Below, one piece after another: positions 1-64,000 of a stretch of 64,000 nt of DNA. How positions within the stretch are numbered: the first letter of the stretch is position 1; each line of letters begins with the position of its first letter. This stretch comes from Roseivirga seohaensis (GTDB taxonomy: Bacteria > Bacteroidota > Bacteroidia > Cytophagales > Cyclobacteriaceae): contig NZ_LRPB01000049.1 of the NCBI RefSeq assembly GCF_001592945.1, positions 124,001-188,000 on the forward strand, given 5' to 3'. The position numbers and the translations under genes are program-made. The notes under the pieces are model-generated. The model was not told the DNA's origin and did no database searches. It saw only the letters and a list, made by a program, of their open reading frames with translations.

Positions 1-1023
1 CGTATCTTTATTGAACTTGTATTTTACATTCTCCCATACTTCTTTTTCTACGGTACACATACCACCATGATCCAACTCTACTCTAATGATGGAGTCGGAT
101 AATCCAGCGACTATGCCCAAAGATCCATTGACCCATTGACCTTCTGGATTATTCTTAATAAACATGACCTGCGCACCAATTTTTAACTTAAGGTCTAAGT
201 CAGAGGGATACGCCACTGAATCAAAATTACCTGATATTTCCGCTCTGTAAAGCCGCGATTCTCCATCAAGTTCTGATAATTTGGATTGATTGATCTTTTG
301 GGAAGCGTCAAGCTTTGTGGTGAGAGTTAAAATGTGGTTTCCAGTTTCTGAGATTGGCACCGGTAGAACTCTGGAATTCAATTGATCCAGTTCTGCGTTA
401 GTTAATGTTTTAGTTCTAATCTTATCAAGAAGGCTTACAAAAAGTGGGTCTTTTTGACGATATACCTCTTTTAACTCGATAGTAAACAGTTTTAAATGCC
501 TGAAAACATGAGCTTGATAAAAACGTAGCCCTCCATAAATCTCATTAAGTGTCTGCGTTTCCTCATTTTTCCCTTGAACGATTGGTTCAAGTTGATATAA
601 GTCACCTACTAAGACTATCTGCTTACCTCCAAATGGCAAATTAGGGTTTCCTCCATTTTTCCGTAAAGAAAAGTCAATGGCATCAATCACATCTGCCCTG
701 ACCATTGAAGCTTCGTCTAAAATTAATGTGTCAAGTGATTCAATTAGCTTTCTCTTCTCCGAACCCTCCCAAAAGGTCTTAATTCCTTTGTCTTTGGGTA
801 AAAGAGGTCTTGGTGGAAATTGAAAAAACGAATGGATGGTAACCCCTTTTATATTAAGGGCAGAGATTCCAGTAGGGGCTAAAACAACAAAGTTCTTGTC
901 TATTTTGCGGGTGATTTTGCTTAGGAAAGTAGACTTTCCTGTACCTGCCCTTCCGGTGAGAAAAAAGGATAGGTTTGTGTTTTCCACAAAGTCAAATGCA
1001 GCATCAAATTCCGTATTGTTCAT
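1..1023 (-). CDS. Pif1-like DNA helicase, C-terminal part cut off by the left window edge
   Basis: The frame is open from an ATG at 1023 to position 1 with no stop (341 codons seen), so the gene continues to the left of the window. The translation has a Walker A motif near residues 24-32 (GRAGTGKST), the segment APTGISALN followed by TIHSFF, a Walker B segment LILDEAS, and the helicase motif III-like GDLYQLEPIV. These match the Pif1/RecD-like superfamily 1B helicases, which unwind DNA 5' to 3' and resolve structured DNA. It lies 60 bp downstream of the metallopeptidase-like gene on the same strand, so it may be the last visible gene of the Argonaute operon, or a separate neighbour. The Pif1-like assignment is firm; the link with the Argonaute is inferred from position only. 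Confidence 0.85.
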   Translation of the reverse strand, partial: MNNTEFDAAFDFVENTNLSFFLTGRAGTGKSTFLSKITRKIDKNFVVLAPTGISALNIKGVTIHSFFQFPPRPLLPKDKGIKTFWEGSEKRKLIESLDTLILDEASMVRADVIDAIDFSLRKNGGNPNLPFGGKQIVLVGDLYQLEPIVQGKNEETQTLNEIYGGLRFYQAHVFRHLKLFTIELKEVYRQKDPLFVSLLDKIRTKTLTNAELDQLNSRVLPVPISETGNHILTLTTKLDASQKINQSKLSELDGESRLYRAEISGNFDSVAYPSDLDLKLKIGAQVMFIKNNPEGQWVNGSLGIVAGLSDSIIRVELDHGGMCTVEKEVWENVKYKFNKDT

Positions 1024-1083
1024 TTTTATAGAAGCTCCTTATATAAATCAATTTCCAATACTCATCATGAAGGATAAATTTAA

Positions 1084-2220
1084 CTATACTTCCTTCTTTA
1101 ATAAGCTAACCATTTTCTGTTCATGTTCAGGAAAGCCAGTGGGGTTTTTCCAAAACTCTTTCCAGGCAGTATTCAATGTGTCTATTATCAGCGTATCTGT
1201 ATTGTCAGAAGCTATCTTGCACCCAAGCGCTTTAATGCCTTCCAGGCAATAAGTAGCTGCACTTTTTAAGAAATGATCAGGTAGAGCAATATGATATTCG
1301 GTTTCGGGAGAAATATCCAGAACTCCAACAAAGTCATTCCATTCTTTTTCTATTGCTGCTTTCTCTTGAGTAAAGCCCATTAAATCTAGTGCATGAAACA
1401 TAGTGGTCATTCTCGCACCAGCTGGTGGATGAGAGGTTTTTTGATAGTAAGGAACTCCAAAAAGATTCCAATCCATTTTCGCGCACATGTGAAGATTACT
1501 CCAGACAAAAGCTGGCCCCAGAGTATAGGTGGCAAACAGATCACAGAAAAACTCCTCAGCCCAGCTTTCTATCCAGCTGTCACGCCAGATATAATAAGGG
1601 CGTATGTTATTGCCATCACCGAACTTATTCAACTTAAGCCGGGCAATCTCTTGGGTAAAGTGTTTTTTTATATCTCGATTGAGTTGCCCCATACTGACCC
1701 TTATAGGTTCTGTAGTAGGGTTATCCACTGATATGAGAGGATGGCAAAGCTCGTGGTAGAGATCTGGAAGATGCAGCAGGAAGTCAGCTTCCAACAGCGG
1801 CATGCACATCAAATTATACTGTGGAAAAATTCTATAATAGTGCTGTGAAAGGCACGAAACCACAGGGGGCTGAATAGGGTATTCGATTTCTGAACAAACG
1901 CGTCTTACCAGCTTGTTGACATATTCATCATCATCATGTTTTCGGCTAATGGCTGCGACAATCACATTTTCCAAAACGTGAAGCTCGCTCAATATGGATT
2001 TGAACTTGCTGAATTTATGTAGTAAGTTCTGTGGTTTCGAATAGTCCTGATTGTAAAGCAAAGCTGAAAGCCTGTCTATCATCAATTCAATTTCGACCAT
2101 AGCTTTAGCGATCAATGGGTCAAAATACAAGCTCGACTCCTTAGCTCTGGGGAACTTACTTTTGAGTATTCTCGATTTTTGGATGCTTTCCATTATTGCA
2201 CCATCAATGTATTCAGTCAT
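1084..2220 (-). CDS. Zinc metallopeptidase-like protein (HExxH...ExxxD)
   Basis: The 378-residue protein has no signal peptide or obvious membrane segment, so it is probably cytoplasmic. It contains HELCH at residues 156-160, and about 60 residues later WAEEFFCD, which gives an ExxxD (E223, D227) typical of the third ligand helix of gluzincin metallopeptidases. These motifs are visible; protease activity is inferred. I do not recognise a named family. The first 110 residues are helical and charged, possibly an interaction domain. The start ATG overlaps the stop of the upstream small gene (ATGA, 2217-2220), indicating translational coupling within the Argonaute operon. It might be an effector cleaving a host or phage protein, or a catalytically altered scaffold. 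Confidence 0.6.
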   Translation of the reverse strand: MTEYIDGAIMESIQKSRILKSKFPRAKESSLYFDPLIAKAMVEIELMIDRLSALLYNQDYSKPQNLLHKFSKFKSILSELHVLENVIVAAISRKHDDDEYVNKLVRRVCSEIEYPIQPPVVSCLSQHYYRIFPQYNLMCMPLLEADFLLHLPDLYHELCHPLISVDNPTTEPIRVSMGQLNRDIKKHFTQEIARLKLNKFGDGNNIRPYYIWRDSWIESWAEEFFCDLFATYTLGPAFVWSNLHMCAKMDWNLFGVPYYQKTSHPPAGARMTTMFHALDLMGFTQEKAAIEKEWNDFVGVLDISPETEYHIALPDHFLKSAATYCLEGIKALGCKIASDNTDTLIIDTLNTAWKEFWKNPTGFPEHEQKMVSLLKKEV

Positions 2221-2588
2221 GATTCTTTGCTCATTTTAGCCAAGGCATGAGAATATTCACTGTCTAAGGCATTGACAACATGGTGTAAGTTCTTGGATAG
2301 CGATTCATATTTTTTTTGATTGATATCAGCCGCAATGCCATTAAAAAACTTGGACTTCGAGAAGTTCTTTTTCCTCAGCTCAGCCTCAATTATCACACTT
2401 AACACCTGAATTCTCGGGTCAATGCTCTCATCGTCTTTGAGCTTCTCAAACAACTCCTTAACTTCCTTATATTTCTCAGCAGGCACTTTTTCTGAGTCGT
2501 TCTTTATGGCGATCATAAAGTCGTTAAGTAGTCCCAAGTACTTACTTGTCAAGTAGTAGATATTGGCATTCAATCCTGTATCACTCAT
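2217..2588 (-). CDS. Small helical protein of unknown function in the Argonaute operon
   Basis: I do not recognise this 123-residue protein. It is highly charged, rich in Lys, Glu and Ser, has no cysteine, signal peptide or membrane segment, and reads as all-helical (for example EVKELFEKLKDD around residue 45). It starts 10 bp after the Argonaute stop codon and its own stop overlaps the metallopeptidase-like start by 4 bp, so the three genes are almost surely co-translated. Size and position would suit a partner or immunity-type protein for either neighbour, but that is inference from context only. Confidence 0.65.
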   Translation of the reverse strand: MSDTGLNANIYYLTSKYLGLLNDFMIAIKNDSEKVPAEKYKEVKELFEKLKDDESIDPRIQVLSVIIEAELRKKNFSKSKFFNGIAADINQKKYESLSKNLHHVVNALDSEYSHALAKMSKES

Positions 2589-2598
2589 GTCTGTATGT

Positions 2599-5028
2599 CT
2601 ATTGATTAATGGATTTCATTAAATTGATCTTTTGAGAATTATAGGAACTCCCCAAAAGGTTGATTCTCCTGTCCGTCATTTTGATGGTTATTGGGTTTCG
2701 CGAACAGTCATCAGGTTTGGTATAGGCAAGATGAGATAAAAAGAATATGTCCTCCAGTACATTTTTGAAAGGCATAGAACCAGAAACATGTTTTACGTAT
2801 AATGGCTTGGAAGTTCCTTTTTTACTATACTCCCTGCCTGTAGTGCATACGTAGGCTTCATAATCGTTAAGGAGTGCATAGGTTCCCATTTGAGGATTAA
2901 GAACTTTGCCATTGTCCTCATGTTCCTTCCAGATGTCAAAAGTTTTTGTGACGTCAAATAAGCGGAAAGGCACTTTGGATTTTTTTGGTATTTCAACAAC
3001 TGTATATGAGGTGTCGGGAGGCAAGGTTCCTGTTTCAACTAGAAGTTTGATAGCGCTCTCTATACCCGCTTTTTCGGTTTGAAAGATGCGTCCATCTCTA
3101 TGGAAAGTGATTGTTTTGATTGGTTGATCTGAGAACTCCGCAAATTTTGTGATATTTTCAACAAGAATCCGGCTCACTTGATCTGAAGAAAGCTTTTCCT
3201 TGTTCTGTGATTTGTCCCAAGCGGGTAGAATGTTCTTAGAATACTTATCTACAAATGTGAATCCGGCTATATGTTGCTTAACATCAATTCCAATTACCAA
3301 ATCGGCATGGAGAGGGGTGGCTAGAATAAAGGGCCACCGCTCATTGTTGAGAAGAACCTGGTTAACGGCCACTCCAAAAAGGTAACCTTGATATAGCCTT
3401 TCAAGTTTTTTGTTTTCACCTCTTTTGATATAATACTTGGACTCCCCATTTACCTCTTCATGCCCATAACATTTTTCGAGTATTCTGGTGTGCATAATGC
3501 TCGCACTAACATTGTAATCATTCAAGCATTCCGAGACTACCAATGCAGCGGTTTCATCATGCATCTTTTTATTTCTCTCCAAATGGCTTGGTAGGATTAC
3601 TACAGCATAACCTTCCAGCATCATAGTGGTGTTTTCACCTAGTTTTGAAATAATTTCTAGGCCAATATCCAAGGAATTGGTTTTGTTTCTATCATCATAC
3701 GGTACAACTATGGGTTTCCATCCCGAGCTCGTGGGGTGCATTTTATCTACCATGGCAGCAAGGTCTTTCAAGAAATACTTCTCGTTGCCGAAGCTGTTGT
3801 GTATGGTTTCTGGCACAAGTATATATTGTCTGGTAAATGGAGCATTGGTATAAAAACCGACTTTGGGCGAAAGCAATAATTTCTTCCTTTCCATTCCAAG
3901 TTTTTGCTTTTCTACGCGAAGATTGGCTTTACTGGAGGTTTCGCATCCCAGAACTATATCGTTATTGAACTGAAGGTCCGGAAAGTCAAACAGACCTAAG
4001 TCTGGGCTTAAGGGAGTTGTGGAAATCTGAATTTGTACATTACCATGCTTTAACTTATTCAAATACTTTGAGATTACTGTGCTGCTATACTTTCTTCTGA
4101 AAAACGGAGGTATGATGGAAGCCCTGTGTAATCTACTTACCTCTCTATCTTCCGTATCATAGGTAGCATAGCACATAGCGGCCACAGCTCCTTTAGGTTG
4201 TTTTTCATTGTTCCGATAAACTAAAACAGAGGCACTATCTGGAATCTTGGCTAAGTGGGGAGGCATAGTTCCATTGTAGATTTTTCGAATATCATCAAGT
4301 AAAGTCACAGAGCCCGATTCTCTTTTGAAACGATATTTGGAGATATCCAAGCTACTGAGTTCGTCTGGTTTGATCTCAAACCAGTTTTTGCCGTAGCGGT
4401 AAACCAGCCTTCTTTTCTGTCTTTTGAGGTTGTTGAATTCGGCATTGGAAAGGTGCGCGCGTAAGGGGTTTTTGGCCATGTACTTTTTGGTGATATCTAC
4501 ACAAATCCCATATCCACCAGTAGGCAATGCCACAACACGAGGTATAAATCCATTGAAGATAGCAACTTGGTTTGACCCTGCATTTCGTGCTGGTTCTTTG
4601 CTATAAAAGGCATCACCTGTTCGTGGCTGCCATAAGCGTGGGTCTTTTCTTATCTCACCCGAAAGGTCAAACTGCAAAAAGCGTAGGATGATCTGTTTTT
4701 CTGATTCATCCTCACTTTCAAAATCAAGAAACCTTACCTGATCGGTATCTTTAAAATAAACAAAATCACCATATTTTGCTTCCAAACCATCATTCGGGAT
4801 AGCCCGTAAAATCTCTGCTTCATCTTTCACAATCAAGAAAGGTATGCCCTCACGGTGAATGACGATAACGGGATGTCTTAGGGAATAGGAAAGCTTTTTG
4901 GTGATATACTGTATGTTGATATCATAATCATCTCCTGTGCTGTTAAGGCCGATAATTTCCAAAAGTCTATAGTCAGCTGATAAGGCCGATAGATTCTCAA
5001 TTGGGAAAATGTTGCTTTCTTTAATCAT
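2599..5028 (-). CDS. Long prokaryotic Argonaute (PIWI-domain) protein with apparent DEDD tetrad
   Basis: Long prokaryotic Argonautes use a short guide strand to bind, and if active cut, a target nucleic acid. The C-terminal third is a PIWI domain. With the ATG at 5028 as residue 1, the apparent catalytic residues are D582 (IGIDVK), E611 (KEKLSSDQV, glutamate-finger position), D645 (HRDGR) and D786 (KMTDRRIN). Their spacing is close to that of active Thermus Argonaute. A MID-like region precedes it (about 415-570), and roughly 400 N-terminal residues could hold N and PAZ-like domains that I cannot delimit. An upstream in-frame ATG at 5118 would add 30 residues but overlap the nuclease gene by 89 bp, in its conserved cysteine region. 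I prefer 5028, which follows the nuclease stop codon by one base. The MID lysine usually seen before GG.PW is not obvious here (LLNNERWPF), so guide-end binding may differ. Confidence 0.85.
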   Translation of the reverse strand: MIKESNIFPIENLSALSADYRLLEIIGLNSTGDDYDINIQYITKKLSYSLRHPVIVIHREGIPFLIVKDEAEILRAIPNDGLEAKYGDFVYFKDTDQVRFLDFESEDESEKQIILRFLQFDLSGEIRKDPRLWQPRTGDAFYSKEPARNAGSNQVAIFNGFIPRVVALPTGGYGICVDITKKYMAKNPLRAHLSNAEFNNLKRQKRRLVYRYGKNWFEIKPDELSSLDISKYRFKRESGSVTLLDDIRKIYNGTMPPHLAKIPDSASVLVYRNNEKQPKGAVAAMCYATYDTEDREVSRLHRASIIPPFFRRKYSSTVISKYLNKLKHGNVQIQISTTPLSPDLGLFDFPDLQFNNDIVLGCETSSKANLRVEKQKLGMERKKLLLSPKVGFYTNAPFTRQYILVPETIHNSFGNEKYFLKDLAAMVDKMHPTSSGWKPIVVPYDDRNKTNSLDIGLEIISKLGENTTMMLEGYAVVILPSHLERNKKMHDETAALVVSECLNDYNVSASIMHTRILEKCYGHEEVNGESKYYIKRGENKKLERLYQGYLFGVAVNQVLLNNERWPFILATPLHADLVIGIDVKQHIAGFTFVDKYSKNILPAWDKSQNKEKLSSDQVSRILVENITKFAEFSDQPIKTITFHRDGRIFQTEKAGIESAIKLLVETGTLPPDTSYTVVEIPKKSKVPFRLFDVTKTFDIWKEHEDNGKVLNPQMGTYALLNDYEAYVCTTGREYSKKGTSKPLYVKHVSGSMPFKNVLEDIFFLSHLAYTKPDDCSRNPITIKMTDRRINLLGSSYNSQKINLMKSINQ

Positions 5029-5029
5029 A

Positions 5030-5956
5030 TCAATCGGGTTTGCAAATTGGTTTAAAAGAACAATTACCACAGGCCGATGGGTCGGTTGTGGTCGGGAATT
5101 CCTCTGGGGAACATTCACTAAATTTTCGATTAGCTCCTAATCGGTACATCTTTAAAAGACCTGTGGCGATTTCGTCTTCGGTATTCCTAATGTCATCTTG
5201 GGTGATTTCATAATCACGGGACTCATCGGTAAGCAGTTGAAACTCGGTCAACCTGTAGTCAAGCACGCTATAGCTTTTCAAATTCGCTGGAAAATCCTTA
5301 TGAGGGTTTACTTTGCTCAGCGAAAATGCATAGGCCAGTAACTGATCTTGGTACGTTTTAGTAGCAAAAGTGTGAACCTTCCAATCAATAATGTGCGGTG
5401 GTTCATCTTCAAAAAACAGGATTAAATCTGGACGGCCGATTACCCGAAACCTACTGAAAGGGAGGGAAAGTGTCCGTTGGGTTAGCCATTGATCGGCCGT
5501 GCGTAAATACTCAATTAAATCTTCCCTTTCTATGAAATTCTTGAGGGCTTGATGTGTATCGTTTCTAACGCGTTGTAATTCGCTTTCTGCTATTCCTTTA
5601 TCGTTATCAAAATCAATAATCGCTGAAAAATCATCATAATCTGAAAACACAATGTTGGGTTCACGGTATTTCTTTTTTCTGGCAAAATCGAGTCTTTCAT
5701 CAAACTTTCTGTTGGCTACCCATAACAAGGTATCCTCGTGCAAGCTCTCTTTCTTACGAATTCTACTGATCGCTACCTGACCTATAACTTCATCAACAAT
5801 ATCTCCTCTCCAGGCATCAAGTGTCTTTAGTTTGGAAAGGATTGTCACTTCCCTGCGAAAAGGATCTTTGACCGTTCCGTGCGCTACAATATTTTTATAG
5901 TACCATTGACGGTTACATTTGAGAAATTGCCTATATCCAGAGTATGACCAATTCAT
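5030..5956 (-). CDS. Cas4/RecB-like PD-(D/E)XK nuclease with four cluster-type cysteines
   Basis: The 308-residue protein has the RecB-nuclease motifs in order: GRPD (D177), IIDWK (D191, K193) and a QLLAYA motif near 205-210. One cysteine lies near the N-terminus (C14 in FLKCNRQWYY) and three near the C-terminus (C296, C299, C305 in CGNCSFKPIC). That arrangement matches the 4Fe-4S cluster of Cas4 and AddB, so DNA exonuclease or end-processing activity is likely. The gene is 2 bp downstream of the XRE regulator and ends one base before the preferred Argonaute start. In an Argonaute operon a plausible inferred role is guide generation or target degradation. The histidine often found in motif I is an aspartate here (GDIVDEVI). 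Confidence 0.8.
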   Translation of the reverse strand: MNWSYSGYRQFLKCNRQWYYKNIVAHGTVKDPFRREVTILSKLKTLDAWRGDIVDEVIGQVAISRIRKKESLHEDTLLWVANRKFDERLDFARKKKYREPNIVFSDYDDFSAIIDFDNDKGIAESELQRVRNDTHQALKNFIEREDLIEYLRTADQWLTQRTLSLPFSRFRVIGRPDLILFFEDEPPHIIDWKVHTFATKTYQDQLLAYAFSLSKVNPHKDFPANLKSYSVLDYRLTEFQLLTDESRDYEITQDDIRNTEDEIATGLLKMYRLGANRKFSECSPEEFPTTTDPSACGNCSFKPICKPD

Positions 5957-5958
5957 TA

Positions 5959-6303
5959 TTATGACTTTCTGTTCCTGATGAATTTTAGATACTGAAGAAG
6001 TTCTACTTCTTCTTCATTGCTTATCTCACCAAGTTTATTTTTAGCAGCTGATGAAATGCTCTGGTCTTTTGGCAGAGCATTGCTTTTAGAAACCGGATAG
6101 CCCACTTTTTCCATTAGCATTTCATAAGAAACCTGATAAAATTTGGCAAGTCTATATAGGGTATTGGGTGATGGTTGCTTGACTTTACCAGATTCCAATT
6201 GGCTCAGATAAGCATTTGACACATCTGTCTGACGTTCCACCTCTCTTAAGGTCGCTCCTTTTGATTCTCTGAGGGCTTTGAAATATTGACCATATCCATC
6301 CAT
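5959..6303 (-). CDS. XRE-family helix-turn-helix regulator of the Argonaute operon
   Basis: This 114-residue protein has a classical Cro/C1-type HTH over about residues 8-64 (LRESKGATLREVERQTDVS, then YLSQLESG). The acidic helical C-terminal tail may serve dimerisation. It is the first gene of the operon and ends 2 bp before the nuclease gene. Two copies of a 20-bp dyad lie immediately upstream and overlap the promoter elements, which strongly suggests autoregulation and repression of the whole operon. Such a regulator commonly controls defence loci whose products are toxic when expressed constitutively. The DNA-binding assignment is firm; the control role is inferred from the operator layout. 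Confidence 0.88.
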   Translation of the reverse strand: MDGYGQYFKALRESKGATLREVERQTDVSNAYLSQLESGKVKQPSPNTLYRLAKFYQVSYEMLMEKVGYPVSKSNALPKDQSISSAAKNKLGEISNEEEVELLQYLKFIRNRKS

Positions 6304-6321
6304 TGCTTAAAAATTGTTTCG

Positions 6322-6373
6322 TTGCTAAATATCGCAAGCAAATATATGTAGCTTTGCTTGATATCGCAAGCAA
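6322..6373 (-). promoter_or_regulatory. Promoter with tandem XRE operators
   Basis: Two 20-bp dyads, TTGCTAAATATCGCAAGCAA (6322-6341) and TTGCTTGATATCGCAAGCAA (6354-6373), differ at two positions and are 32 bp apart centre to centre, about three helical turns. On the minus strand a TATATTTG -7 element (6339-6346) overlaps the first dyad. A TTG -33 element (6367-6369) lies 20 bp further upstream inside the second dyad. Repressor binding would therefore block both promoter elements. The leader to the ATG at 6303 would be about 30 nt. Confidence 0.75.
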
Positions 6374-6585
6374 TAGATAAAATTATTTTATCAAAGGGTT
6401 GTGCTTTAAGGAAATATATGCCTTGCCACTGGCTAAATCCTTAAACTTAGTAGCAGTAACTCTCATAGCGTACTGCGCAAATCTCTTTACTATGGGTATA
6501 TTCATGTTTATCATTTCATTAAAAGCAGACTAAAAAGGTTTACAAGGAATCTCTTAAAGCTTGGCTGTTTTTTAGGTTTTACTCC
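6374..6585. other. Intergenic region between the Argonaute operon and the FtsX-like gene
   Basis: No gene is evident. A 17-bp AT-rich palindrome (GATAAAA/TTTTATC) lies at 6376-6392, directly upstream of the second XRE operator. It could be a further regulatory site or simply AT-rich upstream promoter DNA. The rest shows no repeats or convincing terminator. Confidence 0.4.
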
Positions 6586-8934
6586 CTAACGTTCATCTTT
6601 CAAAAACGCTACCGGGTTTTTACAGATCACCCGAAATACCCGTGCACTCACATAGCCAAATAAGAGGGCTGCAAGTATACCAATGGGCAACAAAAAATGG
6701 GCGGGTGACAATGTTATGCGGTATGCATAGGCTTCCAGCCATTGCTCGGAGGCGTAATAAGCTACGGTAAGACCAATAAGGATGGCCAAGGCAAAGAGTA
6801 GGGCAATCTCGCGGCTCACAAAGCCAAACAGAGCTTTCCTTGAAGCACCCAGAATCTTTTTGATGTTCAGTGCTTTGGTTTTTTGCAGGATCAATTGGTT
6901 TAAAACCCCAACCAAACCGATCAGACTGATAAGCAAGCTTACCAAACCTGCACCCAGTGCCAGGTCTGATTGCAATTTTTCAGACGCGTACTGGGCATGG
7001 AGCTGGTCTTCCAAAAAGCTGTAGTGCAGTTCAGCCCCTGGAAAAACCTCTTTCCAGATACTTTCTATTTGAGGCAATACGCTGGCGTAGGATACACCAT
7101 CGGCCAGTTTCAGACTGAAATACCGCCCTATGACCGGATTGAGCATATAGGCCACCGGTTGAATGTTTTCTTTGAGCGATTCCTGGTTGAAGTCACGGAT
7201 TACCCCTTTAACTGTATTGCCCACACGGTTGCTGAATAGATACAAGCGCTTGCCAATGGCCTCTTCGGGAGTACCCAGGCCCAACTGGCGCACGGCCTGT
7301 TCATTCAAAAGGACATTTTGAGCGGTATTGTCCTTGGAAAGATGGGCATAGAGCTTTTCCCCTGCCACTACATCAAAACCATAGAGGTCAATGTAATCCG
7401 CTTCGATCACCGCAGCGCTGACCATAGTTCTGGAGGAACTTTCAAACCCATGTGCCTGATAGGTTTTCCACTGTATGGCACTACCGGGTATGGCGGTAGA
7501 ATTGGCCATGTACTTAACCTGTGGCATCCGGCTCATCTCTTGCTTAAAACGTTCGACCTGATAACGGATGGAATCGCTGTTTGCCAAAAGGGGCTTTTGA
7601 AGGATCATCACGTTGGAGGGGTCATAGCCCAGATTGTGGTGCTGTTGAAACTGAAATTGCCTTATGGTGGTAAAAGCAAACAGGATAAACCCAAGGGAAA
7701 GGGTGAGCTGCAATGCAGTAAAGACCTGCCCAAGGCGGTTTTTACCACTTTCTGCCAACAGGCTGGAGGGCCTGCGCGAAACACCCGCCTGACGATGTGC
7801 TGTGCGGCCTAACAAAAGCCCGTGCAGCAAACAGAAACCCAGCACGATAACGGCCAACCACAAAGCCTGTATATAGGTTAAGGGCATTCTTTCACCAAGC
7901 CCCAAGCGTGTCAAAAGTGATCCGGGCAAGCTGTACAACAGTCCCAATGACAGCAGCAATGCCACACCCATATGGGAAAGGTTGTAGCGCACAAAAGACC
8001 GGACAAAGTGCTGTTTTGATGCCCCCAGAATGTTGCGGATTGCATAACTTTTTAGCTTGCGCCTGTAGGCAGAAAAGCTAAATACTGTATAATTTGCCAG
8101 GGCAACCACCAGCACAAAAATTGCGGCCAAAGACAACATGCGGATGTTGCTTTGGTCTATCATGGGGTTTTCTTCTCCTATATCCCCATAAGTCAAATGC
8201 ACCTGTTTTAAGGGAGTAAGCGATACCTGCATATTGTCCGTGGTTTTCAGGGCGGAGCGCAAGGTCTGTTCTACCTGATTTTGGAGTGCCGAGGGCGGAA
8301 CATGTGAAGGCTTTAAAAGATAGAAAGCATAATAGGCACGGTCAAGATCAGTTGCGGTTTTAAAGGAATCCCAATTGTCGCTTTCTGACAAAGGCAAAAT
8401 CATATCGAAAGAGAGGTGTGAATGCGTTTGATCTTCTACCACGCGGGCAATCTCAAAATCACCCTTTTTATCGACATGTAGAACCTGGCCTTCTACCTTG
8501 GTATGGCCAAACATGCGTTCGGCAAGCTCTTGGGTTACAATAATCTGGGAAGGTTTTATGAGTTGGGCATACCCATTGTTGGGCAACAGCAGGGACACCG
8601 CAGCGGGGTCTGCATATAGGCTTTTGCGCACAATGAACATCTGTTCGCCCAATCGGACATACAATCGGGAGGTTTCGGTCAATATCCGCCCCACCTTATC
8701 CACCGCATCGGGAGATTCTAAATTATACAAAAGCCCGGCAGGTAAGGCAGGGTGTTTTTTAAGCTGACCATCACTTTGGGTGGTCACCGATACACGGAAA
8801 ATGTCCGATTGTTTGTCGAGGTGGGTATCATAAGTGTTGTGCCAGCTGACAGTGTTGAAAAGGATCAGGCCAACGATGAAAGACAGTGCCAGTCCGGCCA
8901 CAAGAAAGGTAGAATTAGGGGTGAGAAAACGCAT
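6586..8934 (-). CDS. FtsX/MacB-like ABC transporter permease
   Basis: The 782-residue membrane protein has the double-FtsX layout common in Bacteroidota. A first membrane segment (about residues 8-27) is followed by a MacB-type periplasmic core domain. A central membrane cluster (about 270-380) ends with a linker, then a second periplasmic domain, and a C-terminal membrane cluster (about 660-770) contains ILGASRKALFGF, a repeat of ILGASKQHFVRSF in the first half. These permeases usually work with a MacB/LolD-like ATPase in export or mechanotransmission of lipids, lipoproteins or antimicrobials. No ATPase is adjacent, so the partner must be encoded elsewhere. The start is slightly shorter than the common MIKNYFK-type N-terminus. 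Confidence 0.85.
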   Translation of the reverse strand: MRFLTPNSTFLVAGLALSFIVGLILFNTVSWHNTYDTHLDKQSDIFRVSVTTQSDGQLKKHPALPAGLLYNLESPDAVDKVGRILTETSRLYVRLGEQMFIVRKSLYADPAAVSLLLPNNGYAQLIKPSQIIVTQELAERMFGHTKVEGQVLHVDKKGDFEIARVVEDQTHSHLSFDMILPLSESDNWDSFKTATDLDRAYYAFYLLKPSHVPPSALQNQVEQTLRSALKTTDNMQVSLTPLKQVHLTYGDIGEENPMIDQSNIRMLSLAAIFVLVVALANYTVFSFSAYRRKLKSYAIRNILGASKQHFVRSFVRYNLSHMGVALLLSLGLLYSLPGSLLTRLGLGERMPLTYIQALWLAVIVLGFCLLHGLLLGRTAHRQAGVSRRPSSLLAESGKNRLGQVFTALQLTLSLGFILFAFTTIRQFQFQQHHNLGYDPSNVMILQKPLLANSDSIRYQVERFKQEMSRMPQVKYMANSTAIPGSAIQWKTYQAHGFESSSRTMVSAAVIEADYIDLYGFDVVAGEKLYAHLSKDNTAQNVLLNEQAVRQLGLGTPEEAIGKRLYLFSNRVGNTVKGVIRDFNQESLKENIQPVAYMLNPVIGRYFSLKLADGVSYASVLPQIESIWKEVFPGAELHYSFLEDQLHAQYASEKLQSDLALGAGLVSLLISLIGLVGVLNQLILQKTKALNIKKILGASRKALFGFVSREIALLFALAILIGLTVAYYASEQWLEAYAYRITLSPAHFLLPIGILAALLFGYVSARVFRVICKNPVAFLKDER

Positions 8935-9010
8935 AACTACAAGTTAATCAGATCATTGTATTGACACAAGAAAATAGCCATATATTTATACTAATCAAAA
9001 ACAACAAGTC

Positions 9011-9625
9011 ATGAATTATTCCATCACCGGGCAGCGTTTACTGTCCTGGCCTGCGCTTTTCTTAAGCGTTTTGTTGTTCTCTTCCTGTAATAAAAATGAA
9101 GTTTCTTCAGATCGGGAAGCACAGAAGTCTGCCATTGCCATGCAGGCCCCTGAAGGGTTTTTGGTACTGCAAAAGGAAAAGCAGCTTAAAGTGCGCTACC
9201 ATGCTTATTTGACCGATCATTTTGTAAAAGCCGCAGAAAGAAGGTCAGAAATAATTTCTGAGGTGCCCATCTCGGGCCTGCGCTTAACTCAAATGGATAT
9301 TATGGAAGGTGAACGTATCAATTATTTGACCTTCAACGCGGATTATCAAGACATCCACCTCAAGGCTGCTTTTCCGGTCTACAAGGATAAGAAAGGCATT
9401 TACCTCTATGGTAGCCCTACAGAAGCAGGAATAGATTCCCGCAAGGCCGCCATGTTTGAATGTCCGTGCAATGGTCACACCTGTGAGGGTTCCAACTGTT
9501 CGGAATGTGTTTTCAGGAAAACAGGGGATTGTATTACGGGCTGCCTGTGCAACCGGTCCAGCGGGGTTGGTCAGTGTGACCACTCGGTAAGCACCTTTCC
9601 GCCAGGTGCTTGCGACCCGCAATAA
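9011..9625 (+). CDS. Cysteine-rich lipoprotein of unknown function
   Basis: The N-terminus is a lipoprotein signal (LFLSVLLFSSC, lipobox cysteine at about residue 26), so the 204-residue product is probably membrane-anchored. The middle (about residues 50-150) looks like a small beta-rich domain. The last 55 residues hold about eleven cysteines (CPCNGHTC, CSEC, CITGCLC), suggesting disulfides or metal binding. I recognise no family. It is divergent from the FtsX-like gene and is followed by a clear terminator, so it is probably monocistronic. Closeness to a metal island makes metal binding conceivable but unproven. Confidence 0.7.
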   Translation: MNYSITGQRLLSWPALFLSVLLFSSCNKNEVSSDREAQKSAIAMQAPEGFLVLQKEKQLKVRYHAYLTDHFVKAAERRSEIISEVPISGLRLTQMDIMEGERINYLTFNADYQDIHLKAAFPVYKDKKGIYLYGSPTEAGIDSRKAAMFECPCNGHTCEGSNCSECVFRKTGDCITGCLCNRSSGVGQCDHSVSTFPPGACDPQ

Positions 9626-9645
9626 AAGCAATTTTTAAATCATGC

Positions 9646-9680
9646 CCACATCCTGATTTGTATCAGGATGTGGTTTTTTT
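9646..9680 (+). terminator. Rho-independent terminator
   Basis: A perfect 12-bp stem (CCACATCCTGAT with ATCAGGATGTGG), a 4-nt loop and a run of seven Ts follow the lipoprotein gene by about 20 bp. It most likely ends that transcript. Confidence 0.9.
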
Positions 9681-10153
9681 ACAGATGGCTTGGTAAGTGT
9701 TTTATTCTAAAAGTCAGGATAAAAGATGTGCTGGTGATTTGAGCAAGGTTCACCTCGAAACTCATGCTACTCCATAGAGCCCAATGTCAACCAGATATGA
9801 ACCCATACATATTCTGACCAAAATAACAGACGCACCTATAGCTTCTCTATATCCCCGGGTTATCATACGGTTACCCCGGCCTGACCATACCTCAGCCGTG
9901 CTTTGCTGTTGGTGAATTGTAACCCATTTTGTAATATCCCAACTGGTTGTTAAGGACTTCGATCTTTGGAAAAAAGTAAATTAGTCTGTGTATGAATTTA
10001 TCGCTTGTGATAGATTCCTAGTTGAAAATCACGAACTTTGATTATTCATGGCAGGACTAATTTAGAGAATCGAACCCTCCAAAAACCAAACTTGAAAGTT
10101 TCATTGTTTTAGCTAATGGCTTTGAAACTAAATTTACCTACTCTTAAAAGTCT
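9681..10153. other. Gene-free stretch with a possible transposase tail
   Basis: About 470 bp contain no convincing gene. On the minus strand, roughly 10005 down to a stop at 9892, a short open segment reads KIEVLNNQLGYYKMGYNSP, which faintly resembles the last residues of IS3/IS481-type transposases. No upstream transposase sequence or terminal inverted repeats could be seen, so this is at most a decayed remnant. Confidence 0.25.
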
Positions 10154-10726
10154 ATGAAACCACTTCCTCTTCTCCACATCAAAAACATGGTTTGCCCCCG
10201 CTGTATTATGGCGATAGAAGGAGTATTGAAAGAGCTAAATATTGATTACAACAAAGTGACACTGGGCGAAGTAAGTCTGAACAAAGAAATCACTCTGAGC
10301 CAGCAAGTGGCCTTGAATAAAAAGTTACAAGCCCTGGGTTTTGAATTGCTGGAAAGCGGTAAATCCGCACTGATCTCCCGTATTAAAACCCTGATTGTGG
10401 AGCAGATCCACCATAAAAAGGAAAATCTACAGGTCAACTTCTCTACCTTTCTGTCCGATCAATTACACCATGACTACAGCAACCTGAGCCGCCTGTTTTC
10501 TTCGGTGGAGGGCATTACCATTGAGAAATTCATTACCCGGCAAAAAACAGAGCGTGTAAAGGAATTACTTTTTTACAATGAAATGAACCTGTCTGAAATT
10601 GCTTTCCAAATGAACTACAGCAGCGTAGCCCATCTTTCCGCCCAGTTTAAAAAGGAAACCGGAATGACCCCTTCTGCATTTAAAAAAAATGCAAAGCCTG
10701 GTCACAATGCATTAGATTCACTTTGA
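10154..10726 (+). CDS. HMA-domain AraC-family regulator
   Basis: The 190-residue protein joins an N-terminal heavy-metal-associated-type domain (NMVCPRCI, C14 and C17) to a C-terminal AraC-type DNA-binding domain (about residues 95-185, with MNLSEIAFQMNYSS and HLSAQFKKETGMTPSAF). This architecture is frequent beside copper genes in Bacteroidota. The obvious inference is a copper- or silver-sensing activator of the nearby copA cluster. It is separated from copA by an inserted nucleotidyltransferase gene and by the remains of a second regulator of the same kind. A longer paralogue is encoded at 44517-45377. Confidence 0.85.
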   Translation: MKPLPLLHIKNMVCPRCIMAIEGVLKELNIDYNKVTLGEVSLNKEITLSQQVALNKKLQALGFELLESGKSALISRIKTLIVEQIHHKKENLQVNFSTFLSDQLHHDYSNLSRLFSSVEGITIEKFITRQKTERVKELLFYNEMNLSEIAFQMNYSSVAHLSAQFKKETGMTPSAFKKNAKPGHNALDSL

Positions 10727-11013
10727 CAGAATTCTGATTAGTGTCAAAAGTATATTTATTAAGATTAGGAATAAAGGATGAGAAGATAAGAAGGGTCTAT
10801 CGGTTTTATCTTAAAAAACGATACAGGATTAGGGTAAGTAATAATTATGAACGTAGGGTTTAAAATAAACTAATGTACTGACTACATAACCCAATCGCCA
10901 TAATGCTAAATTTAAGGTGGTAATAAAAAATTTCTAAATTGCTACATTGGAATTATGAGTATATATAAAATTAGCATTTCATTTTAAGACTTGTTTAAAA
11001 TTGATATAAAATT

Positions 11014-11703
11014 ATGAGCACTACATTGTTATCTAAAGCATATCCTACAGCGGATGAATGGAAAAAACTTGTTAACCAATTTGCTCCAGAGGCTATAGCT
11101 CATAAATTGCTCCTTGCAAGTGTGCCTTTTGTTTTCAAAGAGGAGCCTTTAAAATTTGCATTGTTCAAAAGAAATATAGCTGACGCTTTTGGAGTAGCAC
11201 CAACTGACGTATTTATTGTGGGAAGTGCTCTAGCTGGAAGAAGTCTGAAAGGAAGTAGCATAAATAAAGAATATTCTTCAGCCAGCGATATTGATACTTT
11301 GATAATCTCTGAACACCTTTTTTCAAAGTATGTGATGCATTCTTTTGATTGGGTTAAAAGAATTACTACTCCTGAGGATTATGATGAGATCTATAAACCG
11401 CCCAAACTAAATGAACAGGATATTACAAATATTGGTAGACTTTCCATGAATGCTTCAAAAGGAATATGGAGACCAGATAGCTTACCTCCAGGGGCAGCTG
11501 CAAGAGATGACTTTTTCAAAAAGTTCGGTGACGTATCCTTAAAAGTTTTGGGTCTACAACTTTCTGAAGACACTGTTTCAAAGGTAAATGGAAGGGTAGC
11601 ACGCTCATTTGATGATGCTGTGGAAGACCTATCCCATAGCATCTATAAACTTAAAAAAGAATTTGAATTTATTGAAAAAGATAAAAATAAACTAAAGAAC
11701 TAA
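11014..11703 (+). CDS. Nucleotidyltransferase-fold protein (Pol-beta type)
   Basis: The 229-residue protein has a Pol-beta-type nucleotidyltransferase signature: FIVGSALAGRS (G70, S71) followed about 20 residues later by SDIDTLIIS (D92, D94). Members transfer nucleotides to RNA, protein or small molecules, or synthesise signalling nucleotides, and many serve in toxin-antitoxin or defence systems. The remaining sequence, with a charged C-terminal helix, gives no further clue. The gene and its 290-bp upstream region look more AT-rich than the neighbours, and it sits between an intact HMA-AraC gene and the 3' remnant of another. That points to recent acquisition. Substrate is unknown. Confidence 0.7.
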   Translation: MSTTLLSKAYPTADEWKKLVNQFAPEAIAHKLLLASVPFVFKEEPLKFALFKRNIADAFGVAPTDVFIVGSALAGRSLKGSSINKEYSSASDIDTLIISEHLFSKYVMHSFDWVKRITTPEDYDEIYKPPKLNEQDITNIGRLSMNASKGIWRPDSLPPGAAARDDFFKKFGDVSLKVLGLQLSEDTVSKVNGRVARSFDDAVEDLSHSIYKLKKEFEFIEKDKNKLKN

Positions 11704-11759
11704 ACAAAGAGAACCTAGATGAAAGACATTTAAAATAATTTTGACTTTCACTCTTACTA

Positions 11760-11878
11760 ATTAAAGCTACTGATGTTTAGCCTATCTTTCCGCTCCGTTT
11801 AAGAAGGAAACCGGCATGACCCCTTCTACATTTAAAAAATCTAAAAAGCCCGGTCATGCTTCATTAGAAAACCTCTGA
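11760..11878 (+). pseudogene. 3' remnant of a second HMA-AraC regulator gene
   Basis: In one frame this segment reads AYLSAPFKKETGMTPSTFKK and ends ASLENL-stop. It closely matches the end of the intact regulator at 10154-10726 (AHLSAQFKKETGMTPSAFKK ... ALDSL-stop). Homology fades upstream of 11760 and already contains in-frame stops, for example a TGA just before the conserved part. It is therefore the decayed 3' end of a duplicate, lying directly upstream of copA. The rest of that copy was probably lost when the nucleotidyltransferase gene arrived. Confidence 0.85.
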
Positions 11879-11967
11879 CAAAATCTTGTAACTCTTAAAC
11901 CAGATTGTATAACAACCATTTCCTTATAGTGGGTGAAATTTGTAGTGTTTAAAAATTACAAACGCTT

Positions 11968-14220
11968 ATGGAGACTATCACCCTTCCCACAGCCCCTGCA
12001 CCCAAAGGGAAAACCGTTAAAGAATCCTTTCCCGTAACGGGGATGACCTGTGCCGCCTGTGCTTCAAGTGTAGAATCTATCTTGAGCCATACAGAAGGGG
12101 TGCATGGAGCCACCGTAAATTTTGCCAATAGTTCAGTATTGGTGGAATACAACAAGTCATTCACGCACGATGATTTACAAAAAGCCTTACAGTCTGGAGG
12201 CTATGACATCATCGTAGATGTAGAAGACCCTTCAACAGTACAGCAGGAGCTTCAGGAAAAGCATTATGAGGAGGTGAAAAAACGAACCATTTGGTCGGCC
12301 ATTTTAACCTTGCCCGTATTCATTATAGGGATGTTCTACATGGATTGGGTGCCGGGACGATGGATTTCATTGGTGTTTACCATTCCGGTTTTGTTCTGGT
12401 TTGGTCGTAATTTTTTCATCAATGCCTTCAAGCAAGCCAAACATGGGAAAGCCAATATGGATACCTTGGTTGCGCTAAGCACAGGTATTGCCTTTATTTT
12501 CAGTTTGTTCAATACCTTATTTCCGGAGTTCTGGCACAGCCGGGGTATACATCCTCATGTCTACTACGAAGCGGCTACCGTAATTATCACGTTCATCTCT
12601 CTGGGGAAAGTGCTGGAAGAGAAGGCTAAATCCAATACTTCTACTGCCATCAAAAAACTGATGGGCTTGCAACCCAAGACCCTGAAAGTGATTGTGGATG
12701 GTGAAGAAGTGGAAATGCCTATAGCCTCTGTGCAAAAAGGTTATACCATCGTGGTTCGTCCAGGAGAAAAAATCCCTGTAGATGGTGAAGTGGCCGAGGG
12801 AAATTCTTTTGTGGATGAAAGCATGATCACCGGAGAACCTATTCCGGTGGAGAAAACCAAAGGTGAAAAAGTTTTTGCCGGGACAGTGAATCAAAAAGGT
12901 AGTTTCCGCTTTATTGCTGAGAAAGTGGCCGGGGAAACCCTACTCGCCCAGATCATTAAAATGGTGCAGGAAGCTCAGGGCAGTAAGGCCCCGGTGCAAA
13001 AGCTGGTCGATAAAATAGCTGGTATTTTCGTTCCCGTAGTCATGGCCATTTCAATTATCACCTTCATCACCTGGATGTTTATCGGTGGAGATGATGCCTT
13101 TACCCATGCGCTGCTTACTTCGGTGGCGGTACTCGTAATCGCTTGTCCCTGTGCATTAGGCTTGGCCACACCAACGGCTATTATGGTAGGTGTGGGAAAA
13201 GGAGCCGAAAACAATATCCTGATCAAAGATGCCGAAAGCCTGGAATTGGGACATAAAGTGAATGCTGTGGTATTGGATAAAACAGGTACCATCACAGAAG
13301 GGAAGCCGGTAGTAACCGATATCATTTGGGAAGATGAGGGTCAATCCGAAAAACTCAAACCCATACTGCTTGCAATGGAGTCGCAATCCGAACATCCGCT
13401 GGCAGAGGCTGTGGTTCAAAAGCTAAAGGAGGAAGGAATTAAATCTACAACCATTACCCGGTTTAACAGTATCACGGGGCGTGGTGTTGAGGCAATGTAT
13501 GCAGATGACACGATGTTCTATATCGGTAATCAAAAATTGCTGACTGAACATAATATCAACGTCAGCAATGAACTTGACAAAAAAGCAAAAGCCCTTCGGG
13601 AAGAAGCTAAAACGGTTATCTTCTTTGCCAATCAAAATCAGGCATTAGCCGTACTGGCCATAGCTGATAAGATCAAGGAAACGTCCAGACAGGCCATTAA
13701 AACCCTTCAAGACAGAAACATTGAAGTGTATATGCTCACAGGGGATAATCAGCAAACCGCTCAGGCAGTTGCCAACCAGGTAGGACTGAAGCATTTCAAA
13801 GCAGAAGTGTTGCCCTCCGACAAGGCAGATTTTGTAAAAGAATTACAAGCTAAAGGCAAAATTGTGGCTATGGTGGGTGATGGTATCAACGACTCACATG
13901 CCCTGGCACAAGCCGATGTGAGTATTGCGATGGGGCATGGTTCTGATATAGCGATGGATGTAGCCAAAATAACCCTCATCACTTCAGACTTGCAGTCCAT
14001 ACCTAAGGCATTGAACCTTTCTAAAAAGACGGTTTTGGGTATCCGTCAGAACCTGTTTTGGGCATTTATTTACAACATTATCGGCATCCCAATAGCAGCA
14101 GGACTTTTGTATCCCATCAATGGGTTTTTGCTAGACCCAATGATTGCCGGGATGGCGATGGCTTTCAGTTCAGTATCGGTTGTGGCCAATAGCCTGCGGT
14201 TGAAGGCAGCTAAAATTTGA
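11968..14220 (+). CDS. copA: Copper-translocating P1B-type ATPase
   Basis: This 750-residue ATPase exports Cu(I) or Ag(I) from the cytoplasm. One N-terminal HMA domain carries GMTCAAC (C28, C31). The membrane motif is CPC (about 393-395, [13 protein letters not shown]), the phosphorylated aspartate is near 437 (DKTGTITEG), the dephosphorylation motif is TGEP, and the hinge is [13 protein letters not shown] together with the HMA domain indicates P1B-1, monovalent copper type. It is the first gene of a tight copper cluster with ferredoxin, CopZ-like and copper-storage-like genes. It is probably controlled by the HMA-AraC regulator upstream. Confidence 0.95.
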
Positions 14221-14225
14221 TAGGG

Positions 14226-14519
14226 ATGGAAAAGACGATAAAAAAAGCAGAGGTACACCTTAAAGGCTTGAAAGAGGGTACGATACAGCTAGAAGTATCT
14301 GAATCCCAAACTATTCTCACGAGTGGACTGGAAAAGGGACTCGAACTGCCTCATTCATGTAAGCAAGCCCTTTGTGGAAAATGTGCCGCCAAACTACTGG
14401 AAGGAGAGGTGTATATGAAGGCAAACTATGCCCTTAACGAAGATGAGCTTAAAGAATGTTCTGTATTGCTGTGTCAAAGCCTGCCCATGAGTGAATGCAT
14501 CGTCCTGGCTTATACCTGA
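14226..14519 (+). CDS. 2Fe-2S ferredoxin
   Basis: The short protein has the plant-type cluster pattern CKQALCGKC followed by a fourth cysteine in the CSVLLCQ segment. It would carry one 2Fe-2S cluster and move electrons in the cytoplasm. The ATG at 14226 is used because a TTG at 14217 would overlap copA. The gene follows copA by 5 bp, so co-transcription is near certain. Its link with copper is unclear; such clusters are copper-sensitive, and replacement or redox support under copper stress is one inference. Confidence 0.85.
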   Translation: MEKTIKKAEVHLKGLKEGTIQLEVSESQTILTSGLEKGLELPHSCKQALCGKCAAKLLEGEVYMKANYALNEDELKECSVLLCQSLPMSECIVLAYT

Positions 14520-14610
14520 TGGGTCAAAACTTCATAAAAAAAGAACAAAAATCTATAACGGTTGCCGGGGTTAGAACGGATAGATTTGAATCATTAAAAA
14601 TCAGATAAAA

Positions 14611-14823
14611 ATGGAAATACTAAAGTTTAAAACTTCGATAAAATGTAACGGCTGTTTAGAAAAAGTAAGCCCCCGCCTCAACGAAACGGAAGGCATTGAG
14701 AAATGGGAGGTTGATCTTAAAAACCCCGATAAGGTACTAACGGTAGAAAGTAATGGAGCCACTAAGGGGCAAGTGATTTCTACACTAGATAAAATTGGGT
14801 TCAAGGCTGAACCCATTGATTAA
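14611..14823 (+). CDS. HMA-domain copper chaperone, CopZ-like
   Basis: The 70-residue protein is a single HMA-type fold with the metal-binding pair in IKCNGCLEKV. It resembles CopZ-type chaperones that hand Cu(I) to the P-type ATPase. The motif is CNGC rather than the usual MTCxxC, and the remaining sequence keeps the beta-alpha-beta pattern ending KIGFKAEPI. It belongs to the copA cluster. Confidence 0.8.
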   Translation: MEILKFKTSIKCNGCLEKVSPRLNETEGIEKWEVDLKNPDKVLTVESNGATKGQVISTLDKIGFKAEPID

Positions 14824-14848
14824 TCCATAACCCTTAAACAAATATATT

Positions 14849-15160
14849 ATGATAGATGAAAAATGTATAGACGAATGTCTGGCCTGCGTAAAGGCCTGCG
14901 AAATTTGCATTGATGGATGCCTGGGCGGTGATGCTAAAATGGAAGCCTGCTTGAGGGCCTGTTTGGATTGCTCTGACCTGTGCAGTATTACTGCCAAATT
15001 GGAAGCGCGTAACAGTGCTTTTGCATCAAAACTCAAGGCATTGTGTGCTGAAGCATGTGAAGCCTGTGCCAAAGAATGTGAAAAACACGCTGACCATCAC
15101 GACCATTGTAAAGCCTGTGCTGAAGCCTGCCGTAAGTGTGCCGAGGCTTGCAGAAGTTAA
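14849..15160 (+). CDS. Four-helix bundle copper-binding protein (Csp-like)
   Basis: This 103-residue protein has about 20 cysteines in a heptad-like spacing along predicted helices (CIDECLACVKACEICIDGC, CLRACLDCSDLC, CAEACEACAKECEKHADHH). That is the hallmark of the copper storage proteins that fill a four-helix bundle with Cu(I). There is no signal peptide, so cytosolic storage is expected. It closes the copA cluster and is followed by a strong terminator. Confidence 0.88.
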   Translation: MIDEKCIDECLACVKACEICIDGCLGGDAKMEACLRACLDCSDLCSITAKLEARNSAFASKLKALCAEACEACAKECEKHADHHDHCKACAEACRKCAEACRS

Positions 15161-15180
15161 TGATTGGAAAAAATGTAGTT

Positions 15181-15211
15181 AAAAGGGAGCCATCAAGTGG
15201 CTCCCTTTTTT
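15181..15211 (+). terminator. Rho-independent terminator
   Basis: An AAAAGGGAGCC/GGCTCCCTTTTT hairpin with a 7-nt loop and a T-run lies about 20 bp after the copper-storage gene. It most likely ends the copA operon. Confidence 0.9.
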
Positions 15212-15404
15212 AGTATGAGAGTATTCTGCAAGACGACAATCACATACTTACTGTAAATGCTCGTCTAAATGGAAGAGTTGCAAAAAAGCTTTCAATGCCG
15301 ATACCATAAGGCAAGAGGGTTTCTACATATTTAAACGGCTCTTAAAGCTCCTTTTTAAGAATTTTCAAGTTGAACTTTGCAAACCTATTGCATTGATTTT
15401 GTTA

Positions 15405-15412
15405 TAGCTTTG
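15405..15412 (+). promoter_or_regulatory. Possible -7 promoter element (TAGCTTTG)
   Basis: TAGCTTTG fits the Bacteroidota TAnnTTTG consensus and lies 4 bp before the GTG at 15417, implying a leaderless or very short-leader transcript. A convincing TTG at the -33 distance was not found. The motif CTTTGCA occurs twice, at 15375 and 15409, 34 bp apart, and could be a regulator site. Confidence 0.4.
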
Positions 15413-15416
15413 CACT

Positions 15417-15728
15417 GTGCGAATCATATCGATCATATTATCTGTTTGGATTCTGGGTTTGTCAGTACTTCCATGTGCTGACAATCAACCAGCAAAAGAG
15501 CACATTGAAGTATCAACAAGTGATGTCGGAGATGATCAGAATCATAATTCTACTGAAGATTTATGTTCACCCCTATGCACATGTCACTGCTGCCACAGCC
15601 ATTTGGTAGTGCATCAATCATACAGATTGCATTCCCAGCCCCTTTCCTTCGAAGATCCGCTGGCGGGTCATGCCTGTTCTCTGTCTGAAGGGTTTAAGGA
15701 ATCTTTTTTAGAACCCCCGAAGGTTTAA
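15417..15728 (+). CDS. DUF6660-type small exported protein
   Basis: The 103-residue product has a signal-like N-terminus ending LGLSVLPCADNQP, then an acidic linker and a CSPLCTCHCCHSH stretch that looks metal-binding. This matches the DUF6660 family, small Bacteroidota proteins usually encoded just before CzcA/CusA pumps. It starts with GTG immediately downstream of a -7-like element and lies 89 bp before the fused pump gene. A role as a periplasmic metal-binding accessory is inference. Confidence 0.7.
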   Translation: MRIISIILSVWILGLSVLPCADNQPAKEHIEVSTSDVGDDQNHNSTEDLCSPLCTCHCCHSHLVVHQSYRLHSQPLSFEDPLAGHACSLSEGFKESFLEPPKV

Positions 15729-15817
15729 TATCAGTCTTTACCGGCCCCTTTTCTCCATGCAGTATTCATGCCTGGGCTGGTCATCCTATTTTTCTAACTG
15801 ATATTAAATCATAATTA

Positions 15818-18800
15818 ATGATCAATCAAATCATTTCTTTTTCAATAAAGAATAAATTCATCGTGGGCTTGTTGACACTGGCACTGATTGGAGTCGGTAT
15901 CTACTCCATGTCCACAATCAATCTGGGATCAGTCCCGGATATAACCAACAATCAGGTACAGGTAATTACAGTTTCGGAGAACCTTGCAACCGAGGATATT
16001 GAGCAATTCGTCACCTATCCTGTGGAGTTGGCGATGGGCAATTTACCAGGCGTTGATGAAATACGATCTATTTCACGCTTTGGGCTTTCTGTCGTCACCA
16101 TCGTCTTTGATGATGATATGGGTACTTACCTGCCCAGGCAATTGGTTCAGGAAAAACTCAATGAGCTTAAGGAGACTATCCCTCAGGAATTTGGAAGCCC
16201 ATCAATGGGACCCATATCCACAGGCTTAGGACAGATTTATGAATATACTATTCAACCCAAAGCAGGATATGATACAGTTTATTCTGCAATGGAGCTTCGG
16301 ACTATTCAGGACTGGATTGTTAAGCGGCAGCTAACCCTACTCGAAGGAGTAGTAGAAATCAACTCCTTTGGCGGCTATATTAAGCAATACGAAGTGGCTA
16401 TTAATCCGGAAAAACTGAATGCTATGAACGTTAGTATTTCAGAGGTATATGAAGCATTGGCCCGAAATAATGTCAATACGGGAGGTGCCTATATCGAGAA
16501 AAACAAAATGGCCAACTTCATTCGAGGTGAAGGGCTAGTACGGACAATTGATGACATAGAGAATATCTCAATTCGCAACGAAAATGGCGTTCCAATACTC
16601 ATTAGAGATATTGCTGAAAAAGTTCATTTCGGTCATCAAGTTCGATATGGTGCCTTTACTCAGGATGGTCATGAGGCTGTGGGTGGAATCATTATGATGC
16701 TGAAAGGTTCAAACCCAAATGCGGTCATTCAAAATGTCATCGAGCGAATGACAGAAATTGAAAAATCACTTCCTGAAGGCCTTGAGTTTAACGCATACCT
16801 TGACCGTAGCTCTCTCATTGAGCGAACTACTAGCACTGTTACCAAAAATTTAGTTGAAGGTGCACTCATTGTGATATTTGTCCTGGTTGTTCTTTTAGGA
16901 AGTTTAAGAGGTGGTATTGTCACTGCATCATTAATTCCACTCTCGCTGCTCTTTGCATTTATCCTCATGAAAGCCACCGGGGTTTGGGCGAATTTGATGA
17001 GCTTGGGAGCCATTGATTTTGGAATCATCGTGGACGGTGCTGTGATTATTGTTGAAGGCACAGTTCATGAAATTGAAAAGCGGATAAGGGCTGGCAAGAA
17101 TAAGTTTGATCAGGCTCAAATGGACGAAATAGCCTATGAATCCGGGAGCACCATGATGAATGCTGCTTTTTTTGGACAGCTCATTATTCTTATTGTATTC
17201 ACTCCTATTCTTTTTCTAACCGGTGTTGAAGGTAAGATGTTTACCCCTATGGCCTACACGTTTGGGTACGCGGTTTTAGGAGCAATTATTCTATGCTTGA
17301 CGTATGTACCAATGATGACCGCATTGCTAATGCGTCCAATAGGTAACCCGAAAAATTGGTTTGCAAGATTGGAAAACGGAATCCATAAGTTTAGTGAGAA
17401 GATCATCAATGCACTAAACAAGGTGTATCATCCATTGATTCTTGGTGCATTGAAATTGCGTTTATTGGTCATTGGTATTGCTTTGGCTCTTCTCGTTGGT
17501 GCAGGGTTCATTTTCTCAAGAATGGGAGGTGAATTTATTCCTCAATTGGATGAGGGAGACATAGCAATGCAAGCACTCATTCGGCCAGGTAGTGGTCTTA
17601 CTGAAGCAATTGATGTGTCTATTAAAATTGAGAACATCTTAAAAGAGAATTTTCCAGAAATAACTACAGTAGTAGCTAGAATCGGAGTTGCAGATATACC
17701 GACCGACCCCATGCCTTTGGATATAGCAGATATGTATCTGATTCTGGAGAAGGATATGGAAAAATGGGTTTCAGCAGACTCTAAAGAAGAGCTGATTGAA
17801 CAGATTAAAGAGAAGCTGGATATCCTTCCCGGTGTTAATCTTGTCTTTACACAGCCTGTTGAACTTAGATTCAATGAATTGCTTGAAGGTGTTCGGGAAG
17901 ACGTGGCGGTGAAATTGTACGGTGAAGACCTAAACATACTCTCACAAAAGGTAGAAGAAATGGCTGCCATCATCCAAACAGTGCCTGGAGCAGGTGATGT
18001 AAATGCAGAACGGACGGCTGGTCTGCCCCAAATGACGGTAAGATACGACCGTAAGAAGTTGGCTCAATATGGATTGGATGTTCAAAAGCTCAACGAGTAC
18101 GTGAGTGCCGCTTTTGCGGGAGGTGTTGCTGGGGTGATTTTTGAAGGCGAAAAGCGTTTTGAAATGGTCATTCGCTTCGATGAATTACATCGACAAAGCA
18201 TAGAAGACCTCAGAACCCTGTACATCGATTTACCTGATGGTACTCAAGTACCAATTAAGGAGGTTGCTGATATCGAATATGTCCCAGGCCCTATGCAAAT
18301 ATCCAGGGAGAATACATTTCGAAGAACTTATGTGGGGGTAAACGTTCGGGGCAGAGATGTGGAGTCTGTGGTAACAGATATTCAGCAAAAACTGGATGCA
18401 GAGCTAGACTTACCACCAGGCTACTACATCACCTATGGAGGAGAATTTGAAAATTTACAACGCGCCAAGGCAAGGTTATCAGTAGTGGTACCGATTGCGC
18501 TCTTTCTTATTTTCATACTGCTCTATTTCGCCTTAAAATCATTCCCACAATCAGTAATGATTTACATGGCGATTCCACTTGCAGCCATTGGAGGTGTGTT
18601 TTTCATGGCCATGAGAGAAATGCCTTTTAGTATCTCCGCTGGAGTCGGATTCATTGTCCTCTTTGGTGTGGCTGTCCTTAATGGACTGGTTTTAATCAGT
18701 CGTTTCAATTCACTAAAAATCGAAGGTATGACAGATTTAAAAGAACGAATTCTCACAGGAACGAAAGAACGTCTTAGACCTATATTGCTAACCGCCACTG

Positions 18801-20239
18801 CTGCCATTATGGGTTTTACACCGATGGCGTTTTCAGCCTCTGCAGGAGCTGAAGTGCAGCGGCCTCTGGCAACTGTAGTAATAGGTGGTCTTATCAGTGC
18901 AACCCTGTTGACACTCATTGTACTGCCAGTTCTCTACTCATATATTGAAGGGCGTAAGTCTAAAAACCCGAAGTTAAATACCGGTTATTCGGTCAATGTA
19001 ATTATAGCTCTGGCTGTATGTGGCGCACTTTTGGGAATTCCTTCCAATGTACAAGCACAGGAGTTGGAACAGAAATCAATTACTACTTTGGATGAGGCCA
19101 TCGTGATAGGGTTGGCCAATAATGGCAATGTTCAAGTCGCGATCACCAACATAGAACTTCAGGAGCAAGGAAAGAAGGCAGCTTTAAATTTAGGAAAAAC
19201 AAGTCTTGGTGTTCAATATGGTCAATACAACAGTTTTGAAAATGACTTCTCATTTAGTGTAGGTCAGTCGTTTGAGTTCCCTACTGTTTATGGTAAACAA
19301 AAGCTACTTGCTAATGAACAGGTAGTTGGCGGGCAAAAACGATTGGCCGTGACTGAAAATGATTTAAAATGGAAAATTCGTAAGGCTTGGTATGAGCTAT
19401 CCTATCTGCATGAAAGGCGCAAGCTACTCCTGTATCAGGACACCATTTATGGGCGATTCCTAAATGCAGCAACCATACGTTACGAAACGGAAGCAACCAG
19501 TTACCTAGAGAAAGCTTCTGCTGAAACAGGTGTAATGGAAATTCAAAACCAATTAAAGCTACTTGAGGCGGACATAATTATTCAGGAAAAGCAACTTCAA
19601 GTCTTGCTGAACGATATGTCCAGTTTGGTCTTTGAGCCATCTGCTCTTAGCGAACGGGATATCATAAGAATTCAGGACAAAGCCTTGATTATGAACAACC
19701 CACTTCTTGGCTTGGCCAGGCAGCAGGTGGCCATTGCAGATGCCGAAAAATCCGTTCAATCAGCCAAACTGTTGCCTGATCTCTTCATTGGGTACTTCAA
19801 TCAATCATTGATAGGGGGAGAAACGTCAAAGGGGGGAATTGCCACTTCGTCTGATAGATTCGGAGGGGTTCAGGCAGGGATTGCAATCCCTTTATTTTAT
19901 GGCTCGTACAAAGCAGACATTAAGGCCGCTCAATTACGATCACAGATGGCCAAAACCAGTTCGGAGTATTTTTATGTCTCCCTTCAGGGGCAGTACAGCC
20001 AGCAATTGGAAGTGATAACAAAAACCAGGGGAAGCCTAAATTACTATAGACAAAAGGCCATACCTCAGGCTAATTTAATTATTAATAATGCGCAAAAAAG
20101 CTTTGAAAATGGTGCCATAGACTATGTGGAATATTTTCAGAACCTCAATCAGGCCTTGAGCCTTAAATTCAATTATATCGAGACCATGAACGAATATAAT
20201 CAGGCCGTTATTAATCTGGAATTTCTTATAGGTCAATAA
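15818..20239 (+). CDS. Fused CzcA/CusA-type RND pump and TolC-like outer-membrane protein
   Basis: The first about 1,040 residues are a heavy-metal RND permease. There are two sets of transmembrane helices, large periplasmic loops, GAIDFGIIVDGAVIIVEG in the fourth helix with the proton-relay aspartate, and GFIVLFGVAVLNGLVLISRFN later. After a short linker comes a hydrophobic, signal-like segment (about 1055-1078, ending NVQAQE) and then a TolC-type outer-membrane efflux domain to residue 1473. The internal hydrophobic segment would return the chain to the periplasm. The pump takes divalent or monovalent metals from the periplasm, probably with the adaptor encoded 23 bp downstream. Such fusions occur repeatedly in Bacteroidota. 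Metal specificity cannot be read from the sequence; proximity to a Fur-family gene and a P1B-4 ATPase favours Zn/Co/Cd. Confidence 0.9.
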   Translation: MINQIISFSIKNKFIVGLLTLALIGVGIYSMSTINLGSVPDITNNQVQVITVSENLATEDIEQFVTYPVELAMGNLPGVDEIRSISRFGLSVVTIVFDDDMGTYLPRQLVQEKLNELKETIPQEFGSPSMGPISTGLGQIYEYTIQPKAGYDTVYSAMELRTIQDWIVKRQLTLLEGVVEINSFGGYIKQYEVAINPEKLNAMNVSISEVYEALARNNVNTGGAYIEKNKMANFIRGEGLVRTIDDIENISIRNENGVPILIRDIAEKVHFGHQVRYGAFTQDGHEAVGGIIMMLKGSNPNAVIQNVIERMTEIEKSLPEGLEFNAYLDRSSLIERTTSTVTKNLVEGALIVIFVLVVLLGSLRGGIVTASLIPLSLLFAFILMKATGVWANLMSLGAIDFGIIVDGAVIIVEGTVHEIEKRIRAGKNKFDQAQMDEIAYESGSTMMNAAFFGQLIILIVFTPILFLTGVEGKMFTPMAYTFGYAVLGAIILCLTYVPMMTALLMRPIGNPKNWFARLENGIHKFSEKIINALNKVYHPLILGALKLRLLVIGIALALLVGAGFIFSRMGGEFIPQLDEGDIAMQALIRPGSGLTEAIDVSIKIENILKENFPEITTVVARIGVADIPTDPMPLDIADMYLILEKDMEKWVSADSKEELIEQIKEKLDILPGVNLVFTQPVELRFNELLEGVREDVAVKLYGEDLNILSQKVEEMAAIIQTVPGAGDVNAERTAGLPQMTVRYDRKKLAQYGLDVQKLNEYVSAAFAGGVAGVIFEGEKRFEMVIRFDELHRQSIEDLRTLYIDLPDGTQVPIKEVADIEYVPGPMQISRENTFRRTYVGVNVRGRDVESVVTDIQQKLDAELDLPPGYYITYGGEFENLQRAKARLSVVVPIALFLIFILLYFALKSFPQSVMIYMAIPLAAIGGVFFMAMREMPFSISAGVGFIVLFGVAVLNGLVLISRFNSLKIEGMTDLKERILTGTKERLRPILLTATAAIMGFTPMAFSASAGAEVQRPLATVVIGGLISATLLTLIVLPVLYSYIEGRKSKNPKLNTGYSVNVIIALAVCGALLGIPSNVQAQELEQKSITTLDEAIVIGLANNGNVQVAITNIELQEQGKKAALNLGKTSLGVQYGQYNSFENDFSFSVGQSFEFPTVYGKQKLLANEQVVGGQKRLAVTENDLKWKIRKAWYELSYLHERRKLLLYQDTIYGRFLNAATIRYETEATSYLEKASAETGVMEIQNQLKLLEADIIIQEKQLQVLLNDMSSLVFEPSALSERDIIRIQDKALIMNNPLLGLARQQVAIADAEKSVQSAKLLPDLFIGYFNQSLIGGETSKGGIATSSDRFGGVQAGIAIPLFYGSYKADIKAAQLRSQMAKTSSEYFYVSLQGQYSQQLEVITKTRGSLNYYRQKAIPQANLIINNAQKSFENGAIDYVEYFQNLNQALSLKFNYIETMNEYNQAVINLEFLIGQ

Positions 20240-20262
20240 ATCCAAAATTAAAAAACATAAAA

Positions 20263-21486
20263 ATGAATAATAAAATCATATACATAATTGTGGCTATTGC
20301 AATGACAACATTCCTTTTAGGTTGTGGTGGTAATGAGTCACCCACTGAATCTGCTTTACCTGCTATACAAGGGAATACAGAAGATGGAAATAAAGTTGAG
20401 CATGAAGAAGAAGGCAGTGGAGAAGTTCATTTATCCCAACTCAAGTTTAACAGCCTAGGCATAAAGGTCGGTGAAATACCCACAAGGCCTCTATCAGGAA
20501 TCGTGGAAGCCAATGGGCAGCTAGAGGTGCCTCCTCAGCATGAAGCTACCGTCACGGCCATATTGGGGGCAAATGTTACTTCTATTAAGGTAATAGAAGG
20601 TGATAAAGTAAAGAAAGGTCAAACCTTGGCCACTCTGGCACATCCAAATCTATCTCAATTGCAAACTAACTATGTGAGAGCCTACAATCAGATGCAATTC
20701 CTTGAAAAGGAATATGAACGTCAGAAGAAGTTATACGAAGAAAAAGTAGGGTCAGGCAAATCTTTTCAGCAAACTCAGGCTGATTATATGTCAATTAAGG
20801 GTGAGGTAAAGGGGTATGAAGCTCAGTTGCGCCAACTCAGTTTGAATGTTGAAAAGGTGAAAGGGGGTGATATTTATCAAAATGTTCCAGTGGTTAGTCC
20901 TATTGACGGTTACATCGAGAAAGTGGAAGTTCAGATTGGTCAGTATGTAGATCCTCAAAAAGGCATGTTTATGATTGTCAATAATGATCACATTCATGCT
21001 GATCTGATGGTCTTTGAAAAAGATATATATAAGGTAAAGAAAGGCCAAACTATATCTTTTACTGTAGAGTCAGTACCTGGTGCCACTTTAACCGCAAAAA
21101 TATATTCGGTGGGTAAGCAATTTGAACAAAATCCCAAAGCAGTTCATGTGCATGCAGAGATAGATCAAAAAGAAGACTTTCTGATCCCGGGAATGTATAT
21201 CAATGGTAAAATAAAAACCAGTAACAACTCTGTTAAAGCACTACCTGAAAGTGCTTTAATTGAAGAAGAAGGCAAGCCCTATATTTTTATAGTAGAAACA
21301 CATCAAGAAGATGGAAAGACCGAATGGACATTTAGACCGATAGAGGTACGAACCGGTATAAGCGATGATGGTTGGGTAGAAATCAAGCTTTTGGAGTCTT
21401 TACCAAAAAACACCCAGGTAGCATGGAACAATGCTTATTACCTGATCTCTGAAATGAAGAAAGGCTCTACAGAGCATGGCCATTAA
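20263..21486 (+). CDS. RND efflux periplasmic adaptor lipoprotein
   Basis: The 407-residue protein begins with a lipoprotein signal (MTTFLLGC, cysteine 21). It shows membrane-fusion-protein order: a biotinyl-lipoyl half motif with GDKVKKGQTLATL, a helical hairpin (about 140-200), the second lipoyl half with VVSPIDGYIEKVEVQIGQYV, and beta-barrel domains. It would link the fused RND-TolC protein across the periplasm. It lacks the CSMHP metal-binding domain found in the other adaptor of this window. It lies 23 bp after the pump and 11 bp before the Fur-type regulator. Confidence 0.9.
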   Translation: MNNKIIYIIVAIAMTTFLLGCGGNESPTESALPAIQGNTEDGNKVEHEEEGSGEVHLSQLKFNSLGIKVGEIPTRPLSGIVEANGQLEVPPQHEATVTAILGANVTSIKVIEGDKVKKGQTLATLAHPNLSQLQTNYVRAYNQMQFLEKEYERQKKLYEEKVGSGKSFQQTQADYMSIKGEVKGYEAQLRQLSLNVEKVKGGDIYQNVPVVSPIDGYIEKVEVQIGQYVDPQKGMFMIVNNDHIHADLMVFEKDIYKVKKGQTISFTVESVPGATLTAKIYSVGKQFEQNPKAVHVHAEIDQKEDFLIPGMYINGKIKTSNNSVKALPESALIEEEGKPYIFIVETHQEDGKTEWTFRPIEVRTGISDDGWVEIKLLESLPKNTQVAWNNAYYLISEMKKGSTEHGH

Positions 21487-21497
21487 TAAAGCTAGCT

Positions 21498-21914
21498 ATG
21501 ATAAAAGAACTAGAAGAAAATTTAAAGGTGCACAATATAAAACCCACTGCCATGCGGCTTTTGGTGTTGGAGTATCTCATGGATAAGGAGGCAGCTATTA
21601 GTCTTACTGATATGTATACGGAATTTGAGAAATCAGACAGAACTACCATCTACAGAACTTTGAAAGTATTTGAGGAAAATGGCATAGTACATAGCATAGA
21701 TGATGGTACGGGTGTGCCTAAATATGCCTTATGCGAAGATGGCTGCAAATGCGATATAGGAAGAGACTTACACCTGCACTTTCATTGTAGAATATGCGGA
21801 CAAACCAAATGTCTCACCAGCTATAAAATTCCTAAAGTAGAACTGCCCCCGAAGCACATTGCTGAAGAGGCAAACTTAGTAGTAAAGGGAGTTTGTAACC
21901 ATTGCTCTAGTTAA
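21498..21914 (+). CDS. Fur-family metal-responsive regulator
   Basis: This 138-residue protein has the Fur winged helix (KPTAMRLLVLEYL, DRTTIYRTLKVFEENGIVH). It also has the metal sites HLHFHCRICGQTKCL and a C-terminal VCNHC, giving two CxxC pairs for structural zinc. Its position between an adaptor and a P1B-4 ATPase suggests a zinc- or other divalent-metal sensor acting on these export genes. The exact metal is not evident. The ATPase gene follows after 10 bp. Confidence 0.88.
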   Translation: MIKELEENLKVHNIKPTAMRLLVLEYLMDKEAAISLTDMYTEFEKSDRTTIYRTLKVFEENGIVHSIDDGTGVPKYALCEDGCKCDIGRDLHLHFHCRICGQTKCLTSYKIPKVELPPKHIAEEANLVVKGVCNHCSS

Positions 21915-21924
21915 AACTAATTCA

Positions 21925-24426
21925 ATGAAAAAACTACAGATAAAAATTCCTCTGATACTTCCTGAAGTGACTGATGAAAAAGACCAATGCGTAGATAAAC
22001 TCATCGAGCAACTTCAGGGTAAAAACGGGCTGGAAGAAGTGCATGTGGCTGATGAAACAGATAATGGTGTGCCACAGCTTTGCATTCATTATAACCACGA
22101 ACTAATTTCGATTGATCAGATTCAAAAATTAGCTAAACGGGCTGGGGCTTCCATTATTGATAAGTACGGTCATCGATTAATCGAGGTGGAAGGGATTCGT
22201 CATACCCGTCATGCCAGAAAAATTGAAGAAGCACTCAATAGATTAGATGGAGTTTTACAGTCTTCCGTGTCTGCTTCTGGTATGATTGGATTAGAATTTG
22301 AAACAGTAAAAATAGATGAAGCGGAAATCTTTAAATCATTGCGTAAAGAAGGTTTGAACATTATTACCACAGAAGTGGAAGTCGAAAGATACATAAGAGA
22401 GACTGCCAGAGACGATGAACAAATGGGGCAAACTGAAAAAAAAGCGCATTCACATGAGGACGGTGAAAACCATGACCACTCACACGGTGGTATTTTCGGT
22501 AAAAATACGGAGCTGATCTTTTCCATCATTTGCGGGGTGCTGTTAGGTATTGGTTTTGGACTTTCTTACATAGAAGCTGTTCCTTCCTGGGTAAGCCTTT
22601 CCCTTTACATTACAGCCTATTTCTTTGGCGGCTATTTTACAGCTAAAGAAGCCATTCAAACAGTGGCCAAAGGAGGTTTTGAAATTGACTTCCTAATGCT
22701 GGTGGCAGCCATTGGAGCGGCTATTCTGGGCGAATGGGCAGAAGGCGCCTTGTTATTATTCCTGTTTAGCATGGGGCATGCTCTGGAGCATTATGCCATG
22801 AACAAAGCCCGTAAATCCATTGCTGCTTTGGCAGAACTCGCTCCTAAAACAGCATTGCTTAAGAGAAATGGTAAGACCGAAGAAGTCGGTATTGAGGAAT
22901 TGAGCATAGGCGACATCATCGTGGTGAAGCCCAATAGCAAAATCTCAGCCGATGGTGTGGTTGTAAGCGGTACCAGCAGTGTTAACCAGGCTCCTATCAC
23001 CGGAGAAAGTGTGCCGGTAGATAAAGAACCAGTAGATAATCCCGATAAAGACTGGTCGGAAGAAAAAGACATCAAAGACGAGAACCGGGCTTTTTCGGGT
23101 ACCATCAACGGCAACAATACGCTGGAAATCAAAGTGATTAAGGTAGCGAAGGACTCAACACTCTCCCGCCTGGTGAAACTGGTCAATGAAGCCCAAACAC
23201 AGAAGTCGCCTACTCAGCACCTTACCGATAAGTTTGAGAAATACTTTGTGCCTGCTGTTTTGGTACTGGTGGGATTGCTCAATTTTGCTTTTCTGGTGAT
23301 TGACGAAACTTTTAGTGAAAGCTTTTACCGAGCTATGGCCGTACTGGTAGCTGCCAGCCCCTGTGCATTGGCTATAGCCACCCCGAGTGCAGTACTTAGT
23401 GGAGTAGCCCGAGCAGCCAAAAATGGGGTGCTTATCAAAGGTGGCCGCCCATTGGAAGATTTAGGAGTACTTACTGCCCTTGCTTTTGACAAAACCGGAA
23501 CACTAACAGAAGGTAAGCCTAAGTTAACGGAAGTAGTAGCCCTGAGTGATGTAAAAGTAGAGGAACTATTGAAAATAGCAGTAGCGGTAGAGAACCTGAG
23601 TGATCACCCACTGGCAAAGGCCGTAGTACGTGATGGGAAAGAGCGACTGAAAGATGCTGACATACCTGAGGCGAAAGACCTAGAGGCAGTGCTTGGGAAA
23701 GGGGTAAAAGCTTCACTGGGAAGTAACAAAGTTTTCATTGGCAATCTGGACCTGTTTGAGTCGCTGGATGACAAGAAGCCATCAAAGGAAACAGAAGAAA
23801 AAGTAAGATCATTGGAATCTAATGGTAATACCACTATGTTGATCCGTCAAAATGACGACTACATTGGCATCATTGCTCTTATGGATACGCCCAGAAAAGA
23901 AGCAAAAAACACCCTGAAAAAATTAAAAAAACTTGGTATCAAGCGTATGATCATGCTTACCGGAGATAACCAGAAAGTGGCTGATGCGGTAGCCAAAGAA
24001 ATAGGGCTTACGGATGCCTGGGGCAGCCTGCTGCCGGAAGAAAAAGTAGAAGCCATTAAGAAACTCAAAGAACAAGAATCTAAAGTGGCAATGATAGGCG
24101 ATGGTGTAAATGATGCCCCGGCCATGGCGAATAGCACAGTGGGCATTGCCATGGGAGCTGCGGGTAGTGATGTAGCCTTGGAAACGGCCGATATTGCCTT
24201 GATGGCTGACAAGCTCGAAACATTACCTTTTGCGATTGGCTTAAGTAGAAAGGCCAAAAGTATCATTAAACAAAACCTTTGGGTTAGTTTGGGAATAGTA
24301 GCCTTGTTGATACCCGCCACGGTTTTCGGTTTTGCCAATATCGGTATTGCAGTACTCATCCATGAAGGCTCCACTTTGGTAGTGGTATTTAATGCGCTGA
24401 GGTTGTTGGGGTATAAGAGAAACTAA
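21925..24426 (+). CDS. P1B-4-type heavy-metal ATPase (SPC/HEGST)
   Basis: The 833-residue P-type ATPase has a phosphorylation site DKTGTLTEG (D about 522), TGES, and GDGVNDAPAM. The membrane motif is SPC (about 478-480) instead of CPC, and the last helix carries HEGST (about 813). These two motifs define P1B-4 pumps, which export Co, Zn, Fe or similar divalent ions. The N-terminal about 190 residues contain two degenerate ferredoxin-like folds without CxxC and a His/Asp-rich linker (HSHEDGENHDHSHGG). It ends the Fur-linked operon. Confidence 0.92.
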   Translation: MKKLQIKIPLILPEVTDEKDQCVDKLIEQLQGKNGLEEVHVADETDNGVPQLCIHYNHELISIDQIQKLAKRAGASIIDKYGHRLIEVEGIRHTRHARKIEEALNRLDGVLQSSVSASGMIGLEFETVKIDEAEIFKSLRKEGLNIITTEVEVERYIRETARDDEQMGQTEKKAHSHEDGENHDHSHGGIFGKNTELIFSIICGVLLGIGFGLSYIEAVPSWVSLSLYITAYFFGGYFTAKEAIQTVAKGGFEIDFLMLVAAIGAAILGEWAEGALLLFLFSMGHALEHYAMNKARKSIAALAELAPKTALLKRNGKTEEVGIEELSIGDIIVVKPNSKISADGVVVSGTSSVNQAPITGESVPVDKEPVDNPDKDWSEEKDIKDENRAFSGTINGNNTLEIKVIKVAKDSTLSRLVKLVNEAQTQKSPTQHLTDKFEKYFVPAVLVLVGLLNFAFLVIDETFSESFYRAMAVLVAASPCALAIATPSAVLSGVARAAKNGVLIKGGRPLEDLGVLTALAFDKTGTLTEGKPKLTEVVALSDVKVEELLKIAVAVENLSDHPLAKAVVRDGKERLKDADIPEAKDLEAVLGKGVKASLGSNKVFIGNLDLFESLDDKKPSKETEEKVRSLESNGNTTMLIRQNDDYIGIIALMDTPRKEAKNTLKKLKKLGIKRMIMLTGDNQKVADAVAKEIGLTDAWGSLLPEEKVEAIKKLKEQESKVAMIGDGVNDAPAMANSTVGIAMGAAGSDVALETADIALMADKLETLPFAIGLSRKAKSIIKQNLWVSLGIVALLIPATVFGFANIGIAVLIHEGSTLVVVFNALRLLGYKRN

Positions 24427-24463
24427 GGATTCTCTATTGCCCTCTTGAGGAATGTATTTAAGA

Positions 24464-24495
24464 ATTTGCTTAAATAAGCAAATAAACTACCTTTG
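24464..24495 (+). promoter_or_regulatory. ArsR-type operator overlapping the promoter
   Basis: A perfect 20-bp palindrome (ATTTGCTTAAATAAGCAAAT, 24464-24483) contains the TTTG -33 element, and TACCTTTG (24488-24495) matches the -7 consensus after 19 bp. This is the expected site for the ArsR-family protein encoded immediately downstream. The start codon at 24501 is only 5 bp beyond the -7 element, so the mRNA may be leaderless. Confidence 0.8.
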
Positions 24496-24500
24496 TAAGC

Positions 24501-24875
24501 ATGGATCACAACTCTTGCGTAAGACAACAGGCAGACCCTGAACAAATAAACCGCTGTAAAGACAGGGTTTCAGAGCTTAATGACACATTCCATTATTTAT
24601 CCAACGGACTGGCTTTGGTGGGTAACAATGTGAGGTTAAAAATCCTATACCTGCTTTACGAAGAAAAACGGCTTTGTGTCTGCGACCTGAGCGACATTCT
24701 TGGAATGAACATCTCAGCGGTATCCCAACATTTACGTAAACTGAAAGACAGAAAGCTCATTCAGACTGAACGGGAAGCACAAACCATTTTTTACTCTTTG
24801 ACAAAAACTTACGAAGAATTGATGATCCCATTTTTCAAAATTCTTGATGAAAACCAAATATTGGAAACGATATGA
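24501..24875 (+). CDS. ArsR-family metal-responsive repressor
   Basis: The 124-residue protein has a winged-helix ArsR/SmtB fold, with recognition region MNISAVSQHLRKLKDRKLI. The metal-type motif LCVCDL in the alpha-3 helix is typical of ArsR/CadC sensors of soft metals. Extra cysteines occur near the N-terminus (C6, C19). Its stop overlaps the MerTP start by 4 bp. It probably represses its own operon through the palindrome upstream and is released by Hg, Cd or a similar soft metal. Confidence 0.88.
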   Translation: MDHNSCVRQQADPEQINRCKDRVSELNDTFHYLSNGLALVGNNVRLKILYLLYEEKRLCVCDLSDILGMNISAVSQHLRKLKDRKLIQTEREAQTIFYSLTKTYEELMIPFFKILDENQILETI

Positions 24876-25501
24876 GATCAAATAAAAAACTAGCCGGAGC
24901 CGGGCTCGTGACAGCTATTGCAGCTTCATTGTGCTGTATAACACCGGTCTTAGCCCTTATTGCGGGAACAAGCGGGATTGCTTCAACTTTCTCCTGGCTT
25001 GAACCATTTAGACCGTATTTAATAGGCCTGACGATTGTAGTCCTGGTTTTTGCTTGGTATCAAAAATTGAAACCCCGCTCCCAAGAAGAAATCGAATGTG
25101 CTTGCGAGGATGATGACCTGGCCGGCAAGGCAGGAAAACCTTCTTTTCGGCAATCCAAAACATCCCTGGGAATCGTTACTGTTTTTGCAGCACTCATGCT
25201 TGCATTTCCTCTGTATGCAGATGTTTTCTATCCAAAGTACAATAAACAAATAATGGTTGTTGACAAGGCGGATATACAAACCATTGAGTTTACAATCAGC
25301 GGCATGACCTGCAACGGGTGTGCAGAACACGTAAAACATGAAGTGAACAAACTTGACGGAATAATAGCAGTCAATGCTTCCTACGAAAATGGAAATGCAA
25401 TTGTCGAATTTGACCAAACAAGGGCCAGCAACATACAAATTGAAAAGACAATTAACTCAACTGGCTATAAGGTTACGGGCCAAAGTAGAAGAAACCATTA
25501 A
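24872..25501 (+). CDS. merTP: Mercuric transport protein MerTP (MerT-MerP fusion)
   Basis: The 209-residue protein has two N-terminal membrane segments with a vicinal cysteine pair (ASLCCITPVLAL), then a cytoplasmic loop with CACEDDD and a third membrane segment. It ends with a C-terminal HMA domain (GMTCNGCAEH). MerT normally imports Hg(II) and MerP binds it in the periplasm; the fused form is common in Bacteroidota. No mercuric reductase gene is present in the window, so the fate of imported mercury is unclear. It is translationally coupled to the ArsR gene. Confidence 0.88.
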   Translation: MRSNKKLAGAGLVTAIAASLCCITPVLALIAGTSGIASTFSWLEPFRPYLIGLTIVVLVFAWYQKLKPRSQEEIECACEDDDLAGKAGKPSFRQSKTSLGIVTVFAALMLAFPLYADVFYPKYNKQIMVVDKADIQTIEFTISGMTCNGCAEHVKHEVNKLDGIIAVNASYENGNAIVEFDQTRASNIQIEKTINSTGYKVTGQSRRNH

Positions 25502-25620
25502 CCTGTTTGCAATAGCAAAGAACACTGGCTTGAAAACCAGTCAACTGAAAAGCATGGTACTCTCTTACCCAACCCTTTCTTCCGGCATATCACATATGGT
25601 TTAAAAAGCTTACAGAAAAA

Positions 25621-25827
25621 ATGAAGGTCATCTTAAAATCAAAAATCACCTGCCCAAACTGCGGGCATCAAAAAGTAGAGGAAATGCCAACTGACGCTTG
25701 TCAATTCTTCTATGAGTGTGAAAGCTGTAAAACCGTTCTGAAACCAAAGCAAGGAGACTGCTGTATATTTTGCAGCTATGGTTCGGAAAAATGTCCGCCC
25801 ATTCAGCAAGACAAGGGTTGTTGCTAA
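25621..25827 (+). CDS. GDCCxC-domain small protein
   Basis: This 68-residue protein has CPNCGHQKVEEMP, CESC and the signature GDCCIFCSYG, ending GCC. That pattern is shared with the GDCCVxC family found next to mercury transport genes in many bacteria, some members of which are selenoproteins. It is small, soluble and cysteine-rich, so it probably binds or transfers metal. It lies between merTP and the CDF-like transporter. Confidence 0.82.
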   Translation: MKVILKSKITCPNCGHQKVEEMPTDACQFFYECESCKTVLKPKQGDCCIFCSYGSEKCPPIQQDKGCC

Positions 25828-25834
25828 AAAAGCT

Positions 25835-26626
25835 ATGAAAAAAAGTACCTTCCATATCACCAAAATGGACTGCCCTTCTGAAGAGCAGATGATCCGGATG
25901 AAGCTGGAACCTTATAATGAGGTAAAGCAACTTTCATTTGATATCCCCAATCGCAAACTGGAGGTATATCACACTGAAGAAGTTGAAAAGATCCATCGAG
26001 CCATTAGCGAACTCAACCTCAAAGACAGGCTGGAGGCTACGGAAGAAGCTGATATGCCTTTAGTTGCTGACGAATCGCACCAGCGAAAAATACTTTGGTG
26101 GGTGCTGGGCATCAATTTCGTTTTCTTTGTAGTAGAGATGACTACCGGATGGATATCTCGCTCTATGGGCTTGGTGGCCGACTCACTGGATATGCTGGCT
26201 GATTCCATTGTCTACGGCCTGAGCTTACTTGCTGTTGGTGCAGCCATATCTCGTAAGAAAAAGGTAGCCAGAATCAGTGGTTATTTTCAAATGGGATTGG
26301 CACTCTTAGGCTTTTCAGAAGTATTGCGCAGGTTCTTCAGTAAAAGCGAAACACCATTGTTTCAATGGATGATTATCATATCAGTACTGGCCCTCATCGG
26401 CAATCTGATTTCGCTCTGGCTGATCAATAAAGCCAAAAGTGAGGAAGCCCACATGCAGGCCAGCGCCATATTCACCTCCAATGACATTATAGTGAATGGC
26501 GGAGTCATCCTGGCGGGGGTGTTGGTTTATTTTCTGGATAGCAAATGGCCCGATTTAGCCATTGGGGGAATTGTGTTCGCCTTTGTGATGAGGGGGGCGG
26601 TCAGAATATTGAAATTGGCTAATTAA
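25835..26626 (+). CDS. CDF-family cation transporter with N-terminal HMA-like domain
   Basis: The protein starts with MKKSTFHITKMDCPSEEQM, an HMA-like domain with a single conserved cysteine. It continues with about six membrane segments containing the CDF metal-site segments VADSLDMLAD and FTSNDIIVNGG. CDF proteins exchange divalent metal for protons. The ATG at 25835 is preferred because it begins the conserved domain; an upstream in-frame start at 25778 would run into the GDCCxC gene. It closes the ArsR-MerTP module, and such proteins recur next to MerTP in Bacteroidota. Confidence 0.85.
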   Translation: MKKSTFHITKMDCPSEEQMIRMKLEPYNEVKQLSFDIPNRKLEVYHTEEVEKIHRAISELNLKDRLEATEEADMPLVADESHQRKILWWVLGINFVFFVVEMTTGWISRSMGLVADSLDMLADSIVYGLSLLAVGAAISRKKKVARISGYFQMGLALLGFSEVLRRFFSKSETPLFQWMIIISVLALIGNLISLWLINKAKSEEAHMQASAIFTSNDIIVNGGVILAGVLVYFLDSKWPDLAIGGIVFAFVMRGAVRILKLAN

Positions 26627-26820
26627 GGATGATCTGATTTTAAGTTTTGAGCCTCTCCAATGCTCCCGGTAATTATCAGGATTACACCCTTTCAAGCTCT
26701 GTAAATCCCATTGAACCAAACGTATGTATCAGGAACACAGTAACCACAATCAGAGCACCAAAACCAAAACTTCATAACATTTAAACAAGATTTCATAAAC
26801 TATCCCCCTTCGGCTTGTTG

Positions 26821-26828
26821 TACATTTG
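26821..26828 (+). promoter_or_regulatory. Possible -7 promoter element (TACATTTG)
   Basis: TACATTTG matches TAnnTTTG and lies 6 bp before the ATG at 26835, again implying a very short leader. No clear -33 TTG is seen at the usual distance. Confidence 0.4.
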
Positions 26829-26834
26829 TTTTCA

Positions 26835-27254
26835 ATGAAAAAAATATTCTCCATAACATTAGCCCTCATGTTGTTGCTAAGCAACATAGGTTATACTATG
26901 GCCACCCACTATTGTGGTGGGGAAGCTGTGGAGAGTAAGTTAATGTTAGTGAAGCACAATCTGGATTGTGGTATGCCTGACATGGAACAAGGGTGTGAAG
27001 AAGACATGCCTAATGGTCACCAATTTAGCTCCAAACCCTGTTGCCAAAACGAATACCAGACCTTCCAGATAGAAGACACCTTTAAAACCCCGGTAATACA
27101 GGCCTCCCCCAACTGGATGTTTGTATCCGCCTTTGTGCAGACTTTTTTAAACCCTGCGCTTTATACCCCCACCTCATTACCTCAATACAGGAATTACAGC
27201 CCTCCACTGCCGAAACAGGATAACCAAGCCCTTTTCCAGTCTTTCCTGATTTGA
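26835..27254 (+). CDS. HYC_CC_PP family small exported protein
   Basis: The 139-residue product has a signal peptide (MKKIFSITLALMLLLSNIGYTMA) followed by HYCGG. Further on come CGMPDMEQGC and KPCCQNE, and SPPLPKQD near the end. These are the HYC, CC and PP landmarks of this Bacteroidota family. The ATG at 26835 is chosen because it starts the signal peptide. It lies 100 bp before cusA, the same position relative to a pump as the DUF6660 gene at 15417. Periplasmic copper binding is a reasonable inference. Confidence 0.75.
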   Translation: MKKIFSITLALMLLLSNIGYTMATHYCGGEAVESKLMLVKHNLDCGMPDMEQGCEEDMPNGHQFSSKPCCQNEYQTFQIEDTFKTPVIQASPNWMFVSAFVQTFLNPALYTPTSLPQYRNYSPPLPKQDNQALFQSFLI

Positions 27255-27354
27255 TTTAATACTATTTGATTTCCCTGTGTGCCAATCTCAGAACTGGCGC
27301 AGCTTGTCCTGACCCTTCGGACTCAAATCAGTACTTCATCAAATTATCGTTTAA

Positions 27355-30300
27355 ATGCTCAATAAAATCATAAAATATTTTTTGGAGAATAAGCTTGTCA
27401 CCCTGCTTATTCTTATTGGTTTCATTGCCTGGGGTATCGTTACCGCCCCCTTCGGCTGGCAGGTAGGGGCTTTGCCTTCCGACCCAGTGCCCGTAGATGC
27501 CATCCCCGATATTGGCGAAAACCAGCAGATCGTTTTTACCCAGTGGCAAGGACGCTCTCCACAGGACATCGAAGACCAGATCTCCTACCCCCTGACTACT
27601 TATTTACTGGGAATACCCGGAGTGAAATCCATTCGTAGCTCCTCCATCTTCGGCTTCTCCAGTATCTTCATTATTTTCAGTGAAGACGTAGAGTTTTATT
27701 GGTCGCGTTCCAGAATACTCGAGAAACTGAGTTCCCTGCCTTCAGACCTCTTGCCGGAAGGCATACAACCGGCACTTGGACCCGATGCCACGGCTTTGGG
27801 TCAGGTGTATTGGTATACCATTGAGGGGCGCGATAAAGAGGGAAAACCTACTGGAGGTTGGGACTTGCATGAGATTCGCACCGTACAGGACTTCTACGTG
27901 AAGTATGGACTGAATGCTACTGAAGGTGTGTCCGAAGTAGCCTCCATCGGTGGTTTTGTCCAAGAGTACCAGATAGATGTAAACCCCGATGCTCTCAAAG
28001 CCTACAACATTCCGCTGCATAAAGTAATGCAGGCCGTGCAGAAGTCTAATAAAGATGTAGGTGCCAAAACCATTGAGATCAACCAGGCGGAATACTTGGT
28101 ACGTGGCCTGGGCTACATCAAAAAAGTAGAAGACATTGAAAAGGCTGTAGTGGCCGTGCAAGACAACGTACCCATTCGCATTAAAGATATTGGGGTGGTT
28201 TCTCTGGGACCTTCCACCCGAAGGGGACTGCTGGATAAAGATGGTGCAGAGGTAGTCGGAGGAGTTGTGGTGGCTCGCTATGGTGCCAACCCCCTCCTGG
28301 TTATCAACAACGTCAAGGATAAGATCAAAGAAATTGCCCCCGGACTGCCCAAGAAGATATTGGCAGATGGCCGGGAGAGCCAGTTGACCATTGTACCCTT
28401 TTACGACCGTTCCGAACTCATTTATGAAACATTAGGAACTTTAGAGGAAGCTTTGTCACTGGAGATCCTGATCTCCATCCTGGTAGTGATCGTAATGGTG
28501 TACAACCTCAGGGCATCCCTGCTCATTTCCAGCATTCTGCCCATAGCCGTATTGATGGTCTTTATTGCCATGCGCTATTTTGGAGTTGATGCGAACATCG
28601 TTGCTTTATCTGGAATCGCCATTGCCATTGGTACGATGGTAGACCTGGGCATCATCCTGTCCGAAAACATTATTAAACACATAGATGAAGCCCCACCCGG
28701 GCAAAAGCTTATAGATACCATCTACAAAGGTTCTACGGAAGTAGCCACCGCCATACTTACAGCCGTTTCTACCACCATCGTCAGTTTTATCCCGGTGTTT
28801 ACCATGCAGGCAGCCGAGGGTAAGTTATTCGGGCCATTGGCCTTTACCAAAACCTTTGCGCTGATTGCCGCATTGATCGTATCCTTAATCATTTTACCAA
28901 CCCTGGCGCACTGGTTTTTTGGAACCCGCATCAAAAATAAGTCCATTGCAAAATGGGTGAATGTGGCCTTATTGGCGATTGGCCTGCTCGTGCTTGTTCC
29001 CGGGTACTATTGGGCAGGTATTATTCTGGTGCTCTACGGTCTGGCTGGTATCCTGAAAAACCGTTACCCTGAAGATCATACAGACTCCCGAAAATGGTAT
29101 GTGAAAATTATTCAAAAGGCCGACCTCATTATTGTAGTGCTGGCTATTACCTGGCTCTTGGGCAAGTACTGGCTACCACTTGGGGCGGGCAACAGCTTAT
29201 GGGTCAACGTACTTTTTGTTGCCTTATTGGTAGGATTGATCTTAGGGTTGTTTACGCTTTTAGAACATTTCTACAAACCCATTTTAAAATGGTGTCTGGA
29301 TAATAAGGTCAAATTTCTATTGATCCCCAGCTTCCTGATCCTTTTAGGCGCTACTACCTGGATTGGCTTTAACAGCATTTTTGGTTTCGTAGCCAAAGGA
29401 TTGGATACCGTGGGCTGGAATATACGCCCCACCAAAGTATGGTCAGGCCTGACCCATAGCTTTCCGGGTGTTGGTAAAGAATTTATGCCCTCGCTCAATG
29501 AAGGCAGCTTTTTGCTAATGCCCACCTCCATGCCTCATTCCGGAATGGAATACAACCGCAAAGTAGTAGGGCAACTGGACATGTTATTGACCAACATTCC
29601 TGAAGTAGACCTTACCGTGGGTAAACTCGGCAGGGTGGAATCAGCCCTTGATCCCGCCCCGATTTCCATGTATGAGAACATCATCAACTACAAACCGGAG
29701 TATATGCTCAATGAAAAAGGGCACCGGGTCAGGTTTAAGGTAGATAAGGACAATCGCTATATCCTTAGCAGCGGTGATAGCCTTAGCAATGAGGAAGCTA
29801 TAGGGCGGGGTGTCACAGTAGAAGAACTCATACCTGATAATAATGGAAATTACTTCCGCAACTGGCGACCCTCCATTCAATCTCCTGATGACATCTGGAA
29901 GGAAATTATCAGGGTTACCAAAATACCAGGCGTTACCTCTGCACCCAAGCTACAGCCCATTGAAACCCGGCTGGTGATGCTCCAAACCGGAATGCGCGCC
30001 CCGATGGGTATCAAGGTGTATGGCCCCGACCTGAAAACCATCGAAAATTTTGGAATGCAACTGGAAGGGATATTAAAGGAGATACCTTCGGTAAAGGCCG
30101 AAGCCGTATTTGCTGACCGTATTGTAGGCAAGCCCTATCTGCATCTCAATATAGACCGGGACGAGATTTCGCGCTACGGCTTAAATGTAGAGGATGTGCA
30201 GCAGACGATAGAAACCGCTATCGGAGGCATGAAAATAACCTCTACCGTAGAAGGCCGGGAACGTTTCCCTGTACGGGTACGCTATCCGCGTGAATTGCGG

Positions 30301-31179
30301 GACGACCCCGCTTCCCTGGGCAAGATCTTAATACCTACACCTACAGGGGCACAAATCCCCATCAGTCAGGTGGTCGATTTTGAATACATGCGTGGCCCTC
30401 AGGCCATTAAAAGTGAGGAAACCTTTTTAGTGGGTTATGTGCTGTTTGATAAAAGGGACGGATACTCGGAGGTTGGAGTAGTTAATGATGCTCAGGCTGC
30501 AATTCAGGATAAAATAGACAGAGGTGATTTAGCAGTTCCTGCCGGCATCAGCTATAAGTTTTCTGGCAGCTATGAAAATCAGGTTAGAGCGGAGAAAAGA
30601 CTCTCCATCATCGTTCCGCTGGTTTTGGCGATTGTCTTTCTGATCCTGTATTTCCAGTTCAAATCGGTGACAACCTCCCTCATGGTGTTTACGGGGATCG
30701 CTATGGCCTTCAGTGGTGGCTTTATCATGCTTTGGTTCTATGGGCAGGGCTGGTTTGCTGATTTCTCTGTCTTCGGCACCAATATGCGGGACCTCTTCCA
30801 GATGCACACCATCAACCTCAGTGTAGCTGTTTGGGTAGGGTTTATCGCCCTTTTTGGCATTGCCACCGATGATGGAGTGCTGATCGCCACCTACCTGGAT
30901 CAGAGCTTCGGGCGCAATCGACCGACCAATTTAAAAGAAGTACGAGAGGCAGTAGTAGAAGCAGGATTGCGCAGGATACGGCCAGCTTTGATGACCGTTT
31001 CCACTACCATGATCGCATTGTTGCCGGTATTAACATCAACCGGACGTGGAGCGGATATCATGATACCGATGGCGATTCCATCCTTTGGCGGGATGGCCTT
31101 TGCGCTGGTGAGTATTTTCATTGTTCCCGTGCTCTACAGTATGAGAGAGGAGCGAAAATTTAAAAAAACACAATCATGA
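27355..31179 (+). CDS. cusA: CusA-type heavy-metal RND pump
   Basis: The 1,274-residue permease has RND topology with PVDAIPDIGENQQIVFTQWQGRSPQDIEDQI near the N-terminus, typical of CusA/CzcA. The fourth helix contains IGTMVDLGIILSENI and the C-terminal set GFIALFGIATDDGVLIATYLD, which fits monovalent CusA-like pumps more than divalent CzcA. It is longer than usual because of extra membrane segments in the middle (about 520-700). It exports Cu(I)/Ag(I) from periplasm and cytoplasm to the outside with the TolC and CusB genes that follow. The stop overlaps the next start (ATGA). Confidence 0.92.
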   Translation: MLNKIIKYFLENKLVTLLILIGFIAWGIVTAPFGWQVGALPSDPVPVDAIPDIGENQQIVFTQWQGRSPQDIEDQISYPLTTYLLGIPGVKSIRSSSIFGFSSIFIIFSEDVEFYWSRSRILEKLSSLPSDLLPEGIQPALGPDATALGQVYWYTIEGRDKEGKPTGGWDLHEIRTVQDFYVKYGLNATEGVSEVASIGGFVQEYQIDVNPDALKAYNIPLHKVMQAVQKSNKDVGAKTIEINQAEYLVRGLGYIKKVEDIEKAVVAVQDNVPIRIKDIGVVSLGPSTRRGLLDKDGAEVVGGVVVARYGANPLLVINNVKDKIKEIAPGLPKKILADGRESQLTIVPFYDRSELIYETLGTLEEALSLEILISILVVIVMVYNLRASLLISSILPIAVLMVFIAMRYFGVDANIVALSGIAIAIGTMVDLGIILSENIIKHIDEAPPGQKLIDTIYKGSTEVATAILTAVSTTIVSFIPVFTMQAAEGKLFGPLAFTKTFALIAALIVSLIILPTLAHWFFGTRIKNKSIAKWVNVALLAIGLLVLVPGYYWAGIILVLYGLAGILKNRYPEDHTDSRKWYVKIIQKADLIIVVLAITWLLGKYWLPLGAGNSLWVNVLFVALLVGLILGLFTLLEHFYKPILKWCLDNKVKFLLIPSFLILLGATTWIGFNSIFGFVAKGLDTVGWNIRPTKVWSGLTHSFPGVGKEFMPSLNEGSFLLMPTSMPHSGMEYNRKVVGQLDMLLTNIPEVDLTVGKLGRVESALDPAPISMYENIINYKPEYMLNEKGHRVRFKVDKDNRYILSSGDSLSNEEAIGRGVTVEELIPDNNGNYFRNWRPSIQSPDDIWKEIIRVTKIPGVTSAPKLQPIETRLVMLQTGMRAPMGIKVYGPDLKTIENFGMQLEGILKEIPSVKAEAVFADRIVGKPYLHLNIDRDEISRYGLNVEDVQQTIETAIGGMKITSTVEGRERFPVRVRYPRELRDDPASLGKILIPTPTGAQIPISQVVDFEYMRGPQAIKSEETFLVGYVLFDKRDGYSEVGVVNDAQAAIQDKIDRGDLAVPAGISYKFSGSYENQVRAEKRLSIIVPLVLAIVFLILYFQFKSVTTSLMVFTGIAMAFSGGFIMLWFYGQGWFADFSVFGTNMRDLFQMHTINLSVAVWVGFIALFGIATDDGVLIATYLDQSFGRNRPTNLKEVREAVVEAGLRRIRPALMTVSTTMIALLPVLTSTGRGADIMIPMAIPSFGGMAFALVSIFIVPVLYSMREERKFKKTQS

Positions 31180-32408
31180 AATCAGTTGTAAATATTATCA
31201 TACTTGTGCTGCTCGGAAACACTGTGGGCTATGCCCAAACACTGGACGACTATTTCAAAATAGCAGCCGAGCACAACCCGGGCTTGCAAGCCAAATACAA
31301 GGACTTTGAAGCTGCATTGCAACGGGTGCCACAGGTGAGCAGTCTGCCCGATCCCACCTTTTCTTTTGGCTATTTTATATCTCCGGTAGAAACAAGGGTA
31401 GGCCCACAACAGGCTCGGTTTTCCCTTACCCAGATGTTTCCGTGGTTCGGGACGCTAAAGGCGCAGGGCGATGCTGCAGCGTTAATGGCAGAGGCGAAAT
31501 ACCAATCTTTTGTGGATGCTCGGAATCGACTGTATTACCAGATGGCGGCTGCCTACTATCCGCTATACGAACTGCGGGAGTGGAAACGGATTGAACAGGA
31601 GAACATTGACATCCTCCAATCCTTCAAGACCATTGCCAACGCAAAGTTTGAGAACAGCAATGGCACTATGGTGGATGTGCTGCGGGTGGATATCATGCTC
31701 AAAGATGCCCAGACCAGCTTGGGCATTCTTAACAATAAGGAAAAGCCGCTGCTGACCGGGTTTAACAAACTGCTCAATCGGGACGAAGACAATCAGGTAC
31801 TTATCATGGATTCACTGGGCATAGAAACTTTACCCGATCACTTCCGGAAAGATTCCCTGCTTACCAATCATCCCGCTTTAAACGCACTGGATTTAAGAAT
31901 AAAGGCCAGTGAAGCCCGTGAGGAGGTAGCTTATAAGCAAGGTTTACCCCGGCTGGGCGTAGGGCTGGATTACGTGATGGTGGGGGAAAGAACCGATGCC
32001 GATGTGTCAGATAATGGCCGGAATGCCCTGATGCCTATGGTATCTGTCAGCATTCCGATTTTCAGAAGTAAGTACAGGGCTTCGGTAAAAGAAGCGCAAC
32101 TGATGCAGGAAGGCTACACTTTGCAAAAGCAGGAGTATGCCAATAACCTGACTTCGGGCTACGAGATGGTTTGGTTCCAAATACAACAGCAATCCGATCT
32201 GATCGCTTTGTACGTGCAACAGACCCTGGAATCGGAACAGGCGCTTAACCTGCTGTTTTCGGCCTATGCCAACTCAGGGCAGGAATTTGAGGAAGTGCTA
32301 CGGATGCAGCAGCAACTGCTGAAATATGAAAAAATGAAAGCCACGGCACAGGTGCAGTACCACATAGTCCTGGCCCAGCTTAACTATCTAACGGCAAAAA
32401 CATATTAA
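31176..32408 (+). CDS. TolC-family outer-membrane efflux protein
   Basis: The 410-residue protein has a signal peptide (ending VGYAQT) and the long alpha-helical repeats of outer-membrane efflux proteins (DDYFKIAAEHNPGLQAK and AGIGLDYVMVGERT-like strands). It is the exit duct for the CusA pump. It lies in the middle of a cusA-tolC-cusB operon with a 4-bp overlap upstream and 1 bp downstream. Confidence 0.88.
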   Translation: MKSVVNIIILVLLGNTVGYAQTLDDYFKIAAEHNPGLQAKYKDFEAALQRVPQVSSLPDPTFSFGYFISPVETRVGPQQARFSLTQMFPWFGTLKAQGDAAALMAEAKYQSFVDARNRLYYQMAAAYYPLYELREWKRIEQENIDILQSFKTIANAKFENSNGTMVDVLRVDIMLKDAQTSLGILNNKEKPLLTGFNKLLNRDEDNQVLIMDSLGIETLPDHFRKDSLLTNHPALNALDLRIKASEAREEVAYKQGLPRLGVGLDYVMVGERTDADVSDNGRNALMPMVSVSIPIFRSKYRASVKEAQLMQEGYTLQKQEYANNLTSGYEMVWFQIQQQSDLIALYVQQTLESEQALNLLFSAYANSGQEFEEVLRMQQQLLKYEKMKATAQVQYHIVLAQLNYLTAKTY

Positions 32409-32409
32409 G

Positions 32410-34197
32410 ATGAAAATCAATAGAAAAACAATTATCGTCATGCTACTCACACTGGTCACCGGTCTGTTGATGGGGTGGCTGATCTTTGGTGGCTCGTCTG
32501 GCCAAAAAATGGAAGAAGACCACCAACACACCAATGAAATAGCAGGCGAAACTATATGGACATGTTCTATGCACCCGCAGATCAGGCAAAACGAGCCGGG
32601 AGATTGCCCAATTTGTGGCATGGACCTCATCCCTCTTGAAAATGATGATAACCAGGAACTTGACCCGATGGCCATATCTATGTCACCTACGGCCATGCAA
32701 CTGGCCAGTGTCAGTACTGCTATAGTAGGCACTACTGCCCCTGTGAAAAGTGTAAGGCTCAATGGCAAGATACAGGAAGATGAACGGCTGGTATTTTCTC
32801 AAACCAGTCATATTCCTGGCAGGATAGAGCAGTTAAAGGTCAATTTTACCGGGGAATACGTGCGCAAAGGTCAGGTGATCGCCTCCCTTTACTCTCCCGA
32901 ACTCGTTACCGCCCAGGAAGAGCTTTTTGAAGCCCAAAAGATCAAGGCCACCCAACCCGCTCTCTATCAGTCCGCTCGGGAAAAACTTAAAAACTGGAAA
33001 CTTTCCGAAGCACAAATAGAGGAGATACTGGAGGAGGGAGAAACCAAAGAACAATTTCCGATTGTAGCCGATGTATCTGGTTATGTCATCAGCAAAAATG
33101 TCAATCTGGGCGATTACATCCGTAAGGGAGAGGCCATTTATGAAATTGCCGATTTGTCAAAAGTATGGGTATTGTTTGATGTGTATGAATCGGACCTGGC
33201 CTGGATAAAAAAAGGCGATAAAGTCAATTTTACTGTAGCCTCTCTGCCCGGTCAGGAATTTAACGGCACCATCAGCTTTTTAGACCCGGTTATTGATCCT
33301 AGAACCAGAGTAGCCAAAGCCCGGGTGGAAGCAACCAATAAAGGCAATACACTTAAACCAGAAATGTTTGCCAGTGGTGTAGTGCAGGCAGCACTTGAAA
33401 ATAAGGCGAATACCCTGATTGTACCCAAATCGGCTGTGATGTGGACAGGCGAACGCTCGGTAGTATATGTAAAAACACCTTCCGATAACGGCATGCACTT
33501 TATGATGCGGGAAGTGGTACTGGGGCCGGAGATGGGCGAAGGTTTCATTATAAAGCAAGGACTTGAACCGGGCGAAGAAATTGCCGTACACGGTACCTTT
33601 AGCATAGATGCAGCCGCTCAACTCGCTGGCAAGCCCAGTATGATGAATCCGGAAGGCGGGCCCGCCATGACCGGGCATAACCACGGAGGTAGCGAAATGC
33701 CTTCCACAGCAAGTCCTGTAAAGCCAAAAACAGTGCAATCATTTACCATCGATCAAAAAGCAAAAAAGTCCCTGCGGCCACTTTATACCACTTACCTCGA
33801 TTTCAAAAACGCATTGGTAGCGGATCAACTGGTTGAAGCGAAACAGTATGGTGGCCAGTTGGCAACAGCTATTGAGAAAGTAGATATGGCCTTGTTTACT
33901 GGAGCGGCACACAATGCCTGGATGGAACACAGCCGCACGCTGAAAAAAGCCCTGGAACATCTTCCGCATTTTAAAAGCATGGAAGAAATTCGGGGTGCTT
34001 TTCAACAGGTGTCTGAGGGAATGATCAATTTAACCCGATCCTTTACCCCGTTTGACACACCTCTTTATATACAGCATTGTCCAATGGCCAATAACAACAA
34101 AGGGGCGGATTGGCTCAGCATTAACGCTGAAATCAAGAACCCCTATTTCGGGGAAGCAATGCTGACCTGTGGAGAAATAACCGACACTATTAAATGA
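32410..34197 (+). CDS. cusB: CusB-type adaptor with CSMHP metal-binding and DUF3347 domains
   Basis: The 595-residue adaptor has an N-terminal membrane anchor and a heavy-metal-binding domain with WTCSMHPQIRQ and CPICGMDLIP (about 55-80). Next come the membrane-fusion domains (lipoyl halves around GEYVRKGQVIASL and GDYIRKGEAIYEI) and a C-terminal DUF3347 domain (about 450-595) with QHCPMAN, KNPYFGEAM and LTCGE. The metal-binding domain probably captures Cu(I), and DUF3347 could add a further Met/Cys site. A 43-residue gene overlaps its stop. Confidence 0.92.
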   Translation: MKINRKTIIVMLLTLVTGLLMGWLIFGGSSGQKMEEDHQHTNEIAGETIWTCSMHPQIRQNEPGDCPICGMDLIPLENDDNQELDPMAISMSPTAMQLASVSTAIVGTTAPVKSVRLNGKIQEDERLVFSQTSHIPGRIEQLKVNFTGEYVRKGQVIASLYSPELVTAQEELFEAQKIKATQPALYQSAREKLKNWKLSEAQIEEILEEGETKEQFPIVADVSGYVISKNVNLGDYIRKGEAIYEIADLSKVWVLFDVYESDLAWIKKGDKVNFTVASLPGQEFNGTISFLDPVIDPRTRVAKARVEATNKGNTLKPEMFASGVVQAALENKANTLIVPKSAVMWTGERSVVYVKTPSDNGMHFMMREVVLGPEMGEGFIIKQGLEPGEEIAVHGTFSIDAAAQLAGKPSMMNPEGGPAMTGHNHGGSEMPSTASPVKPKTVQSFTIDQKAKKSLRPLYTTYLDFKNALVADQLVEAKQYGGQLATAIEKVDMALFTGAAHNAWMEHSRTLKKALEHLPHFKSMEEIRGAFQQVSEGMINLTRSFTPFDTPLYIQHCPMANNNKGADWLSINAEIKNPYFGEAMLTCGEITDTIK

Positions 34198-34325
34198 AAG
34201 ACTGTTGTAAAACAGGGGATGAAATGCCCCAGTCAAAATTTGGAATATGGGCGAAACGCATCACCTGGGGGCTTGTAAGTCTACTGGTTGTGGTAATCGC
34301 CCTGATGCAAATTTTTAATCTCTAA
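34194..34325 (+). CDS. 43-residue single-pass membrane protein with CC motif
   Basis: A short frame begins at the ATGA overlap with the cusB stop. It encodes MKDCCKTGDEMPQSK followed by a 20-residue hydrophobic segment (TWGLVSLLVVVIALMQIF). The overlap and the clear single membrane helix make it a believable gene. The vicinal cysteines could bind metal at the membrane face. No family is recognised. Confidence 0.55.
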   Translation: MKDCCKTGDEMPQSKFGIWAKRITWGLVSLLVVVIALMQIFNL

Positions 34326-34377
34326 TCGAAATGTTTAATCCCGGCCTGACACTGAGCAGGCCACAAAATCAAGTAAA

Positions 34378-34893
34378 ATGAAAAAAACAACCCTAATCGT
34401 TTGCATGACCCTGATAAGTTGGGGAGCCTTTGCACAACATGATCACAGCAATCATGATGACAAAAAGGAGATGGATCAGAAGGCTGAACCCACCTTCAAA
34501 GACAAGAATACAGGTATAGCCTACGGTCATTATATTCATCTTAAAGAAGCACTGGTGGCCTCGAAGACGGATGAAGCCAAAAAAGCGGCCACAAAACTGG
34601 AAGCTTCTTTAGGCACGGTAAGCAAAGGAGAAAAGGCAAAGACAGAAGCAGCAAAAGTAAGTGCTGCCAGCACCTTGGATGCTCAACGTAAAGCTTTTAC
34701 GGCACTGAGCAATGAAATGGCCACTCTGGTGAAAGGCAGTACACTTACTTCGGGAGAAGTGTACCTGGAGTATTGCCCCATGGCTAACAAAAATACTGGA
34801 GGTTATTGGCTTTCCAACCAAAAGGAAATCAAGAACCCCTATTTCGGTGATCGGATGTTGAAATGTGGAAGTGTAAAGGAGATCATCCATTAG
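34378..34893 (+). CDS. Secreted DUF3347-domain protein
   Basis: The 171-residue protein has a signal peptide (LISWGAFAQ), a His/Asp-rich stretch (HDHSNHDDKKEMDQK) and a DUF3347 domain. The conserved end reads YCPMANKNTGGYWLS, KNPYFGDRM and LKCGSVKE. It is closely similar to the C-terminal domain of the adjacent CusB-type adaptor. The Met and Cys of CPMA and KCG are candidate copper ligands. It is probably a periplasmic copper-binding partner of the pump. Confidence 0.82.
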   Translation: MKKTTLIVCMTLISWGAFAQHDHSNHDDKKEMDQKAEPTFKDKNTGIAYGHYIHLKEALVASKTDEAKKAATKLEASLGTVSKGEKAKTEAAKVSAASTLDAQRKAFTALSNEMATLVKGSTLTSGEVYLEYCPMANKNTGGYWLSNQKEIKNPYFGDRMLKCGSVKEIIH

Positions 34894-34896
34894 ATC

Positions 34897-35352
34897 ATGG
34901 AAGCGCTACTTCCCGACTGGGCACCCAATCTACACCCACTGATCATTCACTTTCCCATTGTGCTGTGGGCCGTAGCGGTTTTGGCCGATCTGACCTCCCT
35001 GTTCTCCGGTAAAAGCTGGCTGAAACATATGGCAGTGGCACTTTATACTCTGGGGGCACTGTCCGCTTTGGCTGCCTATTTTAGTGGAGAACAGGCTATT
35101 GACGGAGTATCCGTTCCCATGCAGGGCGAGCTTACTGCCGGTAAGCATTCTGACTGGGGCCATTACACCCTGTATTTCTTTGGGGGCTATACCCTCATCC
35201 GCCTTCTCTTTTTATGGAGAAAGTGGGATAAAAAGAAATGGGTGGCCATTGCACTATTTATACTGGGCACAAGTGGTCTGGGCATAGTAGCCAAAACAGC
35301 CGACCTGGGTGGGAAGCTGGTATACAAATATGGAGTAGGAATCAAAAAATAA
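34897..35352 (+). CDS. DUF2231-type membrane protein
   Basis: The 151-residue protein has four predicted membrane segments and the DUF2231 opening NLHPLIIHFPIVLWAVAVLADL with conserved histidines. It starts 3 bp after the DUF3347 gene. Function is unknown; the histidines may bind heme or metal, and members often lie near copper genes. Confidence 0.8.
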   Translation: MEALLPDWAPNLHPLIIHFPIVLWAVAVLADLTSLFSGKSWLKHMAVALYTLGALSALAAYFSGEQAIDGVSVPMQGELTAGKHSDWGHYTLYFFGGYTLIRLLFLWRKWDKKKWVAIALFILGTSGLGIVAKTADLGGKLVYKYGVGIKK

Positions 35353-35372
35353 ATCTTTAAATCAATAATATC

Positions 35373-36110
35373 ATGAAGAAGTTACAAGTAGTGTTTTACG
35401 CAATTGTTTTTATTGGGGGCACCCTGGTTTTTACCGGCTGTTCACAAGGAAAACAAGAAGAACAATCAGAAGAAGAAAATCACGATGAAATGATGGATGG
35501 AGAGGATCTTCATATGGGGGGCGAAGACCATTCTGGAGATGACCATTCTATGAGCATGGAAACCGGGGAGGATAAAACATGGACACCCAGCGGAAATGGT
35601 GCCGAGCTTATGCGGTCAGATTTTCACTTTTTGGCGGGTGCTGCAACAAACATAAAGCCTGAAGTTAAAAATGCAGAGGGAGCCATGGTGCTTGAATTAA
35701 CCGCAGATGGCACACCAACGGCCTTTGTTTTTCATAATCAATACGATAATGTAGGAATGATCGCCACCCTTAAAAGACTCGATTTTAAAGGGTCTGTTAA
35801 GATAATCCATCACGCCAAAGACCTGTCCAACTATGAGTTTGTAGCCATTGATGGAGCCAATATGAAACTGGGAAGGGTAGTAAACGGCAAGGAAGAAGTA
35901 TTTGATGAAAGTAACTTTGAGGCTGGTTCCGGCTGGATGCCGTTAAAGGTTACTGCCGCAGGTACTCATTTTAAAGGTTATATGGGCGACCAGACCATTA
36001 CCCACGGACATGGCGATAAAATGGAAAAAGGTTTTATAGGCATAATGCTGGAAGGCACCGGCAAGGTGCAGCTAAAGTCTATTGAAACAGCCATTCTTGA
36101 AGATGAATAA
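35373..36110 (+). CDS. Lipoprotein with His/Met-rich linker and beta-rich domain
   Basis: A lipoprotein signal (LVFTGC, cysteine 23) precedes a strongly acidic His/Met-rich stretch (DEMMDGEDLHMGGEDHSGDDHSMSME), a likely metal-binding linker. The rest (about 65-245) looks like a concanavalin/DUF1080-type beta sandwich with WMPLKVTAAGTHFKGYMGD and KGFIGIMLEGTGKVQLKSIE. Function is unknown; its place after cusABC-DUF3347 suggests periplasmic metal handling. Confidence 0.65.
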   Translation: MKKLQVVFYAIVFIGGTLVFTGCSQGKQEEQSEEENHDEMMDGEDLHMGGEDHSGDDHSMSMETGEDKTWTPSGNGAELMRSDFHFLAGAATNIKPEVKNAEGAMVLELTADGTPTAFVFHNQYDNVGMIATLKRLDFKGSVKIIHHAKDLSNYEFVAIDGANMKLGRVVNGKEEVFDESNFEAGSGWMPLKVTAAGTHFKGYMGDQTITHGHGDKMEKGFIGIMLEGTGKVQLKSIETAILEDE

Positions 36111-36191
36111 GTAACAGATAAGAGATCACAACTCCCGTGTAAAATATGGGAGCTCATTATACTTTCTAAAAAATTATTTAAAAATAAACCT

Positions 36192-36644
36192 ATGAAAAAG
36201 CTTTACACAATAGTAATTACCTTAGTTCTTTTTGTTTCATCGTTTACTGCCTTTGGCCAAAATGACCAGCAGCAGGTAAAACAGGTATTAAATGCCTATA
36301 AAACAGGAGTTGAATCTTTAAAAACAACTGACTTAGCAAACCTTTTTATGGAAAATTCTCAGGTATTTGAATCCGGTGGAGTCGAAGGTACTTTTAATCA
36401 TTATCTGGATCATCATCTCGGGCCTGAACTCAAGGCTTTTAAGTCCTTTAAATTCAATGATTACAGTGTGGATGTAATTGTAGATGGGGATTATGCTTTT
36501 GCTACTGAAGCATACACGTACAGAATTGAGTTGGCAAAAGGAGAAAGGGTGATTGAGAAAAAAGGAGTAGCTACCTCTGTTTTAAAAAAAGTAGATGGCC
36601 AATGGAAGATCATGAAAACCCATAGTTCCTCAAGAAATAAATAA
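36192..36644 (+). CDS. Secreted SnoaL/NTF2-like (DUF4440-type) protein
   Basis: The 150-residue protein has a signal peptide (SSFTAFGQ) and an NTF2-like cone fold pattern: VKQVLNAYKTGVESLK, FMENSQVFESGG, VIVDGDYAFATEAYTY and KKVDGQWKIMKTHSS. These domains may bind small ligands or be enzymes. Its neighbours are copper genes, but a specific role cannot be read. Confidence 0.75.
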   Translation: MKKLYTIVITLVLFVSSFTAFGQNDQQQVKQVLNAYKTGVESLKTTDLANLFMENSQVFESGGVEGTFNHYLDHHLGPELKAFKSFKFNDYSVDVIVDGDYAFATEAYTYRIELAKGERVIEKKGVATSVLKKVDGQWKIMKTHSSSRNK

Positions 36645-36710
36645 CATAAGACAATTAATCTTAGCCGCTACAGAATCTCTACGAAATAACACAATAAGGA
36701 GAAAATAAGC

Positions 36711-39020
36711 ATGATACATACCTATTGTAAATCCATTGTAATACTCTCTTTTTTACTTTTTAGTTTTTCTGCTTGGGCGCAGATGGATACCTCTACGTAT
36801 ACTATCACTCTCCGGCAGGAACGTGTAAACATAGGAGGAAAAGAAACCACTGGTATGACAGTAAACGGTGGTATTCCAGGCCCTACGCTTCGTTTTAAAG
36901 AAGGTGGCTATGCCGTTATCTATGTAAAAAACGAAATGGATGTGGAGACCTCCGTCCACTGGCATGGATTACTATTACCCAATTTTTACGATGGAGTGCC
37001 CTATCTCACCACTCCGCCCATCAAACCCGGGGAAACACAGAAATACGAGTTCCCACTTATTCAGTCAGGTACCTATTGGTATCATTCCCATACCATGCTG
37101 CAAGAGCAAAGCGGGGTGTACGGCTCCATTATTATAGATCCTAAAGAAGAAACCCTGGAATACAATAAGGAATTAGTAATGGTGCTTTCCGATTGGACAC
37201 ACCAAAAGCCCATGAACGTATTGCGCAACCTCAAGCGGGGCAATGAGTGGTACAACATTAAAAAAGGAACGGCCACTCCGCTGAACCAGGTAATAGCCCG
37301 CGGTGGTTTGGGCGCACAGCTCAATTTTTGGAAGCAGCGTATGGAAAGTGCCGATATAGCCGACATCTATTATCCCGCTTTTCTCAACAATGGGCAGGAA
37401 AGTCAGGAATATTCACAGTTCCAACCCGGTGAAAAAGTACGCCTGCGTATTATTAACGGGGCAGCCTCCACACAATTCTGGATGACCTTTGGCGGAGGAA
37501 ATCCCTTGCTGGTAGCGGCAGATGGGCTTAATGTAGTGCCCGTGGAACGGAATAAAACCTTCATCGCCATTGCCGAAACCTATGATTTTATCATCACCAT
37601 TCCCGACAGCGGAAAAATAGAATTCCGCGCTACTGCACAGGATGGTTCCGGTTATTCTACGGCCTATATCGGAAAAGGAGATGTACTACCTGCCGCTGAA
37701 GTACCCCGACCCGATAAGATCGGGATGATGATGCAAATGGTGCAAATGGATATGCGCATGGGTGCCCCTGCCATGAAATACAGACCCGGCAAAGAAGAAC
37801 CCTACGAGCTCATGCAAAACTGGGGCATGCAGATGGACGGTGAAATGAAGGGGATGGATCATTCTAAAATGAAACAAGACACCACCCAAAAGATGGAAAT
37901 GGAAGGCATGGATCACTCCAAAATGGACCATGAAAAGCAGTCTGAACCAGCAATGAAAATGGAGAAGGAAGATGCCTCAATGACCGGTATGGGGATGTTT
38001 TCAGAATACAATTACAATTACCTCCAATCCCCCGAACCCACTGATTTTGCAGAAGATAAGCCACGTAAGGAAGTGTTGCTCAACCTCACCGGGAATATGT
38101 GGCGCTACATCTGGAGTATGAATGGGGTGCCCCTGTCCGAAGCCGATAAGATCAAGATCGAAAAAGGCGAAGTGGTGCGTATTACCCTGAACAACCTCAC
38201 CATGATGCACCACCCCATGCACCTGCACGGCCACTTTTTTAGGGTGATCAACGAAAACGGAGATCGCTCTCCGCTCAAACACACCGTAAATGTGCCCCCC
38301 ATGCAAAAAACCGTCATTGAATTTGATGCCAATGAATCCGGAGACTGGTTTTTTCACTGCCATGTACTCTACCATATGATGGGCGGTATGGCCCGGGTGT
38401 ATAGCTACGATACCCCCCGTGACCCGCGCATGAAACCCTTTCCACTTTCCAAACTCATCCATGAAACCGATCAGTACTATAGCTGGGGCATGGCCGATGT
38501 GGCCTCGCACATGACTGAGCTCAACCTGGTAACCTCGAATACCCGCAATCAATTTAACCTAAATGCCGAACTGGGTTATAATGAAAATATGGAAGCCGAA
38601 TTTACCTACGAGCGCTACCTCTATGATTACTTCCGGGTATTTGCCGGGGTAAACATGGAAAACGAAATGGAAAACAGCCTGGAGGAGATATCCACCACCG
38701 CTATTGCCGGTATCCGCTTTTTCACTCCTTATATGTTTAACCTGGATGTCAGAATGGATAACAAATTAAGGCCTGAGATTAGGATAAGCCGAGAGATCAT
38801 GATCTTCCCCCGCACTGCCATTTTTGGTAATTATGAATATCAGGCAGATTTTGGCTGGGTGAATGAACTTACCGAAGAAGGAACGGGTGCCCCATTGGAT
38901 TTTAAGGGAGAAACTACCTGGTCAGCCGGGCTCGAATATTTTCTTTCCAGAAACTTTTCTCTAATGGGAAGCTATGACAACCGCTTTGGGGCGGGAGGAG
39001 GCCTCTCTATCAGATTTTAA
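36711..39020 (+). CDS. Multicopper oxidase (PcoA/CopA type) with CopB-like C-terminal segment
   Basis: The 769-residue protein has a signal peptide (FSFSAWAQ) and cupredoxin domains with copper sites HWHG (about 83-86), HSH (about 125-127), HHPMHLHGH and HCHVLYHMMGG. These oxidise Cu(I) to less toxic Cu(II) in the periplasm. Residues about 345-450 form a Met/His-rich insertion (MDHSKM repeats). The last about 160 residues, after the final copper site, look like outer-membrane beta strands (FNLNAELGYNENMEAEF ... LSIRF) resembling PcoB/CopB. A clear AAGGAG ribosome site precedes the ATG. Confidence 0.9.
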   Translation: MIHTYCKSIVILSFLLFSFSAWAQMDTSTYTITLRQERVNIGGKETTGMTVNGGIPGPTLRFKEGGYAVIYVKNEMDVETSVHWHGLLLPNFYDGVPYLTTPPIKPGETQKYEFPLIQSGTYWYHSHTMLQEQSGVYGSIIIDPKEETLEYNKELVMVLSDWTHQKPMNVLRNLKRGNEWYNIKKGTATPLNQVIARGGLGAQLNFWKQRMESADIADIYYPAFLNNGQESQEYSQFQPGEKVRLRIINGAASTQFWMTFGGGNPLLVAADGLNVVPVERNKTFIAIAETYDFIITIPDSGKIEFRATAQDGSGYSTAYIGKGDVLPAAEVPRPDKIGMMMQMVQMDMRMGAPAMKYRPGKEEPYELMQNWGMQMDGEMKGMDHSKMKQDTTQKMEMEGMDHSKMDHEKQSEPAMKMEKEDASMTGMGMFSEYNYNYLQSPEPTDFAEDKPRKEVLLNLTGNMWRYIWSMNGVPLSEADKIKIEKGEVVRITLNNLTMMHHPMHLHGHFFRVINENGDRSPLKHTVNVPPMQKTVIEFDANESGDWFFHCHVLYHMMGGMARVYSYDTPRDPRMKPFPLSKLIHETDQYYSWGMADVASHMTELNLVTSNTRNQFNLNAELGYNENMEAEFTYERYLYDYFRVFAGVNMENEMENSLEEISTTAIAGIRFFTPYMFNLDVRMDNKLRPEIRISREIMIFPRTAIFGNYEYQADFGWVNELTEEGTGAPLDFKGETTWSAGLEYFLSRNFSLMGSYDNRFGAGGGLSIRF

Positions 39021-39048
39021 CAAATTGACTTAAATAAATAATATCCAC

Positions 39049-39435
39049 ATGAAATATTACTTCGAAAAAACATTGAAAGACACTGGCTTTGAAGAGGCCA
39101 TTGATAAAGTAACCCAAGCCCTGAAAAAAGTTGGTTTTGGTATTTTAACTGAAATTGACGTAAAGGAAACCCTGAAGAAAAAGCTGGATGAAGATTTTCG
39201 TCCCTACAAAATCCTGGGTGCATGCAACCCTCCCTTTGCCCACAAAGCCCTGCTAGCCGAAGATAAAATTGGTGCGATGCTGCCTTGCAATGTTATTGTA
39301 CAACAAACTGAAAAGGGGGTTGAAGTAGCAGCCGTAGATCCGGTAGCCTCAATGCAGGCTGTGGAAAATAAAGATTTAGAGGGAATAGCTAATGAAATAC
39401 AGGCAAAATTGAAAGCAGCGATCGATAGCCTATAA
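39049..39435 (+). CDS. DUF302-domain protein
   Basis: The 128-residue protein has no signal peptide and matches DUF302 through LKKVGFGILTEIDVKETLK, PYKILGACNPPFAHKAL and MLPCNVIVQQ. DUF302 proteins are common in copper and stress islands of Bacteroidota. They bind an unknown ligand. The cysteines in GACN and LPCN are the typical ones. Confidence 0.85.
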   Translation: MKYYFEKTLKDTGFEEAIDKVTQALKKVGFGILTEIDVKETLKKKLDEDFRPYKILGACNPPFAHKALLAEDKIGAMLPCNVIVQQTEKGVEVAAVDPVASMQAVENKDLEGIANEIQAKLKAAIDSL

Positions 39436-39496
39436 GCTGGTTATAAGAACTCCAGATTATAATGTTTAACACCATAACATATAAAGCGACTAATCC

Positions 39497-40792
39497 ATGG
39501 GACAATACAAAAAGAACAGTCTGAGCCTGAATGGGGCAATAGCCCTGGGTACTGGTGTAATGATAGGCGCAGGTATTTTTGCCCTGCTCGGTCAGGTAGC
39601 TGAATTATCAGGCAGTTTATTTCCCCTGGCTTTTATGGCCGGAGCTATCATTTCCGGCTTCAGTGCTTATTCTTATATCAAAATGTCTAATGCCTACCCT
39701 TCAGCCGGAGGCATTGCCAAGTATTTAATAAAAGCCTATGGCAAAGGCACTATTACTGCTTCGGCAGCCCTCTTAATGGCCCTTTCCATGGTCATTAACG
39801 AAAGCCTGGTGGCACGGACTTTCGGCACTTATACCCTGCAATTATTTGATGTAGGAGAAAATAGCGTTTTGGTTCCTCTGCTTGGTGTGGGTTTGCTGAT
39901 CATCGCCTTTCTGATCAATATTTCCGGTAACACTATTATCGGTAAATCTTCCCTGATCATGGCGGTGGTCAAAATTGGTGGTATTGCCATATTTGCTATC
40001 GGTGGCCTGTGGGCAGCCGGTTTTTCCTTTGGTGCATCTCTTACGGCCAACCCTGCAAGTGACTATTCCATTACCAGCTATATAGGGGCACTGGCGCTTT
40101 CCATACTGGCCTACAAAGGCTTTACCACCATTACCAACAGTGGAGATGAAATTGTAGATCCACACAAGAACGTAGGCCGTGCTATTATCTTTTCGCTCCT
40201 TATCTGCACGGTGATTTACCTTTTGGTGGCCTTTGCCGTTTCCACCAATCTTTCTATCTCACAAATAATAAAAGCCAAGGATTATTCCCTGGCAGAAGCC
40301 TCGCGCCCTGCCTTTGGACAATACGGCCTGTGGTTTACGGTAGGCATCGCCATTATTGCTACCGTATCAGGTATCATCGCCAGTATATTTGCCGTGTCGC
40401 GCATGACGGCCATGCTCACCGATATGAATCTCATTCCCCATCGCCATTTCGGAATGCCCGGACGCATACAAAAGCATATGCTGGTTTACACCGTGGTAGT
40501 AGCTATCTTACTGACCGTGTTCTTTGACCTTAGTCGCATTGCCTCCATTGGGGCAATTTTTTACCTGGTGATGGACATTACCATCCATTGGGGGGTGCTC
40601 ACCAAACTGCGCGAAGAACTAAAACCCAAAATAGCCATCGTCATTACAGCTATTGTACTGGATGTAGTAGTACTGGGCGCTTTTTTATGGATAAAGGGCA
40701 GCAGCGATATCTTGGTCGTGATTGTTTCAGCCCTATTGATGGGTGTGGTGTTTGCCGGGGAAAAATGGTTTTTGAGCAAAAAGGAGGAGTAA
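39497..40792 (+). CDS. APC-family amino acid/cation permease
   Basis: The 431-residue protein has about 12 membrane segments. The APC signature is in the first helix (GAIALGTGVMIGAGIFALLGQVAELSG), with FKGFTTITNSGDEIVDPHKNVGRAI in the middle. It would import or exchange amino acids or related cations with proton coupling. The substrate is not identifiable. It sits between copper genes and a cytochrome cluster without overlap. Confidence 0.88.
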   Translation: MGQYKKNSLSLNGAIALGTGVMIGAGIFALLGQVAELSGSLFPLAFMAGAIISGFSAYSYIKMSNAYPSAGGIAKYLIKAYGKGTITASAALLMALSMVINESLVARTFGTYTLQLFDVGENSVLVPLLGVGLLIIAFLINISGNTIIGKSSLIMAVVKIGGIAIFAIGGLWAAGFSFGASLTANPASDYSITSYIGALALSILAYKGFTTITNSGDEIVDPHKNVGRAIIFSLLICTVIYLLVAFAVSTNLSISQIIKAKDYSLAEASRPAFGQYGLWFTVGIAIIATVSGIIASIFAVSRMTAMLTDMNLIPHRHFGMPGRIQKHMLVYTVVVAILLTVFFDLSRIASIGAIFYLVMDITIHWGVLTKLREELKPKIAIVITAIVLDVVVLGAFLWIKGSSDILVVIVSALLMGVVFAGEKWFLSKKEE

Positions 40793-40874
40793 AAAAACTA
40801 TCTTTTGGCTCATCGCTTAAAAGCCCCGACTTATCCCGGATTGGAATCTTTGTTTTTACCGGAAGCAGAGCGGC

Positions 40875-40901
40875 CAAAATATCATACATCTAAAACATAA
40901 T
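40875..40901 (+). repeat. Copy 1 of a 27-bp intergenic repeat
   Basis: CAAAATATCATACATC is identical at 45391-45406, and the following 11 bases match at 8 positions. It lies about 60 bp upstream of the cytochrome c gene. It could be a shared regulatory site. Confidence 0.5.
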
Positions 40902-40962
40902 CTTTTCCCCTTTTAAGGCCGCACAAGTCTATTTTTAGATATAGAACAAAACATTTTTTACT

Positions 40963-41385
40963 ATGTCTGACATGAAGATTTTTACCCTGATTTTAGTGTT
41001 TTCCGTCCTGTCATTTTTGGCCTTTTCAAGCTCGAATACGCATACTTCAGATCAACAAAAAGGCCCTTGGAAATCCCCAAAAGAAGCGGATGGCCTAAAG
41101 AATCCATTTGTTGATAATACCACCGAATTGCTCAAAGGCAAGAAGCTGTATAATCAAATGTGTGCGGTGTGTCATGGAGCTAAGGGAAAAGGTGATGGTG
41201 TAGCCGGAGCTGCTTTGAACCCAAAACCAACCAACTTTACTTCAGCCTCCGTTCAGGCGCAAACCGATGGAGCCATTTTTTGGAAAATAACGGAAGGCAG
41301 AAGCCCGATGGCTTCCTACAAAACTATTCTCAAAGAAGAGCAAAGATGGCAGTTGGTCAACTATCTGAGAACATTCAAAAAATAG
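40963..41385 (+). CDS. Exported mono-heme cytochrome c
   Basis: The 140-residue protein has a signal peptide and one heme site CAVCH (C67, C70, H71), with a likely Met ligand near residue 116 (GRSPMASY). It carries electrons in the periplasm. It begins a run of cytochrome, porin, cytochrome, cytochrome with very short gaps, suggesting a small respiratory or extracellular electron-transfer unit. Confidence 0.9.
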   Translation: MSDMKIFTLILVFSVLSFLAFSSSNTHTSDQQKGPWKSPKEADGLKNPFVDNTTELLKGKKLYNQMCAVCHGAKGKGDGVAGAALNPKPTNFTSASVQAQTDGAIFWKITEGRSPMASYKTILKEEQRWQLVNYLRTFKK

Positions 41386-41389
41386 CGAT

Positions 41390-42535
41390 ATGAGACAATT
41401 TTTACTTGGGTTTCTGGCGGTGTTGAGTGCGCCTTTGCTGGCACAAACAACAGATAGTTCATTCTCACCAAAACCGGGCAATAGCCGCTACATGATCAGA
41501 GGCTATGCCGATGCCAACTTTATTGCGGGAGAAGGTGAAATCTCCTTTGGCAATGCCCGGCTTGTCCCACTCTTTATTTATAAGCAATCAGACCGTTTGC
41601 TGTTTGAAGGGGAATTGGAATTGGAAATAGAGGATGGGGAAGTAAAGATGGCTTTGGAATATGCCAATTTCTACTACCAGCTTACACCGCGCATGACGGT
41701 AAGGATGGGAAAAATTCTCGTTCCCTTTGGTACTTTTTTCGACAGGCTACACCCCTCATGGATCAATAAATTACCGACTGTTCCGCTGGGGTATGGACAC
41801 GATGGCCTTTTGCCAACCTCAGACCTGGGAATAGAGGTACGGGGTGGTGCTTATCTGGCAGGTATGAGGACGAATTATTCGGTCTACCTTACCAATGGCC
41901 CACGTATCAATGATGGTGAAGAGGAGGCTGATGAGATCGGTATGATTGTGCCAGAAGCCGATATAGACAATAATAAAAACAAAGCATTTGGTGGGCGCTT
42001 TGGATTGTTTCCATTTGCCGACCAGTCACTTGAGCTTGGATTCTCCGCACAATCAGCCAAACTGGGTGATAAAGGATCTGATTTTGAAGATATCGGAGCA
42101 TTCCTTTATTCCTTCGATTGGACTTTAGTGAAAACCTTACCTGCACTGGGAGGCCGGATTGATCTTCGGGGTCAGTTGAATTTTGTCAATATAGACAATA
42201 GACCTTACGAGGTTTTAGAAGATGGGAGCCTGGAAACCTTTGATTTTGACAACAAATCGAAAACTGCTTTCTACCAACTCGCTTACCGACCCACTTTCGG
42301 TAATCAGTTCGTGCAGAACCTTGAGTTGGTAGGGAGATATTCCACCCTTACTACTCCTGAAGAAGCCCCCTGGGAGTCACAAAGTACCCAATGGACACTC
42401 GGCCTGAACTATTGGGTGGATTGGAGAACCGCCATTAAAATTGCCTTACAATCAGATGAGGTTGAAGGAGGGCATGACTCTCCGGGGCTGACTAAAACCG
42501 ATCTCTTTTTTATTCAATGGACTATAGGATTTTAA
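41390..42535 (+). CDS. Outer-membrane porin-like protein
   Basis: The 381-residue protein has a signal peptide (LSAPLLAQ) and alternating amphipathic beta strands to the end (FIQWTIGF, terminal aromatic). It starts 4 bp after the cytochrome c gene. The pattern fits phosphate-selective or general porin-like proteins that recur beside periplasmic cytochromes. No specific substrate can be assigned. Confidence 0.75.
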   Translation: MRQFLLGFLAVLSAPLLAQTTDSSFSPKPGNSRYMIRGYADANFIAGEGEISFGNARLVPLFIYKQSDRLLFEGELELEIEDGEVKMALEYANFYYQLTPRMTVRMGKILVPFGTFFDRLHPSWINKLPTVPLGYGHDGLLPTSDLGIEVRGGAYLAGMRTNYSVYLTNGPRINDGEEEADEIGMIVPEADIDNNKNKAFGGRFGLFPFADQSLELGFSAQSAKLGDKGSDFEDIGAFLYSFDWTLVKTLPALGGRIDLRGQLNFVNIDNRPYEVLEDGSLETFDFDNKSKTAFYQLAYRPTFGNQFVQNLELVGRYSTLTTPEEAPWESQSTQWTLGLNYWVDWRTAIKIALQSDEVEGGHDSPGLTKTDLFFIQWTIGF

Positions 42536-42545
42536 TACTACGATC

Positions 42546-42815
42546 ATGAAAAAGAACCCGATAATATTGACTATAGCATTTATGATTTTCATGGCCATGA
42601 TGATCATAGGAGGTTGTGCAACTCCCGCCCATATATCCGCTAAGAGTGGTGCCCAACTCTGGGGAGAGGCTTGCGGAAGATGCCACAATACTGCGTCACC
42701 TAGCACTTTCAGTGATGTGGACTGGGATATTGCTGTGAAACACATGCAGTTTAGAGCACAGATTACAGAAGACGAGGCCAATAAGATTGTTGAATTTTTG
42801 AAATCTGCAAATTGA
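42546..42815 (+). CDS. Small cytochrome c-like lipoprotein
   Basis: The 89-residue protein has a lipoprotein signal (MIIGGC, cysteine 24) and one heme-binding CGRCH (C43, C46, H47). It lacks an obvious Met ligand in the rest of the chain except near HMQF. It is part of the cytochrome-porin cluster and may be a short electron-transfer partner. Confidence 0.8.
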   Translation: MKKNPIILTIAFMIFMAMMIIGGCATPAHISAKSGAQLWGEACGRCHNTASPSTFSDVDWDIAVKHMQFRAQITEDEANKIVEFLKSAN

Positions 42816-42822
42816 TAAGGCT

Positions 42823-43371
42823 TTGAAGTGGATTATTAAATATACCACTGGTTTGATACTGGCTTTTGCACTTACCTTTCCGGTTAACGCTCAACAGATT
42901 GACGGAGAGGCCATATTCAACGGCTATTGTATGGCTTGCCATACGATAGGAAGTGGTAATTTGGTAGGCCCCGATCTCAAAGGAGTTAACAGCAGATATG
43001 AAAAAGATTGGTTATTGAATTTTATCAAATCTTCTCAGACCATGGTCGCTAATGGTGATGAAAGAGCTGTTAAAGTATTCAATCAATTCAGTAACATTCC
43101 CATGCCAGATCAGCCGTTGAGTGATGATGAGGTTAAAGCATTGCTGGCATTTATTGAAGTTCGTACAACAGCCCTGGACGAAGAAGAAAAAGTGGCCAGT
43201 CAAGTAGCAGAACCAGGCGAGAATACCCCAGATAACCCTGGTTCTGCCCTGGCCACCTCCAAGGATCCATTCCAGCCATTTATGTGGGTGATTTTTGGAT
43301 TATTTTTCATAATCATCACACTCCTGGTTACCTTTATTATGGCACTACTCCACTTGAAAAAAATAATTTAG
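42823..43371 (+). CDS. Cytochrome c with C-terminal membrane anchor
   Basis: The 182-residue protein has a signal peptide (FPVNAQ), a CMACH heme site (C36, C39, H40) and a likely Met ligand near 94 (NIPMPDQPLS). A C-terminal membrane helix follows (FMWVIFGLFFIIITLLVTFIMALL). A TTG at 42823 is the plausible start because the signal peptide begins there, only 7 bp after the previous stop. It probably passes electrons to a membrane complex. Confidence 0.85.
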   Translation: MKWIIKYTTGLILAFALTFPVNAQQIDGEAIFNGYCMACHTIGSGNLVGPDLKGVNSRYEKDWLLNFIKSSQTMVANGDERAVKVFNQFSNIPMPDQPLSDDEVKALLAFIEVRTTALDEEEKVASQVAEPGENTPDNPGSALATSKDPFQPFMWVIFGLFFIIITLLVTFIMALLHLKKII

Positions 43372-43492
43372 TACCTCCAAAGTTTAAAGTACCAAAGGGG
43401 TTGAAACTTAAGAACAACATAGATCACCGGTTCGTATAGATACGTATGGATTACATGATCAAGCCATAGTGCGTATTAAAAAATTATCCGAA

Positions 43493-43807
43493 ATGAAAAG
43501 TTACGATACCCTTTACGAAGCCTTGAATGACCTGAAAAAAAGAGGTTATACCCTCGATTTTAACCTGAAGCCCCACTGCATTGAGTGCCCCACCTACAAA
43601 CTGGAATTGCACCCTGAGAATTTTGAGATCAAGGAGACCTATCGCTTTGAGGGTATGAGCAGCCCCGATGACAATTCCATTGTGTATGCCATTCAATCCG
43701 GAAAAAGTTTAAAAGGCGTACTCGTGGATGCCTATGGGGTATATGCCGAAGCCCTATCTGATGCCATGATCGCTAAACTGAAGGTGAGCCGCGGGAGTTC
43801 TGACTAA
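43493..43807 (+). CDS. Small cytosolic protein homologous to the C-terminal domain of the HMA-AraC regulator
   Basis: The about 104-residue protein starts MKSYDTLYEALNDLKKRGYTLDFNLKP and has a single fold with CIEC. It matches the last about 100 residues of the regulator at 44517-45377 (LTEALDDLREKGYTYNFNRKED ... GLKGLLIDN). Such small proteins are often labelled phosphoribosylpyrophosphate-synthetase-like in databases, but no PRPP motif is visible, so that name is probably misleading. Finding a stand-alone version and a version fused to a metal-sensing regulator suggests a sensory or metal-related function. Confidence 0.7.
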   Translation: MKSYDTLYEALNDLKKRGYTLDFNLKPHCIECPTYKLELHPENFEIKETYRFEGMSSPDDNSIVYAIQSGKSLKGVLVDAYGVYAEALSDAMIAKLKVSRGSSD

Positions 43808-43848
43808 ACCACTTTGCCTATTCCATGATATAGATCATAATATTTCAG

Positions 43849-43869
43849 ACAAAGGTTTCTTACCTTTGT
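43849..43869 (+). promoter_or_regulatory. Inverted repeat overlapping a -7-like element
   Basis: ACAAAGGT and ACCTTTGT form an 8-bp dyad with a 5-bp spacer. The right arm contains TACCTTTG (43861-43868), a TAnnTTTG match. It lies 25 bp before the His-rich membrane protein gene and could be its promoter and operator. Confidence 0.45.
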
Positions 43870-43894
43870 TTCATAGCGTATTTAGCTAAAGAGT

Positions 43895-44359
43895 ATGATG
43901 AGAAAATTAAACCAGCATAAATCCACAATTGTAGGTCTGTTCCTTACGGGCTTCATTAGTGTGTTTGTCTGCGATTTTCTTTGTGATATAGGACTAATTT
44001 TTCCTAAACATTATAACGTGAGTGAGGTGGCTCTTTCCGACCACCATGCAAATCGCGAAAGCCAGCAAGAAGATTCTGGTCATGACCACGATCACGGCAC
44101 CCAATCACACGAGCATAAGGACACCGATAAAGATGACTGCTGTGATGATATGGTAAACAGCATTTACGCTTCACTGATAAAACGAAGCGCTGAAAAAGCC
44201 ATATCCTTTTCTGTAGCTTTTTTATTCGTCCAACACCCGGTTTTTGAACTGCGCCCCCTTTATTTTTACAAAAGGTTTATTTCTTTCCAGGCCACAGACC
44301 TTCCACCGCCCCTTGGCGGATTTGGTATACGTGTGCGGATACAGTCCTTCCTTAATTAG
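43895..44359 (+). CDS. Membrane protein with His-rich loop
   Basis: The 154-residue protein has an N-terminal membrane helix with VCDFLCD and a His/Asp-rich loop (HDHDHGTQSHEHKDTDKDDCCDD). A hydrophobic segment follows, and LPPPLGG lies near the end. The CC and PPP positions recall the HYC_CC_PP and related families, but similarity is weak. Metal binding is likely from composition; function is unknown. Confidence 0.65.
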   Translation: MMRKLNQHKSTIVGLFLTGFISVFVCDFLCDIGLIFPKHYNVSEVALSDHHANRESQQEDSGHDHDHGTQSHEHKDTDKDDCCDDMVNSIYASLIKRSAEKAISFSVAFLFVQHPVFELRPLYFYKRFISFQATDLPPPLGGFGIRVRIQSFLN

Positions 44360-44516
44360 CCCTCATCTGTCAGAGGTAGCCTTGCTATGCCCTTAGATCA
44401 GGCATGGCTCTTCCGGCTTTACCTCTATTTTGCTTTGTACATCCATCCTCTGTTCTTTTCTACCAGAGACTTGTATAAAGACCGTTTTTCTATAGTTCAC
44501 CAATAAAAAAAGACAG

Positions 44517-45377
44517 ATGAAAACGATAAATCTAAATATTAAGAATATGGTATGCCCAAGATGTATTCTGGTCATACAGAATGAACTTCAAGAACTTGGA
44601 GCCACCGTTTCAATGATTCAGCTCGGACATGCTACCATACAAATTCCCGCCACCTTAACGAGAGATACCATTGCATCCAGATTAAAGACGTACGGATTTG
44701 AATTACTCGAAGACAAAGAGAAGATTCTGTTGGAGCAGATTAAGCTCGGAATCCAACACTATATAGAACTACTGGAAAGTTCTAATAAAGAAGTAATGTT
44801 GTCTGATTTTCTGGCACATGAAATTGGTAAAAATTACAACTCTCTCAGCAAACTTTTTTCAAAGGCTGAGGGACTTACTATAGAGACCTACTATATAAAT
44901 AAACGCATAGACAGGGTAAAGGAACTGGTGCAATATGATGAACTGAACCTGAGTGAAATTGGCGAAAAACTTGGATACAGTTCGGTACATTATCTGTCCA
45001 GCCAATTCAAGCGGGTTACCGGCCTTTCAGTATCTGATTATAAAGAAGTGATAAAAGATGAGAACCGCTACTACCGGAACTTAACCGAAGCGCTGGATGA
45101 CCTTAGGGAAAAAGGCTATACCTACAACTTCAATAGGAAGGAAGATTGTCTTGAATGTAAGGACCTGTGCACCAGTTTTCAAATTGAAGATTTAAACGTT
45201 TCAGAATTCTATCGTTTTGCAGAAAACGAAGACCCAACAGGCAAGTCTGTTATTTATGGTATAGAAACAAAAGATGGCCTTAAAGGACTGCTCATTGACA
45301 ATAGCAATCTCCAGAACAAGGCATTGTTTAAAAAGCTTTCTAACAAGTTGAAAGAAGCGTCTAATGCTAAGAAATAA
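44517..45377 (+). CDS. HMA-AraC regulator with extra C-terminal domain
   Basis: The 286-residue protein has an HMA-type domain (NMVCPRC, C13 and C16) and an AraC DNA-binding domain (about 95-180, LNLSEIGEKLGYSSVHYLSSQFKR). A C-terminal extension of about 100 residues contains CLECKDLC (C211, C214, C218). That extension is homologous to the small protein at 43493-43807. It is a paralogue of the regulator at 10154. The extra cysteines could form a second metal-sensing site. Likely target genes are the surrounding cytochrome, SHOCT and stress genes; that is inference. Confidence 0.82.
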   Translation: MKTINLNIKNMVCPRCILVIQNELQELGATVSMIQLGHATIQIPATLTRDTIASRLKTYGFELLEDKEKILLEQIKLGIQHYIELLESSNKEVMLSDFLAHEIGKNYNSLSKLFSKAEGLTIETYYINKRIDRVKELVQYDELNLSEIGEKLGYSSVHYLSSQFKRVTGLSVSDYKEVIKDENRYYRNLTEALDDLREKGYTYNFNRKEDCLECKDLCTSFQIEDLNVSEFYRFAENEDPTGKSVIYGIETKDGLKGLLIDNSNLQNKALFKKLSNKLKEASNAKK

Positions 45378-45390
45378 GGGTTGATATAAA

Positions 45391-45417
45391 CAAAATATCA
45401 TACATCAAAGACAAAAT
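45391..45417 (+). repeat. Copy 2 of a 27-bp intergenic repeat
   Basis: This is the second copy of the repeat at 40875-40901, with 16 identical bases followed by 8 of 11 matching. It lies 109 bp upstream of the SHOCT gene, directly after the HMA-AraC regulator. Confidence 0.5.
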
Positions 45418-45526
45418 TTCAAAAATAAAAGACCCGGTATCGGTTTAAATTTGAGTAGTAATATAAATCGTTGACAGGATATTATGGAGGAGCCCATTTT
45501 CACCTGTCATATTAAATCATAAAATC

Positions 45527-45742
45527 ATGCATTTATACGAAGGACATTTTTGGGGCATGCACTTTATCTGGTGGATCATCTGGCTCGTTTTTCTCTTTTG
45601 GATCTTCCTTACCCCTTGGGACGTACCTGGCCAGAAAACCAGAAAAGAATCCCCTTTGGAAATTCTTAAAAAGAGACTGGCCTCAGGGGAGATCGATCCT
45701 CAGGAATTTGAAGAAAGGAAAAAGTTGCTGGAAAGAAAATAA
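45527..45742 (+). CDS. SHOCT-domain small membrane protein
   Basis: The 71-residue protein has a Trp-rich membrane segment (HFIWWIIWLVFLFWIFLTPW) followed by a SHOCT domain (PLEILKKRLASGEIDPQEFEERKKLL). SHOCT domains mediate oligomerisation or membrane organisation. It is often found near copper genes. Function here is unknown. Confidence 0.8.
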   Translation: MHLYEGHFWGMHFIWWIIWLVFLFWIFLTPWDVPGQKTRKESPLEILKKRLASGEIDPQEFEERKKLLERK

Positions 45743-45750
45743 ACAAGCCT

Positions 45751-46002
45751 TTAAATTACTTTGATGTGAACACTTCAGGAAGCGCTTTGGCTGGTTTTGC
45801 AGTTGCCCAAGATAGTGTATTGGCCGATTGGATCAGCCGCGAAATTACCCAAAGCCCGGACCTCATGTTGATGACCGTACATCACTTTATGCCGGTGATC
45901 AAGGAACAGGGCCACTTAGGCGATGTCTTTTGCTAACATGCCTTGACGCAACCCGCCACCATGTGCAAAAAAATGAAAGAAGGAGAAAACGGGTGCCATT
46001 AA
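45751..46002 (+). pseudogene. Broken open frame, probably a decayed small exported or metal-binding protein
   Basis: One frame reads LNYFDVNTSGSALAGFAVAQ ... VIKEQGHLGDVFC, then a TAA (45934-45936), then continues in the same frame as HALTQPATMCKKMKEGENGCH to a stop. The amino acid composition looks coding, no good start is seen, and the tail CKKMKEGENGCH resembles endings of small metal-binding proteins. I interpret it as a pseudogene with an internal stop; a short functional peptide is less likely. Confidence 0.45.
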
Positions 46003-46018
46003 AAACTAGAAAGTAAGC

Positions 46019-46852
46019 ATGAAAAATATATTAGTCCCTACCGATTTTTCAGATACTGCCAACCGGGCTTCCGAAATAGCCATTTCCATTGCGGAAAAGG
46101 CACATGCGGAAATTCACTTTCTGCATTTACAGGTAACTCCTCTGGAATGGGTAAAATTGGACAAGCAAAAGGAGAAACGTTACCCCCACATCCTGAAACA
46201 AATCGGGCATGCCCGGGGAGAATTACACAAATGGGTGAAAAAGGCTGAAGAAAGAGGTCTTGTCGCTAAAGACTTTCTGGTGTTTGACGTATCTCGGGAT
46301 GAAATACTCAAGCACATCCCCCACCATCACCACGACTTTGTGATAATGGGTTCAAACGGAGCCTCCGGAGTCAAAGAACTGTTGATAGGATCTAATGCCC
46401 AAAAGATTTTACGACATACCACAGTGCCCGTGATCATTGTAAAAGAACGGTCTGCGTGGCCCATGCAGAACATAGTTTTTGCCTCCAGTTTTGAAGAAGA
46501 TGTACAAGCTGCTTTTCATACTGTGGTAAAGTTTGCTGATCTCAGTGAAGCCAATATTCATTTGCTTAACGTGAATGTACCCACCGCTTTTGAGGAGACT
46601 GAAAAAAGCATTGAAAAAATGAAGGCTTTTCACAAATCTTGTCCCCGTAAGGGCACATGTACACTTAATATTTACAATGCTCTTAATGAAGAAAGCGGGA
46701 TACTCAGTTTTGCAAAGTCTGTCAATGCCGATTTGATTGCAATGATCACGCATGGTAGAACCGGCTTTTTAAATCTGGCAGGGAAAAGTATTGCTGAGAG
46801 TGTGGCAAACCATTCCGAAACATCTTTACTGAGCTTAAACCTCAAGGAGTAG
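46019..46852 (+). CDS. Tandem universal stress protein (UspA)
   Basis: The 277-residue protein has two Usp domains. The first ends with the ATP-binding motif GSNGASGVKELLIGSNAQKIL (about 118-140). The second has a related but shortened THGRTGFLNLAGKSIAESV near 250. Usp proteins bind ATP and help survival under stress. Placement between metal genes and energy genes fits a stress regulon. Confidence 0.9.
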   Translation: MKNILVPTDFSDTANRASEIAISIAEKAHAEIHFLHLQVTPLEWVKLDKQKEKRYPHILKQIGHARGELHKWVKKAEERGLVAKDFLVFDVSRDEILKHIPHHHHDFVIMGSNGASGVKELLIGSNAQKILRHTTVPVIIVKERSAWPMQNIVFASSFEEDVQAAFHTVVKFADLSEANIHLLNVNVPTAFEETEKSIEKMKAFHKSCPRKGTCTLNIYNALNEESGILSFAKSVNADLIAMITHGRTGFLNLAGKSIAESVANHSETSLLSLNLKE

Positions 46853-46899
46853 GTAAAATAAAATGGGCAGAGCTTTTTTAATCGTTAAACTATAGGACT

Positions 46900-47139
46900 A
46901 TGAAAAATCACATGTTATGGATGCTGGTAGGATGCTTGAGCATTTTCCTGCTCCTCTTCCTCTTACCTGTTTTCGGCTTCAACGACAGTAATTCCCTCTT
47001 TATTTTCCTGGTTGTTTTCTTCCTCGGCCACCTCTTTATGATGGGCAGGCACGGAAGCCATTCGGAACATAACGACCATAGACTTGAACGAGACAATCAA
47101 TCCCAAAACAAAAAAGATCATGCAACACATCAGCATTAA
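46900..47139 (+). CDS. DUF2933-like small membrane protein
   Basis: The 79-residue protein has two hydrophobic segments (LWMLVGCLSIFLLLFLLPVF and SLFIFLVVFFLGHLFMM) and a His-rich tail (HGSHSEHNDHRLERDNQ ... HATHQH). This pattern matches DUF2933-type proteins found in copper islands. The histidine tail may bind metal. Its 3' end overlaps the next gene's start by 20 bp. Confidence 0.75.
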   Translation: MKNHMLWMLVGCLSIFLLLFLLPVFGFNDSNSLFIFLVVFFLGHLFMMGRHGSHSEHNDHRLERDNQSQNKKDHATHQH

Positions 47140-47401
47140 AAAATTTGCCTTCGCCTGGGGCGTGGCGAGCCTTGTGTTATATCTGGGCTGTATTATCCTT
47201 ATGAGTACCGTAGGTCATGAAGGTACTGTGTTGTTTTTCAACAGCCTCCTCCACGGCCTGGACACCAGCACCATCATCCGCATGGACGTACCCCTGAGCG
47301 AAGCCCTTATCGGCTTGGTTGAAACATTCATTTTAGGCTGGCTCTTTGGGGCATTGATCGCCTCCGTTTACAATTTTTCCTTTAATAAGAAATACAATTA
47401 A
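47120..47401 (+). CDS. DUF5676-type membrane protein
   Basis: The about 93-residue product starts MQHISIKKFAFAWGVASLVLYLGC and contains NSLLHGLDTSTIIR and IGLVETFILGWLFGALIASVYN, matching DUF5676. The ATG at 47120 is chosen over an upstream start because the family begins near this point. Two to three membrane segments; function unknown. Confidence 0.8.
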   Translation: MQHISIKKFAFAWGVASLVLYLGCIILMSTVGHEGTVLFFNSLLHGLDTSTIIRMDVPLSEALIGLVETFILGWLFGALIASVYNFSFNKKYN

Positions 47402-47424
47402 ACTACTGTGATATTCTGCTGCCA

Positions 47425-48753
47425 ATGATTGATCACTGCGATATAGGGGAAAAAGTTTGTCTTCCTTCGGCAGATGCCCCCCGCATAGTGATTATCGGAG
47501 GTGGTTTTGCAGGGCTTGCCCTGGCAAAAGCTTTAAAAAAGACAAAAGCGCAGGTGGTATTGGTAGACAGGCATAATTTCCATCAATTTCAACCCCTCTT
47601 GTATCAGGTGGCCACCAGTGGGTTGGAGCCGGATAGCATCGTTTTTCCCTTTCGCAAACAAATCAGTGACAACAGAAACACTATATTCCGCTATGCCACG
47701 GTAGAGCAAATAAACGCAGATCAAAACCGGGTATTAACGGATAAAGGGGTAATTGACTATGACTACCTGGTGATAGCAACCGGCACAAAAACCAATTTCT
47801 TCGGTCTGTCTGATATCGAAAATGGGGGGCTGGGGATGAAGAGTATCCAGGATGCTTTAAACATTCGGCACATGATGATCCAGAACCTGGAACAGGCCGC
47901 GATCACCTGCGATGAACATGAAAAAGACCTTCTGACCAATTTTATCATTGTGGGAGGCGGCCCTGCCGGGGTGGAAATGGCAGGAGCTTTGGCAGAATTC
48001 AAAAAATACGTACTGCCTGGAGATTATCCTGAATATTCCTCTGAAATAATGGATATCTATTTATTGGAAGCCGGTGATCAACTACTGGCCTCCATGTCGG
48101 ATAAAGCTTCCGAAAAAGCACTGGAATACCTGACACAGCTTGGTGTGAATGTGATACTGAACGAAGCCGTAGCGCACTATGATGGCTCAATGGTCTCTAC
48201 AAACTCCGGAAACAAACTATATGCAAAAAACCTGATCTGGACAGCCGGTGTTACGGGCAGTTTTCCCAAAGGAATAGATAAAGAAAGCGTGGTTCGTGGC
48301 AACAGGCTCCGGGTAGATCATACCCTGCGGGTGAAAGGCTACCCCAATATTTTTGCCATTGGAGACATTGCTGCGATGATCACTGAAAAAACTCCCAAAG
48401 GGTATCCGCAAGTGGCTCAGGTAGCTATGCAGCAAGGCAAATACCTGGGTAAAGTAATCCGCAATAAAATAGCCGGCAAAGAGCCCACTCAACCATTTGA
48501 ATACCGGGATAAAGGCTCACTGGCCACCATTGGCAAACGAAGGGCCGTAGCCGACCTGGGCAAGTTCAGGTTTGGTGGATATATAGCCTGGATGCTATGG
48601 TCTGTAGTTCACCTGTTTTCCATTAGTGGTTTCCGAAACAAGTTGATGGTAGCCCTGAACTGGGTTTGGAATTATTTCACCTATGACAAAGGCAACCGGT
48701 TGATTATACGGGATTATAAGAAGAAGGCCATGGAAAATGAGGGTTCCAAATGA
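47425..48753 (+). CDS. Type II NADH dehydrogenase-like FAD/NAD(P)-dependent oxidoreductase
   Basis: The 442-residue protein has two Rossmann motifs: IVIIGGGFAGLALAKAL (FAD) and FIIVGGGPAGVEMAGALAE (NADH). The FAD-contact segment is FAIGDIAAMI, and a C-terminal membrane-binding region is rich in aromatic residues. This is the NDH-2 layout, which moves electrons from NADH to quinone without proton pumping. It overlaps nhaA by 4 bp, suggesting coordinated control of redox and pH or sodium homeostasis. Confidence 0.9.
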   Translation: MIDHCDIGEKVCLPSADAPRIVIIGGGFAGLALAKALKKTKAQVVLVDRHNFHQFQPLLYQVATSGLEPDSIVFPFRKQISDNRNTIFRYATVEQINADQNRVLTDKGVIDYDYLVIATGTKTNFFGLSDIENGGLGMKSIQDALNIRHMMIQNLEQAAITCDEHEKDLLTNFIIVGGGPAGVEMAGALAEFKKYVLPGDYPEYSSEIMDIYLLEAGDQLLASMSDKASEKALEYLTQLGVNVILNEAVAHYDGSMVSTNSGNKLYAKNLIWTAGVTGSFPKGIDKESVVRGNRLRVDHTLRVKGYPNIFAIGDIAAMITEKTPKGYPQVAQVAMQQGKYLGKVIRNKIAGKEPTQPFEYRDKGSLATIGKRRAVADLGKFRFGGYIAWMLWSVVHLFSISGFRNKLMVALNWVWNYFTYDKGNRLIIRDYKKKAMENEGSK

Positions 48754-50078
48754 TAGGCAAACTCAATACTACCCTGAACAACCTCTTTAAAAATCAATCT
48801 GCTTCCGGCATTGCGATTTTTTTGGCAGTTCTGGCCGCCATGATCTGGGCCAACTCTCTCTTTCAGGGAGCATATCAGGATTTCATTCATACCGAAATAT
48901 CCATAGGCGTTGGTCAGTTCTCCCTATCCGAGTCTTTACTGATCTGGGTAAATGATGGCTTAATGGCCATCTTCTTTCTACAGGTAGGCCTGGAGTTGAA
49001 AAGAGAAATCATAGGCGGAAAACTATCTTCTTTCAGAAAAGCCATTTTACCTATCGGAGCCGCTGTTGGTGGCATGGTCGTTCCGGCTCTGATCTACCTC
49101 GTTTTCAATTTAAATGCTCCCACAGAACAAGGCTGGGGTATCCCCATGGCCACAGATATTGCCTTTGCCATCGGAGTACTTTCTTTATTGGGAGATCGCG
49201 TACCGGCAGGACTTAAAGTGTTTTTAGTGGCACTCGCCATAGTGGATGATCTGGGTGCAGTACTCATCATTGCTGTTTTCTATACTTCCGGTATTTCGTA
49301 TGTGGATCTACTTCACGGTTTACTGTTCGTTCTGGTATTGGCAGGTGCTAATTATATTGGAATTCGAAAAGCATGGTTTTATGCCCTTATCGGGGTCGGA
49401 GGGGTTTGGCTCGCATTTTTCTTCTCAGGAGTACACCCTACCATCGCAGGTATTCTCACCGCTTTTGCCATTCCGGGTCGTGTAAAAATCAAGGAAGAAG
49501 ACTATCTGAAAAACCTTCAATATCTTCATTTGCAGTTCATAGAGACGAAAGCGATCAGCGGCAGCTTTATTTCAGAAGAACAACTCGGTATTCTGGAAGA
49601 GATCAAACAAAAATCCGATGATGCCGAAACACCCCTGCAAAAAATAGAACATCATCTGGCGCCCATTGTGGGCTTTTTTATTCTGCCGCTATTTGCCCTG
49701 GTCAATACCGGAATTCACATTCACGGCAATATGTTGGAAATTTTGAGTCATCCGGTAAGCATGGGGATCACTTTTGGCCTTTTGGTGGGGAAATTCACCG
49801 GTATTTTGGGAGTCAGCTGGCTTTTAGTCAAGCTTAAGCTGGCAGAGTTGCAGCAAGGCATTTCCTGGAGGCATCTTTCCGGAGTAGCCGTTATAGCCGG
49901 TATCGGTTTTACCATGTCGCTGTTCATCACGGAACTCGCCTTTCAAAAAGAGGAGTATAGGTTCATTGCCAAGCTGGCCATTTTGTTTGCTTCAGTACTT
50001 GCCGGGCTCATTGGGGTAATTATTCTCCGTCAATCCGGGCAGACAAATCCGGTTAATAGCAGCTTGGGCACTAATTAA
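48750..50078 (+). CDS. nhaA: Na+/H+ antiporter NhaA
   Basis: The 442-residue protein has the NhaA pattern, with PMATDIAFAIGVLSLLG (membrane aspartate) and ALAIVDDLGAVLIIA (the essential Asp pair). Later helices include GIGFTMSLFITELAF. It exchanges sodium for protons and controls pH. It is translationally coupled to NDH-2. Confidence 0.93.
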   Translation: MIGKLNTTLNNLFKNQSASGIAIFLAVLAAMIWANSLFQGAYQDFIHTEISIGVGQFSLSESLLIWVNDGLMAIFFLQVGLELKREIIGGKLSSFRKAILPIGAAVGGMVVPALIYLVFNLNAPTEQGWGIPMATDIAFAIGVLSLLGDRVPAGLKVFLVALAIVDDLGAVLIIAVFYTSGISYVDLLHGLLFVLVLAGANYIGIRKAWFYALIGVGGVWLAFFFSGVHPTIAGILTAFAIPGRVKIKEEDYLKNLQYLHLQFIETKAISGSFISEEQLGILEEIKQKSDDAETPLQKIEHHLAPIVGFFILPLFALVNTGIHIHGNMLEILSHPVSMGITFGLLVGKFTGILGVSWLLVKLKLAELQQGISWRHLSGVAVIAGIGFTMSLFITELAFQKEEYRFIAKLAILFASVLAGLIGVIILRQSGQTNPVNSSLGTN

Positions 50079-50089
50079 AAGATAGGATA

Positions 50090-50647
50090 ATGACCACTAA
50101 ACTAAACTCAGGTAATTTCTTAAAGCAACTGCTGCTCAGGATGCGTCCAGCCCTTCTGTTGGTGGGCATCGTGGCCATTGCCTATGTCTATCTCATGCAG
50201 TTCGTAGATCATGCGCTAAGCTGGGTGCCTTATCTCGTTATCTTTCTGGCCTTTATCAAGACCGGTTACTTTACCTTTTTTACCTTCAGGCAGGTCAATA
50301 AATCCATCAAGCAATGTCATTCCTTTGGGCAACTTCTCTGGATCTTCGGGCTGCTCGTCATGCTCATTATTTTCTCCTATGCGGCAGATTTCACTTGTCT
50401 GGTTGCTGCCGACACCTCCTCTTTTCTCGGATTTAAGGCATTTGATGGTTTCAGCTACTTCGAGTATTTATTCGAAACATTTTATTTCAGTGTGGTCACC
50501 TTTGCGGCCATCGGTTATGGAGATATCGTGCCTGTGACTACCCCCGCCAAAATTTTAGTGATGATGGAGATCGGTCAAAGTTTCGTATTGGTCGTATTCG
50601 GCTTATCAAACATAAATAATATTCATACCTCAATTAAAACTCAATAA
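50090..50647 (+). CDS. Potassium-channel-like ion channel
   Basis: The 185-residue protein has several N-terminal membrane segments and a pore region FAAIGYGDIVPVTTPAKILV with a GYGD selectivity filter. It should form a tetrameric potassium channel. No regulatory RCK domain is present. It lies 11 bp after nhaA and 4 bp before the GAPDH gene. Confidence 0.88.
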   Translation: MTTKLNSGNFLKQLLLRMRPALLLVGIVAIAYVYLMQFVDHALSWVPYLVIFLAFIKTGYFTFFTFRQVNKSIKQCHSFGQLLWIFGLLVMLIIFSYAADFTCLVAADTSSFLGFKAFDGFSYFEYLFETFYFSVVTFAAIGYGDIVPVTTPAKILVMMEIGQSFVLVVFGLSNINNIHTSIKTQ

Positions 50648-50651
50648 CAAC

Positions 50652-51668
50652 ATGAAAAAGAAAATAGCACTTATTGGATATGGCGTAATCGGCAAAAGAG
50701 TGGCCGATGCCATTGCGCTGCAAAACGATATGGTACTCAGTGGAGTTTGTGATGTGATCAGCGACTGGCGCATCCAAGCTGCTGTAGATAAAGGATATTT
50801 GGTATATGCCGCTACCAAAGAAGCTGCACTCCAAATGGAGCAGGCGGGAATCCCGGTAGTCGGTAATATGCAAGACCTGCTGGATATGGCAGACCTGGTG
50901 GTAGATTGTACGCCCAAGAAGATAGCCGCACAAAATGTAGAAACCTATAAAGAGCGGGGAATAAAATTTATCCTGCAAGGGGGCGAAAAACACAAAACCA
51001 CCGGTCACTCTTTTAGTGCAGAAAATAATTATGCTTCTGCCCTGAACCGGGACAGCACACGGGTGGTCTCCTGCAACACTACCTCCATTTTGCGTACGCT
51101 TACCGCGCTTAAAAAAGCAGATCTGTTGCAAAGTGCCCGGGGCACACTGTTGCGCAGGGCAACCGACCCATGGGAGAGCCATTTGGGCGGGATCATGAAT
51201 ACCCTGGTTCCTGAAAGAGATATTCCCAGCCACCAGGGGCCGGATGCACAGAGTGTAGATCCCGAACTGGACGTAGTAACCATGGCCGTAAAGGTGCCGG
51301 AAACGCTGAGCCACCTGCACTATTGGAATGTGCGGCTAAGCCGTAAAACCACTAAGGAAGAAGTGCTGGAAGCCTTTCGTTCATCCACGCGCATTACTTT
51401 CATTAATTATTCGGATGGCCTCGTTTCCAACAATACGGTAAAGGAAAAATACCTCGATATGGGCCGCCCTTGGGGCGATATGTACGAAGTGGCCCTTTGG
51501 CAGGATATGCTGAAAGTGCAGGACGATGAGTTGTTTTACGCCTACTTGGTGGACAATCAGGCCATCGTAATTCCGGAGACCATTGATGCCATTAGGGCAC
51601 TTACGGGAATTGAGACCGATGCCCATAAATCCATTTCCAAAACCAATGAAAGTTTGGGGATTCATTAA
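50652..51668 (+). CDS. Type II (archaeal-type) glyceraldehyde-3-phosphate dehydrogenase
   Basis: The 338-residue protein has the NAD(P) fold at the start ([17 protein letters not shown]) and the archaeal-type active-site segment SCNTTSILR. Other archaeal-GAPDH landmarks include [12 protein letters not shown] and LQGGEKHK. This is not the usual bacterial GapA. Type II enzymes occur in archaea and a few bacteria. It is followed by an archaeal-type class I aldolase gene, so the two may serve one pathway, perhaps under anaerobic or stress conditions. Confidence 0.92.
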
Positions 51669-51679
51669 TTCGTATTAAA

Positions 51680-52741
51680 ATGAAAACAGATATAAATATC
51701 ACAGATCTATTAGAAGAAAAAGCATCCTTCTACCTGGATCACGTATGTGAAAAAATAACAAAGGATGAATTGCAAACTCCAGGCAAAAATAGTCTTGACA
51801 AGGTATTTGCAAATAGCAACAGGAATCCACAAGTGCTGCGGAGTCTCTCACAGTTGTACAACCACGGGAATCTTGGTGGCACAGGTTACTTGAGTATTCT
51901 GCCCGTGGACCAAGGGGTTGAGCATAGCGCGGCTTTTTCTTTCTATAAAAATCCAGTTTATTTTGATCCCGAAAACATCATAAAACTTGCCCTGGAAGCC
52001 GGCTGCAATGCAGTGGCTTCCACCTTTGGTGTGCTGGGATTAAATGCTGGGAAGTATGCTCACAAAATCCCCTTTATCGTTAAGATCAACCACAACGAAC
52101 TGCTTACCTATCCCAACAAATATGACCAAACATTATTTGGAAAAGTAAAAAATGCCTGGGATATGGGAGCCGTTGCCGTGGGAGCCACCATCTATTTTGG
52201 TTCCGAAGAAAGCGACAGGCAGCTTAAAGAAATAGCTGAAGCCTTTGAAGAAGCCCACAATTTGGGAATGGCGACCATCCTGTGGTGTTATCTGCGCAAT
52301 GAAGCTTTTAAGACAGAGAAAGGAGATTATCACGCAGCGGCAGATTTAACAGGGCAGGCCAATCATTTGGGTGTGACCATCCAGGCAGACATCATTAAGC
52401 AAAAATTGCCGACAAACAACTTTGGTTTTAAGGATATAGGTTTTGGCAAATATGACGATGCAATGTATGAAGCGTTAACCACAGACCATCCCATTGACTT
52501 GTGCAGGTTGCAAGTGGCCAATTGCTATATGGGTAAAATAGGGTTGATCAATTCCGGGGGTGGTTCAAAAGGTGAGTCCGACTTGGTTGACGCGATAACG
52601 ACAGCAGTTATCAATAAGAGAGCCGGAGGTACAGGATTGATAATGGGAAGAAAAGCTTTTCAACGCCCGTTTAAGGAAGGGGTTGAATTAATTAATGCGG
52701 TGCAGTGTGTCTATCTCCAAAATAAAATAGGGCTTGCCTAA
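51680..52741 (+). CDS. fbaB: Class I fructose-bisphosphate aldolase, FbaB/DhnA type
   Basis: The 353-residue enzyme has the DhnA-type pattern [37 protein letters not shown] and DIIKQKLP. Lysines in the barrel are candidate Schiff-base residues. It cleaves fructose 1,6-bisphosphate without a metal ion. It lies 11 bp after the type II GAPDH gene. Its archaeal-type neighbour supports an alternative glycolytic unit. Confidence 0.9.
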
Positions 52742-52751
52742 TAATTAAAAT

Positions 52752-54107
52752 ATGTTTAGCACAGAAATTAAGTCTTTAAAATCACTGAATACCTACCTGC
52801 AAAAGCTGGTAGAAAACCGGCTGTGGCTAAAGGTGATCATTGCCCTGTTTTTGGGAGTAGGCCTTGGTCTTTTGCTCAGCCCCCAAAATGGCTGGTTGAC
52901 CAAGAGTACAGCCGATATTTTGGGCAACTGGCTCGCCCTGCCGGGTATACTGTTCCTAAAGCTGGTGCAGATGATCATGATCCCCCTTATTGTGGCTTCC
53001 ATTATCACCGGCATTGCCAGCAACGATAAGGAAAACCTGAAGAAGCTGGGAGGCGGTGTGCTTCTTTATTTTGTGGGTACCACCACCATTTCCGTAACCA
53101 TAGGCGTGGTACTGGCCACACTTTTCAAATCGGGCAGCTACCTGCACCGGCAAGCGGTAGCCGAACATGCCAATGAACTGGCCGGAGCTGTTCAGGGAGG
53201 CGCGGAGCTTTCCTTTGGTATCAACAGCATACCCAGAGCTATCTCCAACCTGCTGCCTGAAAACCCGCTGGCGGCTATGGTCAGTGGCGAAATGCTCAGC
53301 ATCGTTATATTTACCATTATCATAGGTGTGGCAGTACTGGCCTTGCCAGATAATTTACTGCGTCCGGTAAAACTGCTCCTCAGTGCCATTCAGGAAATTT
53401 GTATGACAGTCGTAAAGTGGGCTATGAAACTGGTACCTCTGGCCGTATTTGGCCTGATGGCACAACTTACCTCAAGTGTGGGGCTAAGTTCGTTGGCCGG
53501 ATTGGGGTATTACGTGCTGGTGGTATTAGGCGGATTATTAGTACTGGTGGGCGTTTACCTTACATTGGTAGCCGTTTTAGGCAAAAGCAATCCCTTTCAC
53601 TTTCTGCGTAAAATCAGGGATGTACAACTACTTGCCTTTTCTACTACCAGCTCGGCAGCCGTAATGCCACTTTCACTTAAAACAGCGGAAGAAGAGCTAA
53701 AAGTAGACAAATCCATCAGTAACTTTATTATCCCCATTGGAGCCACGGTCAATATGGATGGTACTGCCCTCTACCAAACGGTTACCACCCTCTTTATTGC
53801 TCAGGCTTACGGTTTGGAAATGAGCCTGCTCAACATTATTGCAGTGGTCATTACCATTGTGGCTGCCTCCATTGGTACCCCGGCCATTCCAGGCGGTGGA
53901 GTGGTCATTTTGGCCTCGGTGCTCAGCAGTGTAGGCATTCCTGCCGAAGGCATCATCATCATTATTGGTGTAGAGCGCTTGCTGGGCATGTTCCGCACAG
54001 CCGTAAACGTAACCGGAGACCTAACCGCCTGTATGGTATTTAACCGCTGGTACGGTAAAAAACCGGCCATTGCACCCCATTCTAATTTTAAAGCAGCAAC
54101 ACAATGA
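52752..54107 (+). CDS. Dicarboxylate/amino acid:cation symporter (DAACS family)
   Basis: The 451-residue protein has about eight membrane helices. DAACS motifs are the Ser-rich loop FSTTSSAAVMPLSLK, GATVNMDGTALYQTV, and the hairpin AIPGGGVVILASVL. It imports C4-dicarboxylates, glutamate or aspartate with sodium or protons. The stop overlaps the next start (ATGA). Confidence 0.92.
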   Translation: MFSTEIKSLKSLNTYLQKLVENRLWLKVIIALFLGVGLGLLLSPQNGWLTKSTADILGNWLALPGILFLKLVQMIMIPLIVASIITGIASNDKENLKKLGGGVLLYFVGTTTISVTIGVVLATLFKSGSYLHRQAVAEHANELAGAVQGGAELSFGINSIPRAISNLLPENPLAAMVSGEMLSIVIFTIIIGVAVLALPDNLLRPVKLLLSAIQEICMTVVKWAMKLVPLAVFGLMAQLTSSVGLSSLAGLGYYVLVVLGGLLVLVGVYLTLVAVLGKSNPFHFLRKIRDVQLLAFSTTSSAAVMPLSLKTAEEELKVDKSISNFIIPIGATVNMDGTALYQTVTTLFIAQAYGLEMSLLNIIAVVITIVAASIGTPAIPGGGVVILASVLSSVGIPAEGIIIIIGVERLLGMFRTAVNVTGDLTACMVFNRWYGKKPAIAPHSNFKAATQ

Positions 54108-54589
54108 AAACAATGAATCTGATCCTGCTGATGGCAGGAACAATAGCTTTCGCAGCCTGCAACAACAACCCTCAAAACGAGCATAACAACCACGACCATT
54201 CCCAAATGGAAGAACGCCAGAACGGCATAGATAAGGCAGGTAATCCCAATCACCGGGAACACGAACACAAAATGAGTGCGCAGGGCGGAACCGGTAATTA
54301 TGTGGTGGGCGACCAGGTGCCTGCTAAGCAGGTATGTATGGTGAACGATGCCTATATGGCCAAAGATCAGATTCCTGTGCCGGTAAATGGCAAAACCTAC
54401 TACGGCTGCTGCCAGATGTGTGTAAAAACACTGAACGAACAGGAAACTGCACGCATGGCCACCGACCCACAAACAGGTGAAAAAGTGGACAAGACCGAAG
54501 CCTACATCGTGCTGCTGGACAAAGAGGGAACGATAGCATACTTTAAAAACGAGGCCAACGCCACAGCTTACGCCAAAAGCGGAAACTGA
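54104..54589 (+). CDS. YHS/TRASH-like metal-binding lipoprotein
   Basis: The 161-residue protein has a lipoprotein signal (IAFAAC, cysteine 19) and a His/Asn-rich linker. Its C-terminal domain has VCMVNDAYMAK and YYGCCQMCVKTLNEQE, similar to YHS or TRASH-type metal-binding folds. The four Cys and nearby Met/His could bind copper or another soft metal. It is translationally coupled to the symporter gene and precedes a DUF3347 lipoprotein. Confidence 0.7.
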   Translation: MKTMNLILLMAGTIAFAACNNNPQNEHNNHDHSQMEERQNGIDKAGNPNHREHEHKMSAQGGTGNYVVGDQVPAKQVCMVNDAYMAKDQIPVPVNGKTYYGCCQMCVKTLNEQETARMATDPQTGEKVDKTEAYIVLLDKEGTIAYFKNEANATAYAKSGN

Positions 54590-54613
54590 TCAAAATCTAA
54601 AAAATAAACAGCA

Positions 54614-55327
54614 ATGAACACGATGAAATCAATTTTGATGGCAACTACCATAGCAGCTCTGATGCTGCTAGGTGCCTGCAACGGCAATCAACAGAACGAA
54701 CATGGTGACCACGAACACCATGATGAAATGGAAGCCACAGAAGCAGGGCATGACCATTCCATAATGGAAGAACATCACAATAAAATGGAGCAGGGAGAAA
54801 ATATCCATCGCCAACACACCTCCATCCGGGATAATTTTGCCAATCAGGACATCATTATTCTGGACGATCCTTACCGCGCAGATGCTGCTGTCAATCAAGA
54901 CTTAGAGGAAGTAGTGGACGCTTATCTCGAAATGAAAAATGCTTTGGTAAACAGCAATGTTGCAGCAGCAGATAAGGCCGCAGTGGAAATGGCTGAAAAA
55001 GTAGCGGCAGTGGACGGTTCTTCCCTTAAAACCAAAGGCACGGAAGCCTGGGAACAACACTCCTCGCTTTACACCGCTAAACTGGCAGAGTTGCAGCACG
55101 TAAAGAACCTAGAGGAGAAGCGCTCTTACTTCAGCCATATCTCCGAAATAGTGTACTGCACAGTAAAGAGTTTCGACCTGAAAAAAGATATGGAGCTCTA
55201 CGCCACCTATTGCCCTATGGCTTTTGAAGGCAAGGGCGCTTATTGGATGGCAGAGGCCAGGGAAGTCCGTAACCCCTACTTTGGTGAAAAGATGATGCAA
55301 TGTGGTGAGGTAAAAGAAGAATTATAA
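54614..55327 (+). CDS. DUF3347-domain lipoprotein
   Basis: The 237-residue protein has a lipobox (LLGAC, cysteine 22), a His/Glu/Met-rich stretch (DHEHHDEMEATEAGHDHS) and a DUF3347 domain. The final signature is ATYCPMAFEGKGAYWM, RNPYFGEKM and MQCGEVK. It is the third DUF3347 unit in the window. Copper binding through the conserved Cys and Met is likely. It ends 3 bp before the phosphofructokinase gene. Confidence 0.85.
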   Translation: MNTMKSILMATTIAALMLLGACNGNQQNEHGDHEHHDEMEATEAGHDHSIMEEHHNKMEQGENIHRQHTSIRDNFANQDIIILDDPYRADAAVNQDLEEVVDAYLEMKNALVNSNVAAADKAAVEMAEKVAAVDGSSLKTKGTEAWEQHSSLYTAKLAELQHVKNLEEKRSYFSHISEIVYCTVKSFDLKKDMELYATYCPMAFEGKGAYWMAEAREVRNPYFGEKMMQCGEVKEEL

Positions 55328-55330
55328 GGA

Positions 55331-56311
55331 ATGGACAAAAATGTAAAACACATTGGCATTTTTACCTCAGGGGGCGATTCCCCGGGGATGAATGCCGCCC
55401 TCTATGGAGCGACCAAAGCAGCCATATCTGAAGGTATCAAAATTACCGGCATCCGCAGGGGCTATGAAGGAATGATTGATGGAGACTTTGTGGCACTTGA
55501 TGGGAAAGTACTTCAAAAAGCGGTGCACCGGGGCGGCACCCTGCTCAAAACAGCCCGCAGTGAACGCTTCCGTAAGTTGGAAGGCCGAAAGGCAGCCCTG
55601 CAAAAGCTACAAGAAAAAGGAATAGACGCCCTTATTGCCATAGGCGGAGACGGTACTTTTAAAGGACTACTGGCATTTTCTGAAATATACAAATTCCCTT
55701 TTATCGGAATTCCGGGAACTATTGACAATGATCTTACAGGCTCTGACTACACCCTGGGTTTTGATACGGCTGTAAATACCGCCATTCAAAACATTGATAA
55801 GATCAGGGACACCGCTGAATCGCACAATCGGGTATTTTTGGTAGAGGTGATGGGGCGCGACTCGGGCTACATTGCCATCCACAGTGGTTTGGGTACAGGG
55901 GCCGATGGTATTCTTATACCCGAAAGTGCTGATGACTTTATCCGGCTGCTTGATAAGGTATGCCATTATCAGAGTGAAGAAACATTGATCGTAGTAGTCT
56001 CCGAAGGAGATGAACTGGGCGTAGATCTGGTGGCTTCCAAAATTAGGGAGGTGAACCCCACAGTGGATTTACGGATAACCACCCTAGGTCATGTGCAACG
56101 GGGTGGCAGCCCCTCGGCTGCTGACCGCGTGTTGGGGATACGTTTGGGAGCTGCGGCAGTAGAAGCCTTAGTGAAGGGAGAGAGCAATGCCATGGCGGGG
56201 CTTGTCAATAATCAACTGAGCCTGACCTCTTTTGGAGAGGTTGTAAAACACCATCAGATAGATGATGGACTACGTGGGCTTTTGCAAATATTCTCTCAAA
56301 ATAATATATGA
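55331..56311 (+). CDS. pfkA: 6-phosphofructokinase
   Basis: The 326-residue enzyme has FTSGGDSPGMNAAL, AIGGDGTFKG, GIPGTIDNDLTGSDYTLGFDTA and MGRDSGYIA. The glycines at GGDGT and before TIDND match ATP-dependent rather than pyrophosphate-dependent enzymes. It phosphorylates fructose 6-phosphate in glycolysis. It overlaps the dehydrogenase gene by 4 bp and belongs to the glycolytic run with GAPDH and aldolase. Confidence 0.93.
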   Translation: MDKNVKHIGIFTSGGDSPGMNAALYGATKAAISEGIKITGIRRGYEGMIDGDFVALDGKVLQKAVHRGGTLLKTARSERFRKLEGRKAALQKLQEKGIDALIAIGGDGTFKGLLAFSEIYKFPFIGIPGTIDNDLTGSDYTLGFDTAVNTAIQNIDKIRDTAESHNRVFLVEVMGRDSGYIAIHSGLGTGADGILIPESADDFIRLLDKVCHYQSEETLIVVVSEGDELGVDLVASKIREVNPTVDLRITTLGHVQRGGSPSAADRVLGIRLGAAAVEALVKGESNAMAGLVNNQLSLTSFGEVVKHHQIDDGLRGLLQIFSQNNI

Positions 56312-57303
56312 TGAAAGTAACCAACTACAGCACCCATAAATTTGATAAACCCAGCCTGGAAAAAGCCAATGCAGGCAAACATGATATCCAATGGCTGGAT
56401 GTACGACTTACAGAAGAAACCGCAATATTAGCTGAGGGTAGCCAGGCCATATGCCTATTTGCCGGAGACGATGCCTCAGCTTCCGTCCTTGAAAAGCTTC
56501 AAGGGTTCGGTATCAAATACATCGCTTTGCGGTCGGCAGGTTTTAACCACGTGGACCTACAGAAAGCCAAAGAACTGGGCATACAAGTGGCGCGTGTACC
56601 CGCCTATTCGCCCTATGCCATTGCCGAGCACGCAACTGCCCTTATTTTGGCTCTTAACCGCAAGCTGATCCGTGCCAACCGCAGGGTAATGGAACAAAAC
56701 TTTTCGCTGGACGGCCTGACGGGTTTTGACCTCAACGGAAAAACCGTAGGCATTATAGGCGTAGGTAAAATAGGTGCCGTGCTGGTTCGTATTTTGGATG
56801 GTTTTGGCTGCCGCATCCTGGCACACGATCTTGAGCCAGGTTTGGAATTACAACAGAAATTCGGACTGGAATATGTAAGCTGTGAGCAGTTGTGTACCGA
56901 AAGCGACATCATCAGCCTGCACGTGCCCCTTACCGAAAAAACCAGGTACATCATCAACCAACGAAAAATTGAAAGGATGAAGAAGGGGGTGATGCTCATC
57001 AACACCAGCCGGGGCGGACTGGTAGATACCAAGGCTGTAATTGCAGCATTGAAAACCGGCCACATCGGTTATTTCGGGATGGACGTGTACGAGGAGGAAG
57101 AAGGTCTTTTTTTCGAAGACCATTCCGAAGATATTTTGCAGGACGATACCATTGCGCGGCTGATGACTTTTAAGAACGTGCTTATCACCAGCCACCAGGC
57201 CTTTCTTACCGAAACCGCCCTTCAGAATATTGCTGAAACCACTATTTATAATCTTGACTGTTTTGAAAAGAAAATCAACAATAATAATGAACTGATTCTT
57301 TAA
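56308..57303 (+). CDS. D-2-hydroxyacid dehydrogenase, D-lactate dehydrogenase type
   Basis: The 331-residue protein has the NAD-binding motif VGIIGVGKIGAVLVRIL and INTSRGGLVD. The C-terminal SHQAFLTETAL carries the catalytic histidine. The segment FFEDHSEDILQDD is characteristic of fermentative D-lactate dehydrogenase (LdhA). It would reduce pyruvate to D-lactate and recycle NADH. It is coupled to pfkA, so sugar breakdown and NADH disposal are linked. Confidence 0.9.
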   Translation: MMKVTNYSTHKFDKPSLEKANAGKHDIQWLDVRLTEETAILAEGSQAICLFAGDDASASVLEKLQGFGIKYIALRSAGFNHVDLQKAKELGIQVARVPAYSPYAIAEHATALILALNRKLIRANRRVMEQNFSLDGLTGFDLNGKTVGIIGVGKIGAVLVRILDGFGCRILAHDLEPGLELQQKFGLEYVSCEQLCTESDIISLHVPLTEKTRYIINQRKIERMKKGVMLINTSRGGLVDTKAVIAALKTGHIGYFGMDVYEEEEGLFFEDHSEDILQDDTIARLMTFKNVLITSHQAFLTETALQNIAETTIYNLDCFEKKINNNNELIL

Positions 57304-57447
57304 GGTTTAAGGAGTCTCTTACACTGTCTAAAAGCGTTTTTATAATTTTAGTTGCTCATCGTAATTTCATACAAGGAAAGCGGGATATCATAAATACCCC
57401 CTGAACTGATATTCTAACTTTAACATTCCATTGTTAAAGTAGATTTA

Positions 57448-58308
57448 ATGCCAGAAAAGACCGTTTTTATCACCAAGGCTTCCGGAGAAAAAGCACCCTT
57501 CTCTCCTGCAAAACTCAAGCTATCCCTTGAAAGAGCCGGAGCCGGTTCATCCATGATTGATCGGATTGTAAGTGAGATTGAAGCGCAGCTTTTTGAGGGC
57601 ATGTCCACGAAGAAAATCTACAGCCAGGCGTTCTCCATGCTTCGGAAGCACTCAAAACCCGCTGCGGGCAGGTATAAGATCAAGCAGGCTATTTTAGAGC
57701 TGGGCCCTACCGGTTATCCCTTTGAAAAGTTTGTAGGTGAAATTTTGAAACACCAGGGATATCGTACCAAAGTGGGGGTAATCATTCAAGGGCATTGTGT
57801 TTCTCACGAAATAGATGTGGAGGCTCAGAAAGACAACCGGCACTTTATGGTGGAATGTAAATTCCATAACCGTCAGGGGTATAAGTGTGATGTGAAAATT
57901 CCACTCTATATCAAATCCCGCTTTGAGGACGTGAAAAAACAGTGGGAAAAGCGTAAAGACCATACCAATAAATTTCATGAAGGCTGGGTGGTGACCAATA
58001 CCCGGTTTACCGAAGATGCCATTCAATATGGTAAATGTTCAGGCCTGAAGCTAATAGGCTGGGATTATCCGCAGCAAGGAAGCATTCGCGACCGGATAAA
58101 TTTATCTGGACTGCATCCTGTTACCTGCCTTACCAGCCTTACTAAGGCTGAGAAGCAAAAACTGATTGATAAGATGATTGTGCTCTGCAAGGAACTATGC
58201 GAGAAACCCAAAGTACTTGAGGAAATAGGGATTTCACGTACACGGATCAAAAAGATCATAAAAGAAGGAGAGGAAATTTGCTCAAGTGGTATTTCCCATA
58301 ACAACTGA
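57448..58308 (+). CDS. ATP-cone protein fused to an Mrr-like PD-(D/E)XK nuclease
   Basis: The 286-residue protein starts with an ATP-cone (about residues 5-90, ITKASGEKAPFSPAKLKLSL), a nucleotide-sensing domain known from ribonucleotide reductase. The second half (about 90-195) resembles Mrr/REase-type nucleases: EIDVEAQ (D123) and FMVECKFHN (E136, K138). A C-terminal helical part includes KPKVLEEIGISRTRIKK. A nuclease gated by ATP or dATP is the inference. A 144-bp gap precedes it. Confidence 0.8.
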   Translation: MPEKTVFITKASGEKAPFSPAKLKLSLERAGAGSSMIDRIVSEIEAQLFEGMSTKKIYSQAFSMLRKHSKPAAGRYKIKQAILELGPTGYPFEKFVGEILKHQGYRTKVGVIIQGHCVSHEIDVEAQKDNRHFMVECKFHNRQGYKCDVKIPLYIKSRFEDVKKQWEKRKDHTNKFHEGWVVTNTRFTEDAIQYGKCSGLKLIGWDYPQQGSIRDRINLSGLHPVTCLTSLTKAEKQKLIDKMIVLCKELCEKPKVLEEIGISRTRIKKIIKEGEEICSSGISHNN

Positions 58309-58322
58309 TTTGTATTGAATAT

Positions 58323-59693
58323 ATGAAAGATAAAATGACATTGAAATTTCTGGGAGCAGCGGGTACCGTTACCGGCTCCAAATATTTACTGGAAACAGCC
58401 GGCAAAAAACTAATGGTGGATTGTGGTGTATTTCAGGGATTAAAAGAACTGCGTTTGCGCAATTGGGTACAACCGGAGTACGACCCGGCATCTATTGATG
58501 CGGTGGTGCTTACCCATGGGCATCTGGATCATACCGGCTACCTGGCCCGTTTGGTAAAGCTTGGTTTTAAAGGAAAAATATATGGGAGTACACCTACACT
58601 TAAGATCGCTGAAATCATACTGAAGGACAGTGCTAAAATTCAGGAAGAGGAGGCAAAACGGGCAAATAAAGAAGGTTACAGCAAACACAGTCCGGCAGAA
58701 GCTTTCTATGATTTAAAAGACGTTAAAAATACCCTTCCGCTTTTCCATCCGGTTGCAGAAGGCAAATGGCACGTCATTGAAAACGACTTTAAGGTAAGGT
58801 GGCAATACAATGGCCATATCATCGGATCAACTTTTATTGAAGTAGAGACCAACGATAGCCGCCTGGTGTTTTCAGGTGATATTGGCAGAAAAAAAGATTT
58901 GCTTTTGTATACGCCAAAAAAGCCTGAAAAAGCGGATGTCCTGCTTATTGAATCCACCTATGGAGGAAGGGTTCATCCTGAAGAAGAAAGTATTATCCCA
59001 GAACTGGAACGTATAGTCAACGAAACGGTAGAGCGTGGAGGAAGCCTGTTCATTCCCAGTTTTGCCGTAGAGCGTACTCAGCTCATGATGCTGATGCTTT
59101 GGAGGCTTTTGAAAGAAAAAAGAATCCCCAATATACCCATGATTATGGATAGTCCCATGGGAGCTAATGTGCTAAACCTCTTTCATGCCTCACGGGATTG
59201 GCACAAGCTCAAACCCGAAGAATGTGATGAGATGTGTTCCTATTTTGAGATTGTACGCAGTTACCGCGAGACCCTGTTCCTGCGGGATGATAGCACACCC
59301 AAAATTGTAATAGCCGGTAGTGGTATGATGACGGGCGGACGAATACTCAACTACATGGAAACAAGATCAGGCAATAGTAACGACACCCTACTTTTTGTAG
59401 GCTATCAGGCAGAAGGAACAAGAGGAAGAAAGCTACTTGAAGGTGCAAAAAAAATTAAAGTGTATGGCAAATGGCTGCCATTCAACATGCAGATGGAACA
59501 CATTGAAGGACTAAGTGCCCACGGAGATCAAAACGATTTGATTGACTGGCTCTCTGAAATCAAAGAGCAACCCGAAAAAGTCTTCATTATTCACGGAGAA
59601 ACCGAGCAGGCAGGAGCATTATCAAAAGCCCTCGAAGAAAAGAAGGGATGGCAAGCGCAAATCCCTCAACTAAATCAAACGGTAGAATGGTGA
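58323..59693 (+). CDS. Beta-CASP metallo-beta-lactamase-fold RNA hydrolase
   Basis: The 456-residue protein has GAAGTVTGSKYLL and the metal motif THGHLDHTG. It also has FSGDIGR, a beta-CASP insert with IPSFAVERTQLMMLMLW, and SAHGDQ and IIHGE near the end. Such enzymes are ribonucleases of the CPSF73/YSH1 type. The gene sits between the ATP-cone nuclease and the AMP phosphorylase gene, an arrangement seen in several bacteria. Substrate unknown. Confidence 0.9.
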   Translation: MKDKMTLKFLGAAGTVTGSKYLLETAGKKLMVDCGVFQGLKELRLRNWVQPEYDPASIDAVVLTHGHLDHTGYLARLVKLGFKGKIYGSTPTLKIAEIILKDSAKIQEEEAKRANKEGYSKHSPAEAFYDLKDVKNTLPLFHPVAEGKWHVIENDFKVRWQYNGHIIGSTFIEVETNDSRLVFSGDIGRKKDLLLYTPKKPEKADVLLIESTYGGRVHPEEESIIPELERIVNETVERGGSLFIPSFAVERTQLMMLMLWRLLKEKRIPNIPMIMDSPMGANVLNLFHASRDWHKLKPEECDEMCSYFEIVRSYRETLFLRDDSTPKIVIAGSGMMTGGRILNYMETRSGNSNDTLLFVGYQAEGTRGRKLLEGAKKIKVYGKWLPFNMQMEHIEGLSAHGDQNDLIDWLSEIKEQPEKVFIIHGETEQAGALSKALEEKKGWQAQIPQLNQTVEW

Positions 59694-61210
59694 TGGAAGA
59701 AGATACCCGGCATGACGTATTAAAATTAGTGATATTGGGCATTGATGCCCGCAATGAATATATGGTATTTATGCGCAAAGACTGTCCCGTGTGTATATCG
59801 GAAGGGTTTGAGGCTTTAAATCGTATAAAAGTTTCAAAAGGAGAAAAAACCATTGTAGCGTCTCTTATCGTTTGGGATGATGAGTCACAATTAAGTCATG
59901 ACCAATTGGGCCTTTCTGATGCCGCTATTGAAGCCCTGGAAACTAAAGAAGGTGACTTACTTAGGCTGAGCCATTTAGATGCGCTTGATTCCATGAGTGA
60001 TGTCCGTAAGAAAATTTATGGACACCGACTGAACCAGGCCGAGTTTGACAGGATCATTGGCGATATCGTCAATCGTAACTTATCTAATATTCAATTGTCG
60101 GCTTTTCTGGCTTCCAGCACAGGGAACTCATTAAATCAGGACGAAGTGATTGCCCTGACCCGTTCTATGATCAATGTGGGTTTCAAATTGGACTGGGGCA
60201 AGGATAAAGTTTATGATAAACACTGCATAGGTGGCTTGCCTGGTAACAGAACTACTCCATTGGTAGTGTCTATTGTTGCCGCAGCTGGGTTGACCATCCC
60301 TAAAACTTCTTCCCGTGCCATTACTTCTCCTGCCGGTACTGCTGACACCATGGAGGTAGTCACCAACGTAAATCTCACCACCGGGCAAATGAAAAATGTC
60401 GTGGAACAGGAAGGCGGTTGCCTTGCCTGGGGCGGATCAGTACAGCTAAGTCCGGCAGATGATATACTCATCCGTATAGAAAAAGCTTTGGATATTGATA
60501 GCGAAGGGCAGATGATCGCTTCCGTGCTTTCTAAAAAGGCGGCAGCAGGTTCTACCGATGTGGTGATTGATATTCCTGTTGGAGCTACGGCTAAGGTACG
60601 GTCGCAGGAGGCTGCTGAGCATCTGTCAGAAAAGATGGTTGCGGTAGGCAAAGCCATCGGGCTGAATATTGATATCGTGCTCACCGATGGGTCACAACCT
60701 GTGGGGAGGGGTATAGGGCCTGCCTTGGAAGCTAAGGATGTTTTATCCGTCTTGAGAAATGAAAACAATGCACCTGATGACCTGCGAGAAAGAGCAGTAA
60801 TATTGGCAGGCAGATTATTGGAAGTGGGAGGAAAAGCAGCCGAAGGGTCAGGCACTCTTGAAGCTTTGAGAGTTTTGAAAAGTGGAGCCGCCTACAAAAA
60901 ATTCACTGCTATCTGCGAGGCACAAGGTTTTTTCAGGGAACCTGAGGTAGCGCCCCATAAGCATAGGATTAGATCCGCAGCGAGTGGAGTAGTTTCAGAA
61001 ATTGATAATCGCAGACTGGCCAAAGTGGCTAAGCTGGCCGGTGCTCCTGGTGCTATGACAGCAGGCATTTTGCTGCTTACACCATTGGGTACTCATGTGG
61101 AAGAGAACGATACTCTGTTTGAAATCCATGCTGAGTCACAAGGAGAGCTTGAATACGCCCTTTCTTACATGGATGCACAAAAACAAATTATTAAAATCAA
61201 AGCGACTTAA
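59693..61210 (+). CDS. AMP phosphorylase / thymidine phosphorylase family enzyme
   Basis: The about 505-residue enzyme is longer than bacterial thymidine phosphorylases because of an N-terminal domain typical of archaeal AMP phosphorylase. Motifs include KHCIGGLPGNRTTPLVVSI, TSSRAITSPAGTADTMEV and LTDGSQPVGRGIGPALEA. AMP phosphorylase converts AMP and phosphate to adenine and ribose 1,5-bisphosphate. The ATG at 59693 is preferred (overlapping the previous stop). The next gene is PRPP synthetase, so nucleotide salvage is a fair inference. Confidence 0.88.
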   Translation: MEEDTRHDVLKLVILGIDARNEYMVFMRKDCPVCISEGFEALNRIKVSKGEKTIVASLIVWDDESQLSHDQLGLSDAAIEALETKEGDLLRLSHLDALDSMSDVRKKIYGHRLNQAEFDRIIGDIVNRNLSNIQLSAFLASSTGNSLNQDEVIALTRSMINVGFKLDWGKDKVYDKHCIGGLPGNRTTPLVVSIVAAAGLTIPKTSSRAITSPAGTADTMEVVTNVNLTTGQMKNVVEQEGGCLAWGGSVQLSPADDILIRIEKALDIDSEGQMIASVLSKKAAAGSTDVVIDIPVGATAKVRSQEAAEHLSEKMVAVGKAIGLNIDIVLTDGSQPVGRGIGPALEAKDVLSVLRNENNAPDDLRERAVILAGRLLEVGGKAAEGSGTLEALRVLKSGAAYKKFTAICEAQGFFREPEVAPHKHRIRSAASGVVSEIDNRRLAKVAKLAGAPGAMTAGILLLTPLGTHVEENDTLFEIHAESQGELEYALSYMDAQKQIIKIKAT

Positions 61211-61213
61211 AAT

Positions 61214-62110
61214 ATGGAAATGATAGTTTTTGCCTTACCGGGCAACGAAGAACTTACAAAAAAAATAGCAGGACACCTTAAGGCTGAAAAGGGAGAGGCA
61301 ACCATCCGGCAGTTTCCCGATGGGGAAAGCTATGTGCAGATTCACTCTGAGGTTAAAGATAAATGCGTGGTAATGGTATGCACATTACACGAGCCGGATG
61401 CCAAATTGCTGCCCCTGTACTTTTTAAGTAAGACGGCCAAAGAACTTGGTGCTGCCTGTACGTGCCTGGTAGCGCCTTATCTGGCCTACATGCGTCAGGA
61501 TAAGCAGTTTAATCCGGGAGAAGGTATTACCTCTACGTATTTTGCTGAATTAATATCAGGCTTTGCAGAAACGTTGACCACCGTTGACCCACACCTTCAC
61601 CGTAGAAGTTCGTTAAGTGAGATTTACACCGTACCTAATAAACTGATCCATGCGGCATCACACATTTCAAAATGGGTGAGCGATAATATTGAAAAGCCGG
61701 TATTCATCGGCCCGGATAGTGAAAGTGAGCAATGGGTTTCTCAGGTAGCAGAAGAAGCCGGAGCACCTTTTACGGTGTTAGAGAAGGTGAGGCACGGTGA
61801 CAGGGATGTGGAAGTGTCCGTCCCCGATGTAGCAAAATACAAAGACCACACCCCGGTACTGGTGGATGATATAATTTCCACCGCCAGAACGATGATAGAG
61901 ACAGTCGGCCATTTAAAAAAAGCCGGAATGCACCCACCGGTTTGTGTTGGGGTACATGCCGTATTTGCTGGCTCAGCCTATGCGGATCTAAAAAATGCAG
62001 GGGTACAACAGGTCGTCACGTGCAACACCATCCCTCATGAAAGTAATCAGATTGACCTTTCAGATATTCTGGCAAAAGAGATTAACCAACTGATGAAGCA
62101 TCATGCGTAG
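61214..62110 (+). CDS. Ribose-phosphate pyrophosphokinase (PRPP synthetase)
   Basis: The 298-residue protein has the PRPP synthetase pattern. ATIRQFPDGESYVQI and PYLAYMRQDKQFNPGEG are near the start, and VDPHLHRRSSL is in the middle. PVLVDDIISTARTMIE is the PRPP-binding loop. It makes PRPP from ribose 5-phosphate and ATP. It lies 3 bp after AMP phosphorylase and overlaps the next gene by 8 bp. It is shorter than the housekeeping enzyme and is probably a second, specialised copy. Confidence 0.9.
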   Translation: MEMIVFALPGNEELTKKIAGHLKAEKGEATIRQFPDGESYVQIHSEVKDKCVVMVCTLHEPDAKLLPLYFLSKTAKELGAACTCLVAPYLAYMRQDKQFNPGEGITSTYFAELISGFAETLTTVDPHLHRRSSLSEIYTVPNKLIHAASHISKWVSDNIEKPVFIGPDSESEQWVSQVAEEAGAPFTVLEKVRHGDRDVEVSVPDVAKYKDHTPVLVDDIISTARTMIETVGHLKKAGMHPPVCVGVHAVFAGSAYADLKNAGVQQVVTCNTIPHESNQIDLSDILAKEINQLMKHHA

Positions 62111-62792
62111 TGCGCTACTCACCTTAATAGCGTGTCTGCAACTTGCCCCTGCAATTTTGTATGGTCAGGAGAAAGAAATGTTCATTCAGCAAATAGCGCA
62201 AAAAAGAATAGTACGTGAAAACTATGATCAAAATGGAGACCTGCAGGGCAAGCAGATATTTTTAACGGGTGAGTTAGAGCAGCAGGGTAAAACTTATCGG
62301 ATAAAGGTAATAACCGAGCTCTATGACGAAAGCGGCCGGCTTACGGAAAAGTACTGGACCACATATAAGTGCAATCCCAATGAGTTTGATGTGCTATTGA
62401 ATGTATTCCCTTTTACTGATCCGGATGACGAGAAGATAAAAGTGGATGTCACTTCAGAAGACTTTCAGCAACTGTATGAACTGGGTAAAGGAGAAGAATT
62501 AAAAGATATTCATTTGAAGATGAGTGTTGAATCGGGGGTATTAAGTTTTTTCGGATCCAAAAGCCTGGTCACCATAAAAAACAGGAAAAAGGAGGTAGTG
62601 AACCAATCAGTAAAAATCAGTAGTGAGGCTGTTATTGAAGCATACATGATGGGAATCCGTATTAAAACGATAAACTATGTCGTGGAAGAATACCTGACTA
62701 ACGATTTCGTATTGCAACGTCAGCAGTTTACAGAGGATGATGGGGCCTGGTTTACCATGAAATATGAACAGAACGCAAAAGAAATTGAATAA
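62103..62792 (+). CDS. Secreted protein of unknown function
   Basis: The 229-residue protein has a signal peptide (LQLAPAILYGQ) and no recognised domain. It is rich in beta-type segments (YRIKVITELYDESGRLTEKYW) and lacks cysteines in the mature part except one. It starts inside the end of the PRPP synthetase gene and precedes the PPK2 gene, so it belongs to this operon. A periplasmic or outer-membrane role is expected. Confidence 0.65.
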   Translation: MRSALLTLIACLQLAPAILYGQEKEMFIQQIAQKRIVRENYDQNGDLQGKQIFLTGELEQQGKTYRIKVITELYDESGRLTEKYWTTYKCNPNEFDVLLNVFPFTDPDDEKIKVDVTSEDFQQLYELGKGEELKDIHLKMSVESGVLSFFGSKSLVTIKNRKKEVVNQSVKISSEAVIEAYMMGIRIKTINYVVEEYLTNDFVLQRQQFTEDDGAWFTMKYEQNAKEIE

Positions 62793-62798
62793 AAGCAG

Positions 62799-63530
62799 AT
62801 GGTTGAGTTAGAACACATATCAACACTGCCACCGAAAGATGCCGATAAGGCGGAAACAAAGAAAGCCTTGAAAAAACTCCGAAAGGAGCTTTTTCAGTTG
62901 CAGAATAAGTTCTATGCCGATGGAAGATACAGCATGCTCATTGTCTTGCAGGGGCTTGATACCTCCGGAAAGGATGGTACGATCCGTCACGCTTTTAGCG
63001 GCATGAACCCGCAGGGCGTGCAGGTAACATCGTTTAAGAAGCCCACAATTGATGAGCTCAAACATGACTTTTTATGGCGTGTTTATCCACATTTTCCCGA
63101 GAAAGGGATGATCAGGGTATTTAACCGGTCATACTATGAAGACATTCTGGTTCCGGCTACAAACAAGAGCCTTTCAGAAGATGTCTTGCTGCACCGCATC
63201 AACCTCATCAATGAACTGGAACATCATCTGTTGGCCAATGATACATTGATTTTAAAGTTTTATCTGCACCTATCGGCTAATGAGCAGGTAAAGCGTATTG
63301 AGGAGCGTAAAACAAAACCGCACAAACGATGGAAATATGCCAAAGAAGATGAACTTATCCCAAAAAAATGGGATGACTACAGGAAAACGTATCATACCAT
63401 ATTGAATGCCTGTGATCACTTGCCCTGGCACATTATTCCTGCAGATAAGCGATGGTTTCGTAATTATACAGCAGCTAAAATTTTAGCCGAACAGCTTGAA
63501 AAACTAAATCTGAAATACCCGAACAAATAA
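62799..63530 (+). CDS. Polyphosphate kinase 2 family protein
   Basis: The 243-residue protein has the PPK2 Walker A (VLQGLDTSGKDG), the Walker B-like NRSYYEDILVPA, and a lid region KPHKRWKYAKEDELIPKKWDDY. PPK2 enzymes use polyphosphate to phosphorylate AMP or ADP (or the reverse). Together with AMP phosphorylase and PRPP synthetase this suggests control of adenylate pools under energy stress. Whether it prefers AMP or ADP is not evident. Confidence 0.92.
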   Translation: MVELEHISTLPPKDADKAETKKALKKLRKELFQLQNKFYADGRYSMLIVLQGLDTSGKDGTIRHAFSGMNPQGVQVTSFKKPTIDELKHDFLWRVYPHFPEKGMIRVFNRSYYEDILVPATNKSLSEDVLLHRINLINELEHHLLANDTLILKFYLHLSANEQVKRIEERKTKPHKRWKYAKEDELIPKKWDDYRKTYHTILNACDHLPWHIIPADKRWFRNYTAAKILAEQLEKLNLKYPNK

Positions 63531-63542
63531 AAAATAGTCATT

Positions 63543-64000
63543 ATGGAAAATCACAAAGAGCATAATCACACACACCATAAGCACGAAGAAAGTAAAAAGC
63601 ATGAAGATCACGGCCATGGTAGTCATTCGGGTCACAACCCCGGGCATGGTGAAATGGGACATGATCATCATAAAATGATGATCGAAGATTTTAAAAAACG
63701 CTTTTGGCTTACCCTTATCCTAACCATTCCCATTCTGGCCTTTTCTCCCATGATCCAGAATTTTTTGGGTTACGAATGGTTGTTACCCGGTAACTCCTAC
63801 ATCCTGTTTGGGCTTTCTACCATCGTGTATTTTTATGGAGGTTGGCCTTTCCTTAAAGGACTGAAAAATGAGTTGAGTCAGGGAGCCCCCGGTATGATGA
63901 CCTTGATTTCCATGGCCATTAGTGTCGCCTATTTTTATAGTTCCGCCACCGTTTTTGGCCTTGAAGGGGAAGATTTTTTCTGGGAGTTAGCTACCCTGAT
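63543..64000 (+). CDS. CopB-type copper P-type ATPase, 3' end outside the window
   Basis: The frame from the ATG at 63543 is open to the right edge. The first about 45 residues are very His-rich (NHTHHKHEESKKHEDHGHGSHSGH). They are followed by the first membrane helices (FWLTLILTIPILAFSP, LFGLSTIVYFYGGWPF) of a P1B-type ATPase. A His-rich N-terminus with GMMTLISMAISVAYFYS is typical of P1B-3 (CopB-like) pumps. The catalytic motifs lie outside the window, so the subfamily is an inference. Confidence 0.8.
   Translation, partial: MENHKEHNHTHHKHEESKKHEDHGHGSHSGHNPGHGEMGHDHHKMMIEDFKKRFWLTLILTIPILAFSPMIQNFLGYEWLLPGNSYILFGLSTIVYFYGGWPFLKGLKNELSQGAPGMMTLISMAISVAYFYSSATVFGLEGEDFFWELATL

Follow-up and report, generated by a model that had tools for sequence, protein, structure and literature searches.

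The D-R pAgos (DNA guide, RNA target) are characterised Argonautes, two of which, RslAgo and PliAgo, perform DNA-guided RNA cleavage in vitro, and their cellular role was left open in the paper describing them (PMC9360449). Their operons carry a Cas4-like nuclease upstream, together with an HTH regulator in the PliAgo group or a sigma-70 factor in the PnyAgo group (PMC9360449). We analysed a 64,000-nt stretch of Roseivirga seohaensis (contig NZ_LRPB01000049.1, 124,001 to 188,000 of the forward strand), referred to here as the window, which holds a cassette that shares with these operons a DEDD Argonaute, an upstream Cas4-like nuclease and an HTH regulator. An Argonaute combined with a Cas4-like nuclease and an HTH regulator is a D-R pAgo operon type that had already been described (PMC9360449). 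The window also strongly matches both models of the PADLOC system that pairs pAgo_II with Aga_Cas4-like_Nuc (1.2e-133 for the nuclease, NUC). However, the cassette has two further genes, encoding a small protein (SML) and an HExxH protein (HEX), that are outside the PADLOC models; in the passages of PMC9360449 considered here, the nuclease is named along with its HTH or sigma regulator but these two are not, although Fig. 1b and the supplement may draw them.

Table 1. Features of the cassette and its upstream region in window coordinates
Feature	Position	Strand	Length and basis
XRE-type HTH regulator	5959..6303	-	114 aa; Pfam HTH_3 2.6e-12
NUC, Cas4-like PD-(D/E)XK nuclease	5030..5956	-	308 aa; Pfam PDDEXK_1 6.5e-15
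AGO, long Argonaute	2599..5028 from ATG	-	809 aa; PADLOC pAgo_II 1111.5 bits
SML, small protein	2217..2588	-	123 aa; holds its place in all 18 cassettes
HEX, HExxH protein, putative gluzincin-type metallopeptidase	1084..2220	-	378 aa; motifs
Pif1-like helicase, N-terminal part	1..1023	-	Pfam PIF1 1.1e-29; accessory
Presumed XRE operator 1, palindromic TGCTTG-N6-CAAGCA	6355..6372	-	0.01 matches expected in window
Presumed XRE operator 2, TGCTTG-N6-TTAGCA	6323..6340	-	32 bp from operator 1

All six genes lie on one strand where the first-pass annotation had placed them (Table 1); the Argonaute reading frame, listed at 839 aa, begins at an upstream GTG (5118) and is counted here from the ATG. Four core genes, encoding in this order a Cas4-like nuclease, an Argonaute with a catalytic DEDD tetrad, the small protein and the HExxH protein, recur tightly spaced in 18 loci. 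These span three phyla and comprise loci of Bacteroidota, one on a Rhizobium plasmid and one on a cyanobacterial plasmid. When Argonaute queries independent of HEX were used, each of the 12 full-length finds (in 7 genomes and on 5 plasmids) had HEX next to it. Therefore, the operon is a genuine unit, and the proposal of a multigene system in which SML and HEX are constant companions is borne out; the first-pass annotation would have reduced the locus to a chance cluster had most homologous loci lacked these two genes, and the reverse was seen. The helicase fared differently, being the single non-conserved part of the proposed system. It begins 60 bp past the HEX gene and is cut by the window edge (the complete protein has 738 aa, L002:10807-13023), and because such a helicase adjoins only 5 of the 18 cassettes we rejected it as a core component and regard it as accessory. 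The first-pass annotation also had the nuclease and helicase process DNA for the Argonaute, a proposal that gains no support; the Argonaute is predicted to target RNA.

The cassette is mobile and joins an Argonaute of the DNA-guided, RNA-cutting kind to a nuclease, SML and HEX, which stay together across distant bacteria; several copies are plasmid-borne amid other defence-like genes. A viral home was considered and rejected: scans of viral_contigs with HEX or two Argonaute queries, resting on few short patterns, found no relative, and the window Argonaute had no match in phages. Base composition is a weak sign of acquisition: G+C content is 0.39-0.40 over the first 6 kb and 0.45 over the following 4 kb, but falls to 0.36 at 10-12 kb. 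Among the matches listed, relatives of the flanking transporter are just 23-29% identical, so there was no orthologous site in the genus for comparison.

By its sequence, the window Argonaute belongs to the PliAgo group of D-R pAgos and is predicted to be a DNA-guided RNA nuclease. It matches the PliAgo structure 7r8f (E 1.3e-101), is 45.7% identical to RslAgo and groups with the L036 copy in the Argonaute tree. Its catalytic tetrad (D582, E611, D645 and D786) is invariant in 15 of 15 aligned Argonautes, and the inactive PIWI domain that defines long-B effector-type pAgos was not found, the DEDD being intact. In the MID pocket, H513 and Y549 occupy the positions of PliAgo H498 and Y530, while R467 is paired with H and S501 with I in the same alignment, counted by hand, such that two of the four letters of RHSY are kept. 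RHSY is the pocket of the PliAgo group, and absolute conservation was claimed for its H and Y alone (PMC9360449). The Runella plasmid pRUNSL03 carries the same cassette, and its Argonaute is RslAgo itself (WP_013921749.1), the enzyme tested biochemically in PMC9360449. In the nuclease, residues D177, D191, K193 and Q205 and cysteines 14, 296, 299 and 305 are invariant among six aligned sequences. By likeness to Cas4/AddB, the four cysteines could presumably hold an Fe-S cluster.

SML occupies the same place in all 18 cassettes, in two of them (L028 and L037) by position, having been missed there by the first SML profile, and it is predicted with low confidence to be mostly helical (model pLDDT 61.5, from four sequences: the window and L003-L005). 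HEX is a putative gluzincin-type metallopeptidase. Its HExxH motif, HELCH, spans residues 156-160 (1741-1755), followed by ExxxD at residues 223-227 (1540-1554) and HPxxxxR (1411-1431), and all three are unchanged throughout the 16 members aligned, some of which are just 18-23% identical to the window copy. The same three motifs form the pattern of peptidase family M48. However, M48 (Pfam PF01435) matched only one of the 16 members, at E 0.011 and with 16.0 bits, short of the 20.3 required, and left the window copy unmatched; M78 (ImmA/IrrE) matched neither the window HEX nor appeared among the families listed for the 16 members. Neither SML nor HEX of the window scored above the curated cut-off in Pfam or NCBIfam, matched a PADLOC model at E<=1 or had a PHROGs match. 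A 16-sequence HEX profile gave 16 matches in the PDB up to E 10, the best being a designed helical repeat (2.6e-4) outside the HExxH region. The constancy of SML and HEX in the cassette suggests that the Argonaute may have a protein-cutting enzyme as its partner.

All but one of the 18 cassettes have an HTH or sigma regulator in front of them. In six of the eight XRE-type loci, which lack a sigma gene, the XRE gene is preceded by an operator pair at 32-bp spacing (at most one mismatch per site); a third operator match in the Roseivirga genome lies inside a FecR-like coding gene and was taken as chance. A TGTAACC element stands before all eight sigma genes (8/8), compared to six or fewer sharing an element in shuffles. 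We consider the paired palindromes and TGTAACC to be new regulatory evidence: the elements are there, and the regulators presumably act on them. The sigma factor has a partner with an XRE-like stretch, the likeness being weak (hhalign probability about 50%). A stricter version of the sigma-promoter pattern hit two sites in six genomes, each at the sigma gene of the genome itself, and in the other four the known elements escaped it; it is too strict and says little about further targets.

We tentatively favour, with confidence a little short of even, a horizontally moving defence cassette in which a D-R Argonaute is joined to a protease-controlled transcription switch, forming an Argonaute-peptidase-regulator circuit. 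The first-pass annotation had offered effector or switch for HEX, and of the two the switch is favoured. From the observed cassette and its DNA elements we infer the following steps, including all of the proteolytic ones. Operon expression would be set by the XRE protein or, for the sister group, by the sigma factor together with its XRE-like partner. The Cas4-like nuclease would help to turn invading DNA into guides or would degrade it, the same role that was proposed in PMC9360449. The Argonaute would then find and cut matching invader RNA, as others have seen in vitro for RslAgo and PliAgo. HEX, held or tethered by SML, would be activated through this RNA recognition or by nucleic acid itself, and would cleave the HTH protein or sigma partner encoded alongside it, switching the operon up.

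Several observations argue for this switch: the fixed cassette with its invariant HEX motifs, the regulators with their operators and TGTAACC elements, the presence of a known D-R pAgo (RslAgo) in the same cassette, and one locus (L027) in which the sigma factor, its partner, SML and HEX are still together and the nuclease and Argonaute are gone. (A 136-aa protein of L027 was considered as GIY-YIG by eye; nothing in Pfam, PHROGs or PADLOC supported this.) A precedent is offered by Csx29, which cuts the sigma inhibitor Csx30 upon target RNA binding (PMC10028731). Counting against the switch are a cassette without an adjacent regulator (L039), remote HEX relatives in loci without a D-R Argonaute (G543 and G689), the weak likeness of the sigma partner to XRE, the generic character of the capH match of the window XRE, and the want of a confident family or fold for HEX. 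The HEX model, built from four (the window and L003-L005) of at least 16 sequences, has a pLDDT of 49.9, and a Foldseek search with it was uninformative, giving 266 matches at E<=10 and none at E<=0.001. A more specific form, possible but doubtful, is a DNA-guided, RNA-activated protease: Argonaute-bound target RNA would turn on HEX-SML, which would cut the repressor or sigma inhibitor encoded with it and so raise a transcriptional alarm from invader transcription. The cassette would then be an independently evolved, Argonaute-based equivalent of Csx29 from CRISPR, and SML-HEX a portable module that could also serve loci lacking an Argonaute.

The main rival to the switch is a killing effector, in which SML or the Argonaute would quiet the peptidase until invader RNA is recognised, whereupon HEX would cleave proteins of the host or the phage, ending in abortive infection. 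We regard this as rather unlikely, though a serious contender. Of 15 loci measured, 12 have overlapping SML and HEX genes, an arrangement common in toxin-inhibitor pairs, and SML-HEX is present without an Argonaute too. Associated effectors are used by other pAgo systems, but effector-dependent pAgos have been described as inactive (PMC10620215), whereas the Argonautes here retain their own DEDD; moreover, the regulators stay with SML-HEX in L027. There is a slim chance that HEX is instead a maturase that cuts the Cas4-like nuclease or the Argonaute to activate or load it, like the pro-nuclease-activating proteases of Hachiman, AVAST and canu loci. Nuclease-protease pairs are recurrent in immune systems (PMC12799240); however, RslAgo and PliAgo produced in E. 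coli were active without partners (PMC9360449), and L027 keeps HEX in the absence of both presumed substrates. Equally improbable, in our judgement, is that HEX is no protease here and serves as a structural or regulatory subunit that binds metal, SML being its adaptor. The want of a confident peptidase family fits such a role, but the catalytic glutamate and every other motif residue are invariant in all 16 members, the divergent ones included. Although several cassettes lie among defence-like genes on plasmids, where genes mix, a chance cluster of unrelated genes is effectively excluded by the same order and tight spacing of the 18 loci and the 12 Argonaute-first finds.

With SML and the peptidase-like HEX beside all full-length finds and DNA elements mapped before the regulators, the role of D-R Argonautes becomes something that experiments can address. 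Should HEX prove to be under Argonaute control, a coupling of guided RNA sensing to proteolysis would have arisen outside CRISPR, and one could conceive of detecting RNA by a DNA-guided protease switch.

Parallels to known systems are partial. CapH/CapP and ImmR/ImmA each place an HTH repressor and an HExxH protein in one operon, CapP and ImmA being M78 peptidases. The window XRE does match PADLOC capH (2.4e-11), although as one of several generic HTH matches that are near-equal (HTH_VI at 6e-10, and others), and HEX lacks an M78 Pfam match. In the Hachiman, AVAST and canu pairs a nuclease and a protease likewise travel together through immune loci, but there the protease is trypsin-like or of the caspase family and the nuclease is of MBL type (PMC12799240). 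CalpL/CalpT/CalpS resembles the proposed switch in placing a protease in the transcriptional signalling cascade of an RNA-sensing defence, and differs in that its own Lon protease is activated by cA4 and no Argonaute is involved (PMC11417357). In CASP (Cas7-11-Csx29-Csx30-sigma, type III-E CRISPR), Cas7-11 stands where the window has an Argonaute and a CHAT protease where it has an HExxH protein; the likeness, one of gene content alone, is that an RNA-targeting nuclease, a protease, a sigma factor and a candidate inhibitor share one locus, with sigma sites within that locus itself (PMC10028731).

Four genes of the window operon, encoding a Cas4-like nuclease (NUC), an Argonaute (AGO), a small protein (SML) and an HExxH protein (HEX), occur in the order NUC-AGO-SML-HEX in 18 loci, and the cassette is real, conserved and mobile, a variant within a known kind of Argonaute. 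It is found in genomes (the window, Algoriphagus, a Balneolaceae genome, UBA7330, G046, G035, G347, G425, G242, G598, G906, G793 and G960) and on plasmids of Runella, Spirosoma, Emticicia, Rhizobium (Alphaproteobacteria) and a cyanobacterium; the SML of L028 (G242) and L037 (Rhizobium) was assigned by position, as the first SML profile detected neither. Gaps in the window operon are 1 bp for NUC-AGO and 10 bp for AGO-SML, and the SML and HEX genes share 4 bp. With start codons partly of our own choosing, SML/HEX overlap in 12 of 15 loci and NUC/AGO in 10 of 15. The first-pass annotation had also made the Pif1-like helicase a component of the system; it begins 60 bp past HEX (full ORF of 738 aa, completed beyond the window) and is better considered accessory.

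Since the majority of the loci were discovered via HEX, the fair test takes the Argonaute as its starting point. The PADLOC model pAgo_II matched 7 of 395 Bacteroidota genomes, all of them among the 8 matched by a HEX model that contained sequences from four of those 8 (G000, G104, G046 and G035), and the two genes lie 0.4-0.9 kb apart in the seven. A search of 72,556 plasmid records with the window Argonaute gave 11 matches: the five with more than 80% Argonaute coverage were precisely the five HEX-matching records, and the other six covered only 24-28% of the query and had no HEX match. The L009 Argonaute (G035) retrieved the same five plus one partial match. Thus, all 12 full-length Argonautes found in this way (7 genomes, 5 plasmids) are accompanied by HEX, contrary to the chance cluster weighed in the first-pass annotation, in which most homologous loci would lack the small and HExxH genes. 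An Argonaute profile gave nine matches in 395 genomes of the class, six full-length and all with HEX, and three weak, restricted to PIWI (ORFs of 512-530 aa) and without HEX. Because this profile was built with all six full-length members included, it shows only that no additional full-length member lacking HEX came to light in the 395 genomes; it adds one genome, G598.

Conversely, Argonaute adjoins full-length HEX in 11 of 12 genomes examined. The exception, G445 (L027), has no pAgo_II match anywhere in its genome; its 136-aa protein was assigned to no family, and a TGTAACC element precedes its sigma gene. The HEX relatives of G543 and G689 are all remote (E about 2e-8), and neither genome has a D-R Argonaute (DNA-guided, RNA-targeting) at E<=1e-6. 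SML-HEX can therefore occur apart from the Argonaute, while a full-length Argonaute of this kind was never seen without HEX. L042 is possibly another small-HEX pair with a different partner.

Features of the window and of extracted loci (L), with genome (G) or plasmid
Locus	Position	Strand	Feature
window	1-6303	-	XRE regulator, NUC, AGO, SML, HEX, Pif1-like helicase (six genes, in this order)
window	10154-14220		gene with heavy-metal-binding-like and AraC-like ends, nucleotidyltransferase-looking gene, copper P-type ATPase-like gene (by eye)
L008	11482-13594	opposite	PtuA/PtuB-like (Septu) pair directly after HEX
L009 (G035)	9679-20000		conjugative-transfer-like genes directly after cassette (by eye)
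L027 (G445)	8576-11833		sigma, sigma partner, 136-aa protein, SML, HEX; NUC and AGO absent
L028 (G242)	3702-5731		protein kinase (Pfam Pkinase, 1.6e-30) and phosphatase-looking gene, divergent from cassette
L038 (Spirosoma oryzicola plasmid NZ_CP089544.1)	3914	-	second copy of sigma-promoter-like element, facing divergent multiubiquitin/ThiF/DUF6527 operon
L042 (G543)	7269-9391		remote HEX relative, 397 aa (PHROG 24479, 5e-29), flanked by 101-aa gene and dCTP-deaminase-like gene (by eye)

By eye, an ATPase and small gene resembling the PtuA/PtuB-like pair of L008 follow HEX in L026, L038 and L040.

Tree distances of the four proteins correlate strongly across 15 of the 18 loci (r 0.90-0.97; Argonaute-HEX 0.958; permutation test 0/2000 for each of six protein pairs), but because the very divergent L028, the most distant cassette, raises r and branches partly differ between trees, we take this as showing travel as a unit, not contact.

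Window SML has only Pfam and NCBIfam matches below cut-off and none in PADLOC or PHROGs; for window HEX there is a single Pfam match, below cut-off and away from the HExxH motif, while NCBIfam, PADLOC and PHROGs gave nothing. Peptidase_M48 appeared in 1 of 16 HEX members (E 0.011, below cut-off). HExxH, ExxxD and HPxxxxR are unchanged in all 16 aligned members, a pattern also found in M48 gluzincins, and HEX is likely to have peptidase activity.

NUC is a PD-(D/E)XK nuclease, matching Pfam PDDEXK_1 and the PADLOC model for Argonaute-associated Cas4-like nucleases. Window AGO matches pAgo_II and is predicted to be a D-R pAgo, because it is close to PliAgo (PDB 7r8f, E 1.3e-101) and shares 45.7% identity with the Argonaute encoded on Runella slithyformis plasmid pRUNSL03 (WP_013921749.1). 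The latter is RslAgo, among four proteins with DNA-guided RNA nuclease activity in vitro (PMC9360449); the HEX adjoining it has a marginal match (0.0052) to a PADLOC candidate model, in a region that does not include the HExxH motif.

The first genes of the 18 cassettes are XRE in eight, a sigma-type gene and partner in nine and neither in one (L039); L027 is likewise of the sigma type. These two types match the two D-R pAgo groups described in PMC9360449. Two TGCTTG-N6-YWAGCA sites lie upstream of the window XRE (0.01 expected; count unmatched in 100 shuffles), and the pair, spaced by 32 bp, precedes XRE in 6 of 8 XRE loci (<=1 mismatch per site), with one site in L037 and none in L028. The sole other exact site in the genome of the window is within a coding gene. 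TGTAACC lies upstream of the sigma gene in 8/8 loci (no 7-mer common to more than six in 1000 shuffles) and in two later-found sigma loci, that of L075 counting only if sigma starts at the inner ATG, not the TTG of the longest ORF. The natural reading of these sequences is that the pairs would be XRE operators and TGTAACC a sigma autoregulation site. One stretch of the sigma partner aligns weakly with XRE. The multiubiquitin, ThiF and DUF6527 genes of L038 are present in L036 (Runella) as well, there downstream of HEX; two defence-like operons may be under the control of a single regulator.

The Argonaute, nuclease and regulator types of D-R pAgos are already published, and each group is reported to have operons of identical gene composition (PMC9360449), so its authors may have noticed the downstream genes; the passages covered name neither. 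A pAgo survey reports no consensus operon except for the MID-OH group, and its main text, as consulted, lacks the words protease and peptidase (PMC6299218). No title or abstract among the matches listed joins a metallopeptidase to a D-R Argonaute, in a search mostly outside subscription papers, preprints, figures and supplements, so that the pairing may already be in print. What appears to be new here is SML and HEX as partners, nowhere named in the literature covered, together with the mapped regulatory elements.

With its HTH regulator and HExxH protein, the cassette resembles CapH/CapP in layout, where an HExxH protein accompanies an HTH repressor. In CASP, Csx29 cleaves Csx30 upon target RNA binding, freeing a sigma factor for which the same locus contains sites (PMC10028731). 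The analogous step here would be cleavage of XRE or the sigma partner by HEX, and we put such a protease-controlled switch at slightly under an even chance. That HEX is instead the effector is the main rival reading and less likely. As for the switch, the CASP layout is likewise an RNA-targeting nuclease, a protease, a sigma factor and a candidate inhibitor in one locus (PMC10028731).
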